Below, in pieces: positions 1 through 42,242 of a stretch of 42,242 nt of DNA. This DNA comes from Micromonospora endophytica (GTDB taxonomy: Bacteria > Actinomycetota > Actinomycetes > Mycobacteriales > Micromonosporaceae): the NCBI RefSeq assembly GCF_003236305.1, contig NZ_POTX01000026.1, positions 1 to 42,242 on the forward strand. Reading direction: 5' to 3'. A program made the translations under genes and the position numbers. Each line of letters opens with the position of its first letter. Position 1 is the stretch's first letter. The notes under the pieces are model-generated. The model did no database searches and was not told the origin of the DNA. It saw only the letters and a list, made by a program, of their open reading frames with translations.

Positions 1-1
1 C

Positions 2-61
2 CACCCGACCATCCCCGCCCTCCGCGAACTCCAGATGCGCCGCCCAACCTCGCCGATCTAG
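2..61 (+). CDS. 3' end of an unidentified gene (partial)
   Basis: The first bases read in one open frame that ends in TAG at 59-61, giving the 19-residue tail HPTIPALRELQMRRPTSPI. The stop lies inside the left arm of a strong inverted repeat that would terminate transcription from this side, which is what makes a real gene end plausible. The gene would converge on paaN. The fragment is too short to recognise a family. Confidence 0.35.
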   Translation, partial: HPTIPALRELQMRRPTSPI

Positions 62-114
62 GGCTTATCGCTGCCCGCAGAGATCAACTCACTGCGATAA
101 GCCCTAGATCGGCG
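51..114. terminator. Bidirectional terminator between convergent genes
   Basis: A perfect 21-bp inverted repeat (51-71 and 94-114, core GATCTAGGGCTTATCGC) encloses a 22-nt loop. It begins inside the stop codon of the gene entering from the left and ends 8 bp beyond the paaN stop, so it can serve both converging transcripts. There is no long T tract, as is common in high-GC actinobacteria. Confidence 0.75.
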
Positions 115-122
115 GGGAGGGG

Positions 123-1796
123 TTACACGTGCCGGCGGCTTTGGACGATGCGGAAACGGTTGGCCACGTATGCGCCGTCGGTGAGGGCGGAGTTGGCGGC
201 GGCGTTCGCGCCGCTGCCGTGGAAGTCGGAGAAGGCGGCTGACTGGTTCACGAAGACCCCGCCGGTGAGGTTCGCCGACAGGTGCACCCCGGCCTCGATC
301 GCGGCCTGCTCGGCGGCGTTCAGCACCGCCTCGTCGGTGGAGTAGATCCCGGCCGTCAACGCGCCCATCTCCCCCACCGTCGCGCGGAGGATCTCCAGGC
401 TGTGCGCGGTGGAGTCGGTGGCGATGGCGAAGGAGATCGGCCCGAACCACTCCCGCGAGTAGGTCGCGGTGTCGCCCGCGTCCAGCTTGACGATCGCCGG
501 CGTACGCACCACGGCCTCGGGGAAGGCCGGGTGCGCGACGGTACGCGACTCCAGCACCGGCTCGCCGACCTTGGTCACCTCGTCCAGCCGCTCCAGCACC
601 CCGTCGTTGACGATCGCGCCGGTCAGCTCGACGCCCCGGGCCGGGTCGGCGGTGAGCTTGCCGACCGCGGCGGCGATCCCGCCGGCCACCTCGTCGAAGC
701 TCTTGTGCCCCTGGTCGGTGTCGATGCCGTCGCGGGGGATCAGGATGTTCTGCGAGGTGGTGCACATCTGGCCGCTGTAGAGCGTGAGCGTGAAGCCCAG
801 GTTGCGGCACATCCCGGCGAAGTCGTCGGTGGAGTCCACCACCACCGTGTTCAGGCCGGCCTTCTCGGTGTAGACCGCTGCCTGCCGGGCGTTGGCCTCC
901 AGCCAGTCGCCGTACTCGGTGGAGCCGGTGAAGTCGACGATCTTCACGGCCGGGTGCAGGGCCAGGGTCGAGGCCAGTTTCTCGTCGGGGGCCTCGGGAG
1001 CGAGCAGCACCAGGTTCGGGTCGAAGCCGGCCTCGGCGAGCACCTCCCGGGCGTACCGCACGGTGACGGCGAGCGGCAGCACGGCACGCGGGTGCGGCTT
1101 GACCACGACCGGGTTGCCGGTGACGAGCGAGGCGAACAGGCCGGGGTACGAGTTCCAGGTCGGGAAGGTGTTGCAGCCGATGACCAGGGCCACCCCGCGG
1201 GGCACCACGTGGAAGGTCTTGCTCATCCGCAGCGGGTCGCCCTTGCCGGCGGCCTTCTCCCAGCTCGCCGTCGCGGGGTGCCGGGTCATCTCCGCGTACG
1301 AGTAGGCGAGCGCCTCCAGCGCGCGGTCGAGCGCGTGCGCGCCGCCGGCCTGGAAGGCCATCACGAACGCCTGGCCGCTGGTGAACTGCACCGCGTTGGC
1401 CAGCTCGAAGACGTGCTTGTGCAGCCGGTCGAGGATCTCCAGGCAGACGCCGACCCGGGCCTGCGGACCGGCGTCACGCCAGGCCGGCAGCGCCGCGGCG
1501 GCGGCGGTGACGAGCTGGTCGGCGGTGGCATGCGGGTAGCTGACGTTCAGCGCCACGCCGAACGGGCTGGTCTCGGTGGCGACCCGGTCGCCGTCGGTGG
1601 GCTGGTCGAGCGGGAAGTCGCCGCCCAGGTACGCCTCGAAGGCGGCCTTGCCGTCGGCGGCGGCGGTCTCGCCGTACACCCGGGGGCTCGGTGATTCCGG
1701 GTAGGCGGACCAGTACCCCCGCTCCGTGATCGCGGTCAGCGCACGGTGGAGGGTCTCGGCGTGCCTGTCGTAGAGGGGGTGCGGGGTGTCCGTCAT
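123..1796 (-). CDS. paaN: Phenylacetic acid degradation protein PaaN (aldehyde dehydrogenase family)
   Basis: The roughly 557-residue protein belongs to the actinobacterial PaaN branch of the aldehyde dehydrogenase superfamily. This branch is linked to the ring-opening and aldehyde-oxidation step of the aerobic phenylacetyl-CoA pathway; unlike E. coli PaaZ it lacks a fused MaoC hydratase domain. The catalytic cysteine is in SGQMCTTSQN near residue 345, and the NAD-binding region includes VIGCNTFPTWNSYPG and DFTGSTEYG. I chose the ATG at 1796 (MTDTPH); ATGs at 1808 and 1805 would add four residues, and no Shine-Dalgarno decides between them. No other paa genes are visible, so the gene stands alone in this window. 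Assignment to the family is firm; the exact reaction is inferred from the family. Confidence 0.9.
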   Translation of the reverse strand: MTDTPHPLYDRHAETLHRALTAITERGYWSAYPESPSPRVYGETAAADGKAAFEAYLGGDFPLDQPTDGDRVATETSPFGVALNVSYPHATADQLVTAAAAALPAWRDAGPQARVGVCLEILDRLHKHVFELANAVQFTSGQAFVMAFQAGGAHALDRALEALAYSYAEMTRHPATASWEKAAGKGDPLRMSKTFHVVPRGVALVIGCNTFPTWNSYPGLFASLVTGNPVVVKPHPRAVLPLAVTVRYAREVLAEAGFDPNLVLLAPEAPDEKLASTLALHPAVKIVDFTGSTEYGDWLEANARQAAVYTEKAGLNTVVVDSTDDFAGMCRNLGFTLTLYSGQMCTTSQNILIPRDGIDTDQGHKSFDEVAGGIAAAVGKLTADPARGVELTGAIVNDGVLERLDEVTKVGEPVLESRTVAHPAFPEAVVRTPAIVKLDAGDTATYSREWFGPISFAIATDSTAHSLEILRATVGEMGALTAGIYSTDEAVLNAAEQAAIEAGVHLSANLTGGVFVNQSAAFSDFHGSGANAAANSALTDGAYVANRFRIVQSRRHV

Positions 1797-1848
1797 GCCC
1801 GCCATCATGCAACAGAAACCCCCGCGATCAGTAGGGGCGTGTCACAAC

Positions 1849-2868
1849 TCAGATGCTGAGCTGCCAGTCCGCACAGATCTCCGCCACCCGGTAGCCGAGC
1901 TGCTCGTTGATGGCGACCATGTGGTCGTTGACCGCCGCGTTCCAGGTGTCGATCACTCGCAGCTCCGGCTCGTGGGCCAGCACCTGCCGCAGGTTCTCGA
2001 TCTTCACCAGCAGGCCGAGCCGGTGTCCCCGGTGCGCCGGATCGACGATGGTGATCTCCTGCAAGGCGTACCAGTTCGTGAGCGGACCGAGCTGGATCAG
2101 CGTCCAGGCGACCAGCCGACCGGTCTGCTCGTGCACCGCCCCCAGGTGGTAGCGCCGCCGCCCGCGCAACGCGTGGAGCCGCTCGGACTCCCGCAACCGC
2201 ACGACGTCGATCTTCTCCGCCTCGATGGTCAGGTCACCGACCGGCGCGTCGATGTTCAGCCGGCTGCCCAACCGGGCGACGTCGGCCTCGTACTCCTCGG
2301 GGGCTGCGCCGCGCCAGGCCACGGTCCGGTAGCCGGCGGCCCGCGACCGGGCCTCGTCGTGCAGCGTGGCCAGCGCCGTTTCGTCGAGTCGGGTGGTGTC
2401 CAGCCGGCGGCGCACCATCGGCAATGCGGCCTGCGCGCCGACCGCCGCCGCGAAGGCCGCGCCGGGCGTCGGCCGGTCGGGTTCACCGGGCGCAGTGCCA
2501 CCGACCTCCGCGATCAGCCGCTTGCGGCCGTGCTCGGCGACCAGCCGCCGGGCGTACCCGAGCAGCGTCCGGCCCACGCCGTGCCGCCGGTGCGCCGGGT
2601 CGACGAACAACTCGATGTAGGCGTTGTCGGTGTTCTCCAGTTGTGGCAGCCGGAGCCACAGGTAGCCGACTGTCTCGCCGCCCCGGCGGGCCAGCGCGCG
2701 GTGGATCAGGCTGCCGTACGGCGGATGGGCTGCGATCAGGCCGAACTCGGCGCGCTCGCCGGCCGGCACGTCCGGCGCGTCGACCTGCTGCGCCGCGGCG
2801 AAGATCCGGTACGCGTCGTCGAGCGCCGTCTCGTCGGACGGCTCGAACGGGGTGACGGCGATGTCCAT
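1849..2868 (-). CDS. Double-GNAT N-acetyltransferase (copy 1)
   Basis: The 339-residue protein has two GNAT folds in tandem. The N-terminal half carries the acetyl-CoA pyrophosphate loop RRHGVGRTLL (about residues 94-103) after a beta strand (ELFVDPAH). The C-terminal half has a second one, HRGHRLGLLVK (279-289), followed by the NDHMVAINEQLGYR region typical of the last GNAT helix and strand. This two-domain layout resembles mycothiol synthase-like enzymes, but the substrate cannot be read from the sequence. It lies 66 bp downstream of a close paralog on the same strand, and the two probably share a transcript. Confidence 0.88.
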   Translation of the reverse strand: MDIAVTPFEPSDETALDDAYRIFAAAQQVDAPDVPAGERAEFGLIAAHPPYGSLIHRALARRGGETVGYLWLRLPQLENTDNAYIELFVDPAHRRHGVGRTLLGYARRLVAEHGRKRLIAEVGGTAPGEPDRPTPGAAFAAAVGAQAALPMVRRRLDTTRLDETALATLHDEARSRAAGYRTVAWRGAAPEEYEADVARLGSRLNIDAPVGDLTIEAEKIDVVRLRESERLHALRGRRRYHLGAVHEQTGRLVAWTLIQLGPLTNWYALQEITIVDPAHRGHRLGLLVKIENLRQVLAHEPELRVIDTWNAAVNDHMVAINEQLGYRVAEICADWQLSI

Positions 2869-2934
2869 GACCGCGAGCCTGCCCGGCCCGCTCCGACCGC
2901 CGCCACCCGTTTTCCGACAGCGGCTCCGCCGCCG

Positions 2935-3954
2935 TCACAGCGTCAGTTGCCAGTTGCTCCACCTGTCGGCCACCCGGAAACCGAGCTGCTCGTTGATCGC
3001 GATCATGTGGTCGTTGCTTGCCGCGTTGAAGGTGTCGATCGCCCGCACGGCCGGCTCGTGGGCGAGCAGGTGCCGCAGATTCTCGATCTTGGCGAGCAGG
3101 CCGAGCCGATGCCCCCGATGATCGGGATCGACGATGGTGATCTGCTGGAACGCGTGCCAGTCCGCGGAGGCACCCAGGTCCAGCAGGGTCCACGCGACGA
3201 GCCGCCCGGACGCGGCGTGCCGGACCCCGGCGTGATAACGCCGCTTGCCCCGCGCCTTCAGGACCGCGTCGGTAGCGCGTACCCGCTCCGCGTCGACCGC
3301 CTCCGGCTCCCAGGCCAGATCGCCCATCGGGGCGTCGGCCAGCAGTCGCCCGTCCAGGTACGCCACGTCGGCGATCAACTCGTCCGGGGTGCCGCCACGC
3401 CAGCACAACACCTCGTAGCCGGTCGAGCGGGCCCGGGCGTCAGCCAGCAGCGAGTCCAGTTTCGCCTGGTCCAGCCCGGTGACGTCGAGTCGCCGCCGGA
3501 CATCGGCCAGGGCATCGACCGCACCGACACTGGCGGCAAACGCGCTGGCCGGCGCCGGGCGGTCGGGTGCGCCGGGCAGATGCGCCCGGCTCATCGCGCT
3601 CACCCGGCGTCGCCCGCGCTCCCGCAGCACGCCGAGACCGTGCGCCAACAGGGACCGGCCCACCCCTCGGCGGCGGTACGCCGGGTGCACGGCCAGCTCG
3701 GCGGAGGCGTTCTCGGTGTTGTCCAGCTGCGGCAGGTCGAGCCCGAGGAAGCCGGCCGGCTCACCGTCGAGGTGTGCCAGCAGGTGGATCGGTTCGTTCC
3801 CCGGCATGGGATCGCGCAACAGGGTGCCGAACCGCTGCCGGCAGTACGGCGGGAAGTCCGGCTCGTCGGCGGCCACCTGCGCGGCAACGATCTGGTACGC
3901 CTGCTCGATCGCCGCTTCGTCGACCGCCCCGATCGGGGCGACAGTGATGCTCAT
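2935..3954 (-). CDS. Double-GNAT N-acetyltransferase (copy 2)
   Basis: A paralog of the gene at 1849-2868, 339 residues from the ATG at 3954 (MSITVAPIG), which aligns end to end with the start of copy 1; an upstream start at 3978 would add eight residues and reach the base of a hairpin. Both acetyl-CoA loops are present (RRRGVGRSLL and HRGHRLGLLAK). The C-terminal 70 residues are nearly the same as in copy 1, while the N-terminal substrate-binding parts differ much more. This suggests a tandem duplication followed by divergence of specificity. The acceptor is unknown. Confidence 0.88.
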   Translation of the reverse strand: MSITVAPIGAVDEAAIEQAYQIVAAQVAADEPDFPPYCRQRFGTLLRDPMPGNEPIHLLAHLDGEPAGFLGLDLPQLDNTENASAELAVHPAYRRRGVGRSLLAHGLGVLRERGRRRVSAMSRAHLPGAPDRPAPASAFAASVGAVDALADVRRRLDVTGLDQAKLDSLLADARARSTGYEVLCWRGGTPDELIADVAYLDGRLLADAPMGDLAWEPEAVDAERVRATDAVLKARGKRRYHAGVRHAASGRLVAWTLLDLGASADWHAFQQITIVDPDHRGHRLGLLAKIENLRHLLAHEPAVRAIDTFNAASNDHMIAINEQLGFRVADRWSNWQLTL

Positions 3955-3979
3955 GGCGGCAGGGTGCGCCAGGGACAAG

Positions 3980-4013
3980 CGAACGGGCCAGCGATTTTTC
4001 GCTGGCCCGTTCG
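3980..4013 (-). terminator. 15-bp perfect hairpin with TTTT loop
   Basis: CGAACGGGCCAGCGA (3980-3994) and its exact complement (3999-4013) flank a TTTT loop (AAAA when read on the minus strand). It lies between the thrC stop and the second acetyltransferase start, both on the minus strand, so termination of thrC transcripts is the simplest reading. It is only 25 bp from the acetyltransferase start codon and could instead be a 5' leader structure. Confidence 0.55.
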
Positions 4014-4022
4014 TACGTTGGT

Positions 4023-4096
4023 CGGGAGGGTCGATCGCACAACGCCTCCGGCGTTGGGTCGTACAGACTTAAAGTCTCCGGCGAAACGCCCTCCCG
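4023..4096. other. Cloverleaf-like cluster of three trinucleotide-loop hairpins
   Basis: An outer stem CGGGAG/CTCCCG (4023-4028, 4091-4096) encloses three small hairpins: CAACGCC-tcc-GGCGTTG (4040-4056), AGACT-taa-AGTCT (4065-4077) and GGCG-aaa-CGCC (4080-4090). All loops are three bases. The length is tRNA-like, but there is no T-loop consensus or anticodon arm. The function is unknown; it may be a structured leader, a small RNA or a palindromic repeat element. Confidence 0.4.
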
Positions 4097-4160
4097 CACG
4101 GAGCATTTTGCGCCGTCCGGTTCCTGCCGTCAAGTCCCCGCCGCGCGTTTCGCAAAACGC

Positions 4161-4217
4161 AAGGAAGGGCCCCTTGTTAACGCCTCATGTATAGGAAGGG
4201 CCCCTTATTAACAAGGG
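4161..4217. repeat. Intergenic GGGGCCCC/GTTAAC repeat, element A
   Basis: Two copies of a unit (GGAAGGGCCCCTT then RTTAACR) sit at a 31-bp period, at 4163 and 4194. The same two-unit layout recurs at 22561-22622, 39109-39162 and, inverted, 39207-39272. This copy lies 6 bp beyond the thrC stop codon. Confidence 0.75.
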
Positions 4218-4223
4218 GAGAAC

Positions 4224-5510
4224 TCAGCTGAGCAGACCGGCATCGCGAGCGGCCCGCAGGGACGGCTTGATCCGGTGGGTCGGGCCAACCTGACCGGCGA
4301 CCGCGTCCAGGGTCTTGAGGCCCTCGCCGGTGTTGAACACCACGGTCTCCGCGGCCGGGTCCAGCTTGCCGGCCTCGATCAGCTTGCGCAGCACCGCGAC
4401 GGTCACCCCGCCGGCGGTCTCCGCGAAAACCCCAGTGGTACGCGCCAGCAGCCGCACCCCGGCGCGGATCTCGTCGTCGTCGGCGTACTCCATCCAGCCG
4501 CCGGTGCGGCGCACCGCCTCCAGCGCGTACAACCCGGCGGCCGGGTCGCCGATGTTCAGCGACTTCGCGATGCCGGTGGGCTTGACCGGGGTGATGGTGT
4601 CGGTGCCGGCGTGCAGGGCGGTGGCGATCGGGTTGCAGCCGGCCGACTGCGCGCCGAAGACCTTCCAGCCGCCGGCCGGCGCCTCGACCAGACCGATCTC
4701 GACCAACTCGGTGAACGCCTTGTCAATCTTGGTGAGCAGTTCACCGGAGGCCATCGGGATGACCACCTGGGCGGGAATGCGCCAGCCGAGCTGCTCGGCC
4801 ACCTCGTAGCCGAGCGTCTTCGAGCCTTCGGCGTAATACGGTCGGACGTTGACGTTGACGAACGCGGTGTCCTCGAACTCGTCGGTCTCCACCAGCTCAC
4901 CGCAGAGCCGGTTGACGTCGTCGTAGGAACCGTCGATGGCGACCAGCTCACCGCCGTAGACCGCGGTGGTCACCACCTTGCCCGGCTCCAGGTCGCTGGG
5001 GATGAAGACCACCGACGGGGCGCCCACCCGGGCCGCGTGCGCGGCGACCGAGTTGGCCAGATTGCCGGTGGAGGCACAGGCGAACCGGGAGAAACCGAGC
5101 GTACGGGCGGCGGTGAGCGCCACCGACACCACCCGGTCCTTGAAGGAGTGGGTCGGGTTGGCGCTGTCGTCCTTGACCCAGAGCGGGGCGGTGAGGCCCA
5201 GCTCGGCGGCGAGCCGGTCGGCGGCCACCAGCGGCGTGAACCCCGGGTCCAGGGTGACCCGGGTGGCCGGGTCCTGACCGGCGGGGAGCAGGGCGGCGTA
5301 CCGCCAGATGTTGCGCGGGCCGGCCTCGATCTGCTCCCGGGTGACGGTGGCGAGCGCGGCCGGGTCGTAGTCGACCTCCAGCGGGCCGAAACACTCGTAA
5401 CAGGCGTGCTGGGCGGCGAGCGGGTAGCGGGCCGAACAGCCCCGACAGACCAGGGCGCGAGCGGGGCTGGTGGCGGTGTCGATACCAGGAGCGGCGAGCG
5501 TCGACGTCAT
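4224..5510 (-). CDS. thrC: Threonine synthase
   Basis: A PLP-dependent enzyme of fold type II that converts O-phospho-L-homoserine to threonine. The 428-residue protein opens with a zinc-ribbon-like segment (C22, C25, C37, C40) typical of the long actinobacterial and archaeal forms. The PLP lysine is in HSFKDR (K124) and the phosphate-binding and cofactor regions follow (STGNLANS, ASGELLTK). The C-terminal segment NTGEGLKTLD matches the family. The ATG at 5510 is preceded by AGAGGA at a 7-nt spacing. The leader holds a SAM-I riboswitch (5522-5653) whose last helix runs into this Shine-Dalgarno, so translation is predicted to fall when S-adenosylmethionine is abundant. A hairpin and repeat element lie downstream. 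Confidence 0.95.
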   Translation of the reverse strand: MTSTLAAPGIDTATSPARALVCRGCSARYPLAAQHACYECFGPLEVDYDPAALATVTREQIEAGPRNIWRYAALLPAGQDPATRVTLDPGFTPLVAADRLAAELGLTAPLWVKDDSANPTHSFKDRVVSVALTAARTLGFSRFACASTGNLANSVAAHAARVGAPSVVFIPSDLEPGKVVTTAVYGGELVAIDGSYDDVNRLCGELVETDEFEDTAFVNVNVRPYYAEGSKTLGYEVAEQLGWRIPAQVVIPMASGELLTKIDKAFTELVEIGLVEAPAGGWKVFGAQSAGCNPIATALHAGTDTITPVKPTGIAKSLNIGDPAAGLYALEAVRRTGGWMEYADDDEIRAGVRLLARTTGVFAETAGGVTVAVLRKLIEAGKLDPAAETVVFNTGEGLKTLDAVAGQVGPTHRIKPSLRAARDAGLLS

Positions 5511-5521
5511 GTCGAAGTCCT

Positions 5522-5653
5522 CTCATCTTTCCCCGCATCGCACCGTGCGGCGGGGACGGAATTGGCACCTGCCCCGCCGGACGCTCAACAGTGAGCGCGC
5601 AGGGTGGTTGCCGGGGCTTCGTCGGGCCGTATCCCTCAGCCCCTCTGGATGAG
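5522..5653 (-). promoter_or_regulatory. SAM-I (S-box) riboswitch controlling thrC
   Basis: Read on the minus strand, the leader carries the S-box core in order: P1 5' strand CTCATC (5653-5648), CAGAG, the conserved GAGGGAUACGGCCCGACGAA block, CCCCGGCAACC, a P3 hairpin (CGCTCA/TGAGCG), GGUGCCAAUUCC, a P4 hairpin (CCCCGC/GCGGGG), AAA, and P1 3' strand GATGAG (5527-5522). This follows the SAM-I layout rather than SAM-IV. The P1 3' strand overlaps the first bases of AGAGGA, the thrC ribosome-binding site, so ligand-stabilised P1 would block initiation directly. A TAGACT -10 candidate lies at 5673-5678. Confidence 0.9.
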
Positions 5654-5726
5654 GTATGCAGTTGTGTCGCCGAGTCTAGGCAATCCGAGGCCGTACGTCG
5701 CCAACCAATCTCAGCCTGTGAGCGAT

Positions 5727-5766
5727 CCCTCAGCGGCACCGTCACGGGTCCCGGTGCCGCTGAGGG
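5727..5766 (-). terminator. Terminator of the doxX-like gene
   Basis: A perfect 15-bp inverted repeat (5727-5741 and 5752-5766, CCCTCAGCGGCACCG) with a 10-nt loop starts 6 bp after the stop codon of the minus-strand DoxX gene and insulates it from the thrC promoter. Confidence 0.75.
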
Positions 5767-5772
5767 TCACCG

Positions 5773-6222
5773 TCAGGCCGGCACGGACCGCCGCTCGCCC
5801 GCGCCGAGTTCCGCGGTCTCGGCGCTTCGCTGCCGCAGCAGGTTGTCCACCGCCCAGCTGCCTGGGCCGAGCACCGCGACCAGGAAGAACGACCAGCAGA
5901 AGAGCACTGACAACTCGCCGTTGTTGCGCAGCGGCAGCAGCGCATCGGGTTGGTGGACCACGAAGTACGCGTACGCCATCGAGCCCGACGCCAGCAGTGC
6001 GGCGGGGCGGGTGAAGAGGCCGACGAGCACCAGCGCGCCGCAGAGCGCCTGGATCAGGGCGGCCCACCAGCCGGGCCAGACGCCGAGTGGGACCGGCTCG
6101 CCGCTACCGCGGTTGCCGCCGAAGACGCCGAACAACGACGCCAGGCCGTGACAGAGGAAAAGCAGGCCGATGACCATGCGGAACAGGGACAGGGCCGGCC
6201 CGCCGAACCGGTCGGTACGCAT
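5773..6222 (-). CDS. DoxX family membrane protein
   Basis: The 149-residue protein has four hydrophobic segments in the DoxX pattern: an N-terminal LFRMVIGLLFLCHGLASLFG, a second helix around WWAALIQALCGALVLVGLF, a third around PAALLASGSMAYAYFVVH, and a fourth around LFCWSFFLVAVLGPG. DoxX relatives are small membrane proteins linked in some organisms to quinone or thiol redox chemistry; nothing here fixes a substrate. The ATG at 6222 has GGAGG seven bases upstream. A CebR-like palindrome lies 78 bp upstream and could influence this gene or the divergent lipoprotein gene. Confidence 0.85.
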   Translation of the reverse strand: MRTDRFGGPALSLFRMVIGLLFLCHGLASLFGVFGGNRGSGEPVPLGVWPGWWAALIQALCGALVLVGLFTRPAALLASGSMAYAYFVVHQPDALLPLRNNGELSVLFCWSFFLVAVLGPGSWAVDNLLRQRSAETAELGAGERRSVPA

Positions 6223-6530
6223 GTGGATACCTCCGTTGGAGATGAGTGGTGGGCATCCAGAATGCGGGAACCATTGATATTTGTCGATGCAATCTCTTCC
6301 TTTGGGAACGCTCCCAAAGCAATCTTACCGGCCCCGACTTCCGGAAGCAGGCACAGCCCTGCGGAAACCCGCTGCGACCTCGGCATTGTTCGGTTTATCC
6401 AGCGCATTCCGAGGCCCGGCTTAACTGGAAGGATTCCAGAATTCATCCCACGGTGGCCGACAAAGTTCCGGAAACAGTTCCCGGGCCGGGCGGGACCACA
6501 AGCGGCGGTGATCGGTGCGACGATGGCGCG
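6223..6530. other. 308-bp spacer between doxX-like and DUF4232 genes
   Basis: No convincing gene is present. The first 200 bp are clearly less GC-rich than the surroundings. It holds the doxX ribosome-binding site, a LacI-family-type palindrome at 6300-6319, and the upstream region of the lipoprotein gene. It may be the scar of a lost gene. Confidence 0.5.
6300..6319. promoter_or_regulatory. LacI-family (CebR-like) operator candidate
   Basis: CTTTGGGAACGCTCCCAAAG is a 20-bp palindrome with one broken pair and a central CG step. Its core, TGGGAACGCTCCCA, differs by one base from TGGGAGCGCTCCCA, the established CebR operator of Streptomyces cellulose and cello-oligosaccharide genes. No sugar-utilisation gene is next to it here. 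Confidence 0.6.
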
Positions 6531-7301
6531 ATGCGGGGAACAGATCATGGAACGCGCCGCACCGGCGGGACCGGCCGGTGGCGTCGGCCGCTCGCGGCGA
6601 TCGTCGTCACGGGCGCGCTACTCGCCGGCTGCGCACCTGCCGGGCGGCCCGGTGACAGCTCGGCGGCGGCCCCCGCCGGGTCACCGGCGCTGACACCGTC
6701 GACCCCGCCCGGCGTCGACCCGTTGCCCGGCGTCGACCCGTTGCCCGACGGGGAACGGGTACCCCGCCCGGGTCAGTCGACCGACCCGGACCGACCGACA
6801 AGCCCGGACGCCGAGACCACCTGCCCGGCGTCCGGCGTGCGGATCCGGTACCTGGGTGTCAACGCCGCCATGGGCCTGCGTGCCATGGGCCTGGAACTGC
6901 TCAACTGCGGCACCGGGCCGGTTGCGCTGCACGGCTACCCGGTGCTGCGGCTGCTGGACGCGGACGGGAAGCCGATCACCGTCCGGGTGATCCCGGGGGC
7001 GAAGGGGATCACCTCAGGCTTCGACAAGCCGCCCCGGCCACTGACGCTGGCTCCCGGCGAGGCGGCGGGCGCGGCTGTGCTCTGGCGCAACCTGGTCGAC
7101 GATCCGACGGTGGTCGCGACGAACGCGGAACGTCTGGAGGTCGCCCCGGCGCCGGGTCAGCCGACGCAGGACATCGGCATGGAAGGCCCGCTCGATCTGG
7201 GCAACACCAACCGCGTCGGGGTCAGCGCCTGGCGGAAGCTCCCGCCCCGGGAGACTCCGACCCCGACACCATCGCCTGTCTCCCCCGCGCCGCTGCCCTG
7301 A
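6531..7301 (+). CDS. DUF4232 domain lipoprotein
   Basis: From the ATG at 6531 the product is 256 residues. A twin-basic N-terminus, a hydrophobic stretch and the lipobox LLAGC mark a secreted lipoprotein. A Pro/Ser-rich linker of about 60 residues follows, containing a perfect 18-bp tandem duplication (6711-6728, 6729-6746; GVDPLP twice). The rest (about 95-240) is a DUF4232 beta-sandwich with its paired cysteines (TTCPASGVRI and LLNCGTGPVAL). DUF4232 proteins are common extracellular actinobacterial proteins without an assigned activity. No clear Shine-Dalgarno supports the start, so the N-terminus is moderately certain; the lipobox argues for it. It converges on the ABC permease gene. Confidence 0.8.
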   Translation: MRGTDHGTRRTGGTGRWRRPLAAIVVTGALLAGCAPAGRPGDSSAAAPAGSPALTPSTPPGVDPLPGVDPLPDGERVPRPGQSTDPDRPTSPDAETTCPASGVRIRYLGVNAAMGLRAMGLELLNCGTGPVALHGYPVLRLLDADGKPITVRVIPGAKGITSGFDKPPRPLTLAPGEAAGAAVLWRNLVDDPTVVATNAERLEVAPAPGQPTQDIGMEGPLDLGNTNRVGVSAWRKLPPRETPTPTPSPVSPAPLP

Positions 7302-7340
7302 GATCCTGGTCCGACATCGCCGGACGCGCGCACCAGGATC
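7302..7340. terminator. Bidirectional hairpin, ATCCTGGT family, copy 1
   Basis: GATCCTGGT (7302-7310) pairs with ACCAGGATC (7332-7340), with an inner GTCCG/CGGAC stem. It fills the 42-bp gap between the converging lipoprotein and ABC permease genes. Its flanks match a second hairpin at 24543-24592. Confidence 0.7.
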
Positions 7341-7343
7341 CGG

Positions 7344-8297
7344 TCAGGAGACCACGTCCTTACGGGTGAAGCGCCAGAAGGCCAGCCCCCAGAAGAGGGT
7401 GGCGTAGGAGATGGCGGAGATCGCGCCGCGGACGATGTCGTCGGTCTGCACCGGGGTGGAGAGCAGTCCCAGCCAAGCCGTGCTGTAGTGGGTCGGCAGG
7501 AACGACCGGATCGCGCCGAGCGCGGTGATCTGGTCCAGGATGCTGGACAGGATCCACAGCAGCACCGCGCCGCCCACCGCGCCCAGCGCCGCATCCGTGA
7601 TCACCGAGAGCAGGAACGCCAGACCGGCGACCACCAGCAGCACCACCGCCAGGTAGCCGAGCACCGCGAGCAGGCGCAACAGTCCCTCACCCGGTTCGAG
7701 TTGCGCGGCGACCGTGCTGCGCAGCGGTGACCAGCCGTACCGGAGCGTGCCGATCAGCAGTGCCGTGCCGGCGAGCAGCAGCAGCGCCAACGCCGAGTAG
7801 GTGAGCGCGACCAGCAGCTTGATCGCCAGCAGGCGGGCCCGGGGCACCGGCACCGCCAGCAGGTAGCGCAGGCTGCCCCAGCTCGCCTCGCTGGCCACGG
7901 TGTCCCCGCAGAACAGCGCCACCACCACGACCAGCAGGAACGAGGCCGAGACGAAGATGCTGAACAGGGTGAAGTTCAGCCCGCCCGAGGTGGCGAACGA
8001 GACGAGGCTGCCGAACTCGCCCCCACCGTTGTCGTCGTCCCCCGAGTCGAACTGGAACGCGATCAGGATGATCAGCGGCAACAGCACCATGAAACCCAGG
8101 GCCAACTGGGTACGCCGACGCGCCGCCTGCCGGCGGAACTCCGCAGCGAACGGCAGCGTCCTCGACGGTCGGTAGCCGGCCGCCGAGCCCGACGCCGACA
8201 CCCCACCCGGCGCACCCGACGGCACCACCCCGGTCGCCACCCCCGACGGCGTCGGCTCGTCGCCGTCCCGCGTCGGTTCGTCAGTCGATCCCGCCAT
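7344..8297 (-). CDS. ABC transporter permease (ABC-2 type)
   Basis: The 317-residue protein has a Ser/Thr/Pro-rich cytoplasmic N-terminus of about 50 residues, then six hydrophobic segments in the ABC-2 pattern, with a loop rich in Asp/Gly (DSGDDDNGGGEFGS) after the first. The start overlaps the stop of the upstream gene (GTGATG); ATG at 8297 or GTG at 8300 are equally placed, and both imply translational coupling. Its partner ATPase is the C-terminal domain of the upstream gene, so the two should form one exporter. The substrate is unknown. Confidence 0.85.
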   Translation of the reverse strand: MAGSTDEPTRDGDEPTPSGVATGVVPSGAPGGVSASGSAAGYRPSRTLPFAAEFRRQAARRRTQLALGFMVLLPLIILIAFQFDSGDDDNGGGEFGSLVSFATSGGLNFTLFSIFVSASFLLVVVVALFCGDTVASEASWGSLRYLLAVPVPRARLLAIKLLVALTYSALALLLLAGTALLIGTLRYGWSPLRSTVAAQLEPGEGLLRLLAVLGYLAVVLLVVAGLAFLLSVITDAALGAVGGAVLLWILSSILDQITALGAIRSFLPTHYSTAWLGLLSTPVQTDDIVRGAISAISYATLFWGLAFWRFTRKDVVS

Positions 8298-11164
8298 CAC
8301 CGGTCCCCGCTTCCCCGAGAGTTCTCGCCGACCAGGGCGAGGAAGGCGTCCTCCAAGCGGCGCCGGGGCACCACCCGGTTCACTCCGACACCGGCCCGGA
8401 CCAGCTCGGCCACCACCTCGCTGCGGGCGGTGCCGTTGGTGTCCACGACCAGCTGCCCGTCGGCGTCGTCGAGCACCCGAACGCCACCGAGACCGTCGAG
8501 CACGGTCCGGGCCGCAGTCGGGTCATTCACCTCGAACAGCACGCTCGGCGAGTCGCCGACGATCTCCTCGACCGGCCCGGAGGCAACGATCCGGCCCTTG
8601 TTGACCACCACCGCGTGGGTGCAGGTCTGCTCCACCTCGGCGAGCAGGTGGCTGGAGACCAGCACCGCCCGGCCGTCGGTGGCGTAGCGCTGAAGCACCC
8701 GCCGCATCTCGGCGATCTGCGGCGGGTCGAGCCCGTCGGTCGGCTCGTCGAGCACCAGCAGCTCCGGCAGGCCGAGCATGGCCTGGGCGATGGCCAACCG
8801 CTGCCGCATGCCGTGGCTGTACTTGCGGACCTTCCGGTGCACCGACGAGCCCAGGCCGGCGATCTCCAGCGCCTGCGCGAAGTGGGCGTCGTCGGCCGGT
8901 CGACCCGTCGCCCGCCAGTACGCCTTCAGGTTCTCCAGACCGGACATGTGCGGCAGGAAGCCGGGGCCCTCGACCAGCGCGCCGATCCGCGACAGCACCG
9001 GCGAGCCGGGGACCAGCCGATGACCGAAGACGTAGATCTCCCCGGCGGTCGGCTGGGTCAGCCCCATCAGCACCCGCAGGGTGGTGGTCTTGCCGGCACC
9101 GTTCGGCCCCAACAGGCCGACCACCTGACCGGGGTGCACCTCGAAGTCCACCTCGGAGACGGCGACGAAGCCGTCCGCGTACTCCTTGCGCAGGTGGCGC
9201 ACGGCCAGCGGGGTGTCCGCGTACTCCGGGTGGATGCTGGTGTCCTGGCGGCGGTGCCGCCAGCGGACCACGGCCACCAGCACGACGAGCCCGATCACGA
9301 TCGCGGCGAGCAGCCCGACCAGCACCCAGCGCCAGAGCGCCGCCTCGGTCGGGATCGGCTCGGCGTCGACGGTGGGCAGGCTCACCGGCGCGTCGCCGAG
9401 TGCCACGGTGTGCACGGTCGGCTCGATCGGAGTGGCGTACGCCTGGTCCGAGGTGGCCACGACCAGCCGCAGCCGGTGCCCGGCCTCGACCCGGTGCACG
9501 ATCGCCGGCAGGGTGACGGTGACCGGCTGCGCGGCGTCGATGCTCTCCGGCAGACCGGTCAGCCGCACCGGGGCGATCAGTCCGCTGGGCAGGGTGGCCG
9601 CGCCCTCCTGGTTGACGTCGTAGAGCTTGACGAAGAGGACCGCCTCGCCGGTGGCGGAGGCCGCGCGGAGCTGCACGGTCGGCGACCCGACCACGTCCAC
9701 GGCCTCGGTGAGCGGTGCCGACTCGAACCTGGCGTGCTGGCCGGGGATGTCGCCGGCCACCCCGCTGAGGAAGGAACTCAGCGAGCCGGCGAAGGGCACC
9801 GACGAGATGGCGGCCGGGTTGCGTCCCGGCGGGTTCGCCACCGGCTGCGCCGGCCCGGCCACCGGCACCTCCTGCCGGGCGTTGCCGGCGAGGCCGGGGT
9901 AGTCGGTGGTGCGGTACCCGGTCGCGACCAGCCCACGATCCATCGCGTCGAAGCCGGCGATCCGGGAGAAGGTGAAGGTGTCGGCGGGAGTCTCCGGGCC
10001 CTGCGCGACGTAGCGGTCGAGCCACTGCGCGGTCAGGAACTTCACCCGGTCGGAGTCACTGGTCGGACCGGCGCCGCCGTCGTGCCCGCCGGTGAACCAG
10101 GCCACCCGGACCTGGGTGCCGTTCGCGGCGATGCCCCGGGCGTTGGCGTCGGCCTCGGCGAGCGGGAAGAGGGTGTCCGCGCTGCCCTGCACCAGCAGGG
10201 TGGGCGCGGTGATCCGGTCCAGCACCTCGGACGGGCTGGAGCGCCGCAGCAGGTCCACGGCGGCCTGGTCGGCCCGGCCGGTGGCGGCGATACGCAGGTA
10301 CGTGGCGCAGATGTCGGCGGCGAACCGGCCACATGACGGGTTCAGGCCACCGCCGTTGGCCGGGGCACCCGGAGCGGTTCCCGGACCGGTGCCCGGTGCC
10401 GGGCTGGGCGGGCCGGGCGCGGGCGCGCCCTCCGGCGCCTCCTCGGTGGTGCCGGAGATGCCTGTCGGGCCGGATCCGGTGCTCCCGCCGCCGCCGAAGA
10501 AGATGCCGGCCCAGCCGGACTTGAAGACACCGTCGGTCGGCGCCGCACCGGTGCTCTCCGGCAGGAAGGAGCGGGCCAGGTCGTTCCAGGTGATCATCGG
10601 GACGATCGCGTCCACCCGCTGGTCCTGCGCGGCGAGCAGGAGCGCCAGGGCACCGCCGTAGGAGCCGCCGACCACGCCCACCCGAGGGTCACCGGCCGCG
10701 TCGGTGCGGATCTCCGGGCGTTCCGCGAGCCAGTCGAGCAGCCGCTGGGCGTCGCGTACCTCGTAGTCCGGGTGGTCCAGGTGGATCTGGCCGCCGCTGC
10801 GCCCGAAGCCCCGGGCCGTCCAGGTCAGCACCGCGTAGCCCCGGTCGGCCAGCTCCTCGGCGTCGGTGCGGACCGAGTCCTTGGTGCCGCCGAAGCCGTG
10901 CGCCAGCAGCACCGCCGGCACCTCGCGGCCATCGCCGGCGTCGCGCGGCAGGTAGAGGGTGGTGTCCAGGTCTACCGGCTCGTCGCCGTTCGGGCCGGAG
11001 CGGACGGTGAGCACCGCGGACTCGGTGCGGAACCCGGGCCGGTCCGGCCAGACGGCCCAGACCACTGCCGCCGCCAACAGGACCAGGGCCACCGCGGCGG
11101 CGACGGCCCGGCGACCGGTGGGCAGGACACGGCGGATCCGCGCGGCCGCAAACGGCGATCTCAT
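8297..11164 (-). CDS. Fusion of extracytoplasmic alpha/beta hydrolase (X-Pro peptidase-like) with ABC ATPase
   Basis: A 955-residue two-part protein (numbering here from the GTG at 11173; the ATG three codons later is preferred). A TM helix at 23-42 is followed by an alpha/beta hydrolase domain with nucleophile GGSYGG (S171), acid candidate D333 (GSADTLFP) and H364 (GGHDGG). It is interrupted by a Gly/Pro linker (226-278). A jelly-roll like the C-terminal domain of X-Pro dipeptidyl peptidases covers about 480-600. A second TM (614-636) leads to a complete ABC ATPase: Walker A GPNGAGKT (689-696), signature YSHGMRQR (785), Walker B LLVLDEP (805), H-loop SH (841). The predicted topology places the hydrolase outside and the ATPase inside. 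The gene is coupled to the ABC permease at 7344. The reading frame is uninterrupted, so the fusion is not a sequencing join visible here. Confidence 0.88.
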   Translation of the reverse strand: MRSPFAAARIRRVLPTGRRAVAAAVALVLLAAAVVWAVWPDRPGFRTESAVLTVRSGPNGDEPVDLDTTLYLPRDAGDGREVPAVLLAHGFGGTKDSVRTDAEELADRGYAVLTWTARGFGRSGGQIHLDHPDYEVRDAQRLLDWLAERPEIRTDAAGDPRVGVVGGSYGGALALLLAAQDQRVDAIVPMITWNDLARSFLPESTGAAPTDGVFKSGWAGIFFGGGGSTGSGPTGISGTTEEAPEGAPAPGPPSPAPGTGPGTAPGAPANGGGLNPSCGRFAADICATYLRIAATGRADQAAVDLLRRSSPSEVLDRITAPTLLVQGSADTLFPLAEADANARGIAANGTQVRVAWFTGGHDGGAGPTSDSDRVKFLTAQWLDRYVAQGPETPADTFTFSRIAGFDAMDRGLVATGYRTTDYPGLAGNARQEVPVAGPAQPVANPPGRNPAAISSVPFAGSLSSFLSGVAGDIPGQHARFESAPLTEAVDVVGSPTVQLRAASATGEAVLFVKLYDVNQEGAATLPSGLIAPVRLTGLPESIDAAQPVTVTLPAIVHRVEAGHRLRLVVATSDQAYATPIEPTVHTVALGDAPVSLPTVDAEPIPTEAALWRWVLVGLLAAIVIGLVVLVAVVRWRHRRQDTSIHPEYADTPLAVRHLRKEYADGFVAVSEVDFEVHPGQVVGLLGPNGAGKTTTLRVLMGLTQPTAGEIYVFGHRLVPGSPVLSRIGALVEGPGFLPHMSGLENLKAYWRATGRPADDAHFAQALEIAGLGSSVHRKVRKYSHGMRQRLAIAQAMLGLPELLVLDEPTDGLDPPQIAEMRRVLQRYATDGRAVLVSSHLLAEVEQTCTHAVVVNKGRIVASGPVEEIVGDSPSVLFEVNDPTAARTVLDGLGGVRVLDDADGQLVVDTNGTARSEVVAELVRAGVGVNRVVPRRRLEDAFLALVGENSRGSGDR

Positions 11165-11529
11165 GCGGCACACGGTACGGGCCGAAGTCTGAGTGTTAGC
11201 TGAGATCCGCCGTACGTCCGTCCTGAGCAGCCAACCGGCAGAAGAAACAGGTCAACCGCCCAGCACCCACTGAGCGGACCTCGCCGCGATTCCACATGGT
11301 GGAAACTTTCGCTTTCGAGACAAGAAGCAGATGACTCATCTTTCGACGCGGGAACGGCACTGAACGTGCATCACCCCATGATTCAGCGTCACACCAGGGG
11401 ATCTGACGCAAAACTGACCGGCGCAGATAGCTACCAGCTCATCGCGCTTCGGTTAGTTTTCCGGTCCGGCGCACGGGACTGGCTTCTCACGCCGCCCTTC
11501 AAGCTGCGCAATCGCCGGAGGAGACCACC
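11165..11529. other. 365-bp divergent promoter region
   Basis: This separates the hydrolase-ABC operon from the conservon operon and holds no supported gene. It has a palindrome at 11290-11304, an AT-richer stretch, a TAGTTT -10 candidate for the rightward operon at 11454-11459, and a strong Shine-Dalgarno (GGAGGAG) before 11530. Confidence 0.5.
11290..11304. promoter_or_regulatory. Operator-like palindrome TTCCAC-ATG-GTGGAA
   Basis: A perfect 6-bp inverted repeat with a 3-bp spacer sits midway between two divergent operons. Its position suits a regulator binding site; the regulator is unknown. Confidence 0.35.
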
Positions 11530-12717
11530 ATGACCGCTTCCGCGCCGCGGGCCCGCCGCCGGCCCCGGACACCGGGCCGATTGTTGCCCCTACTGCTCGC
11601 CACCGCGCTGCTACTGCCGGTGGCGTTCCTGGTTCTCCAAGCCCACCGTGGCATCGTCGCCGACCGCGAGGTTCTCGAACGGGAGCGACTCGGCGTCGAG
11701 TACATCCGCGCCCTCGGCCCGGTCACCGAGGCGCTCGTCGATGCGCAGACCGCTGCGGTCACCGGTCAGCCACCACCGCGGGAGGGGCTGAACAAGGCCG
11801 TCGAGCATGCCGCGACCGTCGACGCCCGCATCGGCGGCGAGCTGGGTACCAGTGAGCGCTGGGCCGGGCTGCGGGCGAAGTTGGAGGCCCTGCCCGAGCG
11901 GTCGCTGACGAACCCCGAGGTCGCCTTCACCGCCTACAGCGAGGTGACCGACCTGCTCCTGTCCCTGCACGGCAAGGTGCGGGAAACCTCGGGTCTGATC
12001 CGGGACTCCGGCGCCGACTCGTACTTCCTCCAGGACGGCATCGGCGAGGAAATGCCGGAGGCCCTGGTGACCGCTGGCCGACTTAACGACATGGGCGTAC
12101 TGATCGCCGCTCGGCCCGCCGCCGACCGGGCCAGTTCCCTCGCCGAACTGTCCACCCTGCGGTTCTCGGCGCTGCAACCCGCCAGCGACCTGGTGAGCAA
12201 CCTTCAAGCGGCGGTGGACAGCTCGGAGAGCACCGAGTTGGGCGGCGACGTGCTGGCCCCGTTCGACCTCTACCAGCAGGCCATCGAGACGATGGCAGTC
12301 GCCGCGCAGCCGACCGGTCGGGTCGGCACGGTGGACATCGCGCGACTCACCGCCGCGCGGCAACAGGCGCAACAGGCCGCCCAGCAGCTCCAGCCGGTCA
12401 TCCTGGACGAGATCGACCGACTGCTGCAGCAACGCATCGATCAGCTGGACCGCGAAGACCTGGGCGTCCTCGGCGCGGGCACGGTGGCCGGGCTGCTCAT
12501 CGCCGCCCTGATGGCGATCGGCTGGCTGTCCACCCGCCCGTCCGGCGGCCCCGTCGGCGCGCACGCCGCGACCGGCGACACCGCGCTTGAGCCGATGCCG
12601 CGCACCGCCCACGAGCCGATCCCGGACCGCCAGGCGCAAGAACAGGTGCCCGCGCTCCAGTCCGCAGGTCAGGGCAGCGAAGCCGGCGGGTGGAGGCCCT
12701 TCGATGTTGCTCGATAG
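11530..12717 (+). CDS. Two-TM sensor-like membrane protein at the head of the conservon operon
   Basis: The 395-residue protein has a basic N-terminus and TM at about 18-38. A mostly helical extracytoplasmic region of about 275 residues resembles the four-helix nitrate/nitrite-sensing type (VTEALVDAQTAAVTGQ, then SLTNPEVAFTAYSEVTDLLLSLH). A second TM lies near 313-335, followed by a short disordered tail rich in Pro and Gln. It lacks HAMP, kinase and methyl-accepting domains, so it is a sensor-shaped protein without a transmitter. The ATG at 11530 follows GGAGGAGACCACC. It overlaps the cvnA start by 14 nt, so the two are translationally linked and it may act as an accessory receptor for CvnA. 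Confidence 0.75.
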   Translation: MTASAPRARRRPRTPGRLLPLLLATALLLPVAFLVLQAHRGIVADREVLERERLGVEYIRALGPVTEALVDAQTAAVTGQPPPREGLNKAVEHAATVDARIGGELGTSERWAGLRAKLEALPERSLTNPEVAFTAYSEVTDLLLSLHGKVRETSGLIRDSGADSYFLQDGIGEEMPEALVTAGRLNDMGVLIAARPAADRASSLAELSTLRFSALQPASDLVSNLQAAVDSSESTELGGDVLAPFDLYQQAIETMAVAAQPTGRVGTVDIARLTAARQQAQQAAQQLQPVILDEIDRLLQQRIDQLDREDLGVLGAGTVAGLLIAALMAIGWLSTRPSGGPVGAHAATGDTALEPMPRTAHEPIPDRQAQEQVPALQSAGQGSEAGGWRPFDVAR

Positions 12718-15325
12718 ATTCCGGATCCGGGGCAAGCTCACCGCACTGGTGATCGTTCCGGTGCTCGCCGTGTTCGGCCTGACCCTGCCGGTGGTCTTCG
12801 AGCGGGTCGGGGTGGCACAGCGGGCCGGTGACGTGGAAGCGACCATCCAGGTGGCCGGCCGCATCGGCAGTCTGCTCCAGCACCTTCAGCACGAACGCAT
12901 GCTCGCCTTCGGTCTGCTGCTCGGCCAGGTCGAGCGCAGCGAGCTGGTTCAGGAGATCGCCGAGGTCGACGACATGGTCGTCGACCTCCGCACAGACCTC
13001 GGCGACCTGCTGCCCGACGAGGTGTCCGCGGCCATCGACGGAGTCAAGCAGTTGGCCGAGGTCCGCGCGGCCGCACTGACCGGGCAGGCCGACGTGGCAC
13101 AGATCCTCGGCGCGTACGGGCCGACGAACACCGCCTTGATCGCCTCGTTGCGCCTGCCGTTCGACGTGGACACCCGCACCAAGGCCGGTCAGCAGGTGCT
13201 GGCGCTGGACCGGATCCTCCGGATGGGCGAGGGGCTCTCCCTCGGTGGCGCCCTGACCGTGCTGCTCGCGGCGGATCCGGACCCGCAGTTGGCCAGCCTG
13301 TTCGTGGCGAACAACGCCGCTCTCCTCGCGGAGAGCCAGCAGGTGCTCCCACTGCTCACCCCCGGACAGTTGGAGCTGGTCACCCTCGAACAGACCGCGG
13401 TCGCCGCCCGAACCAGCCCGGAGTTCCTGGAACGCAGCGCCTTGGACCCGGTGGGGGCGGTCGCCGGACTGAATGTCAGGGACCTCTTCCCGGCCATGAG
13501 CTCGATGATCACACTTGGCCAGTTCGTCGAGAAGAGGCTGATCGCAGAGGTCACCGCCGAGGTCCGCGCCGAGCGCCAGGCGGCGCTGACCACCGCGTAC
13601 TCGGTCCTCGCCCTGGTGTTGCTGATCCTGATCGGTGTGGTGGCGCTCGCCGTGACGATCGGCCGGTCGGTGACCCTGCCGTTGACCCGGCTCACCCGGT
13701 CCGCGGACCGGGTCGCCCGGATCACCGAGTCCGAGCTGACCAAGATCGCCGACGACGAGACGGACGTCGCCCAACCGGTCCGCCTTGACGCGCTCGACGT
13801 ACGCGCCCGCGACGAGATCGGTGACCTGGCCCGAGCCTTCGAGCGGGTGCAGGACACGGCGGCTCGGCTGGTGGAACGGCAGGCGGCCAGCCGGCGCAAC
13901 GTGGCCCAGATGTTCGGTCACGTCGGTCGGCGTACCCAGAACCTGGTCGGTCGACAGTTGGCGTTGATCGACCGGTTGGAGCGAGAGGAGACCAGCCCAG
14001 ATCGGCTGGAGAGCCTCTATCGGCTCGACCACATCTCCAGCCGACTGCGGCGAAACGCCGGCAGCCTGGTGGTGCTCTCCGGTGCCACCGGAGAGGACCC
14101 CCACCTGGCACCGGTGCCACTGGGCGACGTGGTCCGCCTGGCGCTCGGCGAAATCGAGGACTACACCCGGGTGGACGTGCAGTTTCCCCCCGGGGTGGCA
14201 GCCGCGCCCGCGATCGTCACCGACCTCATGCTGGTGTTGGCGGAGCTGATGGAGAACAGCACCGTCTTCTCCCCGCCGCACACCCGAGTGACAGTCACCG
14301 GCGAACTCACCCGGGTCGGCGCCAGCATCTCCGTGGTGGACCACGGCATCGGCATGACCGAGGTGCGGATGGCCGAGGAGAACGCGCGGCTCACCCGACG
14401 GGAGCGGCTCGACCTCGCACCGACCGAGGTGCTCGGGCTCTTCGTGGTGGGCCGGCTGGCCCGCCGACACGGCTGGCAGGTCACGCTCACCGGTACCAGC
14501 GGTGGCGGCGTCACCGTCAATCTGCTGGTACCGATGTCCGCGCTGGTGGTCGGTCCGCCCGAGCAGCCCGGTGCGGCAGTGGTGCCGTTCGCCCGGACCG
14601 CCCGATCCGGTGCTGGCCGGGAAGCACAGAGCGGTAACCGGCAGCCGGCCAACGGCAGTTCCACCTCTCCAGGACGTGCGCTGGCGGTGGTCAGCGGATC
14701 GACCCGACCAGCGGTCGACTCGACGGCCCTACCCGGATTCGATTCCCGACTGCTGAGCCGGGCCACCGAGAGCCTTGAGGTCTCCGAGTCGTGGGACGCC
14801 TTCGCCACGAGTTCGGCCCCCGTCGCCGCCGAGCCGGAACCGGCAGCGGCCCCGCCCGCCGCAACGGGACGAGCCCGGGTGGCGCACGTGGCGACGCCGG
14901 CACCGCCCGGCGCGGTGGCCGGAATGCGGCAGCGGGTGCCCGGCGCCAGCCTGCCGGCGAGCGCGCCCCGGGTGGATCCCGTCGGCACCACCAGCGCCGA
15001 CCCGGTTGCCGCCCGCGCCCTGGTCGAACAGTTCGAGTCCGGCGTACGCAGAGCCGAACAAACCAGGGCAGAAGCCCTGCCCGGACCGGTCGGTACCGCG
15101 CCGCTCGGCACGACACGGCCCGTCGGCGCGGCGCCCCAGTCGAAGCTGACCCGGCGGGTGCCCGGAGCCAACCTGGTCGTGCCGCCGCCCCGACCGGCAC
15201 CCGCGCACACCCCGGGCAACCCGGCCGAGGTCCGCGAACTCATGAACGCGTTCGAGACCGGGGTGGCCCGAGCTCTACGCGTTGTCCGTCCCGATCACAG
15301 CAACGAAGAAGGAACATCACGGTGA
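12704..15325 (+). CDS. cvnA: Conservon sensor histidine-kinase-like protein CvnA
   Basis: From the ATG at 12704 (MLLDRFRIRGKL, preceded by GTGGAGG) the product is 873 residues. Domains in order: TM1 (about 12-32), a nitrate/nitrite-sensing-type extracellular helical bundle (35-290), TM2 (297-318), HAMP (319-385), a DHp-like segment with LDHISSRLRRNAGSLVVLSG (about 440-460), and a HATPase domain with N box ELMENS (near 512), G1 VDHGIGM (545) and G2 GTSGGGV (599). The C-terminal 250 residues are a disordered Pro/Ala-rich tail. This is the CvnA architecture of Streptomyces conservons, in which the kinase-like protein acts with CvnB, C and D at the membrane. No cognate response regulator is nearby, as usual for conservons. 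Confidence 0.92.
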   Translation: MLLDRFRIRGKLTALVIVPVLAVFGLTLPVVFERVGVAQRAGDVEATIQVAGRIGSLLQHLQHERMLAFGLLLGQVERSELVQEIAEVDDMVVDLRTDLGDLLPDEVSAAIDGVKQLAEVRAAALTGQADVAQILGAYGPTNTALIASLRLPFDVDTRTKAGQQVLALDRILRMGEGLSLGGALTVLLAADPDPQLASLFVANNAALLAESQQVLPLLTPGQLELVTLEQTAVAARTSPEFLERSALDPVGAVAGLNVRDLFPAMSSMITLGQFVEKRLIAEVTAEVRAERQAALTTAYSVLALVLLILIGVVALAVTIGRSVTLPLTRLTRSADRVARITESELTKIADDETDVAQPVRLDALDVRARDEIGDLARAFERVQDTAARLVERQAASRRNVAQMFGHVGRRTQNLVGRQLALIDRLEREETSPDRLESLYRLDHISSRLRRNAGSLVVLSGATGEDPHLAPVPLGDVVRLALGEIEDYTRVDVQFPPGVAAAPAIVTDLMLVLAELMENSTVFSPPHTRVTVTGELTRVGASISVVDHGIGMTEVRMAEENARLTRRERLDLAPTEVLGLFVVGRLARRHGWQVTLTGTSGGGVTVNLLVPMSALVVGPPEQPGAAVVPFARTARSGAGREAQSGNRQPANGSSTSPGRALAVVSGSTRPAVDSTALPGFDSRLLSRATESLEVSESWDAFATSSAPVAAEPEPAAAPPAATGRARVAHVATPAPPGAVAGMRQRVPGASLPASAPRVDPVGTTSADPVAARALVEQFESGVRRAEQTRAEALPGPVGTAPLGTTRPVGAAPQSKLTRRVPGANLVVPPPRPAPAHTPGNPAEVRELMNAFETGVARALRVVRPDHSNEEGTSR

Positions 15326-15792
15326 CAAGCCCGAACGTGCACGAGAATCTCGATCACCAGATTCATCCGGCTGGTGACCTGAGCCCCGAAGCTCGTACCT
15401 TCAACTGGCTGCTGGACTCCTTCACCTCAGGCACAGCCGGGGTACGGGAAGCAATCGCGGTGTCCTCGGATGGCCTACTGATGGCCATGTCCTCGATCAA
15501 GGATCGGTCGAACGCGGAGCGACTCGCCGCCGTGGTCTCCGGCATGACCAGCCTGGCCGGCGGCGTGGCCAGCTGGTACGCGCTCGGTGGGCTGAACCGA
15601 GTGGTGGTGGACATGGCCGACGGCTACCTGTTGATCACCGCGATCAGCAGCGGCTCCGTGCTCGGCGTGGTCGCCGACCGGTCGGCCAACCTGGGCACCG
15701 TCGCGTACGAGATGACCCTGTTCGCCGGTCGGGCCGGTAGTGCGCTCACCCCACGCCTGATCGCCGAACTCAAGAACGCCGTACAGCAATGA
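15322..15792 (+). CDS. cvnB: Roadblock/LC7 domain protein CvnB
   Basis: The 156-residue protein starts at GTG 15322, overlapping the cvnA stop by 4 nt (GTGA), with AAGGA upstream. After a 25-residue N-terminus it is a single roadblock/LC7 domain (NWLLDSF, VSSDGLLMAMS, a helix, then GGLNRVVVDMADGYLLITAIS). Such proteins regulate small GTPases, as MglB does for MglA, and the partner is expected to be the CvnD GTPase encoded two genes downstream. Confidence 0.93.
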   Translation: MTSPNVHENLDHQIHPAGDLSPEARTFNWLLDSFTSGTAGVREAIAVSSDGLLMAMSSIKDRSNAERLAAVVSGMTSLAGGVASWYALGGLNRVVVDMADGYLLITAISSGSVLGVVADRSANLGTVAYEMTLFAGRAGSALTPRLIAELKNAVQQ

Positions 15793-16265
15793 ACCCCGAC
15801 GCCGCCGGAGCGGGTCCGGAACGGATCTTCCGGATCCGCCCCTACCTGCGGGAGAACGCTCTGCCCGGCGGCTCCGGGCCGGCGGCCACGTCGGCGGCGG
15901 TCGGAGCGGAGCCGGAAGCAGGGCCGTCCGGGCCCCGCCCCTTCGTGCTCACTGCCGGACGGGTGACCGGCGCGGACCCGGCGATCGGCCTGGAGACCCA
16001 GGTGACCGCCAGATTCACCGAGCCATGGAGCTATGGAGCCGGCCACCTGCCGCCCGAACAACAGGCGATCGTGGCACTCTGCGCCGAGCCGATCTCGGTA
16101 GCCGAAATATCCGCCAAGACCCGGCTGCAACTCGGCGTGGCCCGGGTCCTGGTGGGAGATCTGCGGGCCGCCGGCCACTTGGACGTACACGTCGTGGACA
16201 CCAGCGACGTCCTTAAACCCGATGTCATCCTACGAGTGATTGATGGACTCCGTGCGATCTCCTGA
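15789..16265 (+). CDS. cvnC: DUF742 protein CvnC
   Basis: The 158-residue protein overlaps the cvnB stop by 4 nt (ATGA). A disordered, Gly/Ala/Pro-rich first third is followed by a DUF742 domain (about 48-158), which has a winged-helix look: RPFVLTAGRV at its start, then LPPEQQAIVALCAEPISVAEISAKTRLQLGVARVLVGDL. It is the standard third member of a conservon; its molecular job is not established. Confidence 0.92.
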   Translation: MNPDAAGAGPERIFRIRPYLRENALPGGSGPAATSAAVGAEPEAGPSGPRPFVLTAGRVTGADPAIGLETQVTARFTEPWSYGAGHLPPEQQAIVALCAEPISVAEISAKTRLQLGVARVLVGDLRAAGHLDVHVVDTSDVLKPDVILRVIDGLRAIS

Positions 16266-16989
16266 CTGGCCGGTCGCCCCCGGGGGCGCGCCAACTTCGA
16301 ACAGCCTTGTGGACAACCACGGCGGACCTGCGTCCGCCCCAACCCACGTGGGACGGGCGGCGCTGCCCGCGGCGAGCAACCCGGCGGCGCACCTGCCGCC
16401 GGCGGTGCCCGGTGACGCGTCCCGTCCCGCCCCACCGATCCCCGTCAAGATCGTGATTGCCGGCGGCTTCGGGGTCGGGAAGACCACCGCCGTCGGCGCG
16501 ATCTCGGAGATCGTTCCGCTGACCACGGAGGCGGTGATGACCGCCGCCGGCATCGGGATCGACGACCCGGGGCAACACTCCACGAAGACCACCACCACCG
16601 TGGCGATGGACTTCGGTTGCGTCACCATCGACCGCAGCCTGAAGCTCTACCTGTTCGGCACCCCCGGGCAGGCCCGCTTCGGCTTCATGTGGGACGACCT
16701 GACCGAGGGGGCACTCGGTGCCCTGGTGGTGGTCGACAGCGCTCGGCTGGACGACTGCTATCCGGCGGTCGACTATTTCGAGCAGACCGGTCTACCCTTT
16801 GTGGTTGCGGTGAACGCCTTCGACGGCGAGCTTGCGCACGACCTCGAATCGATCCGGTGGGCCCTGGCCATCAGCGAACACGTACCCCTGGTGCAGTTCG
16901 ACGCTCGGGATCGGATCTCGGTGCGGGACGCCCTGCTGGTCGTCCTGGACCGGGCCCTGGACCGCGCCACCCGGGACAGCCGGGCCTGA
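16243..16989 (+). CDS. cvnD: Conservon small GTPase CvnD
   Basis: From the ATG at 16243, 23 nt inside cvnC, the product is 248 residues. It is a Ras-like GTPase of the conservon type with G1 GGFGVGKTT (74-82), threonine-rich switch I (TKTTTTVAMDFG), G3 LFGTPGQ (137-143) and G4 NAFD (191-194, in place of NKxD). Its first 65 residues are a Pro/Ala-rich extension, longer than I expect for this family. It should cycle under control of the roadblock protein CvnB and report the CvnA state to unknown downstream effectors. Confidence 0.92.
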   Translation: MDSVRSPDWPVAPGGAPTSNSLVDNHGGPASAPTHVGRAALPAASNPAAHLPPAVPGDASRPAPPIPVKIVIAGGFGVGKTTAVGAISEIVPLTTEAVMTAAGIGIDDPGQHSTKTTTTVAMDFGCVTIDRSLKLYLFGTPGQARFGFMWDDLTEGALGALVVVDSARLDDCYPAVDYFEQTGLPFVVAVNAFDGELAHDLESIRWALAISEHVPLVQFDARDRISVRDALLVVLDRALDRATRDSRA

Positions 16990-17030
16990 GCCGACCGGCT
17001 CGCGGTTCCTCGTGGGAAGGGGTGAGGCGG

Positions 17031-17567
17031 ATGAGAGGCGGACTTGACGAGACCCTTGCTCGGTTGCGCCGACGTGAGGAGGCGTTGCGCCGACGGGCGG
17101 CGGAGTCGACCGGGGCGACCGGCGACCAGTTCCGGTCACCCGAGGACCAGAGCGGCCCGCCGGATCCGGACCGGACCGACACGGGCCTGAGCCGGACCGA
17201 CAGCCGCGACCTGGCACCTGGTTGGGCTGGCAGCCGCGAGCTGAACCTGGAGGCATCCCAGCGCCACGTGTTGGAGGACGCCGCCGAAGCGCTGCGGGCA
17301 GTCGTCGCGGCACACCCGCGGACCTCGGTCGCCGCCCGGATCGAGCACGACGGACAGGCGTACGACCTGCGGGCGGCCTGGTCCGACGGTGAGGTCACGG
17401 TCACCGGGCAGCCTGCCGCGCCGCCGCCGTCCTGGCCGATGTCGGCGAACACCGGGCCGGGCTCGCCGGCCGACCCGGAGGGCCTCGAAGCAGACCCGGC
17501 GGCCCGGCTGGCCGCGCTGATCCGGCGCAACCCGTCCCTGCTCACAGGCGAGGAGCCACCGGGCTGA
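17031..17567 (+). CDS. Small coiled-coil protein of unknown function, conservon-linked
   Basis: A 178-residue protein I do not recognise. ATG 17031 follows GGGAAGGGG by about 9 nt. A charged amphipathic helix opens it (LDETLARLRRREEALRRRAA), then a disordered Asp/Ser/Pro region (30-75), a compact segment (HVLEDAAEALRAVVAAHP followed by beta-rich AARIEHDGQAYDLRAAW), a second disordered stretch, and a short C-terminal helix (AARLAALIRRNPSLL). It lies 41 bp after cvnD in the same direction and is probably the last gene of that operon, so a role near the conservon complex is a guess. Confidence 0.7.
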   Translation: MRGGLDETLARLRRREEALRRRAAESTGATGDQFRSPEDQSGPPDPDRTDTGLSRTDSRDLAPGWAGSRELNLEASQRHVLEDAAEALRAVVAAHPRTSVAARIEHDGQAYDLRAAWSDGEVTVTGQPAAPPPSWPMSANTGPGSPADPEGLEADPAARLAALIRRNPSLLTGEEPPG

Positions 17568-17592
17568 CCGGACGAAGGATGACCGGGCCGTT

Positions 17593-17598
17593 TAGGGT
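17593..17598 (+). promoter_or_regulatory. -10 box TAGGGT of a leaderless gene
   Basis: TAGGGT fits the actinobacterial TANNNT -10 and lies 6 nt before the ATG at 17605, so transcription would begin at or next to the start codon. There is no Shine-Dalgarno. Confidence 0.55.
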
Positions 17599-17604
17599 CG
17601 GGCG

Positions 17605-19827
17605 ATGGGCGAACCCGAGCTGACCTTGACCGCGACCCTGCGGCCCGCTGCGCTTGACGCCCGGCGCGGCATCGTCCGGATGCACCCGGAGGTGCTCACC
17701 GCGCTCGCGCTGAAGCCCGGTGACCCGGTCCGGCTGACCGGCCGCCGGGTGACCGCCGGCATCGTCGCCCCTGCCGAGCAGAGCGCGGGTGCCGCCCTGC
17801 TGCACGCCGACGACCTGGTGCTGGGCAACCTCGGCGTACGCGACGGCGGGCAGGTTCGGGTAAGCCCCGCCCCGGTCACCGGTGCCACCCGGGTGCAGCT
17901 CGCCGGGCCGGCGGAGATCGTCGCGGTGGTCTCCCCGGAGATGCTCCGGCTGGCGTTGCTCGGCAAGGTGGTCACCGCCGGCGACGACGTCTCCCTGTTG
18001 CCCCAGGATGTCCTGCCGGCCGCCTCGACCCGCACCCTGGTCGAGGCGGCCCGGCGGAGCCTTTCCACCCGGGTCGGCTACGCCTGGACCAGCACCCTGC
18101 TACGGGTGATCGCCGTCGAGCCCGACCCCGGCGCGCTGGTCACCATGGACACGGTCGTCAGTTGGGAACATGGTGCCGCCACCCACGGTGCCGCCACGCC
18201 TGTCGGATCGACCCGGCCGGCCGACGAGGCATCCCCGACGAGCACCGGCGCGGCGGAGGTGGCCGACGCGCCGTCCGTGGACGAACTGCCCGGCCTGCGA
18301 ACCCAGGCCGAGGAGTTGACCGAGCTGCTCGACCTCGGCTTCCATCACCGGGAGGTGCTGGGCCGGCTGGGCACCACAGTCGCGCTCGGGGTGCTCGTCG
18401 CCGGCCCGGCCGGCTCCGGCAAGTCCGCCCTGGTCCACGCGGTGGCCGCGCAGGTCGGTGCCCGGGTGCAGCCGCTCTGGGCACCCGAGATCGCGGCATT
18501 GACCAACTCCTCGGCCGCCGCACGGCTGCGGGCGGCCACCGCCGAGGTGGTCGCCGCCGGGCCGGCCGTACTGCTGGTCACCGATCTGGAGGCGCTGGCC
18601 CCGGCGGACAGCCCGGGGCCGGTGGCGACGGTGTTCCGCCAGTGCCTGGCCGAGGTGGTCCGGGCCGGGGCGGCGGTGGTCTGCACCACCAGTCGGCCGG
18701 AAGCTGTCGACCCGGCGCTGCGCGCCCCGGACCTGCTCTCGCTCCGGATCGACGTGCCGCTGCCGAACCTGGCCCTGCGCCGGGAGCAGCTGACCGTGCT
18801 GACCCGCCCGGTCCCGCTCGCCGAGGACGTACGCCTGGACGAGGTGGCCGGTCGTACCCCCGGGTTCGTCGCCGCCGACCTGGCCGCACTGGTCCGCGAA
18901 GCCGGGGTCCGCGCGGCGCTGCGGCAGAAGACGGCAGAGAACCCGACGGTACGGATGAACGACTTCACCGCCGCCCTGGAGGTGGTCCGGCCAACCACCA
19001 TGGCCGCCGCCACCCTGGAGCTGGCCCGGGTGACCCTCGACGACGTGGGCGACCTGGTCGAGGTGAAGCAGACGCTCACCGAGTCGGTGCTCTGGCCGCT
19101 CACCTACCCGGACACCTTCGCCCGGCTCGGCGTGCAGCCTCCGCGCGGGGTGCTGCTCTACGGGCCGCCGGGCTGCGGCAAGACCTACCTGGTGACCGCG
19201 CTGGCCGGTTCCGGCCGGGCCAACGTGCTCTCGGTCAAGGGCGCGGAGCTGCTGTCGAAGTGGGTGGGCGAGAGCGAACGCGCGGTACGCGAACTCTTCC
19301 GCCGGGCCCGCGAGGCGGCACCGACGCTTGTGTTCCTGGACGAGGTGGACGCCCTGGCGCCGACCCGCGGCCAGGCCACCGACGGTGGCACCACCGACCG
19401 GGTGGTCGCCGCCCTGCTCACCGAGTTGGACGGGGTGGAGGCGCTGCGCAACGTGGTGGTGATCGGTGCCACCAACCGGCCCGACCTGATCGATCCGGCG
19501 CTGCTGCGTCCCGGGCGGCTGGAACGGCTGGTCTACGTGCCGCCGCCGGACGCCGAGGCGCGGGCCGAGATCCTGCGCGCCTCGGCGCGCAACGTACCGC
19601 TGGCCGAGGAGGTCGACCTCGCCGCGCTCGGCGCAGAGCTGGACGGCTTCTCCGCCGCCGACTGCGCGGCGCTGATCCGGGAGGCAGCGCTGGCCGCGAT
19701 GCGCGAGTCGCTTACCGCCACCACTGTCACCGCCGCGCACGTCGCCACGGCCCGTTCCCGCGTCCGCCCCTCCCTGGACCCGGCCCAGGTCGCCTGGCTA
19801 GCCGCCTACGCCACCCAACGCAGCTGA
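17605..19827 (+). CDS. CDC48/VCP-like double AAA+ ATPase
   Basis: The 740-residue protein has an N-terminal CDC48-type double-psi barrel (about 5-90) and a second N subdomain (95-187), then a 40-residue linker and two AAA modules. D1 has Walker A GPAGSGKS (267-274), but its Walker B reads LLVTDLEAL (D327, E329) instead of DE, and it lacks a clear sensor and arginine finger. D2 is complete: GPPGCGKT (520-527), pore loop KWVGES (552), LVFLDEVDA (575), sensor GATNRPD (621), RPGRLER (635-641). CDC48-type ATPases unfold or extract proteins as hexamers. Here D2 should drive the work and D1 mainly bind nucleotide. The gene appears leaderless. Confidence 0.9.
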   Translation: MGEPELTLTATLRPAALDARRGIVRMHPEVLTALALKPGDPVRLTGRRVTAGIVAPAEQSAGAALLHADDLVLGNLGVRDGGQVRVSPAPVTGATRVQLAGPAEIVAVVSPEMLRLALLGKVVTAGDDVSLLPQDVLPAASTRTLVEAARRSLSTRVGYAWTSTLLRVIAVEPDPGALVTMDTVVSWEHGAATHGAATPVGSTRPADEASPTSTGAAEVADAPSVDELPGLRTQAEELTELLDLGFHHREVLGRLGTTVALGVLVAGPAGSGKSALVHAVAAQVGARVQPLWAPEIAALTNSSAAARLRAATAEVVAAGPAVLLVTDLEALAPADSPGPVATVFRQCLAEVVRAGAAVVCTTSRPEAVDPALRAPDLLSLRIDVPLPNLALRREQLTVLTRPVPLAEDVRLDEVAGRTPGFVAADLAALVREAGVRAALRQKTAENPTVRMNDFTAALEVVRPTTMAAATLELARVTLDDVGDLVEVKQTLTESVLWPLTYPDTFARLGVQPPRGVLLYGPPGCGKTYLVTALAGSGRANVLSVKGAELLSKWVGESERAVRELFRRAREAAPTLVFLDEVDALAPTRGQATDGGTTDRVVAALLTELDGVEALRNVVVIGATNRPDLIDPALLRPGRLERLVYVPPPDAEARAEILRASARNVPLAEEVDLAALGAELDGFSAADCAALIREAALAAMRESLTATTVTAAHVATARSRVRPSLDPAQVAWLAAYATQRS

Positions 19828-19871
19828 CAAAGCCGACCCGAGGTCAAAGTCAAGCGCCTGGTCGAAGGAAG

Positions 19872-20306
19872 TCAGCGACGACGGTTGCGGGTGCGGGAGG
19901 CGCGCAGGCGCAGCAGCCGGCCCACCAGCACCGGATCGGCGGCAAGGGCCGCCGGGTTGTCCAACAACGCGTTGAGCAACTGGTAGTAGCGGGTGGCGGA
20001 GAGCCCGAAGCGGTCCCGGATCGCCTGCTCCTTCGCGCCGGCGTGCCGCCACCACTGCCGCTCGAAGGCGAGGATCTCCCGGTTTCGCTCGTCGAGGGCG
20101 TCAGCGACACCTGTTGCCCCGGGACCGCCCGCGACAGGTTCGGCGTCGTCAGGCGTACCGCTGGGGGGCTGGACCTGGCGGGTAGCGCCCGGCTGCGCCT
20201 CCGGTGCCGTCCTCGGTGGCGGCACCGCGGCGGTCTCCGGACCGGCGCCGAGCGGCACCGCGGCGTCGGTGGTCTCCGCGGCCGGGGTGGCGTCGGCGGG
20301 CTGCAT
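19872..20306 (-). CDS. DUF3263 domain protein
   Basis: The 144-residue protein from ATG 20306 has TGAGGAG seven bases upstream. A disordered Ala/Pro/Glu-rich N-terminus (1-65) precedes the DUF3263 domain (about 68-140): LDERNREILAFERQWW, AKEQAIRDRFGLSATRYYQLLNALLDNPAAL. The latter looks like a helix-turn-helix. The C-terminus is basic (RLRASRTRNRRR). DUF3263 proteins are common in actinobacteria and are probably DNA-binding, but no target is known. It converges on the AAA ATPase gene with a 44-bp gap. Confidence 0.85.
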   Translation of the reverse strand: MQPADATPAAETTDAAVPLGAGPETAAVPPPRTAPEAQPGATRQVQPPSGTPDDAEPVAGGPGATGVADALDERNREILAFERQWWRHAGAKEQAIRDRFGLSATRYYQLLNALLDNPAALAADPVLVGRLLRLRASRTRNRRR

Positions 20307-20396
20307 CAGGCTCCTCACGCAGGCGGGCCGGCACTGGCGACGCCAACCGGGGCTTCCCAGCCTAGCCACAGGTCACCGCGGCCGCATCGGACGCCG

Positions 20397-20428
20397 GTGG
20401 GCGCGATCCGGGGAGAGATCGCGCCCAC
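20397..20428 (-). terminator. Terminator of ABC exporter operon 2
   Basis: A perfect 12-bp stem GTGGGCGCGATC (20397-20408, 20417-20428) with an 8-nt loop begins 5 bp after the permease stop codon on the minus strand. Confidence 0.75.
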
Positions 20429-20433
20429 ACCCC

Positions 20434-21447
20434 TCAGGCGATGTCCCGCCGGCGCATCGTCCAGAGTGCGGCGCCGAGGAGCGCCACCACCCCGACCGTG
20501 AACAGCGCGGAGGAGTGCTGCCAGGTGAGGTCCAGGGTGGCCGGCTCACACTCACCGGTGTAGGTGGCGTTGCAGGAGCGCCAGTCCTGGAGCGTGACCT
20601 TCTTGGTCATCCAGGCGTACGCGTACGTGGGCAGCAGCCATGCCTCGGCGAACCGGACCTGGGCCATCTCCAGCAGGATGGCGAGCCCGACCTGGCCGAC
20701 CACCATGACCGCGACCGCACCGCCGAGCGCCATCGCGGTGTGCCGGCCCAGCGACGCCAGGGCGAAGCCCAGCGTCGCCGCCACCAACACCAGGATGATG
20801 CCGCGTCCCCCGGTGATCAGGAACGACTGCCAGGTGCCGGAGGTCATTCCGGTGGTGACCCCGCGCCAGTTGGCGACCAGCCAGAGACTGCCGAACCAGG
20901 CCGCCGTGGCGGGCAGCGCCAGGGCGAGCAGCCCGGTGAGCAGCGCACCCAGCTTGGTCAACAGGACGGTCAACCGCTTCGGACGCCACAGCAGCAGGTT
21001 CATCATCCCGCCGGTGCTCCACTCGGCACCGACGAAGGAGGCACCCACCACGAAGCCGATCATCGCCAGGATGCCGGCGAGCGGGACGAGCATCTCCTCG
21101 AAGTTGTCCCGGAAGACGAAGGTCGAGGGCAGGAACCACTCCGCGCGGATATCCTCCCGCAACGGCGGGGTGATATCCGCGCAGTCGGCCGGGTAGTAGT
21201 CGACGGTCTCGCCCGCCGCCTTGGCCCGCTCACAGGCGGCCCGCTCCTGCTGGGCCCACTGGACCTGCTCCTGATGTTGCCGGTCGGCGGAGCGCTCGGC
21301 CTCGGCCCACTGCTCCGGGCCGATCTTCTGGTTGCTGATGAACAGCCCCACCACGATGAGGGCCAGCACCAGCAGGCCACCGACGGTCATCCAGCGGGTG
21401 AAGCGCCGCTTGGTCAGCCGGCGCAGTTCGGTACGGAAGAGACTCAC
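20434..21447 (-). CDS. ABC transporter permease (ABC-2 type)
   Basis: The 337-residue protein starts at GTG 21447, overlapping the ATPase stop by 4 nt (GTGA). One TM lies near the N-terminus (about 20-40), followed by a roughly 80-residue largely extracytoplasmic loop rich in Glu and Gln with two cysteines (AACERAKAAG, YPADCADI). Five further TM segments follow, with a second Cys pair (WRSCNATYTGEC) in the last external loop. The size and layout fit an ABC-2 exporter subunit. The substrate is unknown. Confidence 0.87.
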   Translation of the reverse strand: MSLFRTELRRLTKRRFTRWMTVGGLLVLALIVVGLFISNQKIGPEQWAEAERSADRQHQEQVQWAQQERAACERAKAAGETVDYYPADCADITPPLREDIRAEWFLPSTFVFRDNFEEMLVPLAGILAMIGFVVGASFVGAEWSTGGMMNLLLWRPKRLTVLLTKLGALLTGLLALALPATAAWFGSLWLVANWRGVTTGMTSGTWQSFLITGGRGIILVLVAATLGFALASLGRHTAMALGGAVAVMVVGQVGLAILLEMAQVRFAEAWLLPTYAYAWMTKKVTLQDWRSCNATYTGECEPATLDLTWQHSSALFTVGVVALLGAALWTMRRRDIA

Positions 21448-22454
21448 GCGCCCCAACCTCCCCCGGTGGGCGCGGAGGGTTCCGCCCCATCGACTCGTGC
21501 GGACTGGTCGACCTGACGGTGCTGGCCGGGAACCGGCGCGGTGTTCGTCAGTTCGAGGAAGACGCTCTCCAGGTCGACCGTGACCGGTGCGAGTTCGCTG
21601 ACATAGAGGCCCCGATCGGCCAGCAGCCGGGTGACAGTGGCCGGCTTGTCGACACCGGCCAGCATCAGGTGATCCAGATTCGGGGTGACCCGGTAACCGG
21701 CGTCGTGCAGCGCGCCGGCGGCCACCGGCAGGTCGGTGACGGCCTCCAGCCGGACCCGCAGCGCACCGGAGGAGTGCTGCGCCAACACCTCGTCGACCGG
21801 GCCGAAGGCGACCCGCCGACCCAGCGAGATGATGGTGACCGAGTCGCAGATGAGCTGGATCTCGCCGAGGATGTGGCTGGAGAGCACCACTGTCATTTCC
21901 GACTCGGCGAGGTTTCGCACCAGCGTACGCATCTCCCGGATGCCGCCCGGGTCGAGGCCGTTGGCCGGCTCGTCCAGGATCAGCAGCTTCGGGTTCTTCA
22001 ACAGTGCCGAGGCGACCGCGAGGCGCTGCTTCATGCCGAGCGAGTACGTCTTGACCCGCTCACCGGCCCGGTCGCGCAGGCCGACCAGCTCCAGCACCTC
22101 GTCGACCCGCTGCTGGGGCACCTGACCGGCGCTGGCCAGCAGGGAGAGGGTGTCACGGGCGGTGAAGTGCGGGAAGAACTGTGGGCTCTCCACGATCGCG
22201 CCGACCTGGCCGGCGATCTGCGGCAACGCTCCTGGCACCTCGTGGCCGAGGATGGCCATCCGGCCACCGTCCGGCCGGATGAGACCCAGCAGCGTACGCA
22301 GAGTGGTGGTCTTACCCGACCCGTTGGGGCCGAGGAAGCCGTGCACCTGCCCCGCCTCCACCCGCATGTCGAAGCCGTCCAGAGCATTGCGGACGCCGCG
22401 TCGTCGGCTGCGGTACGTCTTTCGTAGACCTTCGATTTCCAGGACAGCTGGCAA
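21444..22454 (-). CDS. ABC transporter ATP-binding protein
   Basis: The 336-residue ATPase has Walker A GPNGSGKT, Q-loop region VGAIVESPQFFP, signature YSLGMKQR, Walker B LLILDEPANGLD and H-loop SSH, then a C-terminal domain of about 110 residues ending in the usual VFLELT motif. I place the start at TTG 22454, six bases after GGGGGAGG; an in-frame ATG farther upstream would take translation through the twin palindromes of the promoter. It forms a pair with the overlapping permease gene, resembling BcrA/YtrB-type exporters. Confidence 0.9.
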   Translation of the reverse strand: MPAVLEIEGLRKTYRSRRRGVRNALDGFDMRVEAGQVHGFLGPNGSGKTTTLRTLLGLIRPDGGRMAILGHEVPGALPQIAGQVGAIVESPQFFPHFTARDTLSLLASAGQVPQQRVDEVLELVGLRDRAGERVKTYSLGMKQRLAVASALLKNPKLLILDEPANGLDPGGIREMRTLVRNLAESEMTVVLSSHILGEIQLICDSVTIISLGRRVAFGPVDEVLAQHSSGALRVRLEAVTDLPVAAGALHDAGYRVTPNLDHLMLAGVDKPATVTRLLADRGLYVSELAPVTVDLESVFLELTNTAPVPGQHRQVDQSARVDGAEPSAPTGGGWGA

Positions 22455-22493
22455 GCTGCACCTCCCCCGTTGGTGTGTGGGCGACGACGACAC

Positions 22494-22530
22494 CATACGC
22501 GGTATGCAACGAAAGGCAATACCCGGTATG
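22494..22530 (-). promoter_or_regulatory. Twin palindromic operators in the ABC exporter promoter
   Basis: CATACGCGGTATG (22494-22506) and ATACCCGGTAT (22519-22529) are palindromes whose centres are 24 bp apart; 13 of 14 bases of ATACSCGGTATGCA are repeated directly. They overlap a possible minus-strand promoter (TTGCCT, 16 nt, TATGGT). A dimeric repressor, for example of the GntR/YtrA type, would fit, but none is adjacent. Confidence 0.5.
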
Positions 22531-22560
22531 CACGGCACGCCGCGGGAGTGGTGGGGTGGG

Positions 22561-22622
22561 TGTTAACAGGGGGCCCCTCCTCTACCGGAGGCGTTAGCAG
22601 GGGGCCCCTCCTTGCACCTCAG
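22561..22622. repeat. Intergenic GGGGCCCC/GTTAAC repeat, element B
   Basis: Two units in reverse orientation: GTTAACAGGGGGCCCCTCCT, an 11-bp spacer, then GTTAGCAGGGGGCCCCTCCT, at a 31-bp period. The element reaches the stop codon of the DeoR-family gene. Confidence 0.75.
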
Positions 22623-23404
22623 GCGGTGATGATGTGGACGCCTGCGGCGCGGAAGGCGTCGATCAGCTCGGGCGCGGCGCCCGAGTCGGTGACAAGCGTT
22701 TCCACCCGCTCGACGGGGCAGATCCGGGCGAAGGCGTGACCGCCCAGTTTGGACGAGTCCGCGATGATCACCACCCGCTTCGCGCGGGCGACCATCAGGT
22801 TGTTCATCGCCGCCTCACCCTCGTGGTGGGCGGCGGCGCCGAGCTGCGGGTCGATCGCGTCCACGCCGAGCAGCGCCACGTCCAGGGTGACCTCGCGCAG
22901 CAGCGCCCCGCCCAACGGCCCGACCAGTTCGAAGGACTTCGGCCGCACCACCCCGCCGGCCACCACGACCTTCATCCGGGAACGGACCAGCAGTTCGTTG
23001 GCGATGTTCAGCGCGTTGGTGACCACGGTGAGCTGGGCACCCTCGGCGCTGGTGTTCAGGTCCGGCCGGACAGCCAGCGCCCGGGCCACCTCGGTGCTGG
23101 TGGTGCCGCCGTTGAGGCCGACCACCGTGCCGGGCGAGACCAGGGCCGCGGCGGCGGCGCCGATGCGCTGCTTCTCGGCCGAGTGCTTGGCCGTCTTGTA
23201 GCGCAGCGGCAGATCGTACGAGACCCCGTTGGCGACCGCGCCACCCCGGGTACGCGTGATCATCTGCTGTTGGGCGAGCTGGTCGAAGTCCCGGCGGATC
23301 GTCGCCTGGGAGACGTCCAGCCGGTCGGCGGCCTCCTCGACGGTGACCCGACCGGAGTCGGTGAGCATCTCGAGCAGGGCGTTCCATCTCGCGTAGCGGT
23401 CCAC
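22619..23404 (-). CDS. DeoR/GlpR family transcriptional regulator
   Basis: The 261-residue protein starts at GTG 23404, six bases after GGAGG; upstream in-frame starts lack such a site. The N-terminal winged helix (about 5-58) shows the family signature VTVEEAADRLDVSQATIRRDFDQL. The C-terminal DeoR sensor domain, a sugar-phosphate-isomerase-like fold, has GLNGGTTSTEVA, TNALNIANEL, GGVVRPKSFELVG and IADSSKLG. It is transcribed away from the SIS-kinase-nagA cluster across a 195-bp region, so it probably represses that cluster and responds to an amino-sugar phosphate, as AgaR-like proteins do. Confidence 0.88.
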   Translation of the reverse strand: MDRYARWNALLEMLTDSGRVTVEEAADRLDVSQATIRRDFDQLAQQQMITRTRGGAVANGVSYDLPLRYKTAKHSAEKQRIGAAAAALVSPGTVVGLNGGTTSTEVARALAVRPDLNTSAEGAQLTVVTNALNIANELLVRSRMKVVVAGGVVRPKSFELVGPLGGALLREVTLDVALLGVDAIDPQLGAAAHHEGEAAMNNLMVARAKRVVIIADSSKLGGHAFARICPVERVETLVTDSGAAPELIDAFRAAGVHIITA

Positions 23405-23599
23405 CCCGGGCCTCCGTGTCTGCACGAACGGTGATTGGTTGCGTGCACAGTAGTGTTCGAAACTAGGATGAGGCAAAACCTCGCGCTGCGCGATCACGCC
23501 TGCGGTTGCTATTTCCACCAGGTTTCACGCAGAATGACGCGCGAAAGATGGGAGTAACGAGCCGTATTGCGCAACGGCCCGCCCGGCGAGGGAGTCTTC

Positions 23600-24529
23600 A
23601 TGGCGTACGTTCACGCGGAGATCGCGAGTCAGCCGGACTGCTGGCGCCGAGCGGCAGAGCTCGCACCCACAGTGCTCGACCGGCTACCCAGCCCCGGTGA
23701 ACGGGTCGCGGTGGTCGGTTGCGGCACGTCGTGGTTCATGGCGACGGCGTACGCGGCCCGCCGCGAAGCCGCCGGCCAGGGCGAGACGGACGCCTTCCAG
23801 GCCAGCGAGTTCCCGGCCGGCCGCCGCTACGACCGACTGCTGGCGATCACCCGATCCGGCACCACCACCGAGGTGCTGGAACTGCTCAGCGCCCTGCGCG
23901 GGCGCACACCGAGCACCGTGCTGGTCGGTGACCCCGACTCACCGGCGGTGAGTGTCGCGGACGCCGCCGTCACCATGCCCTTCGCCGACGAGCGCTCGGT
24001 GGTGCAGACCCGCTTCGCCACCACCGCGCTGGCCCTGCTCCGGGCCCAACTCGGTGACAACATCACCGCCCTCGTCGCCGACGCCGAGGTGGCCGTACGC
24101 GCCCCGCTGCCGATCGACCCGAGCCTGATCGAACAGGTCACCTTCCTCGGCCGGGGCTGGACGATCGGGCTCGCCCAGGAGGCGGCGCTGAAGTGCCGCG
24201 AGGCGGCCACCTTCTGGGCCGAGGCGTACCCGGCGATGGACTACCGGCACGGCCCGATCTCGGTGGCCGCCCCCGGCCGGCTGGTCTGGGCCTTCGGCGA
24301 GCTGCCCGACGGGCTGCCCGAGGACGTGGCCGCCACCGGCGCGGCCTTCGCGCACAGCCGCACCCACGGGGTCCGTACGGTGCTCGGCCGCTGGGCGGCC
24401 GGGCGTACCCCGGTCGACCCGATGGCCGACCTGATCCTGGCCCAGCGGTTCGCCGTCGCCCTGGCCACCAGCCGTGGCCTCGACCCCGACGCACCCCGGC
24501 ACCTCAGCCGCTCCGTGGTCCTCACGTGA
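23600..24529 (+). CDS. SIS-domain amino-sugar isomerase/deaminase-like protein
   Basis: The 309-residue protein from ATG 23600 (GAGGGAG upstream) has two SIS domains like the isomerase half of GlmS, without the glutaminase domain. Sugar-phosphate-binding motifs are CGTSWFMA (41-48) and TRSGTTTE (84-91) in the first domain, and RGWTIGLAQEAALKCREA and DYRHGP in the second. In the GlcNAc/GalNAc cluster here it takes the place of NagB, so a NagB-II or AgaS-like deaminase converting amino-sugar 6-phosphate to ketose phosphate plus ammonia is the most likely role. This is inferred from fold and neighbours. Confidence 0.82.
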   Translation: MAYVHAEIASQPDCWRRAAELAPTVLDRLPSPGERVAVVGCGTSWFMATAYAARREAAGQGETDAFQASEFPAGRRYDRLLAITRSGTTTEVLELLSALRGRTPSTVLVGDPDSPAVSVADAAVTMPFADERSVVQTRFATTALALLRAQLGDNITALVADAEVAVRAPLPIDPSLIEQVTFLGRGWTIGLAQEAALKCREAATFWAEAYPAMDYRHGPISVAAPGRLVWAFGELPDGLPEDVAATGAAFAHSRTHGVRTVLGRWAAGRTPVDPMADLILAQRFAVALATSRGLDPDAPRHLSRSVVLT

Positions 24530-24542
24530 GTCTCCCGCCACA

Positions 24543-24592
24543 AGATCCTGGTACGAGTCTGTCTCCGCGGGGGCGCTCCCGCACCAGGATCT
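24543..24592 (+). terminator. Hairpin of the ATCCTGGT family, copy 2
   Basis: AGATCCTGGT (24543-24552) pairs with ACCAGGATCT (24583-24592), with an inner GCGGG/CCCGC stem. It lies in the 82-bp gap between the SIS and kinase genes. Its flanks match the hairpin at 7302-7340 (AGATCCTGGTNCGA and CGCACCAGGATC). Confidence 0.65.
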
Positions 24593-24611
24593 GTTCGCGG
24601 TGGGGGATGCG

Positions 24612-25649
24612 GTGACGGTGGGCGATGAGCGGGTTGCCGTCGCGGTGGACGTGGGCGGCACCGGGATGAAGTGCGCGCTTGTCGGCGCGGACGGTGCCCT
24701 GGTCCACACCGAGCGGCACCCCACCGACGCGGGACGCGGTCCCGACGCCGTGGTCGAGACGATCCTGACCGTGGCCGAAGGGCTGGCCGGCAAGGCACGG
24801 GCGGACGGGCTCAGCCCCACCGCGCTCGGCATCGTGGTGCCGGGCGTCGTCGACGAGGCACGCGGCGTGGCGGTCTGGTCGGCGAACGTCGGCTTCCGGG
24901 ACGTACCCCTGCGGGAGCTGGCTTCCGCGCGGCTCGGCCTGCCCACGGCGCTCGGCCACGACGTGCGGGCCGGCGGCCTCGCCGAGGCACGACTGGGTGC
25001 CGGTCGCGACGCCGGGCACGTGCTCTTCGTGGCCATCGGCACCGGCATCGCCGCCGCACACGTGGTGGCCGGCTCGGCCGCCACCGGGGCGCACGGCGCC
25101 GCCGGAGAACTCGGCCACATCCTGGTCCGCCCGGACGGCCCGGCCTGCGGCTGCGGGCGTCGAGGCTGCCTGGAGGCGGTCGCCTCGGCCTCGGCCGTGG
25201 CCCGCCGCTACGCCGTACTCACCGAGGCCGGCGGCCCGGCCGCCGCACCCACCGAGGCCGTTGGCCCGGCCGGCAACGCCGAATCCGCTGCCGCACCGGA
25301 CGGTGCGTCCGGCGGCGGACCGGGCCGGGGACGGACCATGGTGAGCGCCGCCCAGGTGGCCGCCCGGGCGGCGGCGGGCGAGCAACTCGCCGTCCAGGTC
25401 TGGCGGGAGGCCGTCGAGGCGCTGGCCGACGGCCTCGCCACCGGCCAGGCGCTCTTCGACGTGGAGACGATCGTGCTGGGCGGCGGCCTCGCCCAGGCCG
25501 GCGCCGGCTTGTTCGACCCGCTGCGGACCGCGTTGCGGGACCGCCTGACCTTTCACCGGGAGCCCCGACTGGTCCCGGCCGCCCTCGGCGACGAGGCCGG
25601 ATGCCTCGGCGCCGCCCTGCTCGCCCTCGACCAGCTGGAGACGAGATGA
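24612..25649 (+). CDS. nagK: ROK family sugar kinase, probable N-acetylglucosamine kinase
   Basis: The 345-residue protein from GTG 24612 follows GGTGGGGG. ROK features are the ATP-binding DVGGTGMK (13-20), a catalytic-aspartate candidate in LGHDVRAG (D117), the GELGH metal-binding motif (165-169) and the zinc-binding cluster CGCGRRGC (179-186). A disordered insert of about 37 residues (205-241, with repeated EAxGPA) interrupts the C-terminal domain. It overlaps nagA by 4 nt (ATGA), which supports phosphorylation of N-acetylglucosamine or a similar amino sugar. Confidence 0.82.
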   Translation: MTVGDERVAVAVDVGGTGMKCALVGADGALVHTERHPTDAGRGPDAVVETILTVAEGLAGKARADGLSPTALGIVVPGVVDEARGVAVWSANVGFRDVPLRELASARLGLPTALGHDVRAGGLAEARLGAGRDAGHVLFVAIGTGIAAAHVVAGSAATGAHGAAGELGHILVRPDGPACGCGRRGCLEAVASASAVARRYAVLTEAGGPAAAPTEAVGPAGNAESAAAPDGASGGGPGRGRTMVSAAQVAARAAAGEQLAVQVWREAVEALADGLATGQALFDVETIVLGGGLAQAGAGLFDPLRTALRDRLTFHREPRLVPAALGDEAGCLGAALLALDQLETR

Positions 25650-26755
25650 CCCTTCGGGTGAACGGCAAGGTGGTGACCCCGAGCGGGGTGATCCGGCAGG
25701 GCTGTGTCGAGGTCAGAGGTGACCGGATCAGCGCGGTCGCCGAGTTTCCGTCGATCCGCGACGGCCACTGGATCGTGCCCGGCTTCGTGGACATCCACAC
25801 CCACGGCGGGGGTGGGCACACCTTCACCACCGGCGAGCCCGACTCCGCCCGCGCCGCCGCCGCGTTCCACCTGGGTCACGGCACCACCAGCCTGCTGGCA
25901 AGCCTGGTCAGCGCGCCTTTCGAGCTGATGCGCTCGGCCACCACGGCTTTCGTGCCGCTGGTGCAGGAGGGAGTGCTCGCCGGCATCCACTTCGAGGGGC
26001 CGTACCTCTCCGCCGCCCGCTGCGGCGCACAGAACCCGGACTTCCTCCGCGACCCGTCCCTCGAGGAGCTGACCGAGCTGATCAAGATCGGCGAGGGTGC
26101 GGTCCGAATGGTCACCCTCGCCCCCGAGCGGACCGGTGCGCTGGAGGCCATCGGACTGCTCACCACCCACGGCGTGGTCGCCGCGGTCGGGCACACCGAC
26201 GCCACGTACGAGCAGACCTGCGCCGCGGTGACCGCGGGTGCCAGCGTCGGCACCCACCTGTTCAACGGCATGCGCCCGGTGCACCACCGGGATCCGGGGC
26301 CGGCGGTGGCGCTGCTGACCGCGCCGAACGTCTTCTGTGAGCTGATCGCCGACGGGGTGCACCTGCACGAGGGAACCCTCACCTTCGCCGTAGCGACCGC
26401 CGGAGCGGAACGGTGCGTGCTGGTCACCGACGCGATGGCCGCCGCCGGCATGCCCAACGGCGAGTACGAGTTGGGCGGTCAGGCGGTGACCGTGACCGAC
26501 GGCGTGGCCCGGCTCGCCCGCGACGGCGCGATCGCCGGCAGCACCCTCACCATGGACGCGGCGCTGCGGCACGCGGTGCAGGTGGGCGTCCCAGTGCCCG
26601 ACGCGGTCCGCATGGTCTCCACCACGCCGGCCCTGGCCGTCGGTCTCGGTGCCCAGGTCGGTGCCCTCCAGGCCGGTCTGCGCGCCGATCTGGTGGAGCT
26701 CGACGACGAGCTGAACGTGGTACGGGTGATGCGCGCCGGCGAATGGGTGCAGTGA
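25646..26755 (+). CDS. nagA: N-acetylglucosamine-6-phosphate deacetylase
   Basis: The 369-residue protein belongs to the amidohydrolase superfamily and releases acetate from GlcNAc-6-P. Metal and substrate motifs are in order: DIHTHGGGG (49-57), HFEGPYLS, VGHTDATYE, GTHLFNGM, ADGVHLHE and LVTDAMAAAG with the catalytic aspartate, then GSTLTMD. ATG 25646 overlaps the kinase stop and GGAG lies 6 bases upstream. Together with the kinase and SIS protein this completes a route from amino sugar to fructose-6-phosphate or a related ketose phosphate. It ends 6 bp from the converging DUF4032 gene. Confidence 0.93.
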   Translation: MTLRVNGKVVTPSGVIRQGCVEVRGDRISAVAEFPSIRDGHWIVPGFVDIHTHGGGGHTFTTGEPDSARAAAAFHLGHGTTSLLASLVSAPFELMRSATTAFVPLVQEGVLAGIHFEGPYLSAARCGAQNPDFLRDPSLEELTELIKIGEGAVRMVTLAPERTGALEAIGLLTTHGVVAAVGHTDATYEQTCAAVTAGASVGTHLFNGMRPVHHRDPGPAVALLTAPNVFCELIADGVHLHEGTLTFAVATAGAERCVLVTDAMAAAGMPNGEYELGGQAVTVTDGVARLARDGAIAGSTLTMDAALRHAVQVGVPVPDAVRMVSTTPALAVGLGAQVGALQAGLRADLVELDDELNVVRVMRAGEWVQ

Positions 26756-26761
26756 CCCGGC

Positions 26762-27970
26762 TCAGTCCATCGACATCTCGACACCGAGGACGGCCTGCTC
26801 GTCGGGGCGGTGCACGAGTTCCTCGGTGAGGAACGACTGCACCGCGTGGCGCATCCCGACGTCCCGTCCCGCCCGCTCGGAGAGCAGCCACTTGTGCTCG
26901 ATGATCTGGGCGAACAGCTCCTGCGGCTCGAGCTTGCGCCGCAGATGGGTCGGCACCGCCCGGACCACCGGCTCGAACACCTCGGTCAACCAGCGGTGGG
27001 CGGCCTGCTGCTCGTCAATCAGGTCGCTCTCCGCCCGGTACGCGTCGAGGTCGTTGAGAAGCTTGCGGGCCTGGTTTTCCTCGGCGTCCAGCCCGGTGAG
27101 CCGGAGCAGTCGCCGGTGGTGGTAACCGGCGTCGACCACCTTCGGCCGCACCAGGTACCGCCCGTTGCCGATGGTCGCCATGGCCACCTCGGCCACGTCG
27201 AAGCCCAACTCGTTGAGGCGGCGGATGCGCCCCTCGATGTCGTGCCGCGCCTCCCGCTCGACCTGCTGCTCGTAGGTGATCTCGTGCCAGAGGCGCTCGT
27301 ACCGCTGGACGACCTCCTCGCAGACCACCTCGGGATCGATCGACTCGTGCAGCAGGCCGGCCGCCTGGAGGTCCAGCGCCTCACCGAAGATGTTGACCCG
27401 GGCGATCTCCAGGTCCTCACCCCGCTGACCGTTGGAGAGCATGGTGCGCAGCGCCCCGGTCTCCGCGTCGACCAGGTACGCCGCGAAGGCGCCCGCGTCC
27501 CGCCGGAACAGCGTGTTGGACAGTGAGCAGTCGCCCCAGAAGAAGCCGGTCAGGTGCATCCGCACCAGCAGCGCGGCGAGCGCGTCAAGCAGCCGGCCCA
27601 TCGTCTCCGGCCGCAGCGTGTGTGAGAACAGCGCCCGGTAGGGCAGGGAGAACTGGAGGTGCCGGGTGATCAGCACCGGGTCGAGCGGCTCCCCGGCGTC
27701 GGACTTCCGGTCGGCGACGATCGCCACCGCCCGTACCGACGGGAAGTCGATCCGCTCCAGGGCGCGCAGCAGGTCGTACTCCCGCTCGGCCACCCGTTCG
27801 CCGGTCTCCTTCACCGCGTAGACGTACCCGCCCAGCCGGACGAAGCGCACCACGTGCCGCGAGATGCCCTGCGGCAGCGCGACCAGGTGCGCGGCCGGCC
27901 ACTGCTCCAACGGTGTCGACCACGGGAGGTCGAGCAGCGCCGGGTCGACGAGGGCCGAAGTGATCCGCAC
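26762..27970 (-). CDS. DUF4032 protein with kinase-like fold
   Basis: The 402-residue protein starts at GTG 27970 (VRITSALVDPALLDLPW, the usual start of this family); earlier in-frame codons run into the divergent gene's promoter. The N-terminal half looks like an LPS-kinase or aminoglycoside-phosphotransferase fold: YVYAVKETGERVAEREYDLL (lysine and helix-C glutamate) and FFWGDCSLSNTLF followed by YLVDAETG, the catalytic and metal-binding loops. The C-terminal DUF4032 region is helical (RRLLRLTGLDAEENQARKLLNDL). No substrate is known. It is probably leaderless: CACACT lies 7 nt upstream and no Shine-Dalgarno is seen. Confidence 0.85.
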   Translation of the reverse strand: MRITSALVDPALLDLPWSTPLEQWPAAHLVALPQGISRHVVRFVRLGGYVYAVKETGERVAEREYDLLRALERIDFPSVRAVAIVADRKSDAGEPLDPVLITRHLQFSLPYRALFSHTLRPETMGRLLDALAALLVRMHLTGFFWGDCSLSNTLFRRDAGAFAAYLVDAETGALRTMLSNGQRGEDLEIARVNIFGEALDLQAAGLLHESIDPEVVCEEVVQRYERLWHEITYEQQVEREARHDIEGRIRRLNELGFDVAEVAMATIGNGRYLVRPKVVDAGYHHRRLLRLTGLDAEENQARKLLNDLDAYRAESDLIDEQQAAHRWLTEVFEPVVRAVPTHLRRKLEPQELFAQIIEHKWLLSERAGRDVGMRHAVQSFLTEELVHRPDEQAVLGVEMSMD

Positions 27971-28174
27971 GGCCACAAGTGTGACAACTTCGCCGCCGGA
28001 CCGCTGCTCCACGTGGCTCGGCCCACATTCACCGACCACCGCTGGGCCGCCGTCGCGGTCCGGGCGGCCCGGCCGCCATCGCGTCCCGGGCCGGGCCGCG
28101 ATCGGGGCCAGCGCGCGAGCCCGGCCAGGTCGGGCCAGCCCGGCGGCCGCGCGGGTCGCCCCCGGTCGGGCCGG

Positions 28175-28180
28175 TAGCGT
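28175..28180 (+). promoter_or_regulatory. -10 box TAGCGT of a leaderless gene
   Basis: TAGCGT lies 7 nt before the GTG at 28188 and there is no Shine-Dalgarno. The match decides for 28188 over an in-frame GTG at 28179 that would overlap the box. Confidence 0.5.
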
Positions 28181-28187
28181 GATCGGG

Positions 28188-28952
28188 GTGCGGGAGAAGA
28201 CGACGGTACGCCGCAAGCTGCGCCCGGCCCCGGTCCGGCCGGCCGGCTGGTGGTTCGACGCGCTGCTGCTGGCAGGGTTCGTGGCGATCACCGCCCTGCT
28301 CGCCGCCGGCCACCTGCTCGCCCTCGACCTGGCCGTCAGCGAGTGGGCCTTCGCGCACGTCCCCGCCCCGCTGTACTGGACCGCTCGGGCGTTCAACCTG
28401 CTCGGCCAGGGCGGCGGGCTGTTGCTGCCGCTCTCCGGCGGGCTCGCGGTGGCGGTGGCCTGGCGTCGGCGTACGGTCCGGCCGTTCCTGCTTGTCGGCG
28501 GCGCGTTCCTGATCACCACGCTGACCATCGGCCCGCTCAAACTCTGGACCGACCGGGCCGCGCCCACCGCCTCGGTGAAGGAACCGTTCCTACCACTCGA
28601 CCAGGCGGTGCGGATCTTCCACCACCAACTGCCGCCGGACGCCTACTCGATGTCGTACCCGTCGGGGCACGTGGCCAACGCGATCGTCTGGTACGGCGTG
28701 ATCGCCCTGCTGCTGGCCGCCCTGACCGGCGACCGGCTGCCGGTGGGGCTCTACCGGCTGGTCCGGTACGCGCCACCGGCGATCCTGCTGGTCACCACCA
28801 CCTACCTGAACTTCCACTGGCTCACGGACGGGCTGGCCGCGCTGCTGCTCGGGCTGCTGCTGGACCGGGCGCTGCACCGAGTGCCCTGGGACGACCTGCC
28901 GCTGCCCGGCCGGTTACGCAACTGGGGTGAACCGTTCACCAGACAGCCCTAG
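28188..28952 (+). CDS. PAP2 superfamily membrane phosphatase
   Basis: The 254-residue integral membrane protein has about six TM helices and the three phosphatase motifs: KLWTDRAAP (motif 1), SYPSGHVAN (motif 2) and NFHWLTDGLA (motif 3, H and D). The active site should face the outside of the membrane and act on a lipid phosphate or pyrophosphate such as undecaprenyl-PP or phosphatidate. The region between motifs 1 and 2 carries an insert with two adjacent histidines. The next gene starts 9 bp downstream from its own -10 box. Confidence 0.87.
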   Translation: MREKTTVRRKLRPAPVRPAGWWFDALLLAGFVAITALLAAGHLLALDLAVSEWAFAHVPAPLYWTARAFNLLGQGGGLLLPLSGGLAVAVAWRRRTVRPFLLVGGAFLITTLTIGPLKLWTDRAAPTASVKEPFLPLDQAVRIFHHQLPPDAYSMSYPSGHVANAIVWYGVIALLLAALTGDRLPVGLYRLVRYAPPAILLVTTTYLNFHWLTDGLAALLLGLLLDRALHRVPWDDLPLPGRLRNWGEPFTRQP

Positions 28953-28955
28953 GCT
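28950..28955 (+). promoter_or_regulatory. -10 box TAGGCT of a leaderless gene
   Basis: TAGGCT overlaps the stop codon of the PAP2 gene and lies 6 nt (GCGGGC) before the permease GTG at 28962. TGAACC 16 nt upstream is a possible -35. Confidence 0.5.
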
Positions 28956-28961
28956 GCGGGC

Positions 28962-30194
28962 GTGGATCGACTGGCCCGCCGGTTGGGCGTACGGGATGCG
29001 GTGATCATCGGTCTCGGGTCGATGCTCGGCGCGGGCGTCTTCGTGGTGTTCGCCCCCGCCGCCGCTGCGGCCGGCGGACCCGGGCTGCTGGTGGCGCTCG
29101 GGATCGCAGGTTTCATCGCCTACTGCAACGCCACCAGCTCGGCCCGGCTCGCGGCCCGCTATCCCGAGTCCGGCGGCACCTACGTGTACGGCCGCGAACG
29201 GCTCAACCCGTTCGCCGGCTTCCTCGCCGGCTGGGGCTTCGTGATCGGCAAGACGGCCAGTTGCGCGGCGATGGCGCTGACCATCGGGGCGTACCTCTGG
29301 CCGGGGCAGGCCCGGCTGGTCGCGGTCGCCGCCGTCGTCGCGGTGACCGCGGTGAACCTGCGCGGCGTGACCAAGACCGCGACCACCACCCGGATCCTGG
29401 TGCTGGTCGTGCTGGCGGTGCTGGCCCTGGTCGCGGTGGTCGGCGCGACAGACGTGTCGCTCGGCCGCATCGACCAACCCGGTGGCACCACCCGGGGCAT
29501 CCTCACCGCCGCCGGCCTGCTCTTCTTCGCCTTCGCCGGGTACGCCCGGATCGCCACCCTCGGCGAGGAGGTACGCGACCCGGAGCGGACCATCCCCCGG
29601 GCGGTCCCGCTGGCGCTCGGCCTGGTGCTGGTGATCTACCTGGTGCTGGCCGTGATCGCGCTCGGGGTGCTCGGCCCGACCCGGCTGGCCGCCTCCGCCG
29701 CGCCCCTGGCCGACGTGGTGACCGCCGCCGGGCTACCCGGCCTGGCCTGGGTGGTCCGGGCCGGAGCCACCGTCGCGGTCACCGGCGTGCTGCTCTCCCT
29801 GGTCGCCGGGGTCGGCCGCACCACCCTGGCGATGGCCCGCCGCCGCGACCTGCCCGCCGCGCTGGCCGCCGTGCACCAGGTGCACCAGGTCCCGCACCGC
29901 GCCGAACTGGCGGTCGCCGCCGTGGTGATCGTGGTGGTGGCGGTGGCCGACGTCCGCTCCGCGATCGGCTTCTCCAGCGTCACCGTGCTGGTCTACTACG
30001 CCATCGCCAACGCCGCCGCGCTGACCCTGGGCCGCGAGCCGGCCCGGAAGCTGCCCGTGCAGGCGCTCGCGGTGGCGGGGTTGATCGGCTGCGTCGTGCT
30101 CGCGGTCAGCCTGCCGCTGTCGAGCGTGCTCAGCGGCTTCGGGGTGCTCGCCCTCGGCGCCGCCTGGTACGCCCTACGCCCCGCCCGCCACTGA
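28962..30194 (+). CDS. APC family amino acid permease
   Basis: The 410-residue protein has about twelve TM helices. It opens with the APC signature VIIGLGSMLGAGVFVVF, with the unwound Gly-rich part of TM1, and continues with the family's GGTYVYGRERLNPFAGFLAGW and the cytoplasmic TLGEEVRDPERTIPRAVPLAL loop. It is shorter than many APC members (about 450-500). Substrate specificity cannot be read. The GTG start has no Shine-Dalgarno and is probably leaderless. Confidence 0.88.
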   Translation: MDRLARRLGVRDAVIIGLGSMLGAGVFVVFAPAAAAAGGPGLLVALGIAGFIAYCNATSSARLAARYPESGGTYVYGRERLNPFAGFLAGWGFVIGKTASCAAMALTIGAYLWPGQARLVAVAAVVAVTAVNLRGVTKTATTTRILVLVVLAVLALVAVVGATDVSLGRIDQPGGTTRGILTAAGLLFFAFAGYARIATLGEEVRDPERTIPRAVPLALGLVLVIYLVLAVIALGVLGPTRLAASAAPLADVVTAAGLPGLAWVVRAGATVAVTGVLLSLVAGVGRTTLAMARRRDLPAALAAVHQVHQVPHRAELAVAAVVIVVVAVADVRSAIGFSSVTVLVYYAIANAAALTLGREPARKLPVQALAVAGLIGCVVLAVSLPLSSVLSGFGVLALGAAWYALRPARH

Positions 30195-30255
30195 CGCGAA
30201 TTCACGACATCAATTCGACGAGGCTGACGCTTTCAATCTCGCGCCAACACCCCTG

Positions 30256-30274
30256 GTATAGCGGACGCTATACT
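30256..30274 (+). promoter_or_regulatory. Toxin-antitoxin promoter and operator
   Basis: GTATAGC-GGAC-GCTATAC (30256-30273) is a perfect palindrome. Its right arm supplies the -10 box TATACT (30269-30274), six bases before the toxin ATG. A dimeric HigA-like antitoxin binding here would cover the -10, giving direct autorepression of a leaderless operon. Confidence 0.65.
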
Positions 30275-30280
30275 CCAGGC

Positions 30281-30646
30281 ATGGCTACCGACGAGTGGGA
30301 GATCTACCTCGTCAAAGAGGTCCAGGAGTGGATCGACAGCCTCGATCCACTCACTCACGCCCGCGTCGTGCAAGCCATCGACCTGCTCGCCGAAGCTGGC
30401 CCCGGGCTCGGCCGGCCGCTGGTCGACACGATCCACGGATCCTCGATCGCCAATCTCAAAGAGCTGCGCCCCGGCACCGTACGCATCCTGTTCGCCTTCG
30501 ACCCGTGGCGCTCCAGCATCCTGCTCGTCGCCGGAGACAAGGCCGGACGCTGGCAGCAGTGGTACATCGAAGCGATCCCCCTGGCCGAGCAACGCTACGA
30601 GATCTACCTTAAGGAACGCGCCGAGGAGAAGGGACGACAGCCGTGA
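30281..30646 (+). CDS. HigB/RelE-like toxin (phage Gp49/DUF891 family)
   Basis: The 121-residue protein has the RelE/HigB fold pattern: VKEVQEWIDSLDPLTHARVVQAIDLL, LVDTIHGSSIANLKELRPGTVRILFAFDP, SSILLVAGDKAGRW and a C-terminal helix ending YEIYLKERAEEK. Relatives are mRNA interferases that act at the ribosome. The toxin comes first, as in higBA and DUF891 pairs. The antitoxin gene overlaps it by 4 nt. The ATG at 30281 is leaderless behind TATACT. Confidence 0.87.
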   Translation: MATDEWEIYLVKEVQEWIDSLDPLTHARVVQAIDLLAEAGPGLGRPLVDTIHGSSIANLKELRPGTVRILFAFDPWRSSILLVAGDKAGRWQQWYIEAIPLAEQRYEIYLKERAEEKGRQP

Positions 30647-30960
30647 GCAGCTATGCACGCTGGAGCGACATCCGCGCCGCCCACGTCGAACGCGCCGGCG
30701 GCGAAGAGGCCGTCGAAGCAGGCAAGCAGGAGCTACTCACCAACGTCGTCGGACACCGCCTCGCCGAGGTACGGCGCGCCCGTGGCCTAACCCAACAGCA
30801 GGTCGCCGACCGCATGGGCGTCACCAAAGGCCGCGTCTCCCAAATCGAACAGGGTAAAATCTCCGGCCAAGACATCGTCGCCCGCTACGCCGCCGCCCTC
30901 GGCGGACGCCTCCACCAAGCCATCTACTTCGACGATGGCGACATCGCCGCCATCGCATAG
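30643..30960 (+). CDS. HigA-like XRE family antitoxin
   Basis: The 105-residue protein starts at GTG 30643 within the toxin stop (GTGA). A helix-turn-helix of the XRE type occupies about 38-75 (LAEVRRARGLTQQQVADRMGVTKGRVSQIEQGK), with an N-terminal helix that probably contacts the toxin. It should neutralise the toxin and bind the palindrome at 30256-30273. A strong terminator follows 37 bp downstream. Confidence 0.88.
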   Translation: MSSYARWSDIRAAHVERAGGEEAVEAGKQELLTNVVGHRLAEVRRARGLTQQQVADRMGVTKGRVSQIEQGKISGQDIVARYAAALGGRLHQAIYFDDGDIAAIA

Positions 30961-30997
30961 CTCACCAGCGAGAATGCCCGCAGAGCTACCGAACGAA

Positions 30998-31035
30998 CTG
31001 GCCCTACCACACCGCGAGGGGTGTGGTAGGGCCAG
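30998..31035 (+). terminator. Terminator of the toxin-antitoxin operon
   Basis: A perfect 16-bp stem CTGGCCCTACCACACC (30998-31013, 31020-31035) with a 6-nt loop lies after the antitoxin stop. It may also serve the converging PKD gene about 100 bp away. Confidence 0.8.
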
Positions 31036-31138
31036 GATCGCCACGTCTTTGTCGCGGTCACTCCCCGGCGACAGCCGCAGCAACCCGAACGCTTCTCGTG
31101 CTACCCGGATGCGTCAGCCGCAGCCGCGTGCGGCAGCG

Positions 31139-32044
31139 TCATCGGGTCAGCTTCTGCTTCTTGGCTTTCGCCTCCGACTGGTTGCTGTCCTTGTCGACGG
31201 CGGCGTAGACGACGTACAGCGTGCCCTTCTTGAGGCCCTTGATCTTGACCTTCCAGGTGTTCTTCGCGGTCGGTCGCACCGCGATCGTCTTCACCTTTTT
31301 CATGGCCTGGTCGAACGACTTGGCCTTGATCCATTTCATGCCGGTGTAGTAGTACCAGGCGCTGCCCCGCTGTTCGAGCAGGACGAGACCCACCTCGGCC
31401 GTCCCTCGGCCCCGGTCGCTGACCGTGCCCTTGATCGTGCGCCAGGACGACACGTACGTCGGCTTCTTGGGCTTGGTCAGCCGGACCTGAGGAGCGGATT
31501 CGTCATACTCGGTGGTGATGTCGCCGATGTCCCGACCGTAGGCCTCACCGGCCGCGTTGGTCAGCTTGACGGTCACCGTCCACCGCGTCTGGCTGGTGTA
31601 GTAGTGCTTGACCTGCTTGGTCGTCCGGCCAACCGTGGAGGACTTGCCGTCGCCCCACCACACCCGCACCTTGCTGACATCGCTGGGGATACCCGCAAGG
31701 GTGACGACCGCGGGGTCGCCGATCCACACCTTCTTCTTGACGATCTTGAACGTGCCGGGCATCTTCACCACGGTGACCGTGGCCGTCTTCGCGAAGACCC
31801 CGGACGACGAGTTGCCCGCCCGGTCGGTGACCCGGACGGTCACGGTGTACGAGCCGGGGTTGTAGTACCGGTGCCACTGCGACGTCTCGTCGCCGTTCAG
31901 ATACGAGAACTCCCCGTCGCCCCAGTCGACGTACTGGCGGATGTCCCGCTGCGCCGAGACGTCATCGGAGACCTCCAGCGCGGTCAGGGTGACGCCCTGC
32001 CCGGCCCGAAGGCTGGTGAAATCGAGCCGATAGCGCGAACCCAA
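31139..32044 (-). CDS. PKD-domain protein, probably N-terminally truncated
   Basis: The 301-residue frame starts at TTG 32044 with no signal peptide and a poorly spaced GGAGGGG. It contains at least one clear PKD-like module (QYVDWGDGEFSYLN, HRYYNPGSYTVTVRVTDRAGN) and a second beta module (VWWGDGKSS, HYYTSQTRWTVTVKLTNAAG). A Lys-rich C-terminal domain follows (APQVRLTKPKKPTYVSSWRTIKG). Such domains occur in secreted or surface proteins, so the missing export signal and the start in mid-domain suggest the 5' part was lost at the junction near 32031-32045. Confidence 0.6.
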   Translation of the reverse strand: MGSRYRLDFTSLRAGQGVTLTALEVSDDVSAQRDIRQYVDWGDGEFSYLNGDETSQWHRYYNPGSYTVTVRVTDRAGNSSSGVFAKTATVTVVKMPGTFKIVKKKVWIGDPAVVTLAGIPSDVSKVRVWWGDGKSSTVGRTTKQVKHYYTSQTRWTVTVKLTNAAGEAYGRDIGDITTEYDESAPQVRLTKPKKPTYVSSWRTIKGTVSDRGRGTAEVGLVLLEQRGSAWYYYTGMKWIKAKSFDQAMKKVKTIAVRPTAKNTWKVKIKGLKKGTLYVVYAAVDKDSNQSEAKAKKQKLTR

Positions 32045-32132
32045 CCCCTCCGACCTGGCCGAGCAGGCACAACTACTGCGCGATCGCTACAACTCAGGTC
32101 GGATGCTGGCGGCGGCCGTCCCCCTCCGTTGA
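32034..32132 (+). pseudogene. Remnant of a gene 3' end
   Basis: After an in-frame TAG at 32031-32033, an open frame without a start encodes the tail NPSDLAEQAQLLRDRYNSGR followed by MLAAAVPLR, stopping at 32130-32132. The helical, Arg/Leu/Ala-rich segment looks like the end of a real protein, and it begins exactly where the opposing PKD gene breaks off. The family is not recognised. Confidence 0.35.
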
Positions 32133-32141
32133 ACCAGGAAG

Positions 32142-32190
32142 GGGCGGTGCAACACCCGCGATTCTTGACATGGCCACAGGAGCACCGCCC
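32142..32190 (-). terminator. Hairpin downstream of the 151-residue membrane protein gene
   Basis: GGGCGGTGC (32142-32150) pairs with GCACCGCCC (32182-32190) across a 31-nt loop. It starts 5 bp after the minus-strand stop at 32196 and 10 bp after the plus-strand remnant, so it may have ended both. Confidence 0.45.
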
Positions 32191-32195
32191 GTCCC

Positions 32196-32651
32196 TCAGG
32201 CGAGGTTGGCTACAAGAAGGACGAGCAAGGCGGCGACCGCCACGACGATCGCGATGGCGTTGAGGACCATCACTGTCGGAAGTCCGGTCGACTTCTGCCC
32301 GGGGGCCCCTAGCGACCCCCGGGCAAAGGTCACCGCCGGCGCCATGTAGGCGATGCTGGCGACTTCACCATCACTCACCGAGATGTCCATCTGCGCTCGT
32401 CCAGCTTTCCGGGGCATCACGTACGGCACCCACACCTGCACCCGGTGCCGACCCACCGTGACCGGCACTCGATGTTTGCCCCACCGCGCCACTCCGACGT
32501 CAACGCCATCTACCAACAGGCGCGGCTTCGTAGCCCGATAGACGAACGCCGAAGGTGGGTAGGCGAGGCTGATCGCCAACATTGCCGTCCCAGCTGATTC
32601 ACCGACGCCCGGAGTCTCCTTGCTCTGACGACGATTGCCACGCTTAGGCAA
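32196..32651 (-). CDS. Tail-anchored membrane protein of unknown function
   Basis: The 151-residue protein starts at TTG 32651 behind GGGAGG. A basic N-terminus leads to a beta-rich domain (RLLVDGVDVGVARWGKHRVPVTVGRHRVQVWVPYVMP) and then a single C-terminal TM (about 126-148). I have no database family for it; its beta-rich part resembles a ligand-binding or PEGA-like sandwich facing the cytoplasm. It lies between the truncated PKD gene and the toxin cluster on the same strand. Confidence 0.65.
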   Translation of the reverse strand: MPKRGNRRQSKETPGVGESAGTAMLAISLAYPPSAFVYRATKPRLLVDGVDVGVARWGKHRVPVTVGRHRVQVWVPYVMPRKAGRAQMDISVSDGEVASIAYMAPAVTFARGSLGAPGQKSTGLPTVMVLNAIAIVVAVAALLVLLVANLA

Positions 32652-32781
32652 CCGCGATCACCTCCCAGCCAGTCTTCTCCTGCTGCACACACTTCCCACA
32701 AACACCTAAAAACGTTACACGCGTTGCATCACGGAGCCCACGGTCACCACCGCCGACCCCACGCTCGCCCAGGGTGGGAGT

Positions 32782-33117
32782 TCATCGCCGTTTCGAAGAC
32801 CGCCGCCTGCGCCCCATCTTTATAGATGCAACGAACAAACCGACACACACGGCCGAACACACACCCATGCCGATAGCCGCAGGCTTGTCACTACTCGAGC
32901 CCCCGAAAAGGCTAATAGATGCAATTCCGAAAATGACGGCGAGAATGGGCAACAAGCCGCGCGCCACACCGCGATGGTGGCGCCTATTGTGCTCGGCGTT
33001 AATGCGGCGATCCTCGTCACTGAGTTCCTTTGCCAGCGGCGTTCCGAAGGGCCAGTTGGCCATCCAGATCAGTGTGGTCAACCCTGCAATGACGAATAGC
33101 ACCGTGACGATGACCAT
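32782..33117 (-). CDS. Small three-TM membrane protein of unknown function
   Basis: The 111-residue protein from ATG 33117 has a textbook ribosome-binding site (GGAGGTAAAGC). TM segments lie near 1-20, 53-72 and 78-100, with a charged loop containing HNRRHHRG, and the C-terminus is basic (KMGRRRRSSKRR). Base composition is AT-richer than the core genes. No family recognised; its place in the toxin cluster allows, but does not show, an immunity role. Confidence 0.65.
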   Translation of the reverse strand: MVIVTVLFVIAGLTTLIWMANWPFGTPLAKELSDEDRRINAEHNRRHHRGVARGLLPILAVIFGIASISLFGGSSSDKPAAIGMGVCSAVCVGLFVASIKMGRRRRSSKRR

Positions 33118-33287
33118 GCTTTACCTCCAGAAGCCTGTCAGTCCATCATAGAGCCGACAGCGCTGGTGAATGGATCATGGCTGGCTGCAATCCATCCACC
33201 CACGGTCGCCAGCAACAAGTTGGATATATTTATCCACGGAGCTCATATTCAAAAACTCTTTTCTATATCCGTTACCCAATAGAAAAG

Positions 33288-33887
33288 TTAGACATTCCCT
33301 TTTTTGGCGCGTCGGTTGACCCAGGCGTAATACCTCGGGACACCAACCACGCTTCGAACCAAGTAGAAGCCGACGCCGATGACCAACAGAAAAACGACGG
33401 CAATCCTCACCATGCCCAGCACCGATACAGCGAGAGCCCAAACGCGTGAAATGGGACGGCCGTACCGGCAATCGGTATTCCCCTCCCCGTAGCACACTTC
33501 ACGGAAATCGATCGACTTCCCCCGGTCGGCTGGGGTGACAACCGAGTGACCCACCACTGTCTTCACCTCGCGACCGTCGCGGGTCCGGACCGTCACGGCG
33601 CAGCGCCACCAGTAGCCGAGACCTTCGCCGCTTACCGGACCTACTCGCTGGCAGTCCCGCACCGCAGCCTCGGCCGACTGTTCAGCAGGGGTGGATCTCA
33701 CCGCACCGGTGCCCGGATAGAAACTGGCCACCGTGTCGAACACCAACGTCGAGATGACGACCGCGGCGATGAGGGCGACCGCCGTCGCGAGCTGCGTCAA
33801 GCGGCCCATGATGGGCCCACGCCGTTCGTACGCGGCGATCTGCTCGCGCTGGATCTGCGTCATCCGCTCCGGACCCGCCTCGTTCAC
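33288..33887 (-). CDS. Two-TM protein with cysteine-containing outer domain (DUF6346-like)
   Basis: The 199-residue protein (GTG 33887; ATG 33863 is an alternative behind GGAG) has a TM near 31-55 and another near 160-182. The intervening extracytoplasmic domain has conserved-looking cysteines (RDCQRVGPVSGEGLGYWWRCAV, REVCYGEGNTDCRYG) that could form two disulfides. The pattern resembles actinobacterial DUF6346 proteins; I give that as a resemblance only. It lies downstream of the toxin and immunity genes on the same strand, in AT-richer DNA. Confidence 0.65.
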   Translation of the reverse strand: MNEAGPERMTQIQREQIAAYERRGPIMGRLTQLATAVALIAAVVISTLVFDTVASFYPGTGAVRSTPAEQSAEAAVRDCQRVGPVSGEGLGYWWRCAVTVRTRDGREVKTVVGHSVVTPADRGKSIDFREVCYGEGNTDCRYGRPISRVWALAVSVLGMVRIAVVFLLVIGVGFYLVRSVVGVPRYYAWVNRRAKKGNV

Positions 33888-34005
33888 CTACTCAACCCAC
33901 CTCCAGACACTTCCGGAGGGGTCCGTCGGCTTGCCACGCCATTCGATCCAGAATTCAGCCCGACCTTCGGCAAATAAGCGCAGCTATATGCCCGAGCCGA
34001 CGAAT

Positions 34006-34467
34006 TCAAGCAAGCTCCTGCGAGATGTCGAATTCCACAGGAAACTTGCCTCGAATGATCCCCCAGATGGGATCCTGCTCTACCGATCTGATCCATTCGT
34101 CGAACGACGTCCCGCCGTCACGGAACCACCAGGAGTTGAGACCTCGCAGCGACCGCAGGTCTGGATCAGCTCGATATCTATACTCAAGTTGAACCTGCGA
34201 GTACCCTTCATGCTCGCCGTCGGCGTCGACGATTTCCATTTGACGCACAAAGCCAACTGTGAATGCAGGCTCAGCAAACCAGTTTACTTCGCCATACTGA
34301 AAGAGGAAACCGTCGGAGTCATTACCTTCGGGAACATCGAACGTAATCCGCTCAAAGCCGCGGACCGTCGCGATAAGTTCCTCGACAGTCGGAACCTCTC
34401 GACTCGATCTTGCCTGGTCAGCGATGCCTTGCACCACACCTAGTGCAGAGTCGATCGGTCTGCTCAC
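34006..34467 (-). CDS. Probable immunity protein for the RHS/AHH toxin
   Basis: The 153-residue soluble protein starts at GTG 34467 with GGGAGGTAAGTA upstream. It is acidic, with a helical start and a beta-rich middle (RITFDVPEGNDSDGFLFQYG, FVRQMEIVDADGEHEGYSQV). I do not recognise its family. Its position, 92 bp after the stop of a polymorphic toxin on the same strand, and its small acidic nature are what one expects of the cognate immunity protein that blocks the nuclease in the producing cell. Confidence 0.7.
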   Translation of the reverse strand: MSRPIDSALGVVQGIADQARSSREVPTVEELIATVRGFERITFDVPEGNDSDGFLFQYGEVNWFAEPAFTVGFVRQMEIVDADGEHEGYSQVQLEYRYRADPDLRSLRGLNSWWFRDGGTSFDEWIRSVEQDPIWGIIRGKFPVEFDISQELA

Positions 34468-34559
34468 TACTTACCTCCCTCACTCCGGTTCAACGGCTAA
34501 AGCCTTGCCGCGGTACAGCGGCATCCCTAGGCCGCGCCACGGCCAGGCTACACACTCGG

Positions 34560-36659
34560 CTACGGCCAGTACCCGCCTTGGAGCTGACCCCGTATGTGGT
34601 TCAAGACGTCGCGGGCTTCACCAGCGTTTCGTGCACCGCTCATCATGTCGTTGACGTAAGCATAGTAGTCGTTCGTGTGAATTCGCGAATGAACCGACAT
34701 AGCTCCGGGGTTCGCCGATGCCGATCCCCGCGGCAGGAATACGCCGTTGCTCGCATCGTTGATGCCAATGCCGAATCTATTAAGCTGCGCCCGTGCCGCT
34801 GCGGCCTTCGGAGACGTGCTGGCCACGATGTGGTGCGCGGCCGTTTCGGCAGGCCGCGCAACCCTGGAGGCCTCAAGATTGTCACCAAGAATCTGGGCAT
34901 TGGTGGAGCAATTTGTATTGTGTACGAGGACCGGTGTGTTGCCGGCGAGCACATAGTACGTGTGGATGTCTGCGACGGTGAGGTTGTAGGCGGTGCCCTG
35001 TCGAGTGGTGTTCCAGTCGACTCCCGTGACGGTGAGGGTCGCCCCGTTGGCCGTGTGCAGCAGGTCGCCAGGGTCGAGATCCTGACTGTCCTGCCACTGC
35101 TGGTCGGTCACGTTCCAGAACGGGTGGTCCTCCGTGGTGGTGACTTCCCCGCCACTCACCTTCAGATCGACGAGCTGGTCCTCGTGGACCCACAGGTGGG
35201 TCACCTCACGGGCGCCTTCCTCCCCCGTCTCGGGGTCGGTGGCCAGGACAACGTCGCCGATCTCGACATCCTCGATCGGCTTCTTGCTGCCGTCCGCCAT
35301 CAGGACTTCGGTGTCACCGCTGAAGCTGCGGAAGCCACAGGCACCCCCAACACCACCACCACGGGCCGCCGATCGCGCTCCGGCACCTGCCATACCCACG
35401 GACGTCCGCAGCCCTGCCCCACTGGCAAGACCGAAGGCCCCTGCACCGAGGGCTGGCAGGAGAACCGCACCACCCGCGCCCAGCACACCACCGATGGCCC
35501 CACCGAGGACGGCTTCACCAGCGAGTTGCAAGAAGCTTTCCTCGTCGGCGTCCAGACTGTTGGTGGTCAACGAGGCGACATAGCCGCCGACGAACCCGCC
35601 GATCGCCGCGCAGCCGACAGCACCCACACCGAAGCTGCCAGCCGTGCAGGCACCACCGACGATGACACCAGCGGCGACACCGGCCACCGCACCCACCGCC
35701 CCGGCGTTACGACACCAGAAGCTGGACTGGCACTCCCGCTGCTTGCGTTCCCGCTCGGCGCGTTCGTTGCTGGCCTGCCGGAACGCTTCACGCTGCTGCT
35801 GACAGGCAGAGCCACAAGCCGGAGGAACGTACTTCTTGACGATCTTGATGTCGTTGTTTCCGAAGGGAGTGGTGTCGACGTAGGCACGGTCCCCGGTGTC
35901 CTCGCCGTTCTCCGTGAAGTACAAGCCGGTCGGGTCGGCATTGTCGATCGGGTTGTTCCCACCATACTGATACCCGTTGTACTGAGCGGGACTGTCCGCG
36001 ACCAGCACCGGGTCCACCGAGATGAACCGGCCCAACGTCAGGTCGTACTGCCGGGCACCGACGTTGGTCAGACCGGTGGGATCGATGTCCCCACCAACAA
36101 AGCCCTTGTTGTTCACCCAAACCGGGTTCGCGCCCCGCGGCGCACCGTACGGAGTCTGACGGCGGATCGAAACCGCCTGCGTCCCCGCGTTCACCGCGAC
36201 CTGCTGGGTGCCCTGGTGGTCGTTGAACAGCCAGGTCAGGTCCGTGCTCGCCGAACCGCCCGTGCGGGACGCGCAGACAGTGCCGGCGAAGCTGTAGTAA
36301 CGGGTGCCGGTATTGACGCCGCCTTCCCGGCGAATCTCCTGCCCGGGCAGGTAAAGAGTCGTGCCCCCGCTGTCCCGACGGATGATCCTCGTACCGTCTG
36401 CGTCGTAGATGTTGGTCTCGACGGTCTGCCCGCCAGCCGAGACAGTGGCCAGCTTGCCCTCAGCATCCCAACCCAAGGTCTGACTGTTGGTGCCGCTGCC
36501 ACAGTTGTTCGCGGCAGTGCCGGTCGGCCGGCAGATGGGCTCCTCGGCACCCGCGGCCCCCGCCACCTCACAAGGCTGCGACCTCAGTTGAGATGCCCCG
36601 CTCAGAAGGTGACGAAGCAACCACCCACGACTATCAATCGATAAACGGCTATTTGGCAT
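34560..36659 (-). CDS. Truncated RHS polymorphic toxin with HINT domain and AHH nuclease
   Basis: The 699-residue frame begins inside an RHS repeat region (GWDAEGKLATVS, ETNIYDADGTRIIRRDS) and runs through the RHS core end (GRFISVDPVLV at 211-220, NPIDNADPTGLY at 236-247). A Cys-containing linker and Gly/Ala-rich hydrophobic stretches follow (319-365, 385-440). A pretoxin HINT domain (about 441-583, from CGFRSFSGDTEVL to PVLVHN) comes next, and then a C-terminal AHH nuclease (TAAHHIVA at 606-613, GVFLPR, VHSRIHTNDYYAYVN). HINT should cut the tip free. Full RHS proteins are usually 1500-2500 residues with a secretion signal, so the 5' end is missing. The first ATG, 36659, lacks a ribosome-binding site. 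Confidence 0.85.
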   Translation of the reverse strand: MPNSRLSIDSRGWLLRHLLSGASQLRSQPCEVAGAAGAEEPICRPTGTAANNCGSGTNSQTLGWDAEGKLATVSAGGQTVETNIYDADGTRIIRRDSGGTTLYLPGQEIRREGGVNTGTRYYSFAGTVCASRTGGSASTDLTWLFNDHQGTQQVAVNAGTQAVSIRRQTPYGAPRGANPVWVNNKGFVGGDIDPTGLTNVGARQYDLTLGRFISVDPVLVADSPAQYNGYQYGGNNPIDNADPTGLYFTENGEDTGDRAYVDTTPFGNNDIKIVKKYVPPACGSACQQQREAFRQASNERAERERKQRECQSSFWCRNAGAVGAVAGVAAGVIVGGACTAGSFGVGAVGCAAIGGFVGGYVASLTTNSLDADEESFLQLAGEAVLGGAIGGVLGAGGAVLLPALGAGAFGLASGAGLRTSVGMAGAGARSAARGGGVGGACGFRSFSGDTEVLMADGSKKPIEDVEIGDVVLATDPETGEEGAREVTHLWVHEDQLVDLKVSGGEVTTTEDHPFWNVTDQQWQDSQDLDPGDLLHTANGATLTVTGVDWNTTRQGTAYNLTVADIHTYYVLAGNTPVLVHNTNCSTNAQILGDNLEASRVARPAETAAHHIVASTSPKAAAARAQLNRFGIGINDASNGVFLPRGSASANPGAMSVHSRIHTNDYYAYVNDMMSGARNAGEARDVLNHIRGQLQGGYWP

Positions 36660-36768
36660 CGGCTGGACGCCGCTAGATCACCAGCAAAAATTTGATCATT
36701 TTCGGTATGTGATCTGGGGCGCACGGCCGTCCTCCGGTTTTGTCGCCACTCTCCGACAGGTGATTGGT

Positions 36769-38541
36769 TCAGCTGCGAGGTGTGGGCAGCACCGGTTCAG
36801 GGTCGGGCGGAGGTGGGGCGGTCTCGCGGAGCAGGGCGTTCAGGCCGGCGCGGCGGGCCACCACGGTCAGCCGGTCCCCCGCCATGATCACCAGACGCCG
36901 GTCCGGCGACCAGTCGAGCCGCTGGCCCGGCCGGGCGTGCGCGAGCAGTCGTACGCTGCCCGCCCGGCCCACCGCGCCGAGCGGCTGGCCGTCCAGAGCC
37001 GAGCCGGCCGCCACCGGGATCTCGGTGACCAGCAGGGCGTGCCGGCCGACCGGAATGGTGGCAATCATCGCCCGGTCCAGCAGCGCGGCGGCGAAGGACG
37101 GGGCAGCCAGATAGGAGACGCTGCGCGAGGTGCCGATGCCGAAGGCACGCTGCACCCGTTCGGCGAAGTCACCGTCGAAGAGCCGCAGCACCACCCGGAG
37201 CTGGTCGTTGATGGTGCGGCCGTTGAGCGCCGCCCGCAGGTTCGCCCCGTCGTCGGTGGAGACCACCACCAGCGCCTGGCAGGTGGCCACCGAGGCGGCC
37301 CGCAGCGTCTCCTCCTGCGCGGCGTCTCCCACGACGAGCGGCACACCGAGCCGCCGAGCCAGACCGGCGCCGCGAGCGTCCGGGTTCTTGTCGATCGCCA
37401 CCACCTCGACACCGAAGTCGTTGAGCTGGGCCATCACCCGGGTCCCGATGTTGCCCAACCCCACCACCACGACATGCCCGGAACGCTCCGGCAGGATCCG
37501 CCCGGTGTGCAGGGCCAGCCGGGTGTGCACCACCCCGTCCACCACCACCGCCGTGATCAGCGGGATCAACGCCAACCCGGCCAGGTTGAGCAGCACCTGC
37601 ATGACCTGTTCGGCCGCGCCCTTGGCGATGTCCGGGTCCTGCCCGGTGAGGGTGGTGACCAGGGTGAGGTAGACCGCGTCGGGCAGGCTGACGTGGGCCG
37701 CGCCGGCGTACAGCCCGCCCAGCGTGCCCACCACGGCCAGCAGCAGGAGCACCGCGATGCCGATCTTGCGGGTGGCGAAGCTGCGGACCGCCCGCAGCAG
37801 CGTCGCCGCCGGCCGCCGCCGACGCCGGGCCCGCGCCAACCGGCGCGCGGCCAGCTCGGCACCGGCCGGTCGCCCGCTGGCCTCGGCGAGCACCACGTCG
37901 GCGTCCCGCTCGTCGGCCGGCAACACCAGGTCCTGCTGGGGGTCACGGGTGTCGGCCACGCCGCAGACGATCTCGTTCGGGCGTACGTCGTCGCGACGCG
38001 CCACGTAGAGGGTGCGTCCGCCGTGCCGGAAGTGGGTGGGCGCGACCTCACCGAGCGCGGCGGCCACGAAGGCCGGGGCGGCCATCGAGGTGTCGGAGAG
38101 CACCGCCGAGTCGGGGAAGATCTGCCGCACCCCGTTGGCCAGGCCGGTGTTGAACATCCGCACCACCAGGCGCAACCGGGGCTCGACCTCCTGGGCACAG
38201 AGGGCGGCGTGCATGTTGCCCACGTCGTCCTGATGCAGCAACGCCAGCCCGGCCGCCCCAGCCAGGCCGGCCCGGCGGAAAGCGGCCTCGTCCAGCCGGT
38301 CGGCCCGGATCACCTCGACACCGGGCAGGTCCCGGCCGTCCGGTCCGGGGGAACGCCGACGTTCGGGCACGATCAGCGTGATCCGGAGCCGCCCGGCCTG
38401 CGTCTCACCGCCGCGTAACGCCCGCACCACCCAGTAGGCGAGGGGATCCTGACCGCAGACCACGTAGTGCGCCCGGGTCTCACCGTTGGCCCGCAGCCGG
38501 CGGCCGGCCCGCAGGGCCCGATCGAGCAGCGGCTCCGCCAT
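36769..38541 (-). CDS. Two-TM ion channel with two TrkA-N/RCK-type domains
   Basis: The 590-residue protein from ATG 38541 has an N-terminal Rossmann domain (HYVVCGQDPLA, 25-34, lacking the normal GxGxxG). Two TM helices (about 258-279, 313-337) flank a pore loop, and a second TrkA-N domain has an intact HVVVVGLGNIGTRV (356-369), followed by a TrkA-C-like region. In place of the TVGYG filter the pore loop reads TLVTTLTGQDPD (293-304). This resembles Castor/Pollux-type channels with atypical filters. It is probably a monovalent or divalent cation channel gated by a cytoplasmic ligand. The start is leaderless behind TACCAT. Confidence 0.82.
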   Translation of the reverse strand: MAEPLLDRALRAGRRLRANGETRAHYVVCGQDPLAYWVVRALRGGETQAGRLRITLIVPERRRSPGPDGRDLPGVEVIRADRLDEAAFRRAGLAGAAGLALLHQDDVGNMHAALCAQEVEPRLRLVVRMFNTGLANGVRQIFPDSAVLSDTSMAAPAFVAAALGEVAPTHFRHGGRTLYVARRDDVRPNEIVCGVADTRDPQQDLVLPADERDADVVLAEASGRPAGAELAARRLARARRRRRPAATLLRAVRSFATRKIGIAVLLLLAVVGTLGGLYAGAAHVSLPDAVYLTLVTTLTGQDPDIAKGAAEQVMQVLLNLAGLALIPLITAVVVDGVVHTRLALHTGRILPERSGHVVVVGLGNIGTRVMAQLNDFGVEVVAIDKNPDARGAGLARRLGVPLVVGDAAQEETLRAASVATCQALVVVSTDDGANLRAALNGRTINDQLRVVLRLFDGDFAERVQRAFGIGTSRSVSYLAAPSFAAALLDRAMIATIPVGRHALLVTEIPVAAGSALDGQPLGAVGRAGSVRLLAHARPGQRLDWSPDRRLVIMAGDRLTVVARRAGLNALLRETAPPPPDPEPVLPTPRS

Positions 38542-38547
38542 GCCCGC

Positions 38548-38553
38548 ATGGTA
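38548..38553 (-). promoter_or_regulatory. -10 box TACCAT of a leaderless gene
   Basis: On the minus strand TACCAT is followed by GCGGGC and then the ATG at 38541. The same GCGGGC spacer follows the -10 of the permease at 28962. No Shine-Dalgarno is present. Confidence 0.5.
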
Positions 38554-38642
38554 ATCACCTGGTCGCACCCGCGCAGCCCGCCGATGATCTTGACTTTGAC
38601 TGGTCCGGCATGGGTACGCCGAGGACGGGTACGGCACCGCCC

Positions 38643-39110
38643 ATGCAGACGTTCCTGCCGTACCCGGACTTCCTGGCCAGCGCCCGGGCGCTGGACCAAC
38701 GACGGCTGGGCAAACAGCGGGTCGAGGCGATCCAGGTGCTGCGCGGGCTGACCCGCCCCGGGTACGGCTGGCGCCACCACCCGGCGGTCAAAATGTGGAC
38801 CGGGTACGAGGAGGCGCTGACCCGCTACGGGCTCGACATCTGCGCGGTCTGGTGCGCGACGGGCCGCGCCGACACCTGCGCGGCGACCCTGACCGCCGAC
38901 CTCGCCGCCGCCCGCGGCATCGAGCAGGTCCGCTCCCAGCAGGAGTTGGCCGCAGCCGGGGAACTGCCGCCCTGGCTGGGCCGCACCGACCTGCACCTGA
39001 GCCACCGCTCCGCGCTGCTGCGCAAGGACCCCGCCCACTACCGCCCGATCTTCGGCCCCGACCTCCCCGACAACCTCGACTACGTCTGGCCCCCCTCCGA
39101 CCGCGCGTAA
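38643..39110 (+). CDS. MSMEG_6728 family protein
   Basis: The 155-residue protein from ATG 38643 begins MQTFLPYPDFLASARALDQ and continues RRLGKQRVEAIQVLRGL, the signature of this actinobacterial family; an in-frame ATG at 38610 would add eleven residues of little character. The middle (GWRHHPAVKMWTGYEEALTRYG) and end (LHLSHRSALLRKDPAHYRPIFG) also fit. The family is distantly related to pyrimidine-dimer glycosylase-type proteins, so a nucleic-acid role is possible but unproven. Its TAA stop is the first part of an intergenic repeat element. Confidence 0.85.
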   Translation: MQTFLPYPDFLASARALDQRRLGKQRVEAIQVLRGLTRPGYGWRHHPAVKMWTGYEEALTRYGLDICAVWCATGRADTCAATLTADLAAARGIEQVRSQQELAAAGELPPWLGRTDLHLSHRSALLRKDPAHYRPIFGPDLPDNLDYVWPPSDRA

Positions 39111-39162
39111 GGAGGGTCCCCCTATTAACGCCTCGTGCATAGCAGGGGTCCCCTATTAACAC
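39109..39162. repeat. Intergenic GGGGCCCC/GTTAAC repeat, element C1
   Basis: Two forward units: AAGGAGGGTCCCCCTATTAA with CGCCTCGTGCATA, then GCAGGGGTCCCCTATTAACA. The element overlaps the stop codon of the preceding gene and faces an inverted copy 45 bp away. Confidence 0.75.
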
Positions 39163-39175
39163 GCGCCCGCCGAGT

Positions 39176-39210
39176 GCTAGATCAAGCGTTCCAGCGCTAG
39201 ATCAAGTGTT
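39176..39210. repeat. 15-bp direct repeat between C1 and C2
   Basis: GCTAGATCAAGCGTT (39176-39190) and GCTAGATCAAGTGTT (39196-39210) form a 20-bp-period direct repeat at the centre of the inverted repeat pair. Confidence 0.6.
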
Positions 39211-39272
39211 AACAGGGGGCCCCTCCTCTACCGCAGGCGTTAATAGGGGGACCCTCCTTACACCTCAGGCAG
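39207..39272. repeat. Intergenic GGGGCCCC/GTTAAC repeat, element C2 (inverted)
   Basis: Two reverse units: GTTAACAGGGGGCCCCTCCT, an 11-bp spacer, GTTAATAGGGGGACCCTCCT. It is followed by CACCTCAGGC, which also follows element B, and ends just before the oxidoreductase gene. Confidence 0.75.
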
Positions 39273-39281
39273 ACTGGGGGG

Positions 39282-40811
39282 ATGGCGTTGTCGCAGGTGG
39301 TGGGTCGGCTGATCGGCGTACGGCCGCATCGGGTGGAGGAGCCCGGCGGCGGTGGCGCTGCCCGGGTGCCGCAGCCGGTGACGGCGGTGGTGGTCGGCGG
39401 CGGGATCGCCGGCATGTCGGCGGCGGTGGTCCTCGCCGAGCGGGGTGTCGAGGTGACCGTGCTGGAGGCCGCGCCGGCCCTGGGTGGCCGGTTGGGTGCC
39501 TGGCCGGAGAGGCTCGCCGACGGCAGCAGCCAGATCAACGAGCACGGCTTCCACGCGTTCTTCCGGCAGTACTACAACTGGCGCGGCATCCTGCGCCGGA
39601 TCGACCCGGCGCTGCGTTTCCTCCGCCCGGTGCCGGGTTATCCGGTGCTCAGCGCGCAGTGGCCGGCCGAGGAGTTCGGCCGGTTGCCGCCGGCTCCACC
39701 GGCGAACCTGCTCACCCTGCTGGCCCGTAGCCCCAGCCTGCGCCTGCGGGACCTGCGGGGGATGGACCGGGACGCCGCCTTGCCGCTGCTGGCCTACCAC
39801 CCGGTTCGCACGTACGCCGAGTTCGACGGCGCGACCGCCGATGACCTGCTCACCTCGTTGCGGCTGCCGGACCGGGCCCGGGCGATGCTCTTCGAGGTCT
39901 TCTCCCACTCGTTCTTCAATCACGAGGCGGAGATGTCGGCCGCCGAGATGATCGCCCAGTTCCACTTCTATCTGCTCGGCAATCCCGAGGGGCTGGCTTT
40001 CGACTGCCCGGTCGAGGACTACGCCACGGCCATCTGGGGGCCGCTGACCCGGCACGTCGAGCGGCACGGTGGCCGGGTGGTGACCGGGGTCGCGGCGACC
40101 GCGCTGCACCGGGCAGCCGCCGGGTGGCGGGTGACGACCGCCGAGCGGGCGTACGACGTCGGGCACGTCGTGCTCGCGGTCGACCCGCCGGCCCTCGCCG
40201 CGCTGGTCGCGGCCTCACCCGGGCTGGCCGACGCCGCACCGGGCCTGGTGGCGGCGATGCCCGGGTTCGGGCGGCCCGGCCCGCCGTACGCGGTGGCCCG
40301 CTACTGGTGTGACGGGGACGTCGGCCCTGAGCGGGCGGTCTTCAGTGGGGTGTCCCGCCAGCCCACACTGGACTCGGTGACGTTGTACCACCGGTTGGAG
40401 GACGAGTCCCGGCGTTGGGCGGAGCGCACCGGCGGTTCGATCATCGAGCTGCACGCGTACGCCTGTGAGCCGGGCGTGCCCGCGACGGAGCTGGCCGAGC
40501 GGATGCGCGCCGAGCTGACCGTGCTCTGGCCGGAGGCGGCCCGGCTGCGCGTGCGTGAGCTGCGGGCCCGGGTGGAGGCCAAGGCGCCCGCTTTCACGCC
40601 GGGCAGTCACGCCTGGCGACCCGGGGTTCGCACCGAGGCCGAGGGGCTTTATCTGGCCGGCGACGGCATCCGCACCGACTTTCCCAGCGCCTTGATGGAA
40701 CGGGCGGCGGCCACCGGCATCCTCGCGGCCAACCACATCCTGCGGGCGGCGGGCGCGGCCACCGAGCCGCTGCGTTCGATCCGGCCGCGCGGCCTGCTCG
40801 CGGCGCGCTGA
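39282..40811 (+). CDS. FAD-dependent oxidoreductase, phytoene desaturase/amine oxidase type
   Basis: The 509-residue protein has a Rossmann FAD site VVVGGGIAGMSAA (37-49) with E62 and the GGR motif (68-70), a central substrate region, and the C-terminal FAD segment LYLAGDGIRTDFPSALMERA. It belongs to the carotenoid-desaturase-like flavoenzymes, close to the oxidoreductases found with isorenieratene and related terpenoid genes. No carotenoid gene is beside it, so the substrate is open. ATG 39282 is preceded by CAGACT plus six G residues, either a leaderless start or an unusually close G-rich site; the 30-residue N-terminal extension before the Rossmann fold leaves room for a later start. Confidence 0.83.
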   Translation: MALSQVVGRLIGVRPHRVEEPGGGGAARVPQPVTAVVVGGGIAGMSAAVVLAERGVEVTVLEAAPALGGRLGAWPERLADGSSQINEHGFHAFFRQYYNWRGILRRIDPALRFLRPVPGYPVLSAQWPAEEFGRLPPAPPANLLTLLARSPSLRLRDLRGMDRDAALPLLAYHPVRTYAEFDGATADDLLTSLRLPDRARAMLFEVFSHSFFNHEAEMSAAEMIAQFHFYLLGNPEGLAFDCPVEDYATAIWGPLTRHVERHGGRVVTGVAATALHRAAAGWRVTTAERAYDVGHVVLAVDPPALAALVAASPGLADAAPGLVAAMPGFGRPGPPYAVARYWCDGDVGPERAVFSGVSRQPTLDSVTLYHRLEDESRRWAERTGGSIIELHAYACEPGVPATELAERMRAELTVLWPEAARLRVRELRARVEAKAPAFTPGSHAWRPGVRTEAEGLYLAGDGIRTDFPSALMERAAATGILAANHILRAAGAATEPLRSIRPRGLLAAR

Positions 40812-40833
40812 CCACCGCCGCTGACCTGGGCGA

Positions 40834-40870
40834 ATCAGGCGGGCCAACCCGGCAGATCAGGCGGGCCAAC
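40834..40870. repeat. 15-bp direct repeat downstream of the oxidoreductase
   Basis: ATCAGGCGGGCCAAC occurs at 40834-40848 and 40856-40870 (22-bp period), and imperfect GGGCCAGGYGGGTC units continue to about 40920. It fills the gap between two converging genes; no hairpin is evident. Confidence 0.5.
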
Positions 40871-40922
40871 TCGAGCCGGGCCAGGTGGGTCGAACCGGAG
40901 CGGGCCAGGCGGGTCAGGTGGG

Positions 40923-41546
40923 TCAGTCGGGTGGGGCGGTGAGGCCGCGCAGGAGCAGGGCCAGGCCGCCGTCGAACTCGGCGTCCGGATCGATGTGCCG
41001 CGCGGTGCGGGCCGTGTCGGCGAGGTGCGGGTACGCCTGCGGCGCAAGCTCGGCCAGTGCCGCGGTGCCGGCCCCGGCGAGCGGGCCGAGATGTTCCAAC
41101 TGGATCGCGCCGAGGAGGTAGCCGAGCAGGGCGCGCAGGGCGAGCACCCGCCGCTCGCCGGTGAGTCCGGCCTCGGTGAGCAGCCCGAGCACGGTCTCCG
41201 TCCAGCGCAGCACGGCAGCCGACCGGTGCCGGTGCACGGGCACCAGGGGCGCGACCGCCGGGTGGGCGGCGACGGCGGCGCGCATCCGCCGCAGCAGGAG
41301 CGTGACCCGGGCGGCCCAGGGCAGCTTGGGGTCGGGCGGGCTGACGTCGATCCCGTCGAGCACCCGCTCCACGACCAGCCGTTCCAGCTCGCCGCGATCG
41401 TCGATGTAGCGGTAGAGGGCCATCGCGCTCATCGCCAGCTCGGCGGCGACCGCCCGCATGGTGAACCCGGTGAGGCCGTCGCGGTCGATCACGGTCAACG
41501 CCGCCGAGGCGATCCGGTCGGGGGTCAGCGAGCGGGGCCGAGGCAT
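40923..41546 (-). CDS. TetR family transcriptional regulator
   Basis: The 207-residue protein starts at ATG 41546 (MPRPRSLTPDRIASAA). The N-terminal helix-turn-helix (about 10-55) reads GLTGFTMRAVAAELAMSAMALYRYIDDRGEL, and the C-terminal ligand domain resembles TetR-C (LLRRMRAAVAAHPAVAPLV). A TAGGGT -10 at 41557-41562 would give a leader of only a few bases. It is divergent from the peroxiredoxin-like gene, and the palindrome between them is its likely binding site. The inducer is unknown. Confidence 0.88.
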   Translation of the reverse strand: MPRPRSLTPDRIASAALTVIDRDGLTGFTMRAVAAELAMSAMALYRYIDDRGELERLVVERVLDGIDVSPPDPKLPWAARVTLLLRRMRAAVAAHPAVAPLVPVHRHRSAAVLRWTETVLGLLTEAGLTGERRVLALRALLGYLLGAIQLEHLGPLAGAGTAALAELAPQAYPHLADTARTARHIDPDAEFDGGLALLLRGLTAPPD

Positions 41547-41568
41547 GTCGCTTGACACCCTACTGCAC

Positions 41569-41599
41569 CCTCGTAGGTATACATCGTACGCCTACGAGG
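41569..41599. promoter_or_regulatory. TetR operator in a divergent promoter
   Basis: CCTCGTAGG (41569-41577) and CCTACGAGG (41591-41599) form a perfect inverted repeat that extends imperfectly inward with GTAC-like bases. It lies between TTGACA (41552-41557, a -35 for the rightward gene) and the rightward ribosome-binding site, which overlaps the right arm. Confidence 0.7.
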
Positions 41600-41607
41600 A
41601 GAGCCCG

Positions 41608-42180
41608 ATGCGTACCTCTCGTCCCCTGCCTGTCGTGAACGCCCGGACGCTCACGCCGGTGAACACCGGACCGGTCGAGCTGCCCGATCCCGATCGGCTG
41701 GTCCACCTCCAGTTTCGCCGGTTCGCCGGCTGCCCGGTGTGCAACCTGCACCTGCGCTCGGTGGTACGCCGGCACGCCGAGATCGAGGCGGCCGGCGTAC
41801 GCGAGGTGGTGCTCTTCCACTCCCCCGCCGACGAACTGCGCGAGCACGTGGCGGAGCTGCCGATCGCCGTGGTCGCCGATCCGGAGAAGCGGCTTTACCG
41901 GGAGTTCGGCGTGGAAGCGGGCCGCCGGGCGCTGCTGGACCCCCGGGCCTGGCTGCCGATCGTCCGCGCGGTGCTGACCGGCACCTGGCAGGTGCTCCGC
42001 GGCCGGGAGCGGCTGCCCGCCGGCACACCACACGGTGGGCGACTCGGCCTGCCGGCCGACTTCCTGATCGCACCCGACGGCCGGATCGTCGCCGCCCACC
42101 ACGGCCAGCACGCCTACGACCAGTGGCCGGTGGACACCCTGCTGGCCCTCGCCGCGGCCCACCGCCCAACCCGGGGCTGA
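41608..42180 (+). CDS. Peroxiredoxin-like (AhpC/TSA family) protein
   Basis: The 190-residue protein from ATG 41608 (GAGGAGAG upstream) has a thioredoxin fold with the active-site pair in FAGCPVCNLHLR (C42, C45), VVLFHSPADELREH, a VVADPEKRLYREFGVE stretch typical of peroxiredoxins, and LPADFLIAPDGRIVAAHHG near the end. The CxxC in place of the peroxiredoxin PxxxTxxC motif suggests a thiol oxidoreductase rather than a classic peroxidase. It is probably controlled by the divergent TetR protein. Confidence 0.83.
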   Translation: MRTSRPLPVVNARTLTPVNTGPVELPDPDRLVHLQFRRFAGCPVCNLHLRSVVRRHAEIEAAGVREVVLFHSPADELREHVAELPIAVVADPEKRLYREFGVEAGRRALLDPRAWLPIVRAVLTGTWQVLRGRERLPAGTPHGGRLGLPADFLIAPDGRIVAAHHGQHAYDQWPVDTLLALAAAHRPTRG

Positions 42181-42185
42181 CGCGA

Positions 42186-42211
42186 CGCTGCGCCTCAGAC
42201 GCGGCGCAGCG
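42186..42211. terminator. Terminator after the peroxiredoxin-like gene
   Basis: CGCTGCGCC (42186-42194) pairs with GGCGCAGCG (42203-42211) around an 8-nt loop, 5 bp after the stop codon. A gene may converge from the right. Confidence 0.6.
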
Positions 42212-42212
42212 G

Positions 42213-42242
42213 CTAGGGGGTGGGCGGGGTCCAGGAGAAGCG
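42213..42242 (-). CDS. Possible 3' end of a converging gene (partial)
   Basis: On the minus strand the window edge reads RFSWTPPTP followed by TAG at 42213-42215, directly beyond a terminator-like hairpin. Nine residues are too few to identify anything. Confidence 0.25.
   Translation of the reverse strand, partial: RFSWTPPTP

What the first reader, a model, noticed from the sequence alone, without database searches (positions are those of the whole stretch)
34006..36659. Orphan RHS tip: HINT plus AHH nuclease with a probable unknown immunity family
The reading frame keeps the RHS core end, a HINT autoprotease and an AHH nuclease, but has lost the N-terminal export and repeat region. The gene 92 bp downstream encodes a small acidic protein of no family I recognise. 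Known: such displaced C-terminal cassettes act as reservoirs for recombination into full RHS genes. Inference: toxin-immunity pair with a new immunity family.
Basis: partly seen in the sequence, partly recalled or inferred. Interest (0 to 1): 0.6.

Follow-up and report, generated by a model that had tools for sequence, protein, structure and literature searches.

The report
Truncated toxin gene beside immunity gene
A soil bacterium carries the poisonous tip of an antibacterial weapon whose delivery part has been deleted on the spot, followed by a small acidic protein that is very probably its matching antidote and belongs to a protein family nobody has named yet.

Summary
ORF 34560-36659(-) carries an RHS core, a HINT domain and an AHH nuclease, with a 153-aa acidic protein gene 92 bp downstream that has no significant match in Pfam, NCBIfam, PADLOC or PDB sequences.

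The pairing is well supported. In a genome-collection scan, all 13 returned loci with tips at least 60% identical carry this family right behind the tip, in several actinobacterial families and on different carriers (RHS and short HINT proteins). Tip and partner share one ~1.07-kb DNA block with Streptomyces curacoi, as if moved together.

The "displaced cassette" reading does not fit this copy. The locus is syntenic with sister species; relative to one (G704) about 3.7 kb is missing in place between the upstream Trk-type gene and the RHS core. Start and export region are gone, and the first ~29 codons are former intergenic DNA. Another sister species (G710) is truncated independently. Tips of sister genes differ from just behind HINT, so the tip was exchanged earlier.

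Most likely the toxin is now undelivered and poorly translated, while the immunity gene keeps a strong Shine-Dalgarno sequence. The immunity family is new but of a known kind. Most interesting is its sister clade in Streptomycetaceae without the toxin beside it.

The parts
34560..36659 (-). 699-aa ORF: 5'-truncated RHS gene with HINT and AHH nuclease tip
36574..36659 (-). first ~29 codons of the ORF: former intergenic DNA downstream of the Trk-type gene, aligned to DNA before the RHS gene in sister genome G704; the ATG has no clear Shine-Dalgarno (-4.7 kcal/mol)
36552..36573 (-). deletion junction: alignment to G704 stops at 36574 and resumes at 36551, about 3.7 kb further along in G704
35922..36155 (-). 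RHS-associated core (TIGR03696, residues 169-246)
34917..35303 (-). PT-HINT domain (residues 453-581), ends with VLVHN; 93% DNA identity to G704 stops at 34918
34605..34883 (-). AHH nuclease domain (residues 593-685), motif residues AHH 608-610, N638, H657, H661, Y665/666 present
33923..34988 (-). exchange unit: end of HINT + tip + spacer + immunity gene, 79% DNA identity in one block to Streptomyces curacoi (L038)
34501..34549 (-). degenerate stem-loop in the 92-bp spacer (z of the spacer -0.24), aligned to strong hairpins behind the toxin stop in L038, L040 and L051 (z -5.8, -6.0, -3.4)
34006..34467 (-). 153-aa acidic protein, predicted immunity protein of an unnamed family; GTG start with strong Shine-Dalgarno (-13.5 kcal/mol)
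36769..38637 (-). Trk-type gene (TrkA_N / TrkA_C), fixed left border of the variable toxin site
28962..30194 (+). permease-like gene (named by eye, no family search run), right border of the variable site; 20-750 bp from the Trk gene in 5 of 13 relatives inspected

Best explanation
The ORF is the C-terminal remainder of a formerly longer, secreted RHS polymorphic toxin at a variable RHS site between a Trk-type gene and a permease-like gene. An in-place loss of about 3.7 kb (shown by synteny) removed its start, export signal and most of the RHS shell, and fused former intergenic DNA to the RHS core. What remains is an intact HINT domain and an AHH-type HNH nuclease tip, followed by the gene of its cognate immunity protein, which belongs to an unnamed actinobacterial family. 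In intact relatives the likely scheme is: export and display by RHS, release of the tip at the HINT-end boundary, DNA (or RNA) cleavage in a neighbour, and protection of the producer by the acidic 153-aa protein binding the basic tip (inferred). In this strain the toxin can no longer be exported and is probably barely translated, whereas the immunity gene keeps a strong ribosome-binding site. Its present use, if any, is protection against neighbours carrying the intact toxin (inferred).
For: Domains and motif residues are intact. The immunity family lies directly behind the tip in 15 of 32 tip loci, 13 of 13 at 60% identity or more, with 12-96 bp gaps. In 300 genomes of the own family, 5 have both, always adjacent; 7 have the tip only and 5 the 153-aa family only (Fisher p 9e-6). 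Carriers differ: RHS, RHS with a TcdB middle region, and short HINT proteins. Tip, spacer and immunity gene form one 79%-identical DNA block with S. curacoi, while RHS core, linker and HINT are 93% identical to G704. In-place loss: the flank to 36574 and the RHS part from 36551 both align to G704, which has 3.7 kb between. G710 is truncated at another point, and G728 has a 2243-aa RHS frame behind its Trk gene, with a 1321-aa frame between them. Of the missing stretch, 3356 of about 3714 bases were searched in the own genome: the long matches are 66% and 73% identical. pI is 4.3 against 9.0. Shine-Dalgarno -13.5 against -4.7 kcal/mol. Window against G704 dN/dS 0.11; window-specific changes 37 synonymous and 8 non-synonymous. 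A parallel is in print: orphan cdiA-CT fragments mostly lack translation starts while orphan cdiI is expressed (PMC3150448, passages).
Against: No function was tested. Two fairly close tips (Paractinoplanes L048/L052, 55 and 54% identical) have no member of the family beside them or anywhere in the corresponding genomes G176/G220; three other loci at 52-56% also lack it. At least 22 of 26 places of the family in sampled Streptomycetaceae have no AHH tip within 1.5 kb, so the family is not tied to this toxin alone. The low non-synonymous count can mean either a very recent deletion or continued constraint, which would fit an intracellular role. Internal in-frame GTG codons in the toxin ORF have good Shine-Dalgarno energies (best -11.1 at residue 325), so an internal product is possible. 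The deletion is read from a 561-contig draft without reads.
Confidence: 0.66

Rival explanations
1. Displaced C-terminal cassette kept as a recombination reservoir: the tip plus immunity gene was set aside when the main RHS gene took another tip.
For: Such cassettes of this tip seem to exist: L051, L053 and L044 have tip frames of 133-136 aa (the one in L051 lacks the first ~48 tip residues) behind a longer gene that looks like RHS with another tip (by eye, no family search; L044 also holds runs of N). G194 keeps a 33-codon tip fragment and an internally shortened immunity gene. G704 and G710 carry HINT-end fragments with other tips downstream of the RHS gene (by eye).
Against: This ORF sits at the place of the main gene, next to the Trk gene, and keeps ~540 codons of RHS core, linker and HINT colinear with the RHS genes of G704 and G710. 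The own-genome search gave no second RHS/HINT match on this 42-kb contig.
Confidence: 0.12
2. Intracellular toxin-antitoxin module: an internal promoter and start in the truncated ORF make a cytoplasmic AHH nuclease held by the 153-aa protein, as reported for rhs elements of Salmonella Typhimurium.
For: The frame is intact with few non-synonymous changes; internal GTG codons have SD energies down to -11.1 kcal/mol; precedent PMC7043789 (abstract and section list). A Gp49/HTH toxin-antitoxin-like pair lies in the same variable region.
Against: No sigma-70-like promoter in 33800-36900 by simple pattern, which does not cover other promoter types. The two genes do not overlap, and 5 of 11 relatives folded have a strong hairpin between them.
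Confidence: 0.13
3. Dead remnant: both genes are decaying without function.
For: The 5' part is lost; the spacer hairpin is degenerate (z -0.24) where L038, L040 and L051 have z -3.4 to -6.0, though L042, on a long RHS frame, lacks it too (z +2.3); sister genes are broken independently.
Against: No stop or frameshift in 699 + 153 codons; catalytic residues and the immunity gene's SD are intact; 37:8 synonymous to non-synonymous changes on the window side.
Confidence: 0.22
4. The 153-aa protein is not an immunity protein but an accessory or unrelated passenger gene.
For: A Streptomycetaceae clade of 24 members labelled without an AHH tip beside them (for one, L033, too little upstream DNA is held).
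Against: Adjacency across carriers and families, acidic pI in 16 of 16 members of A3, and one shared DNA block with the tip.
Confidence: 0.1

Closest known systems
Polymorphic RHS toxins with HINT and Tox-AHH tips (Zhang et al. 2012, PMC3482391)
   Same: RHS core, HINT, AHH nuclease tip at the C-terminus, small gene behind; tips exchanged together with the immunity gene
   Different: export region deleted; immunity gene matches none of the partners given there for Tox-AHH (Imm-PA2201, Imm-ank, Imm11, Imm20, Imm23, Imm24, Imm43, SuFu; passages read) as far as Pfam scans of 16 members reach
Orphan cdiA-CT/cdiI and rhs-CT/rhsI modules (Poole et al. 2011, PMC3150448, passages)
   Same: C-terminal toxin fragment without a clear translation start, followed by an intact immunity gene
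   Different: here the fragment is the truncated main gene in its own place, not an extra module behind a main gene
Salmonella rhs toxin-antitoxin use (PMC7043789, abstract)
   Same: RHS tip and partner that could act inside the cell
   Different: no evidence of internal expression here; no adjacent full-length rhs gene found
RHS genes behind the Trk-type gene in sister genomes (G704, G710, G728)
   Same: same site, same RHS core and linker (95, 90 and 75% identical)
   Different: other tips; no member of the 153-aa family in these three genomes; G728 keeps a 2243-aa frame

Membership tests
Tox-AHH nuclease (PF14412) | Pfam match above the curated cut-off | tested here: met
   63.1 bits against 22.3
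Tox-AHH nuclease (PF14412) | [AG]HH, N, H, H, Y residues (Zhang 2012, passages) | tested here: met
   all present in the window; H29, H30, N58, H77, H81, Y85 of the tip invariant in 22 of 22 aligned tips (the A before HH is P in 4 of 22)
Tox-AHH nuclease (PF14412) | HNH/Endo VII fold | tested here: inconclusive
   model pLDDT 94.2; no Foldseek match E<=0.001; the two best of four VIA rows, VcaM4I restriction endonuclease and CBASS Cap5, at only Z 3.0, rmsd 4.8/4.3, 70/82 aligned
Tox-AHH nuclease (PF14412) | nuclease activity | not testable with these tools
   needs protein
RHS polymorphic toxin | RHS-associated core | tested here: met
   TIGR03696 56.1 bits against 32.5
RHS polymorphic toxin | N-terminal export signal and RHS shell | tested here: not met
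   RHS homology begins ~205 residues before the core end; start and N-terminal part missing relative to G704
RHS polymorphic toxin | HINT domain with HN end | tested here: met
   PF07591 70.2 bits; VLVHN at 577-581, Ser445 at the HINT start
Immunity protein of a polymorphic toxin | small single-domain gene directly behind the toxin, recurring with the toxin family | tested here: met
   15 of 32 tip loci, 13 of 13 at >=60% tip identity; 20 of 22 linked rows fall in one group of the tree (96/78, with 3 solo rows)
Immunity protein of a polymorphic toxin | neutralises the cognate toxin | not testable with these tools
   needs co-expression
Known immunity families in Pfam (Imm series, SUKH, SuFu) | match above cut-off by any of 16 members | tested here: not met
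   no immunity family listed for any of 16 members up to E 10; best hit E 0.0042, RHA1_ro05818_N in one member; a sequence test only
Displaced orphan CT cassette | extra module behind a main gene with another tip | tested here: not met
   ORF lies in the place of the main gene next to the Trk gene

The most novel reading that the evidence does not exclude
The 153-aa family is a new immunity family with a second life. A Streptomycetaceae clade (24 of 53 rows, support 99/96), on chromosomes and plasmids, has no AHH toxin beside it and would be a stand-alone shield against neighbours' AHH toxins. In parallel, RHS genes behind the Trk gene are repeatedly stripped of their delivery part while tip frames stay intact, so disarmed immunity carriers are selected.
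Probability: 0.25. Interest if true: 0.55.

Novelty: new member of a known kind. Interest (0 to 1): 0.38.

Why it matters
It gives a clear, testable actinobacterial toxin-immunity pair with an unnamed immunity family, a confident structure model for which no close solved relative was found, and natural examples of the same pair on long, short and truncated carriers. It also shows by synteny how one 'orphan' toxin tip arose: by deletion in place rather than by displacement. The clade without the toxin makes it possible to ask whether bacteria keep immunity genes as stand-alone protection.

Tried and rejected
Fold of the 153-aa protein: the model has pLDDT 93.5 and pTM 0.88. There is no PDB match at E<=0.001 and no viral match at E<=0.001 (best 4.9e-3). 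The second look with VIA gives TRPML channel domains at Z 4.5, rmsd 6.5, 107 aligned, which is too weak to mean kinship. A sequence profile against PDB chains gives a best E of 0.047. So no fold family is named, and none is excluded.

Misassembly: most of the missing RHS stretch (3356 bases of G704 DNA) was searched in the own genome. The long matches are 66% and 73% identical, both to the C24 paralogue; two short matches of 36-38 bases are 92% and 89% identical. Nothing suggests that it lies on another contig, but there are no reads to check.

Conserved hairpin as a shared recombination site: the spacer fold is strong (z -3.4 or lower) in 5 of 12 spacers folded, -1.9 to -2.4 in 3, and weak in 4, the window and L042 among them. 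Score-12 hairpins lie in 6 of 15 gaps; none was found in the window's gap at score 11. Four linked loci with short gaps (L044, L045, L049, L067) were not folded. Hairpin sequences differ between groups, so a terminator or processing stem behind the toxin is more likely than a recombination site. L044 holds runs of N, and most of its 19 hairpin calls look like an artefact of them.

Promoters: none by the simple pattern. Rfam: no hit in 28000-42242. Phage records: no match of the 153-aa protein; viral contigs: one, of which only 157 bases upstream are held, so its 'solo' label is untested.

Literature: searches for AHH with polymorphic toxin, immunity protein and nuclease (20 of 29 listed), Rhs, orphan, immunity, Streptomyces and polymorphic toxin (20 of 109 listed), Rhs with Micromonospora (4 of 4), AHH, immunity, Streptomyces and HINT domain (10 of 14) and orphan immunity in Streptomyces (2 of 2) showed no title or abstract that describes this pair. 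Only open-licence PubMed Central papers are held, and I read passages of two papers (PMC3482391, PMC3150448) and the abstracts of two (PMC7043789, PMC13392607; the last is not used).

Rows dropped: L185 and L179 (duplicates of L037 and L034) and rows under 100 residues before the tree. The 13 relatives whose surroundings I took were the 12 best-matching genomes by Trk protein that I picked from the top of the list, plus G728, added because an RHS match lay near its Trk gene; 120 of 121 genomes had a match. Of 9 plasmid records I opened 8 (H3 not). In some searches only some candidates per genome were scored, so counts are lower bounds.
Full report
WHAT IS THERE. The ORF 34560-36659(-) of 699 aa and the 153-aa gene 34006-34467(-) are as described. 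The ORF holds the RHS-associated core (residues 169-246), PT-HINT (453-581) and AHH (593-685). The residues given in print for Tox-AHH ([AG]HH, N, H, H, Y; PMC3482391, passages) are all present; the two H of HH, N, H, H and Y are invariant in 22 of 22 aligned tips. The HINT domain starts with Ser445 (by eye, where L038 has Cys) and ends in VLVHN. The tip is basic (pI 9.0) and the 153-aa protein acidic (pI 4.3). The tip model is confident (pLDDT 94.2), but structure searches found no clear relative.

THE PARTNER GENE. The 153-aa protein has no significant match in Pfam, NCBIfam, PADLOC or solved structures. Sixteen members scanned against Pfam up to E 10 gave only single hits, the best E 0.0042. 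On plasmids its relatives are annotated 'hypothetical protein' in 8 of 9 records; the ninth has no annotation. In a sample of 300 genomes of the own family, 10 have the gene and 12 the tip. Five have both (G000, G149, G194, G231, G297), always adjacent; 7 have the tip only and 5 the gene only (Fisher p 9e-6). In 396 genomes of the phylum, 5 have the family. A scan of the genome collection (84,980 species) with the tip alignment returned 32 loci, and 15 of them have the gene directly behind the tip on the same strand. By tip identity these are 13 of 13 at 60% or more, 2 of 7 at 50-59% and 0 of 12 below 50%. The misses at 50-59% are two Paractinoplanes loci (L048, L052), whose genomes hold no member at all, and L054, L056 and L061 from metagenome assemblies. 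The gap between toxin stop and partner start is 12-96 bp. The pair is carried by RHS proteins (L042, L045, L049) and by short HINT proteins without RHS hits at E 1e-5 (L039, 651 aa; Streptomyces anulatus plasmid, 729 aa, annotated 'polymorphic toxin-type HINT domain-containing protein'). This is the pattern of a cognate immunity gene; neutralisation itself is not shown.

A MOVING CASSETTE. With S. curacoi (L038) the window shares one block of 79% DNA identity from 34988 to 33923: the end of HINT, the tip, the spacer, the immunity gene and about 80 bp more. With L051 the shared block is 34805-33912. With the sister genome G704 the identity is 93% through the RHS core, linker and HINT and stops at 34918, at the end of HINT. 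So tip plus immunity gene look exchanged as a unit at the HINT end. G+C at third positions is 0.753 in RHS core and linker, 0.84 in HINT, 0.675 in the tip and 0.588 in the immunity gene, against 0.90 in the neighbouring Trk gene. In relatives the cassette also seems truly displaced: L051, L053 and L044 have tip frames of only 133-136 aa behind a longer RHS-like gene (by eye) with another tip. G194 keeps 33 codons of the tip and an internally shortened immunity gene behind another HINT-type toxin (by eye).

HOW THIS COPY LOST ITS 5' PART. The Trk-type gene upstream is found in 120 of 121 genomes of the genus sample, own genome included. I took the surroundings of 13 of these places. In 5 of 13 the Trk gene is followed within 20-750 bp by the permease-like gene that in the window lies beyond the toxin region. 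In 3 of 13 (G704, G710, G728) a homologue of the window RHS gene lies between; in 4 of 13 a HINT-bearing gene of about 3600 aa lies behind the Trk gene (one, L138, checked as RHS by Pfam; L136 is cut off by the fetched stretch at 3530 aa; the permease gene is not within these four stretches); and in 1 of 13 other, uncharacterised genes lie between. The site is therefore variable and often holds RHS genes. In G704 the Trk gene and its flank align to the window as far as 36574, and the RHS core resumes at window 36551, while G704 has 3.7 kb between these points. The window thus lost the RHS start, export region and most of the shell in place, and about 29 codons of the ORF are former intergenic DNA. 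G710 shows a different 5' deletion, and G704 itself an internal loss of about 1.8 kb relative to the 2219-aa frame of G261. G728 keeps a frame of 2243 aa behind the Trk gene, with a 1321-aa frame between. The long matches of the missing stretch (3356 bases searched) in the own genome are only 66% and 73% identical. The sister genomes G704, G710 and G728 have no member of the immunity family and no match of the tip in the fetched stretches.

IS IT ALIVE? Over 540 codons dN/dS between window and G704 is 0.11. Changes seen only in the window (G704 equal to G710) are 37 synonymous and 8 non-synonymous; those only in G704 are 24 and 8. There is no stop inside either reading frame. So the deletion is either recent or the rest stayed constrained; this cannot be separated here. 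The ORF's ATG has a poor Shine-Dalgarno match (-4.7 kcal/mol) and the immunity gene's GTG a strong one (-13.5). Internal GTG codons with good matches exist (-11.1 at residue 325). In print, orphan cdiA-CT fragments mostly lack translation starts while orphan cdiI genes appear able to be expressed, and one was shown to protect (PMC3150448, passages). Rhs tips can also act as internal toxin-antitoxin pairs in Salmonella (PMC7043789, abstract).

THE SPACER HAIRPIN. In relatives a strong stem-loop lies directly behind the toxin stop: z -5.8 (L038), -6.0 (L040), -6.2 (L050), -4.6 (L047) and -3.4 (L051), that is 5 of 12 spacers folded, the window's included. The window's is degenerate (z -0.24), and L042 folds worse than its shuffles (z +2.3). 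A likely reading is a stem that ends or processes the toxin message before the immunity gene (inference).

THE SOLO CLADE. In 297 Streptomycetaceae genomes the family occurs at 26 places in 24 genomes (12 candidates per genome scored). An AHH tip is within 1.5 kb in 3 of 26; at one further place (L033) too little upstream DNA is held to tell. One of the three (L163) has an immunity gene identical to that of L039. In a tree of 53 members, 24 solo members form one clade (99/96), and 20 of 22 linked members fall with 3 solo ones in another group (96/78); L043 and L045, both linked, are placed outside both. Seven of seven other plasmid copies opened have no tip within about 1.5 kb on the same strand; two of the seven have an annotated RHS gene 5-6 kb upstream. 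These may be stand-alone immunity genes, or partners of another toxin, or something else.

VERDICT. A toxin-immunity cassette with an unnamed immunity family, on a toxin gene that was disarmed by deletion in place. The family is new; the kind of system is known. Function is inferred throughout.

Noticed in passing
window 28962-38637; L130-L132, L136, L138-L146: The DNA behind a Trk-type gene is a variable site that often holds RHS toxins in this genus: empty (permease-like gene next) in 5 of 13 relatives inspected, RHS or HINT genes in 7, other content in 1.
   Followed up: partly
L130 (G704), second copy of the Trk 3' end: G704 carries a 371-bp copy of the end of the Trk gene, 98.9% identical, about 10.8 kb downstream of the first, as if DNA between had been inserted by recombination at the Trk end.
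   Followed up: no
window 30281-30960: A Gp49-like (DUF891) toxin gene and an HTH antitoxin-like gene lie in the same region of lower G+C; a homologous region (84.7% DNA identity) lies downstream of the RHS gene in G704.
   Followed up: partly
window 33288-33887: DUF6346 protein gene downstream of the immunity gene; a 40% identical relative lies behind the 2243-aa RHS frame of G728 at the same site.
   Followed up: no
L162-L186, L153-L159: Solo clade of the 153-aa family in Streptomycetaceae chromosomes and plasmids without an AHH tip beside it.
   Followed up: partly
window 34501-34549; L038, L040, L047, L050, L051: Strong stem-loop directly behind the AHH toxin stop codon and before the immunity gene in relatives, degenerate in the window.
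   Followed up: partly
L026, L027, L031: More distant AHH tips in genomes of the same family (G075, G031, G109) are followed by other small genes of 182-195 aa, unrelated to the 153-aa family by eye.
   Followed up: no
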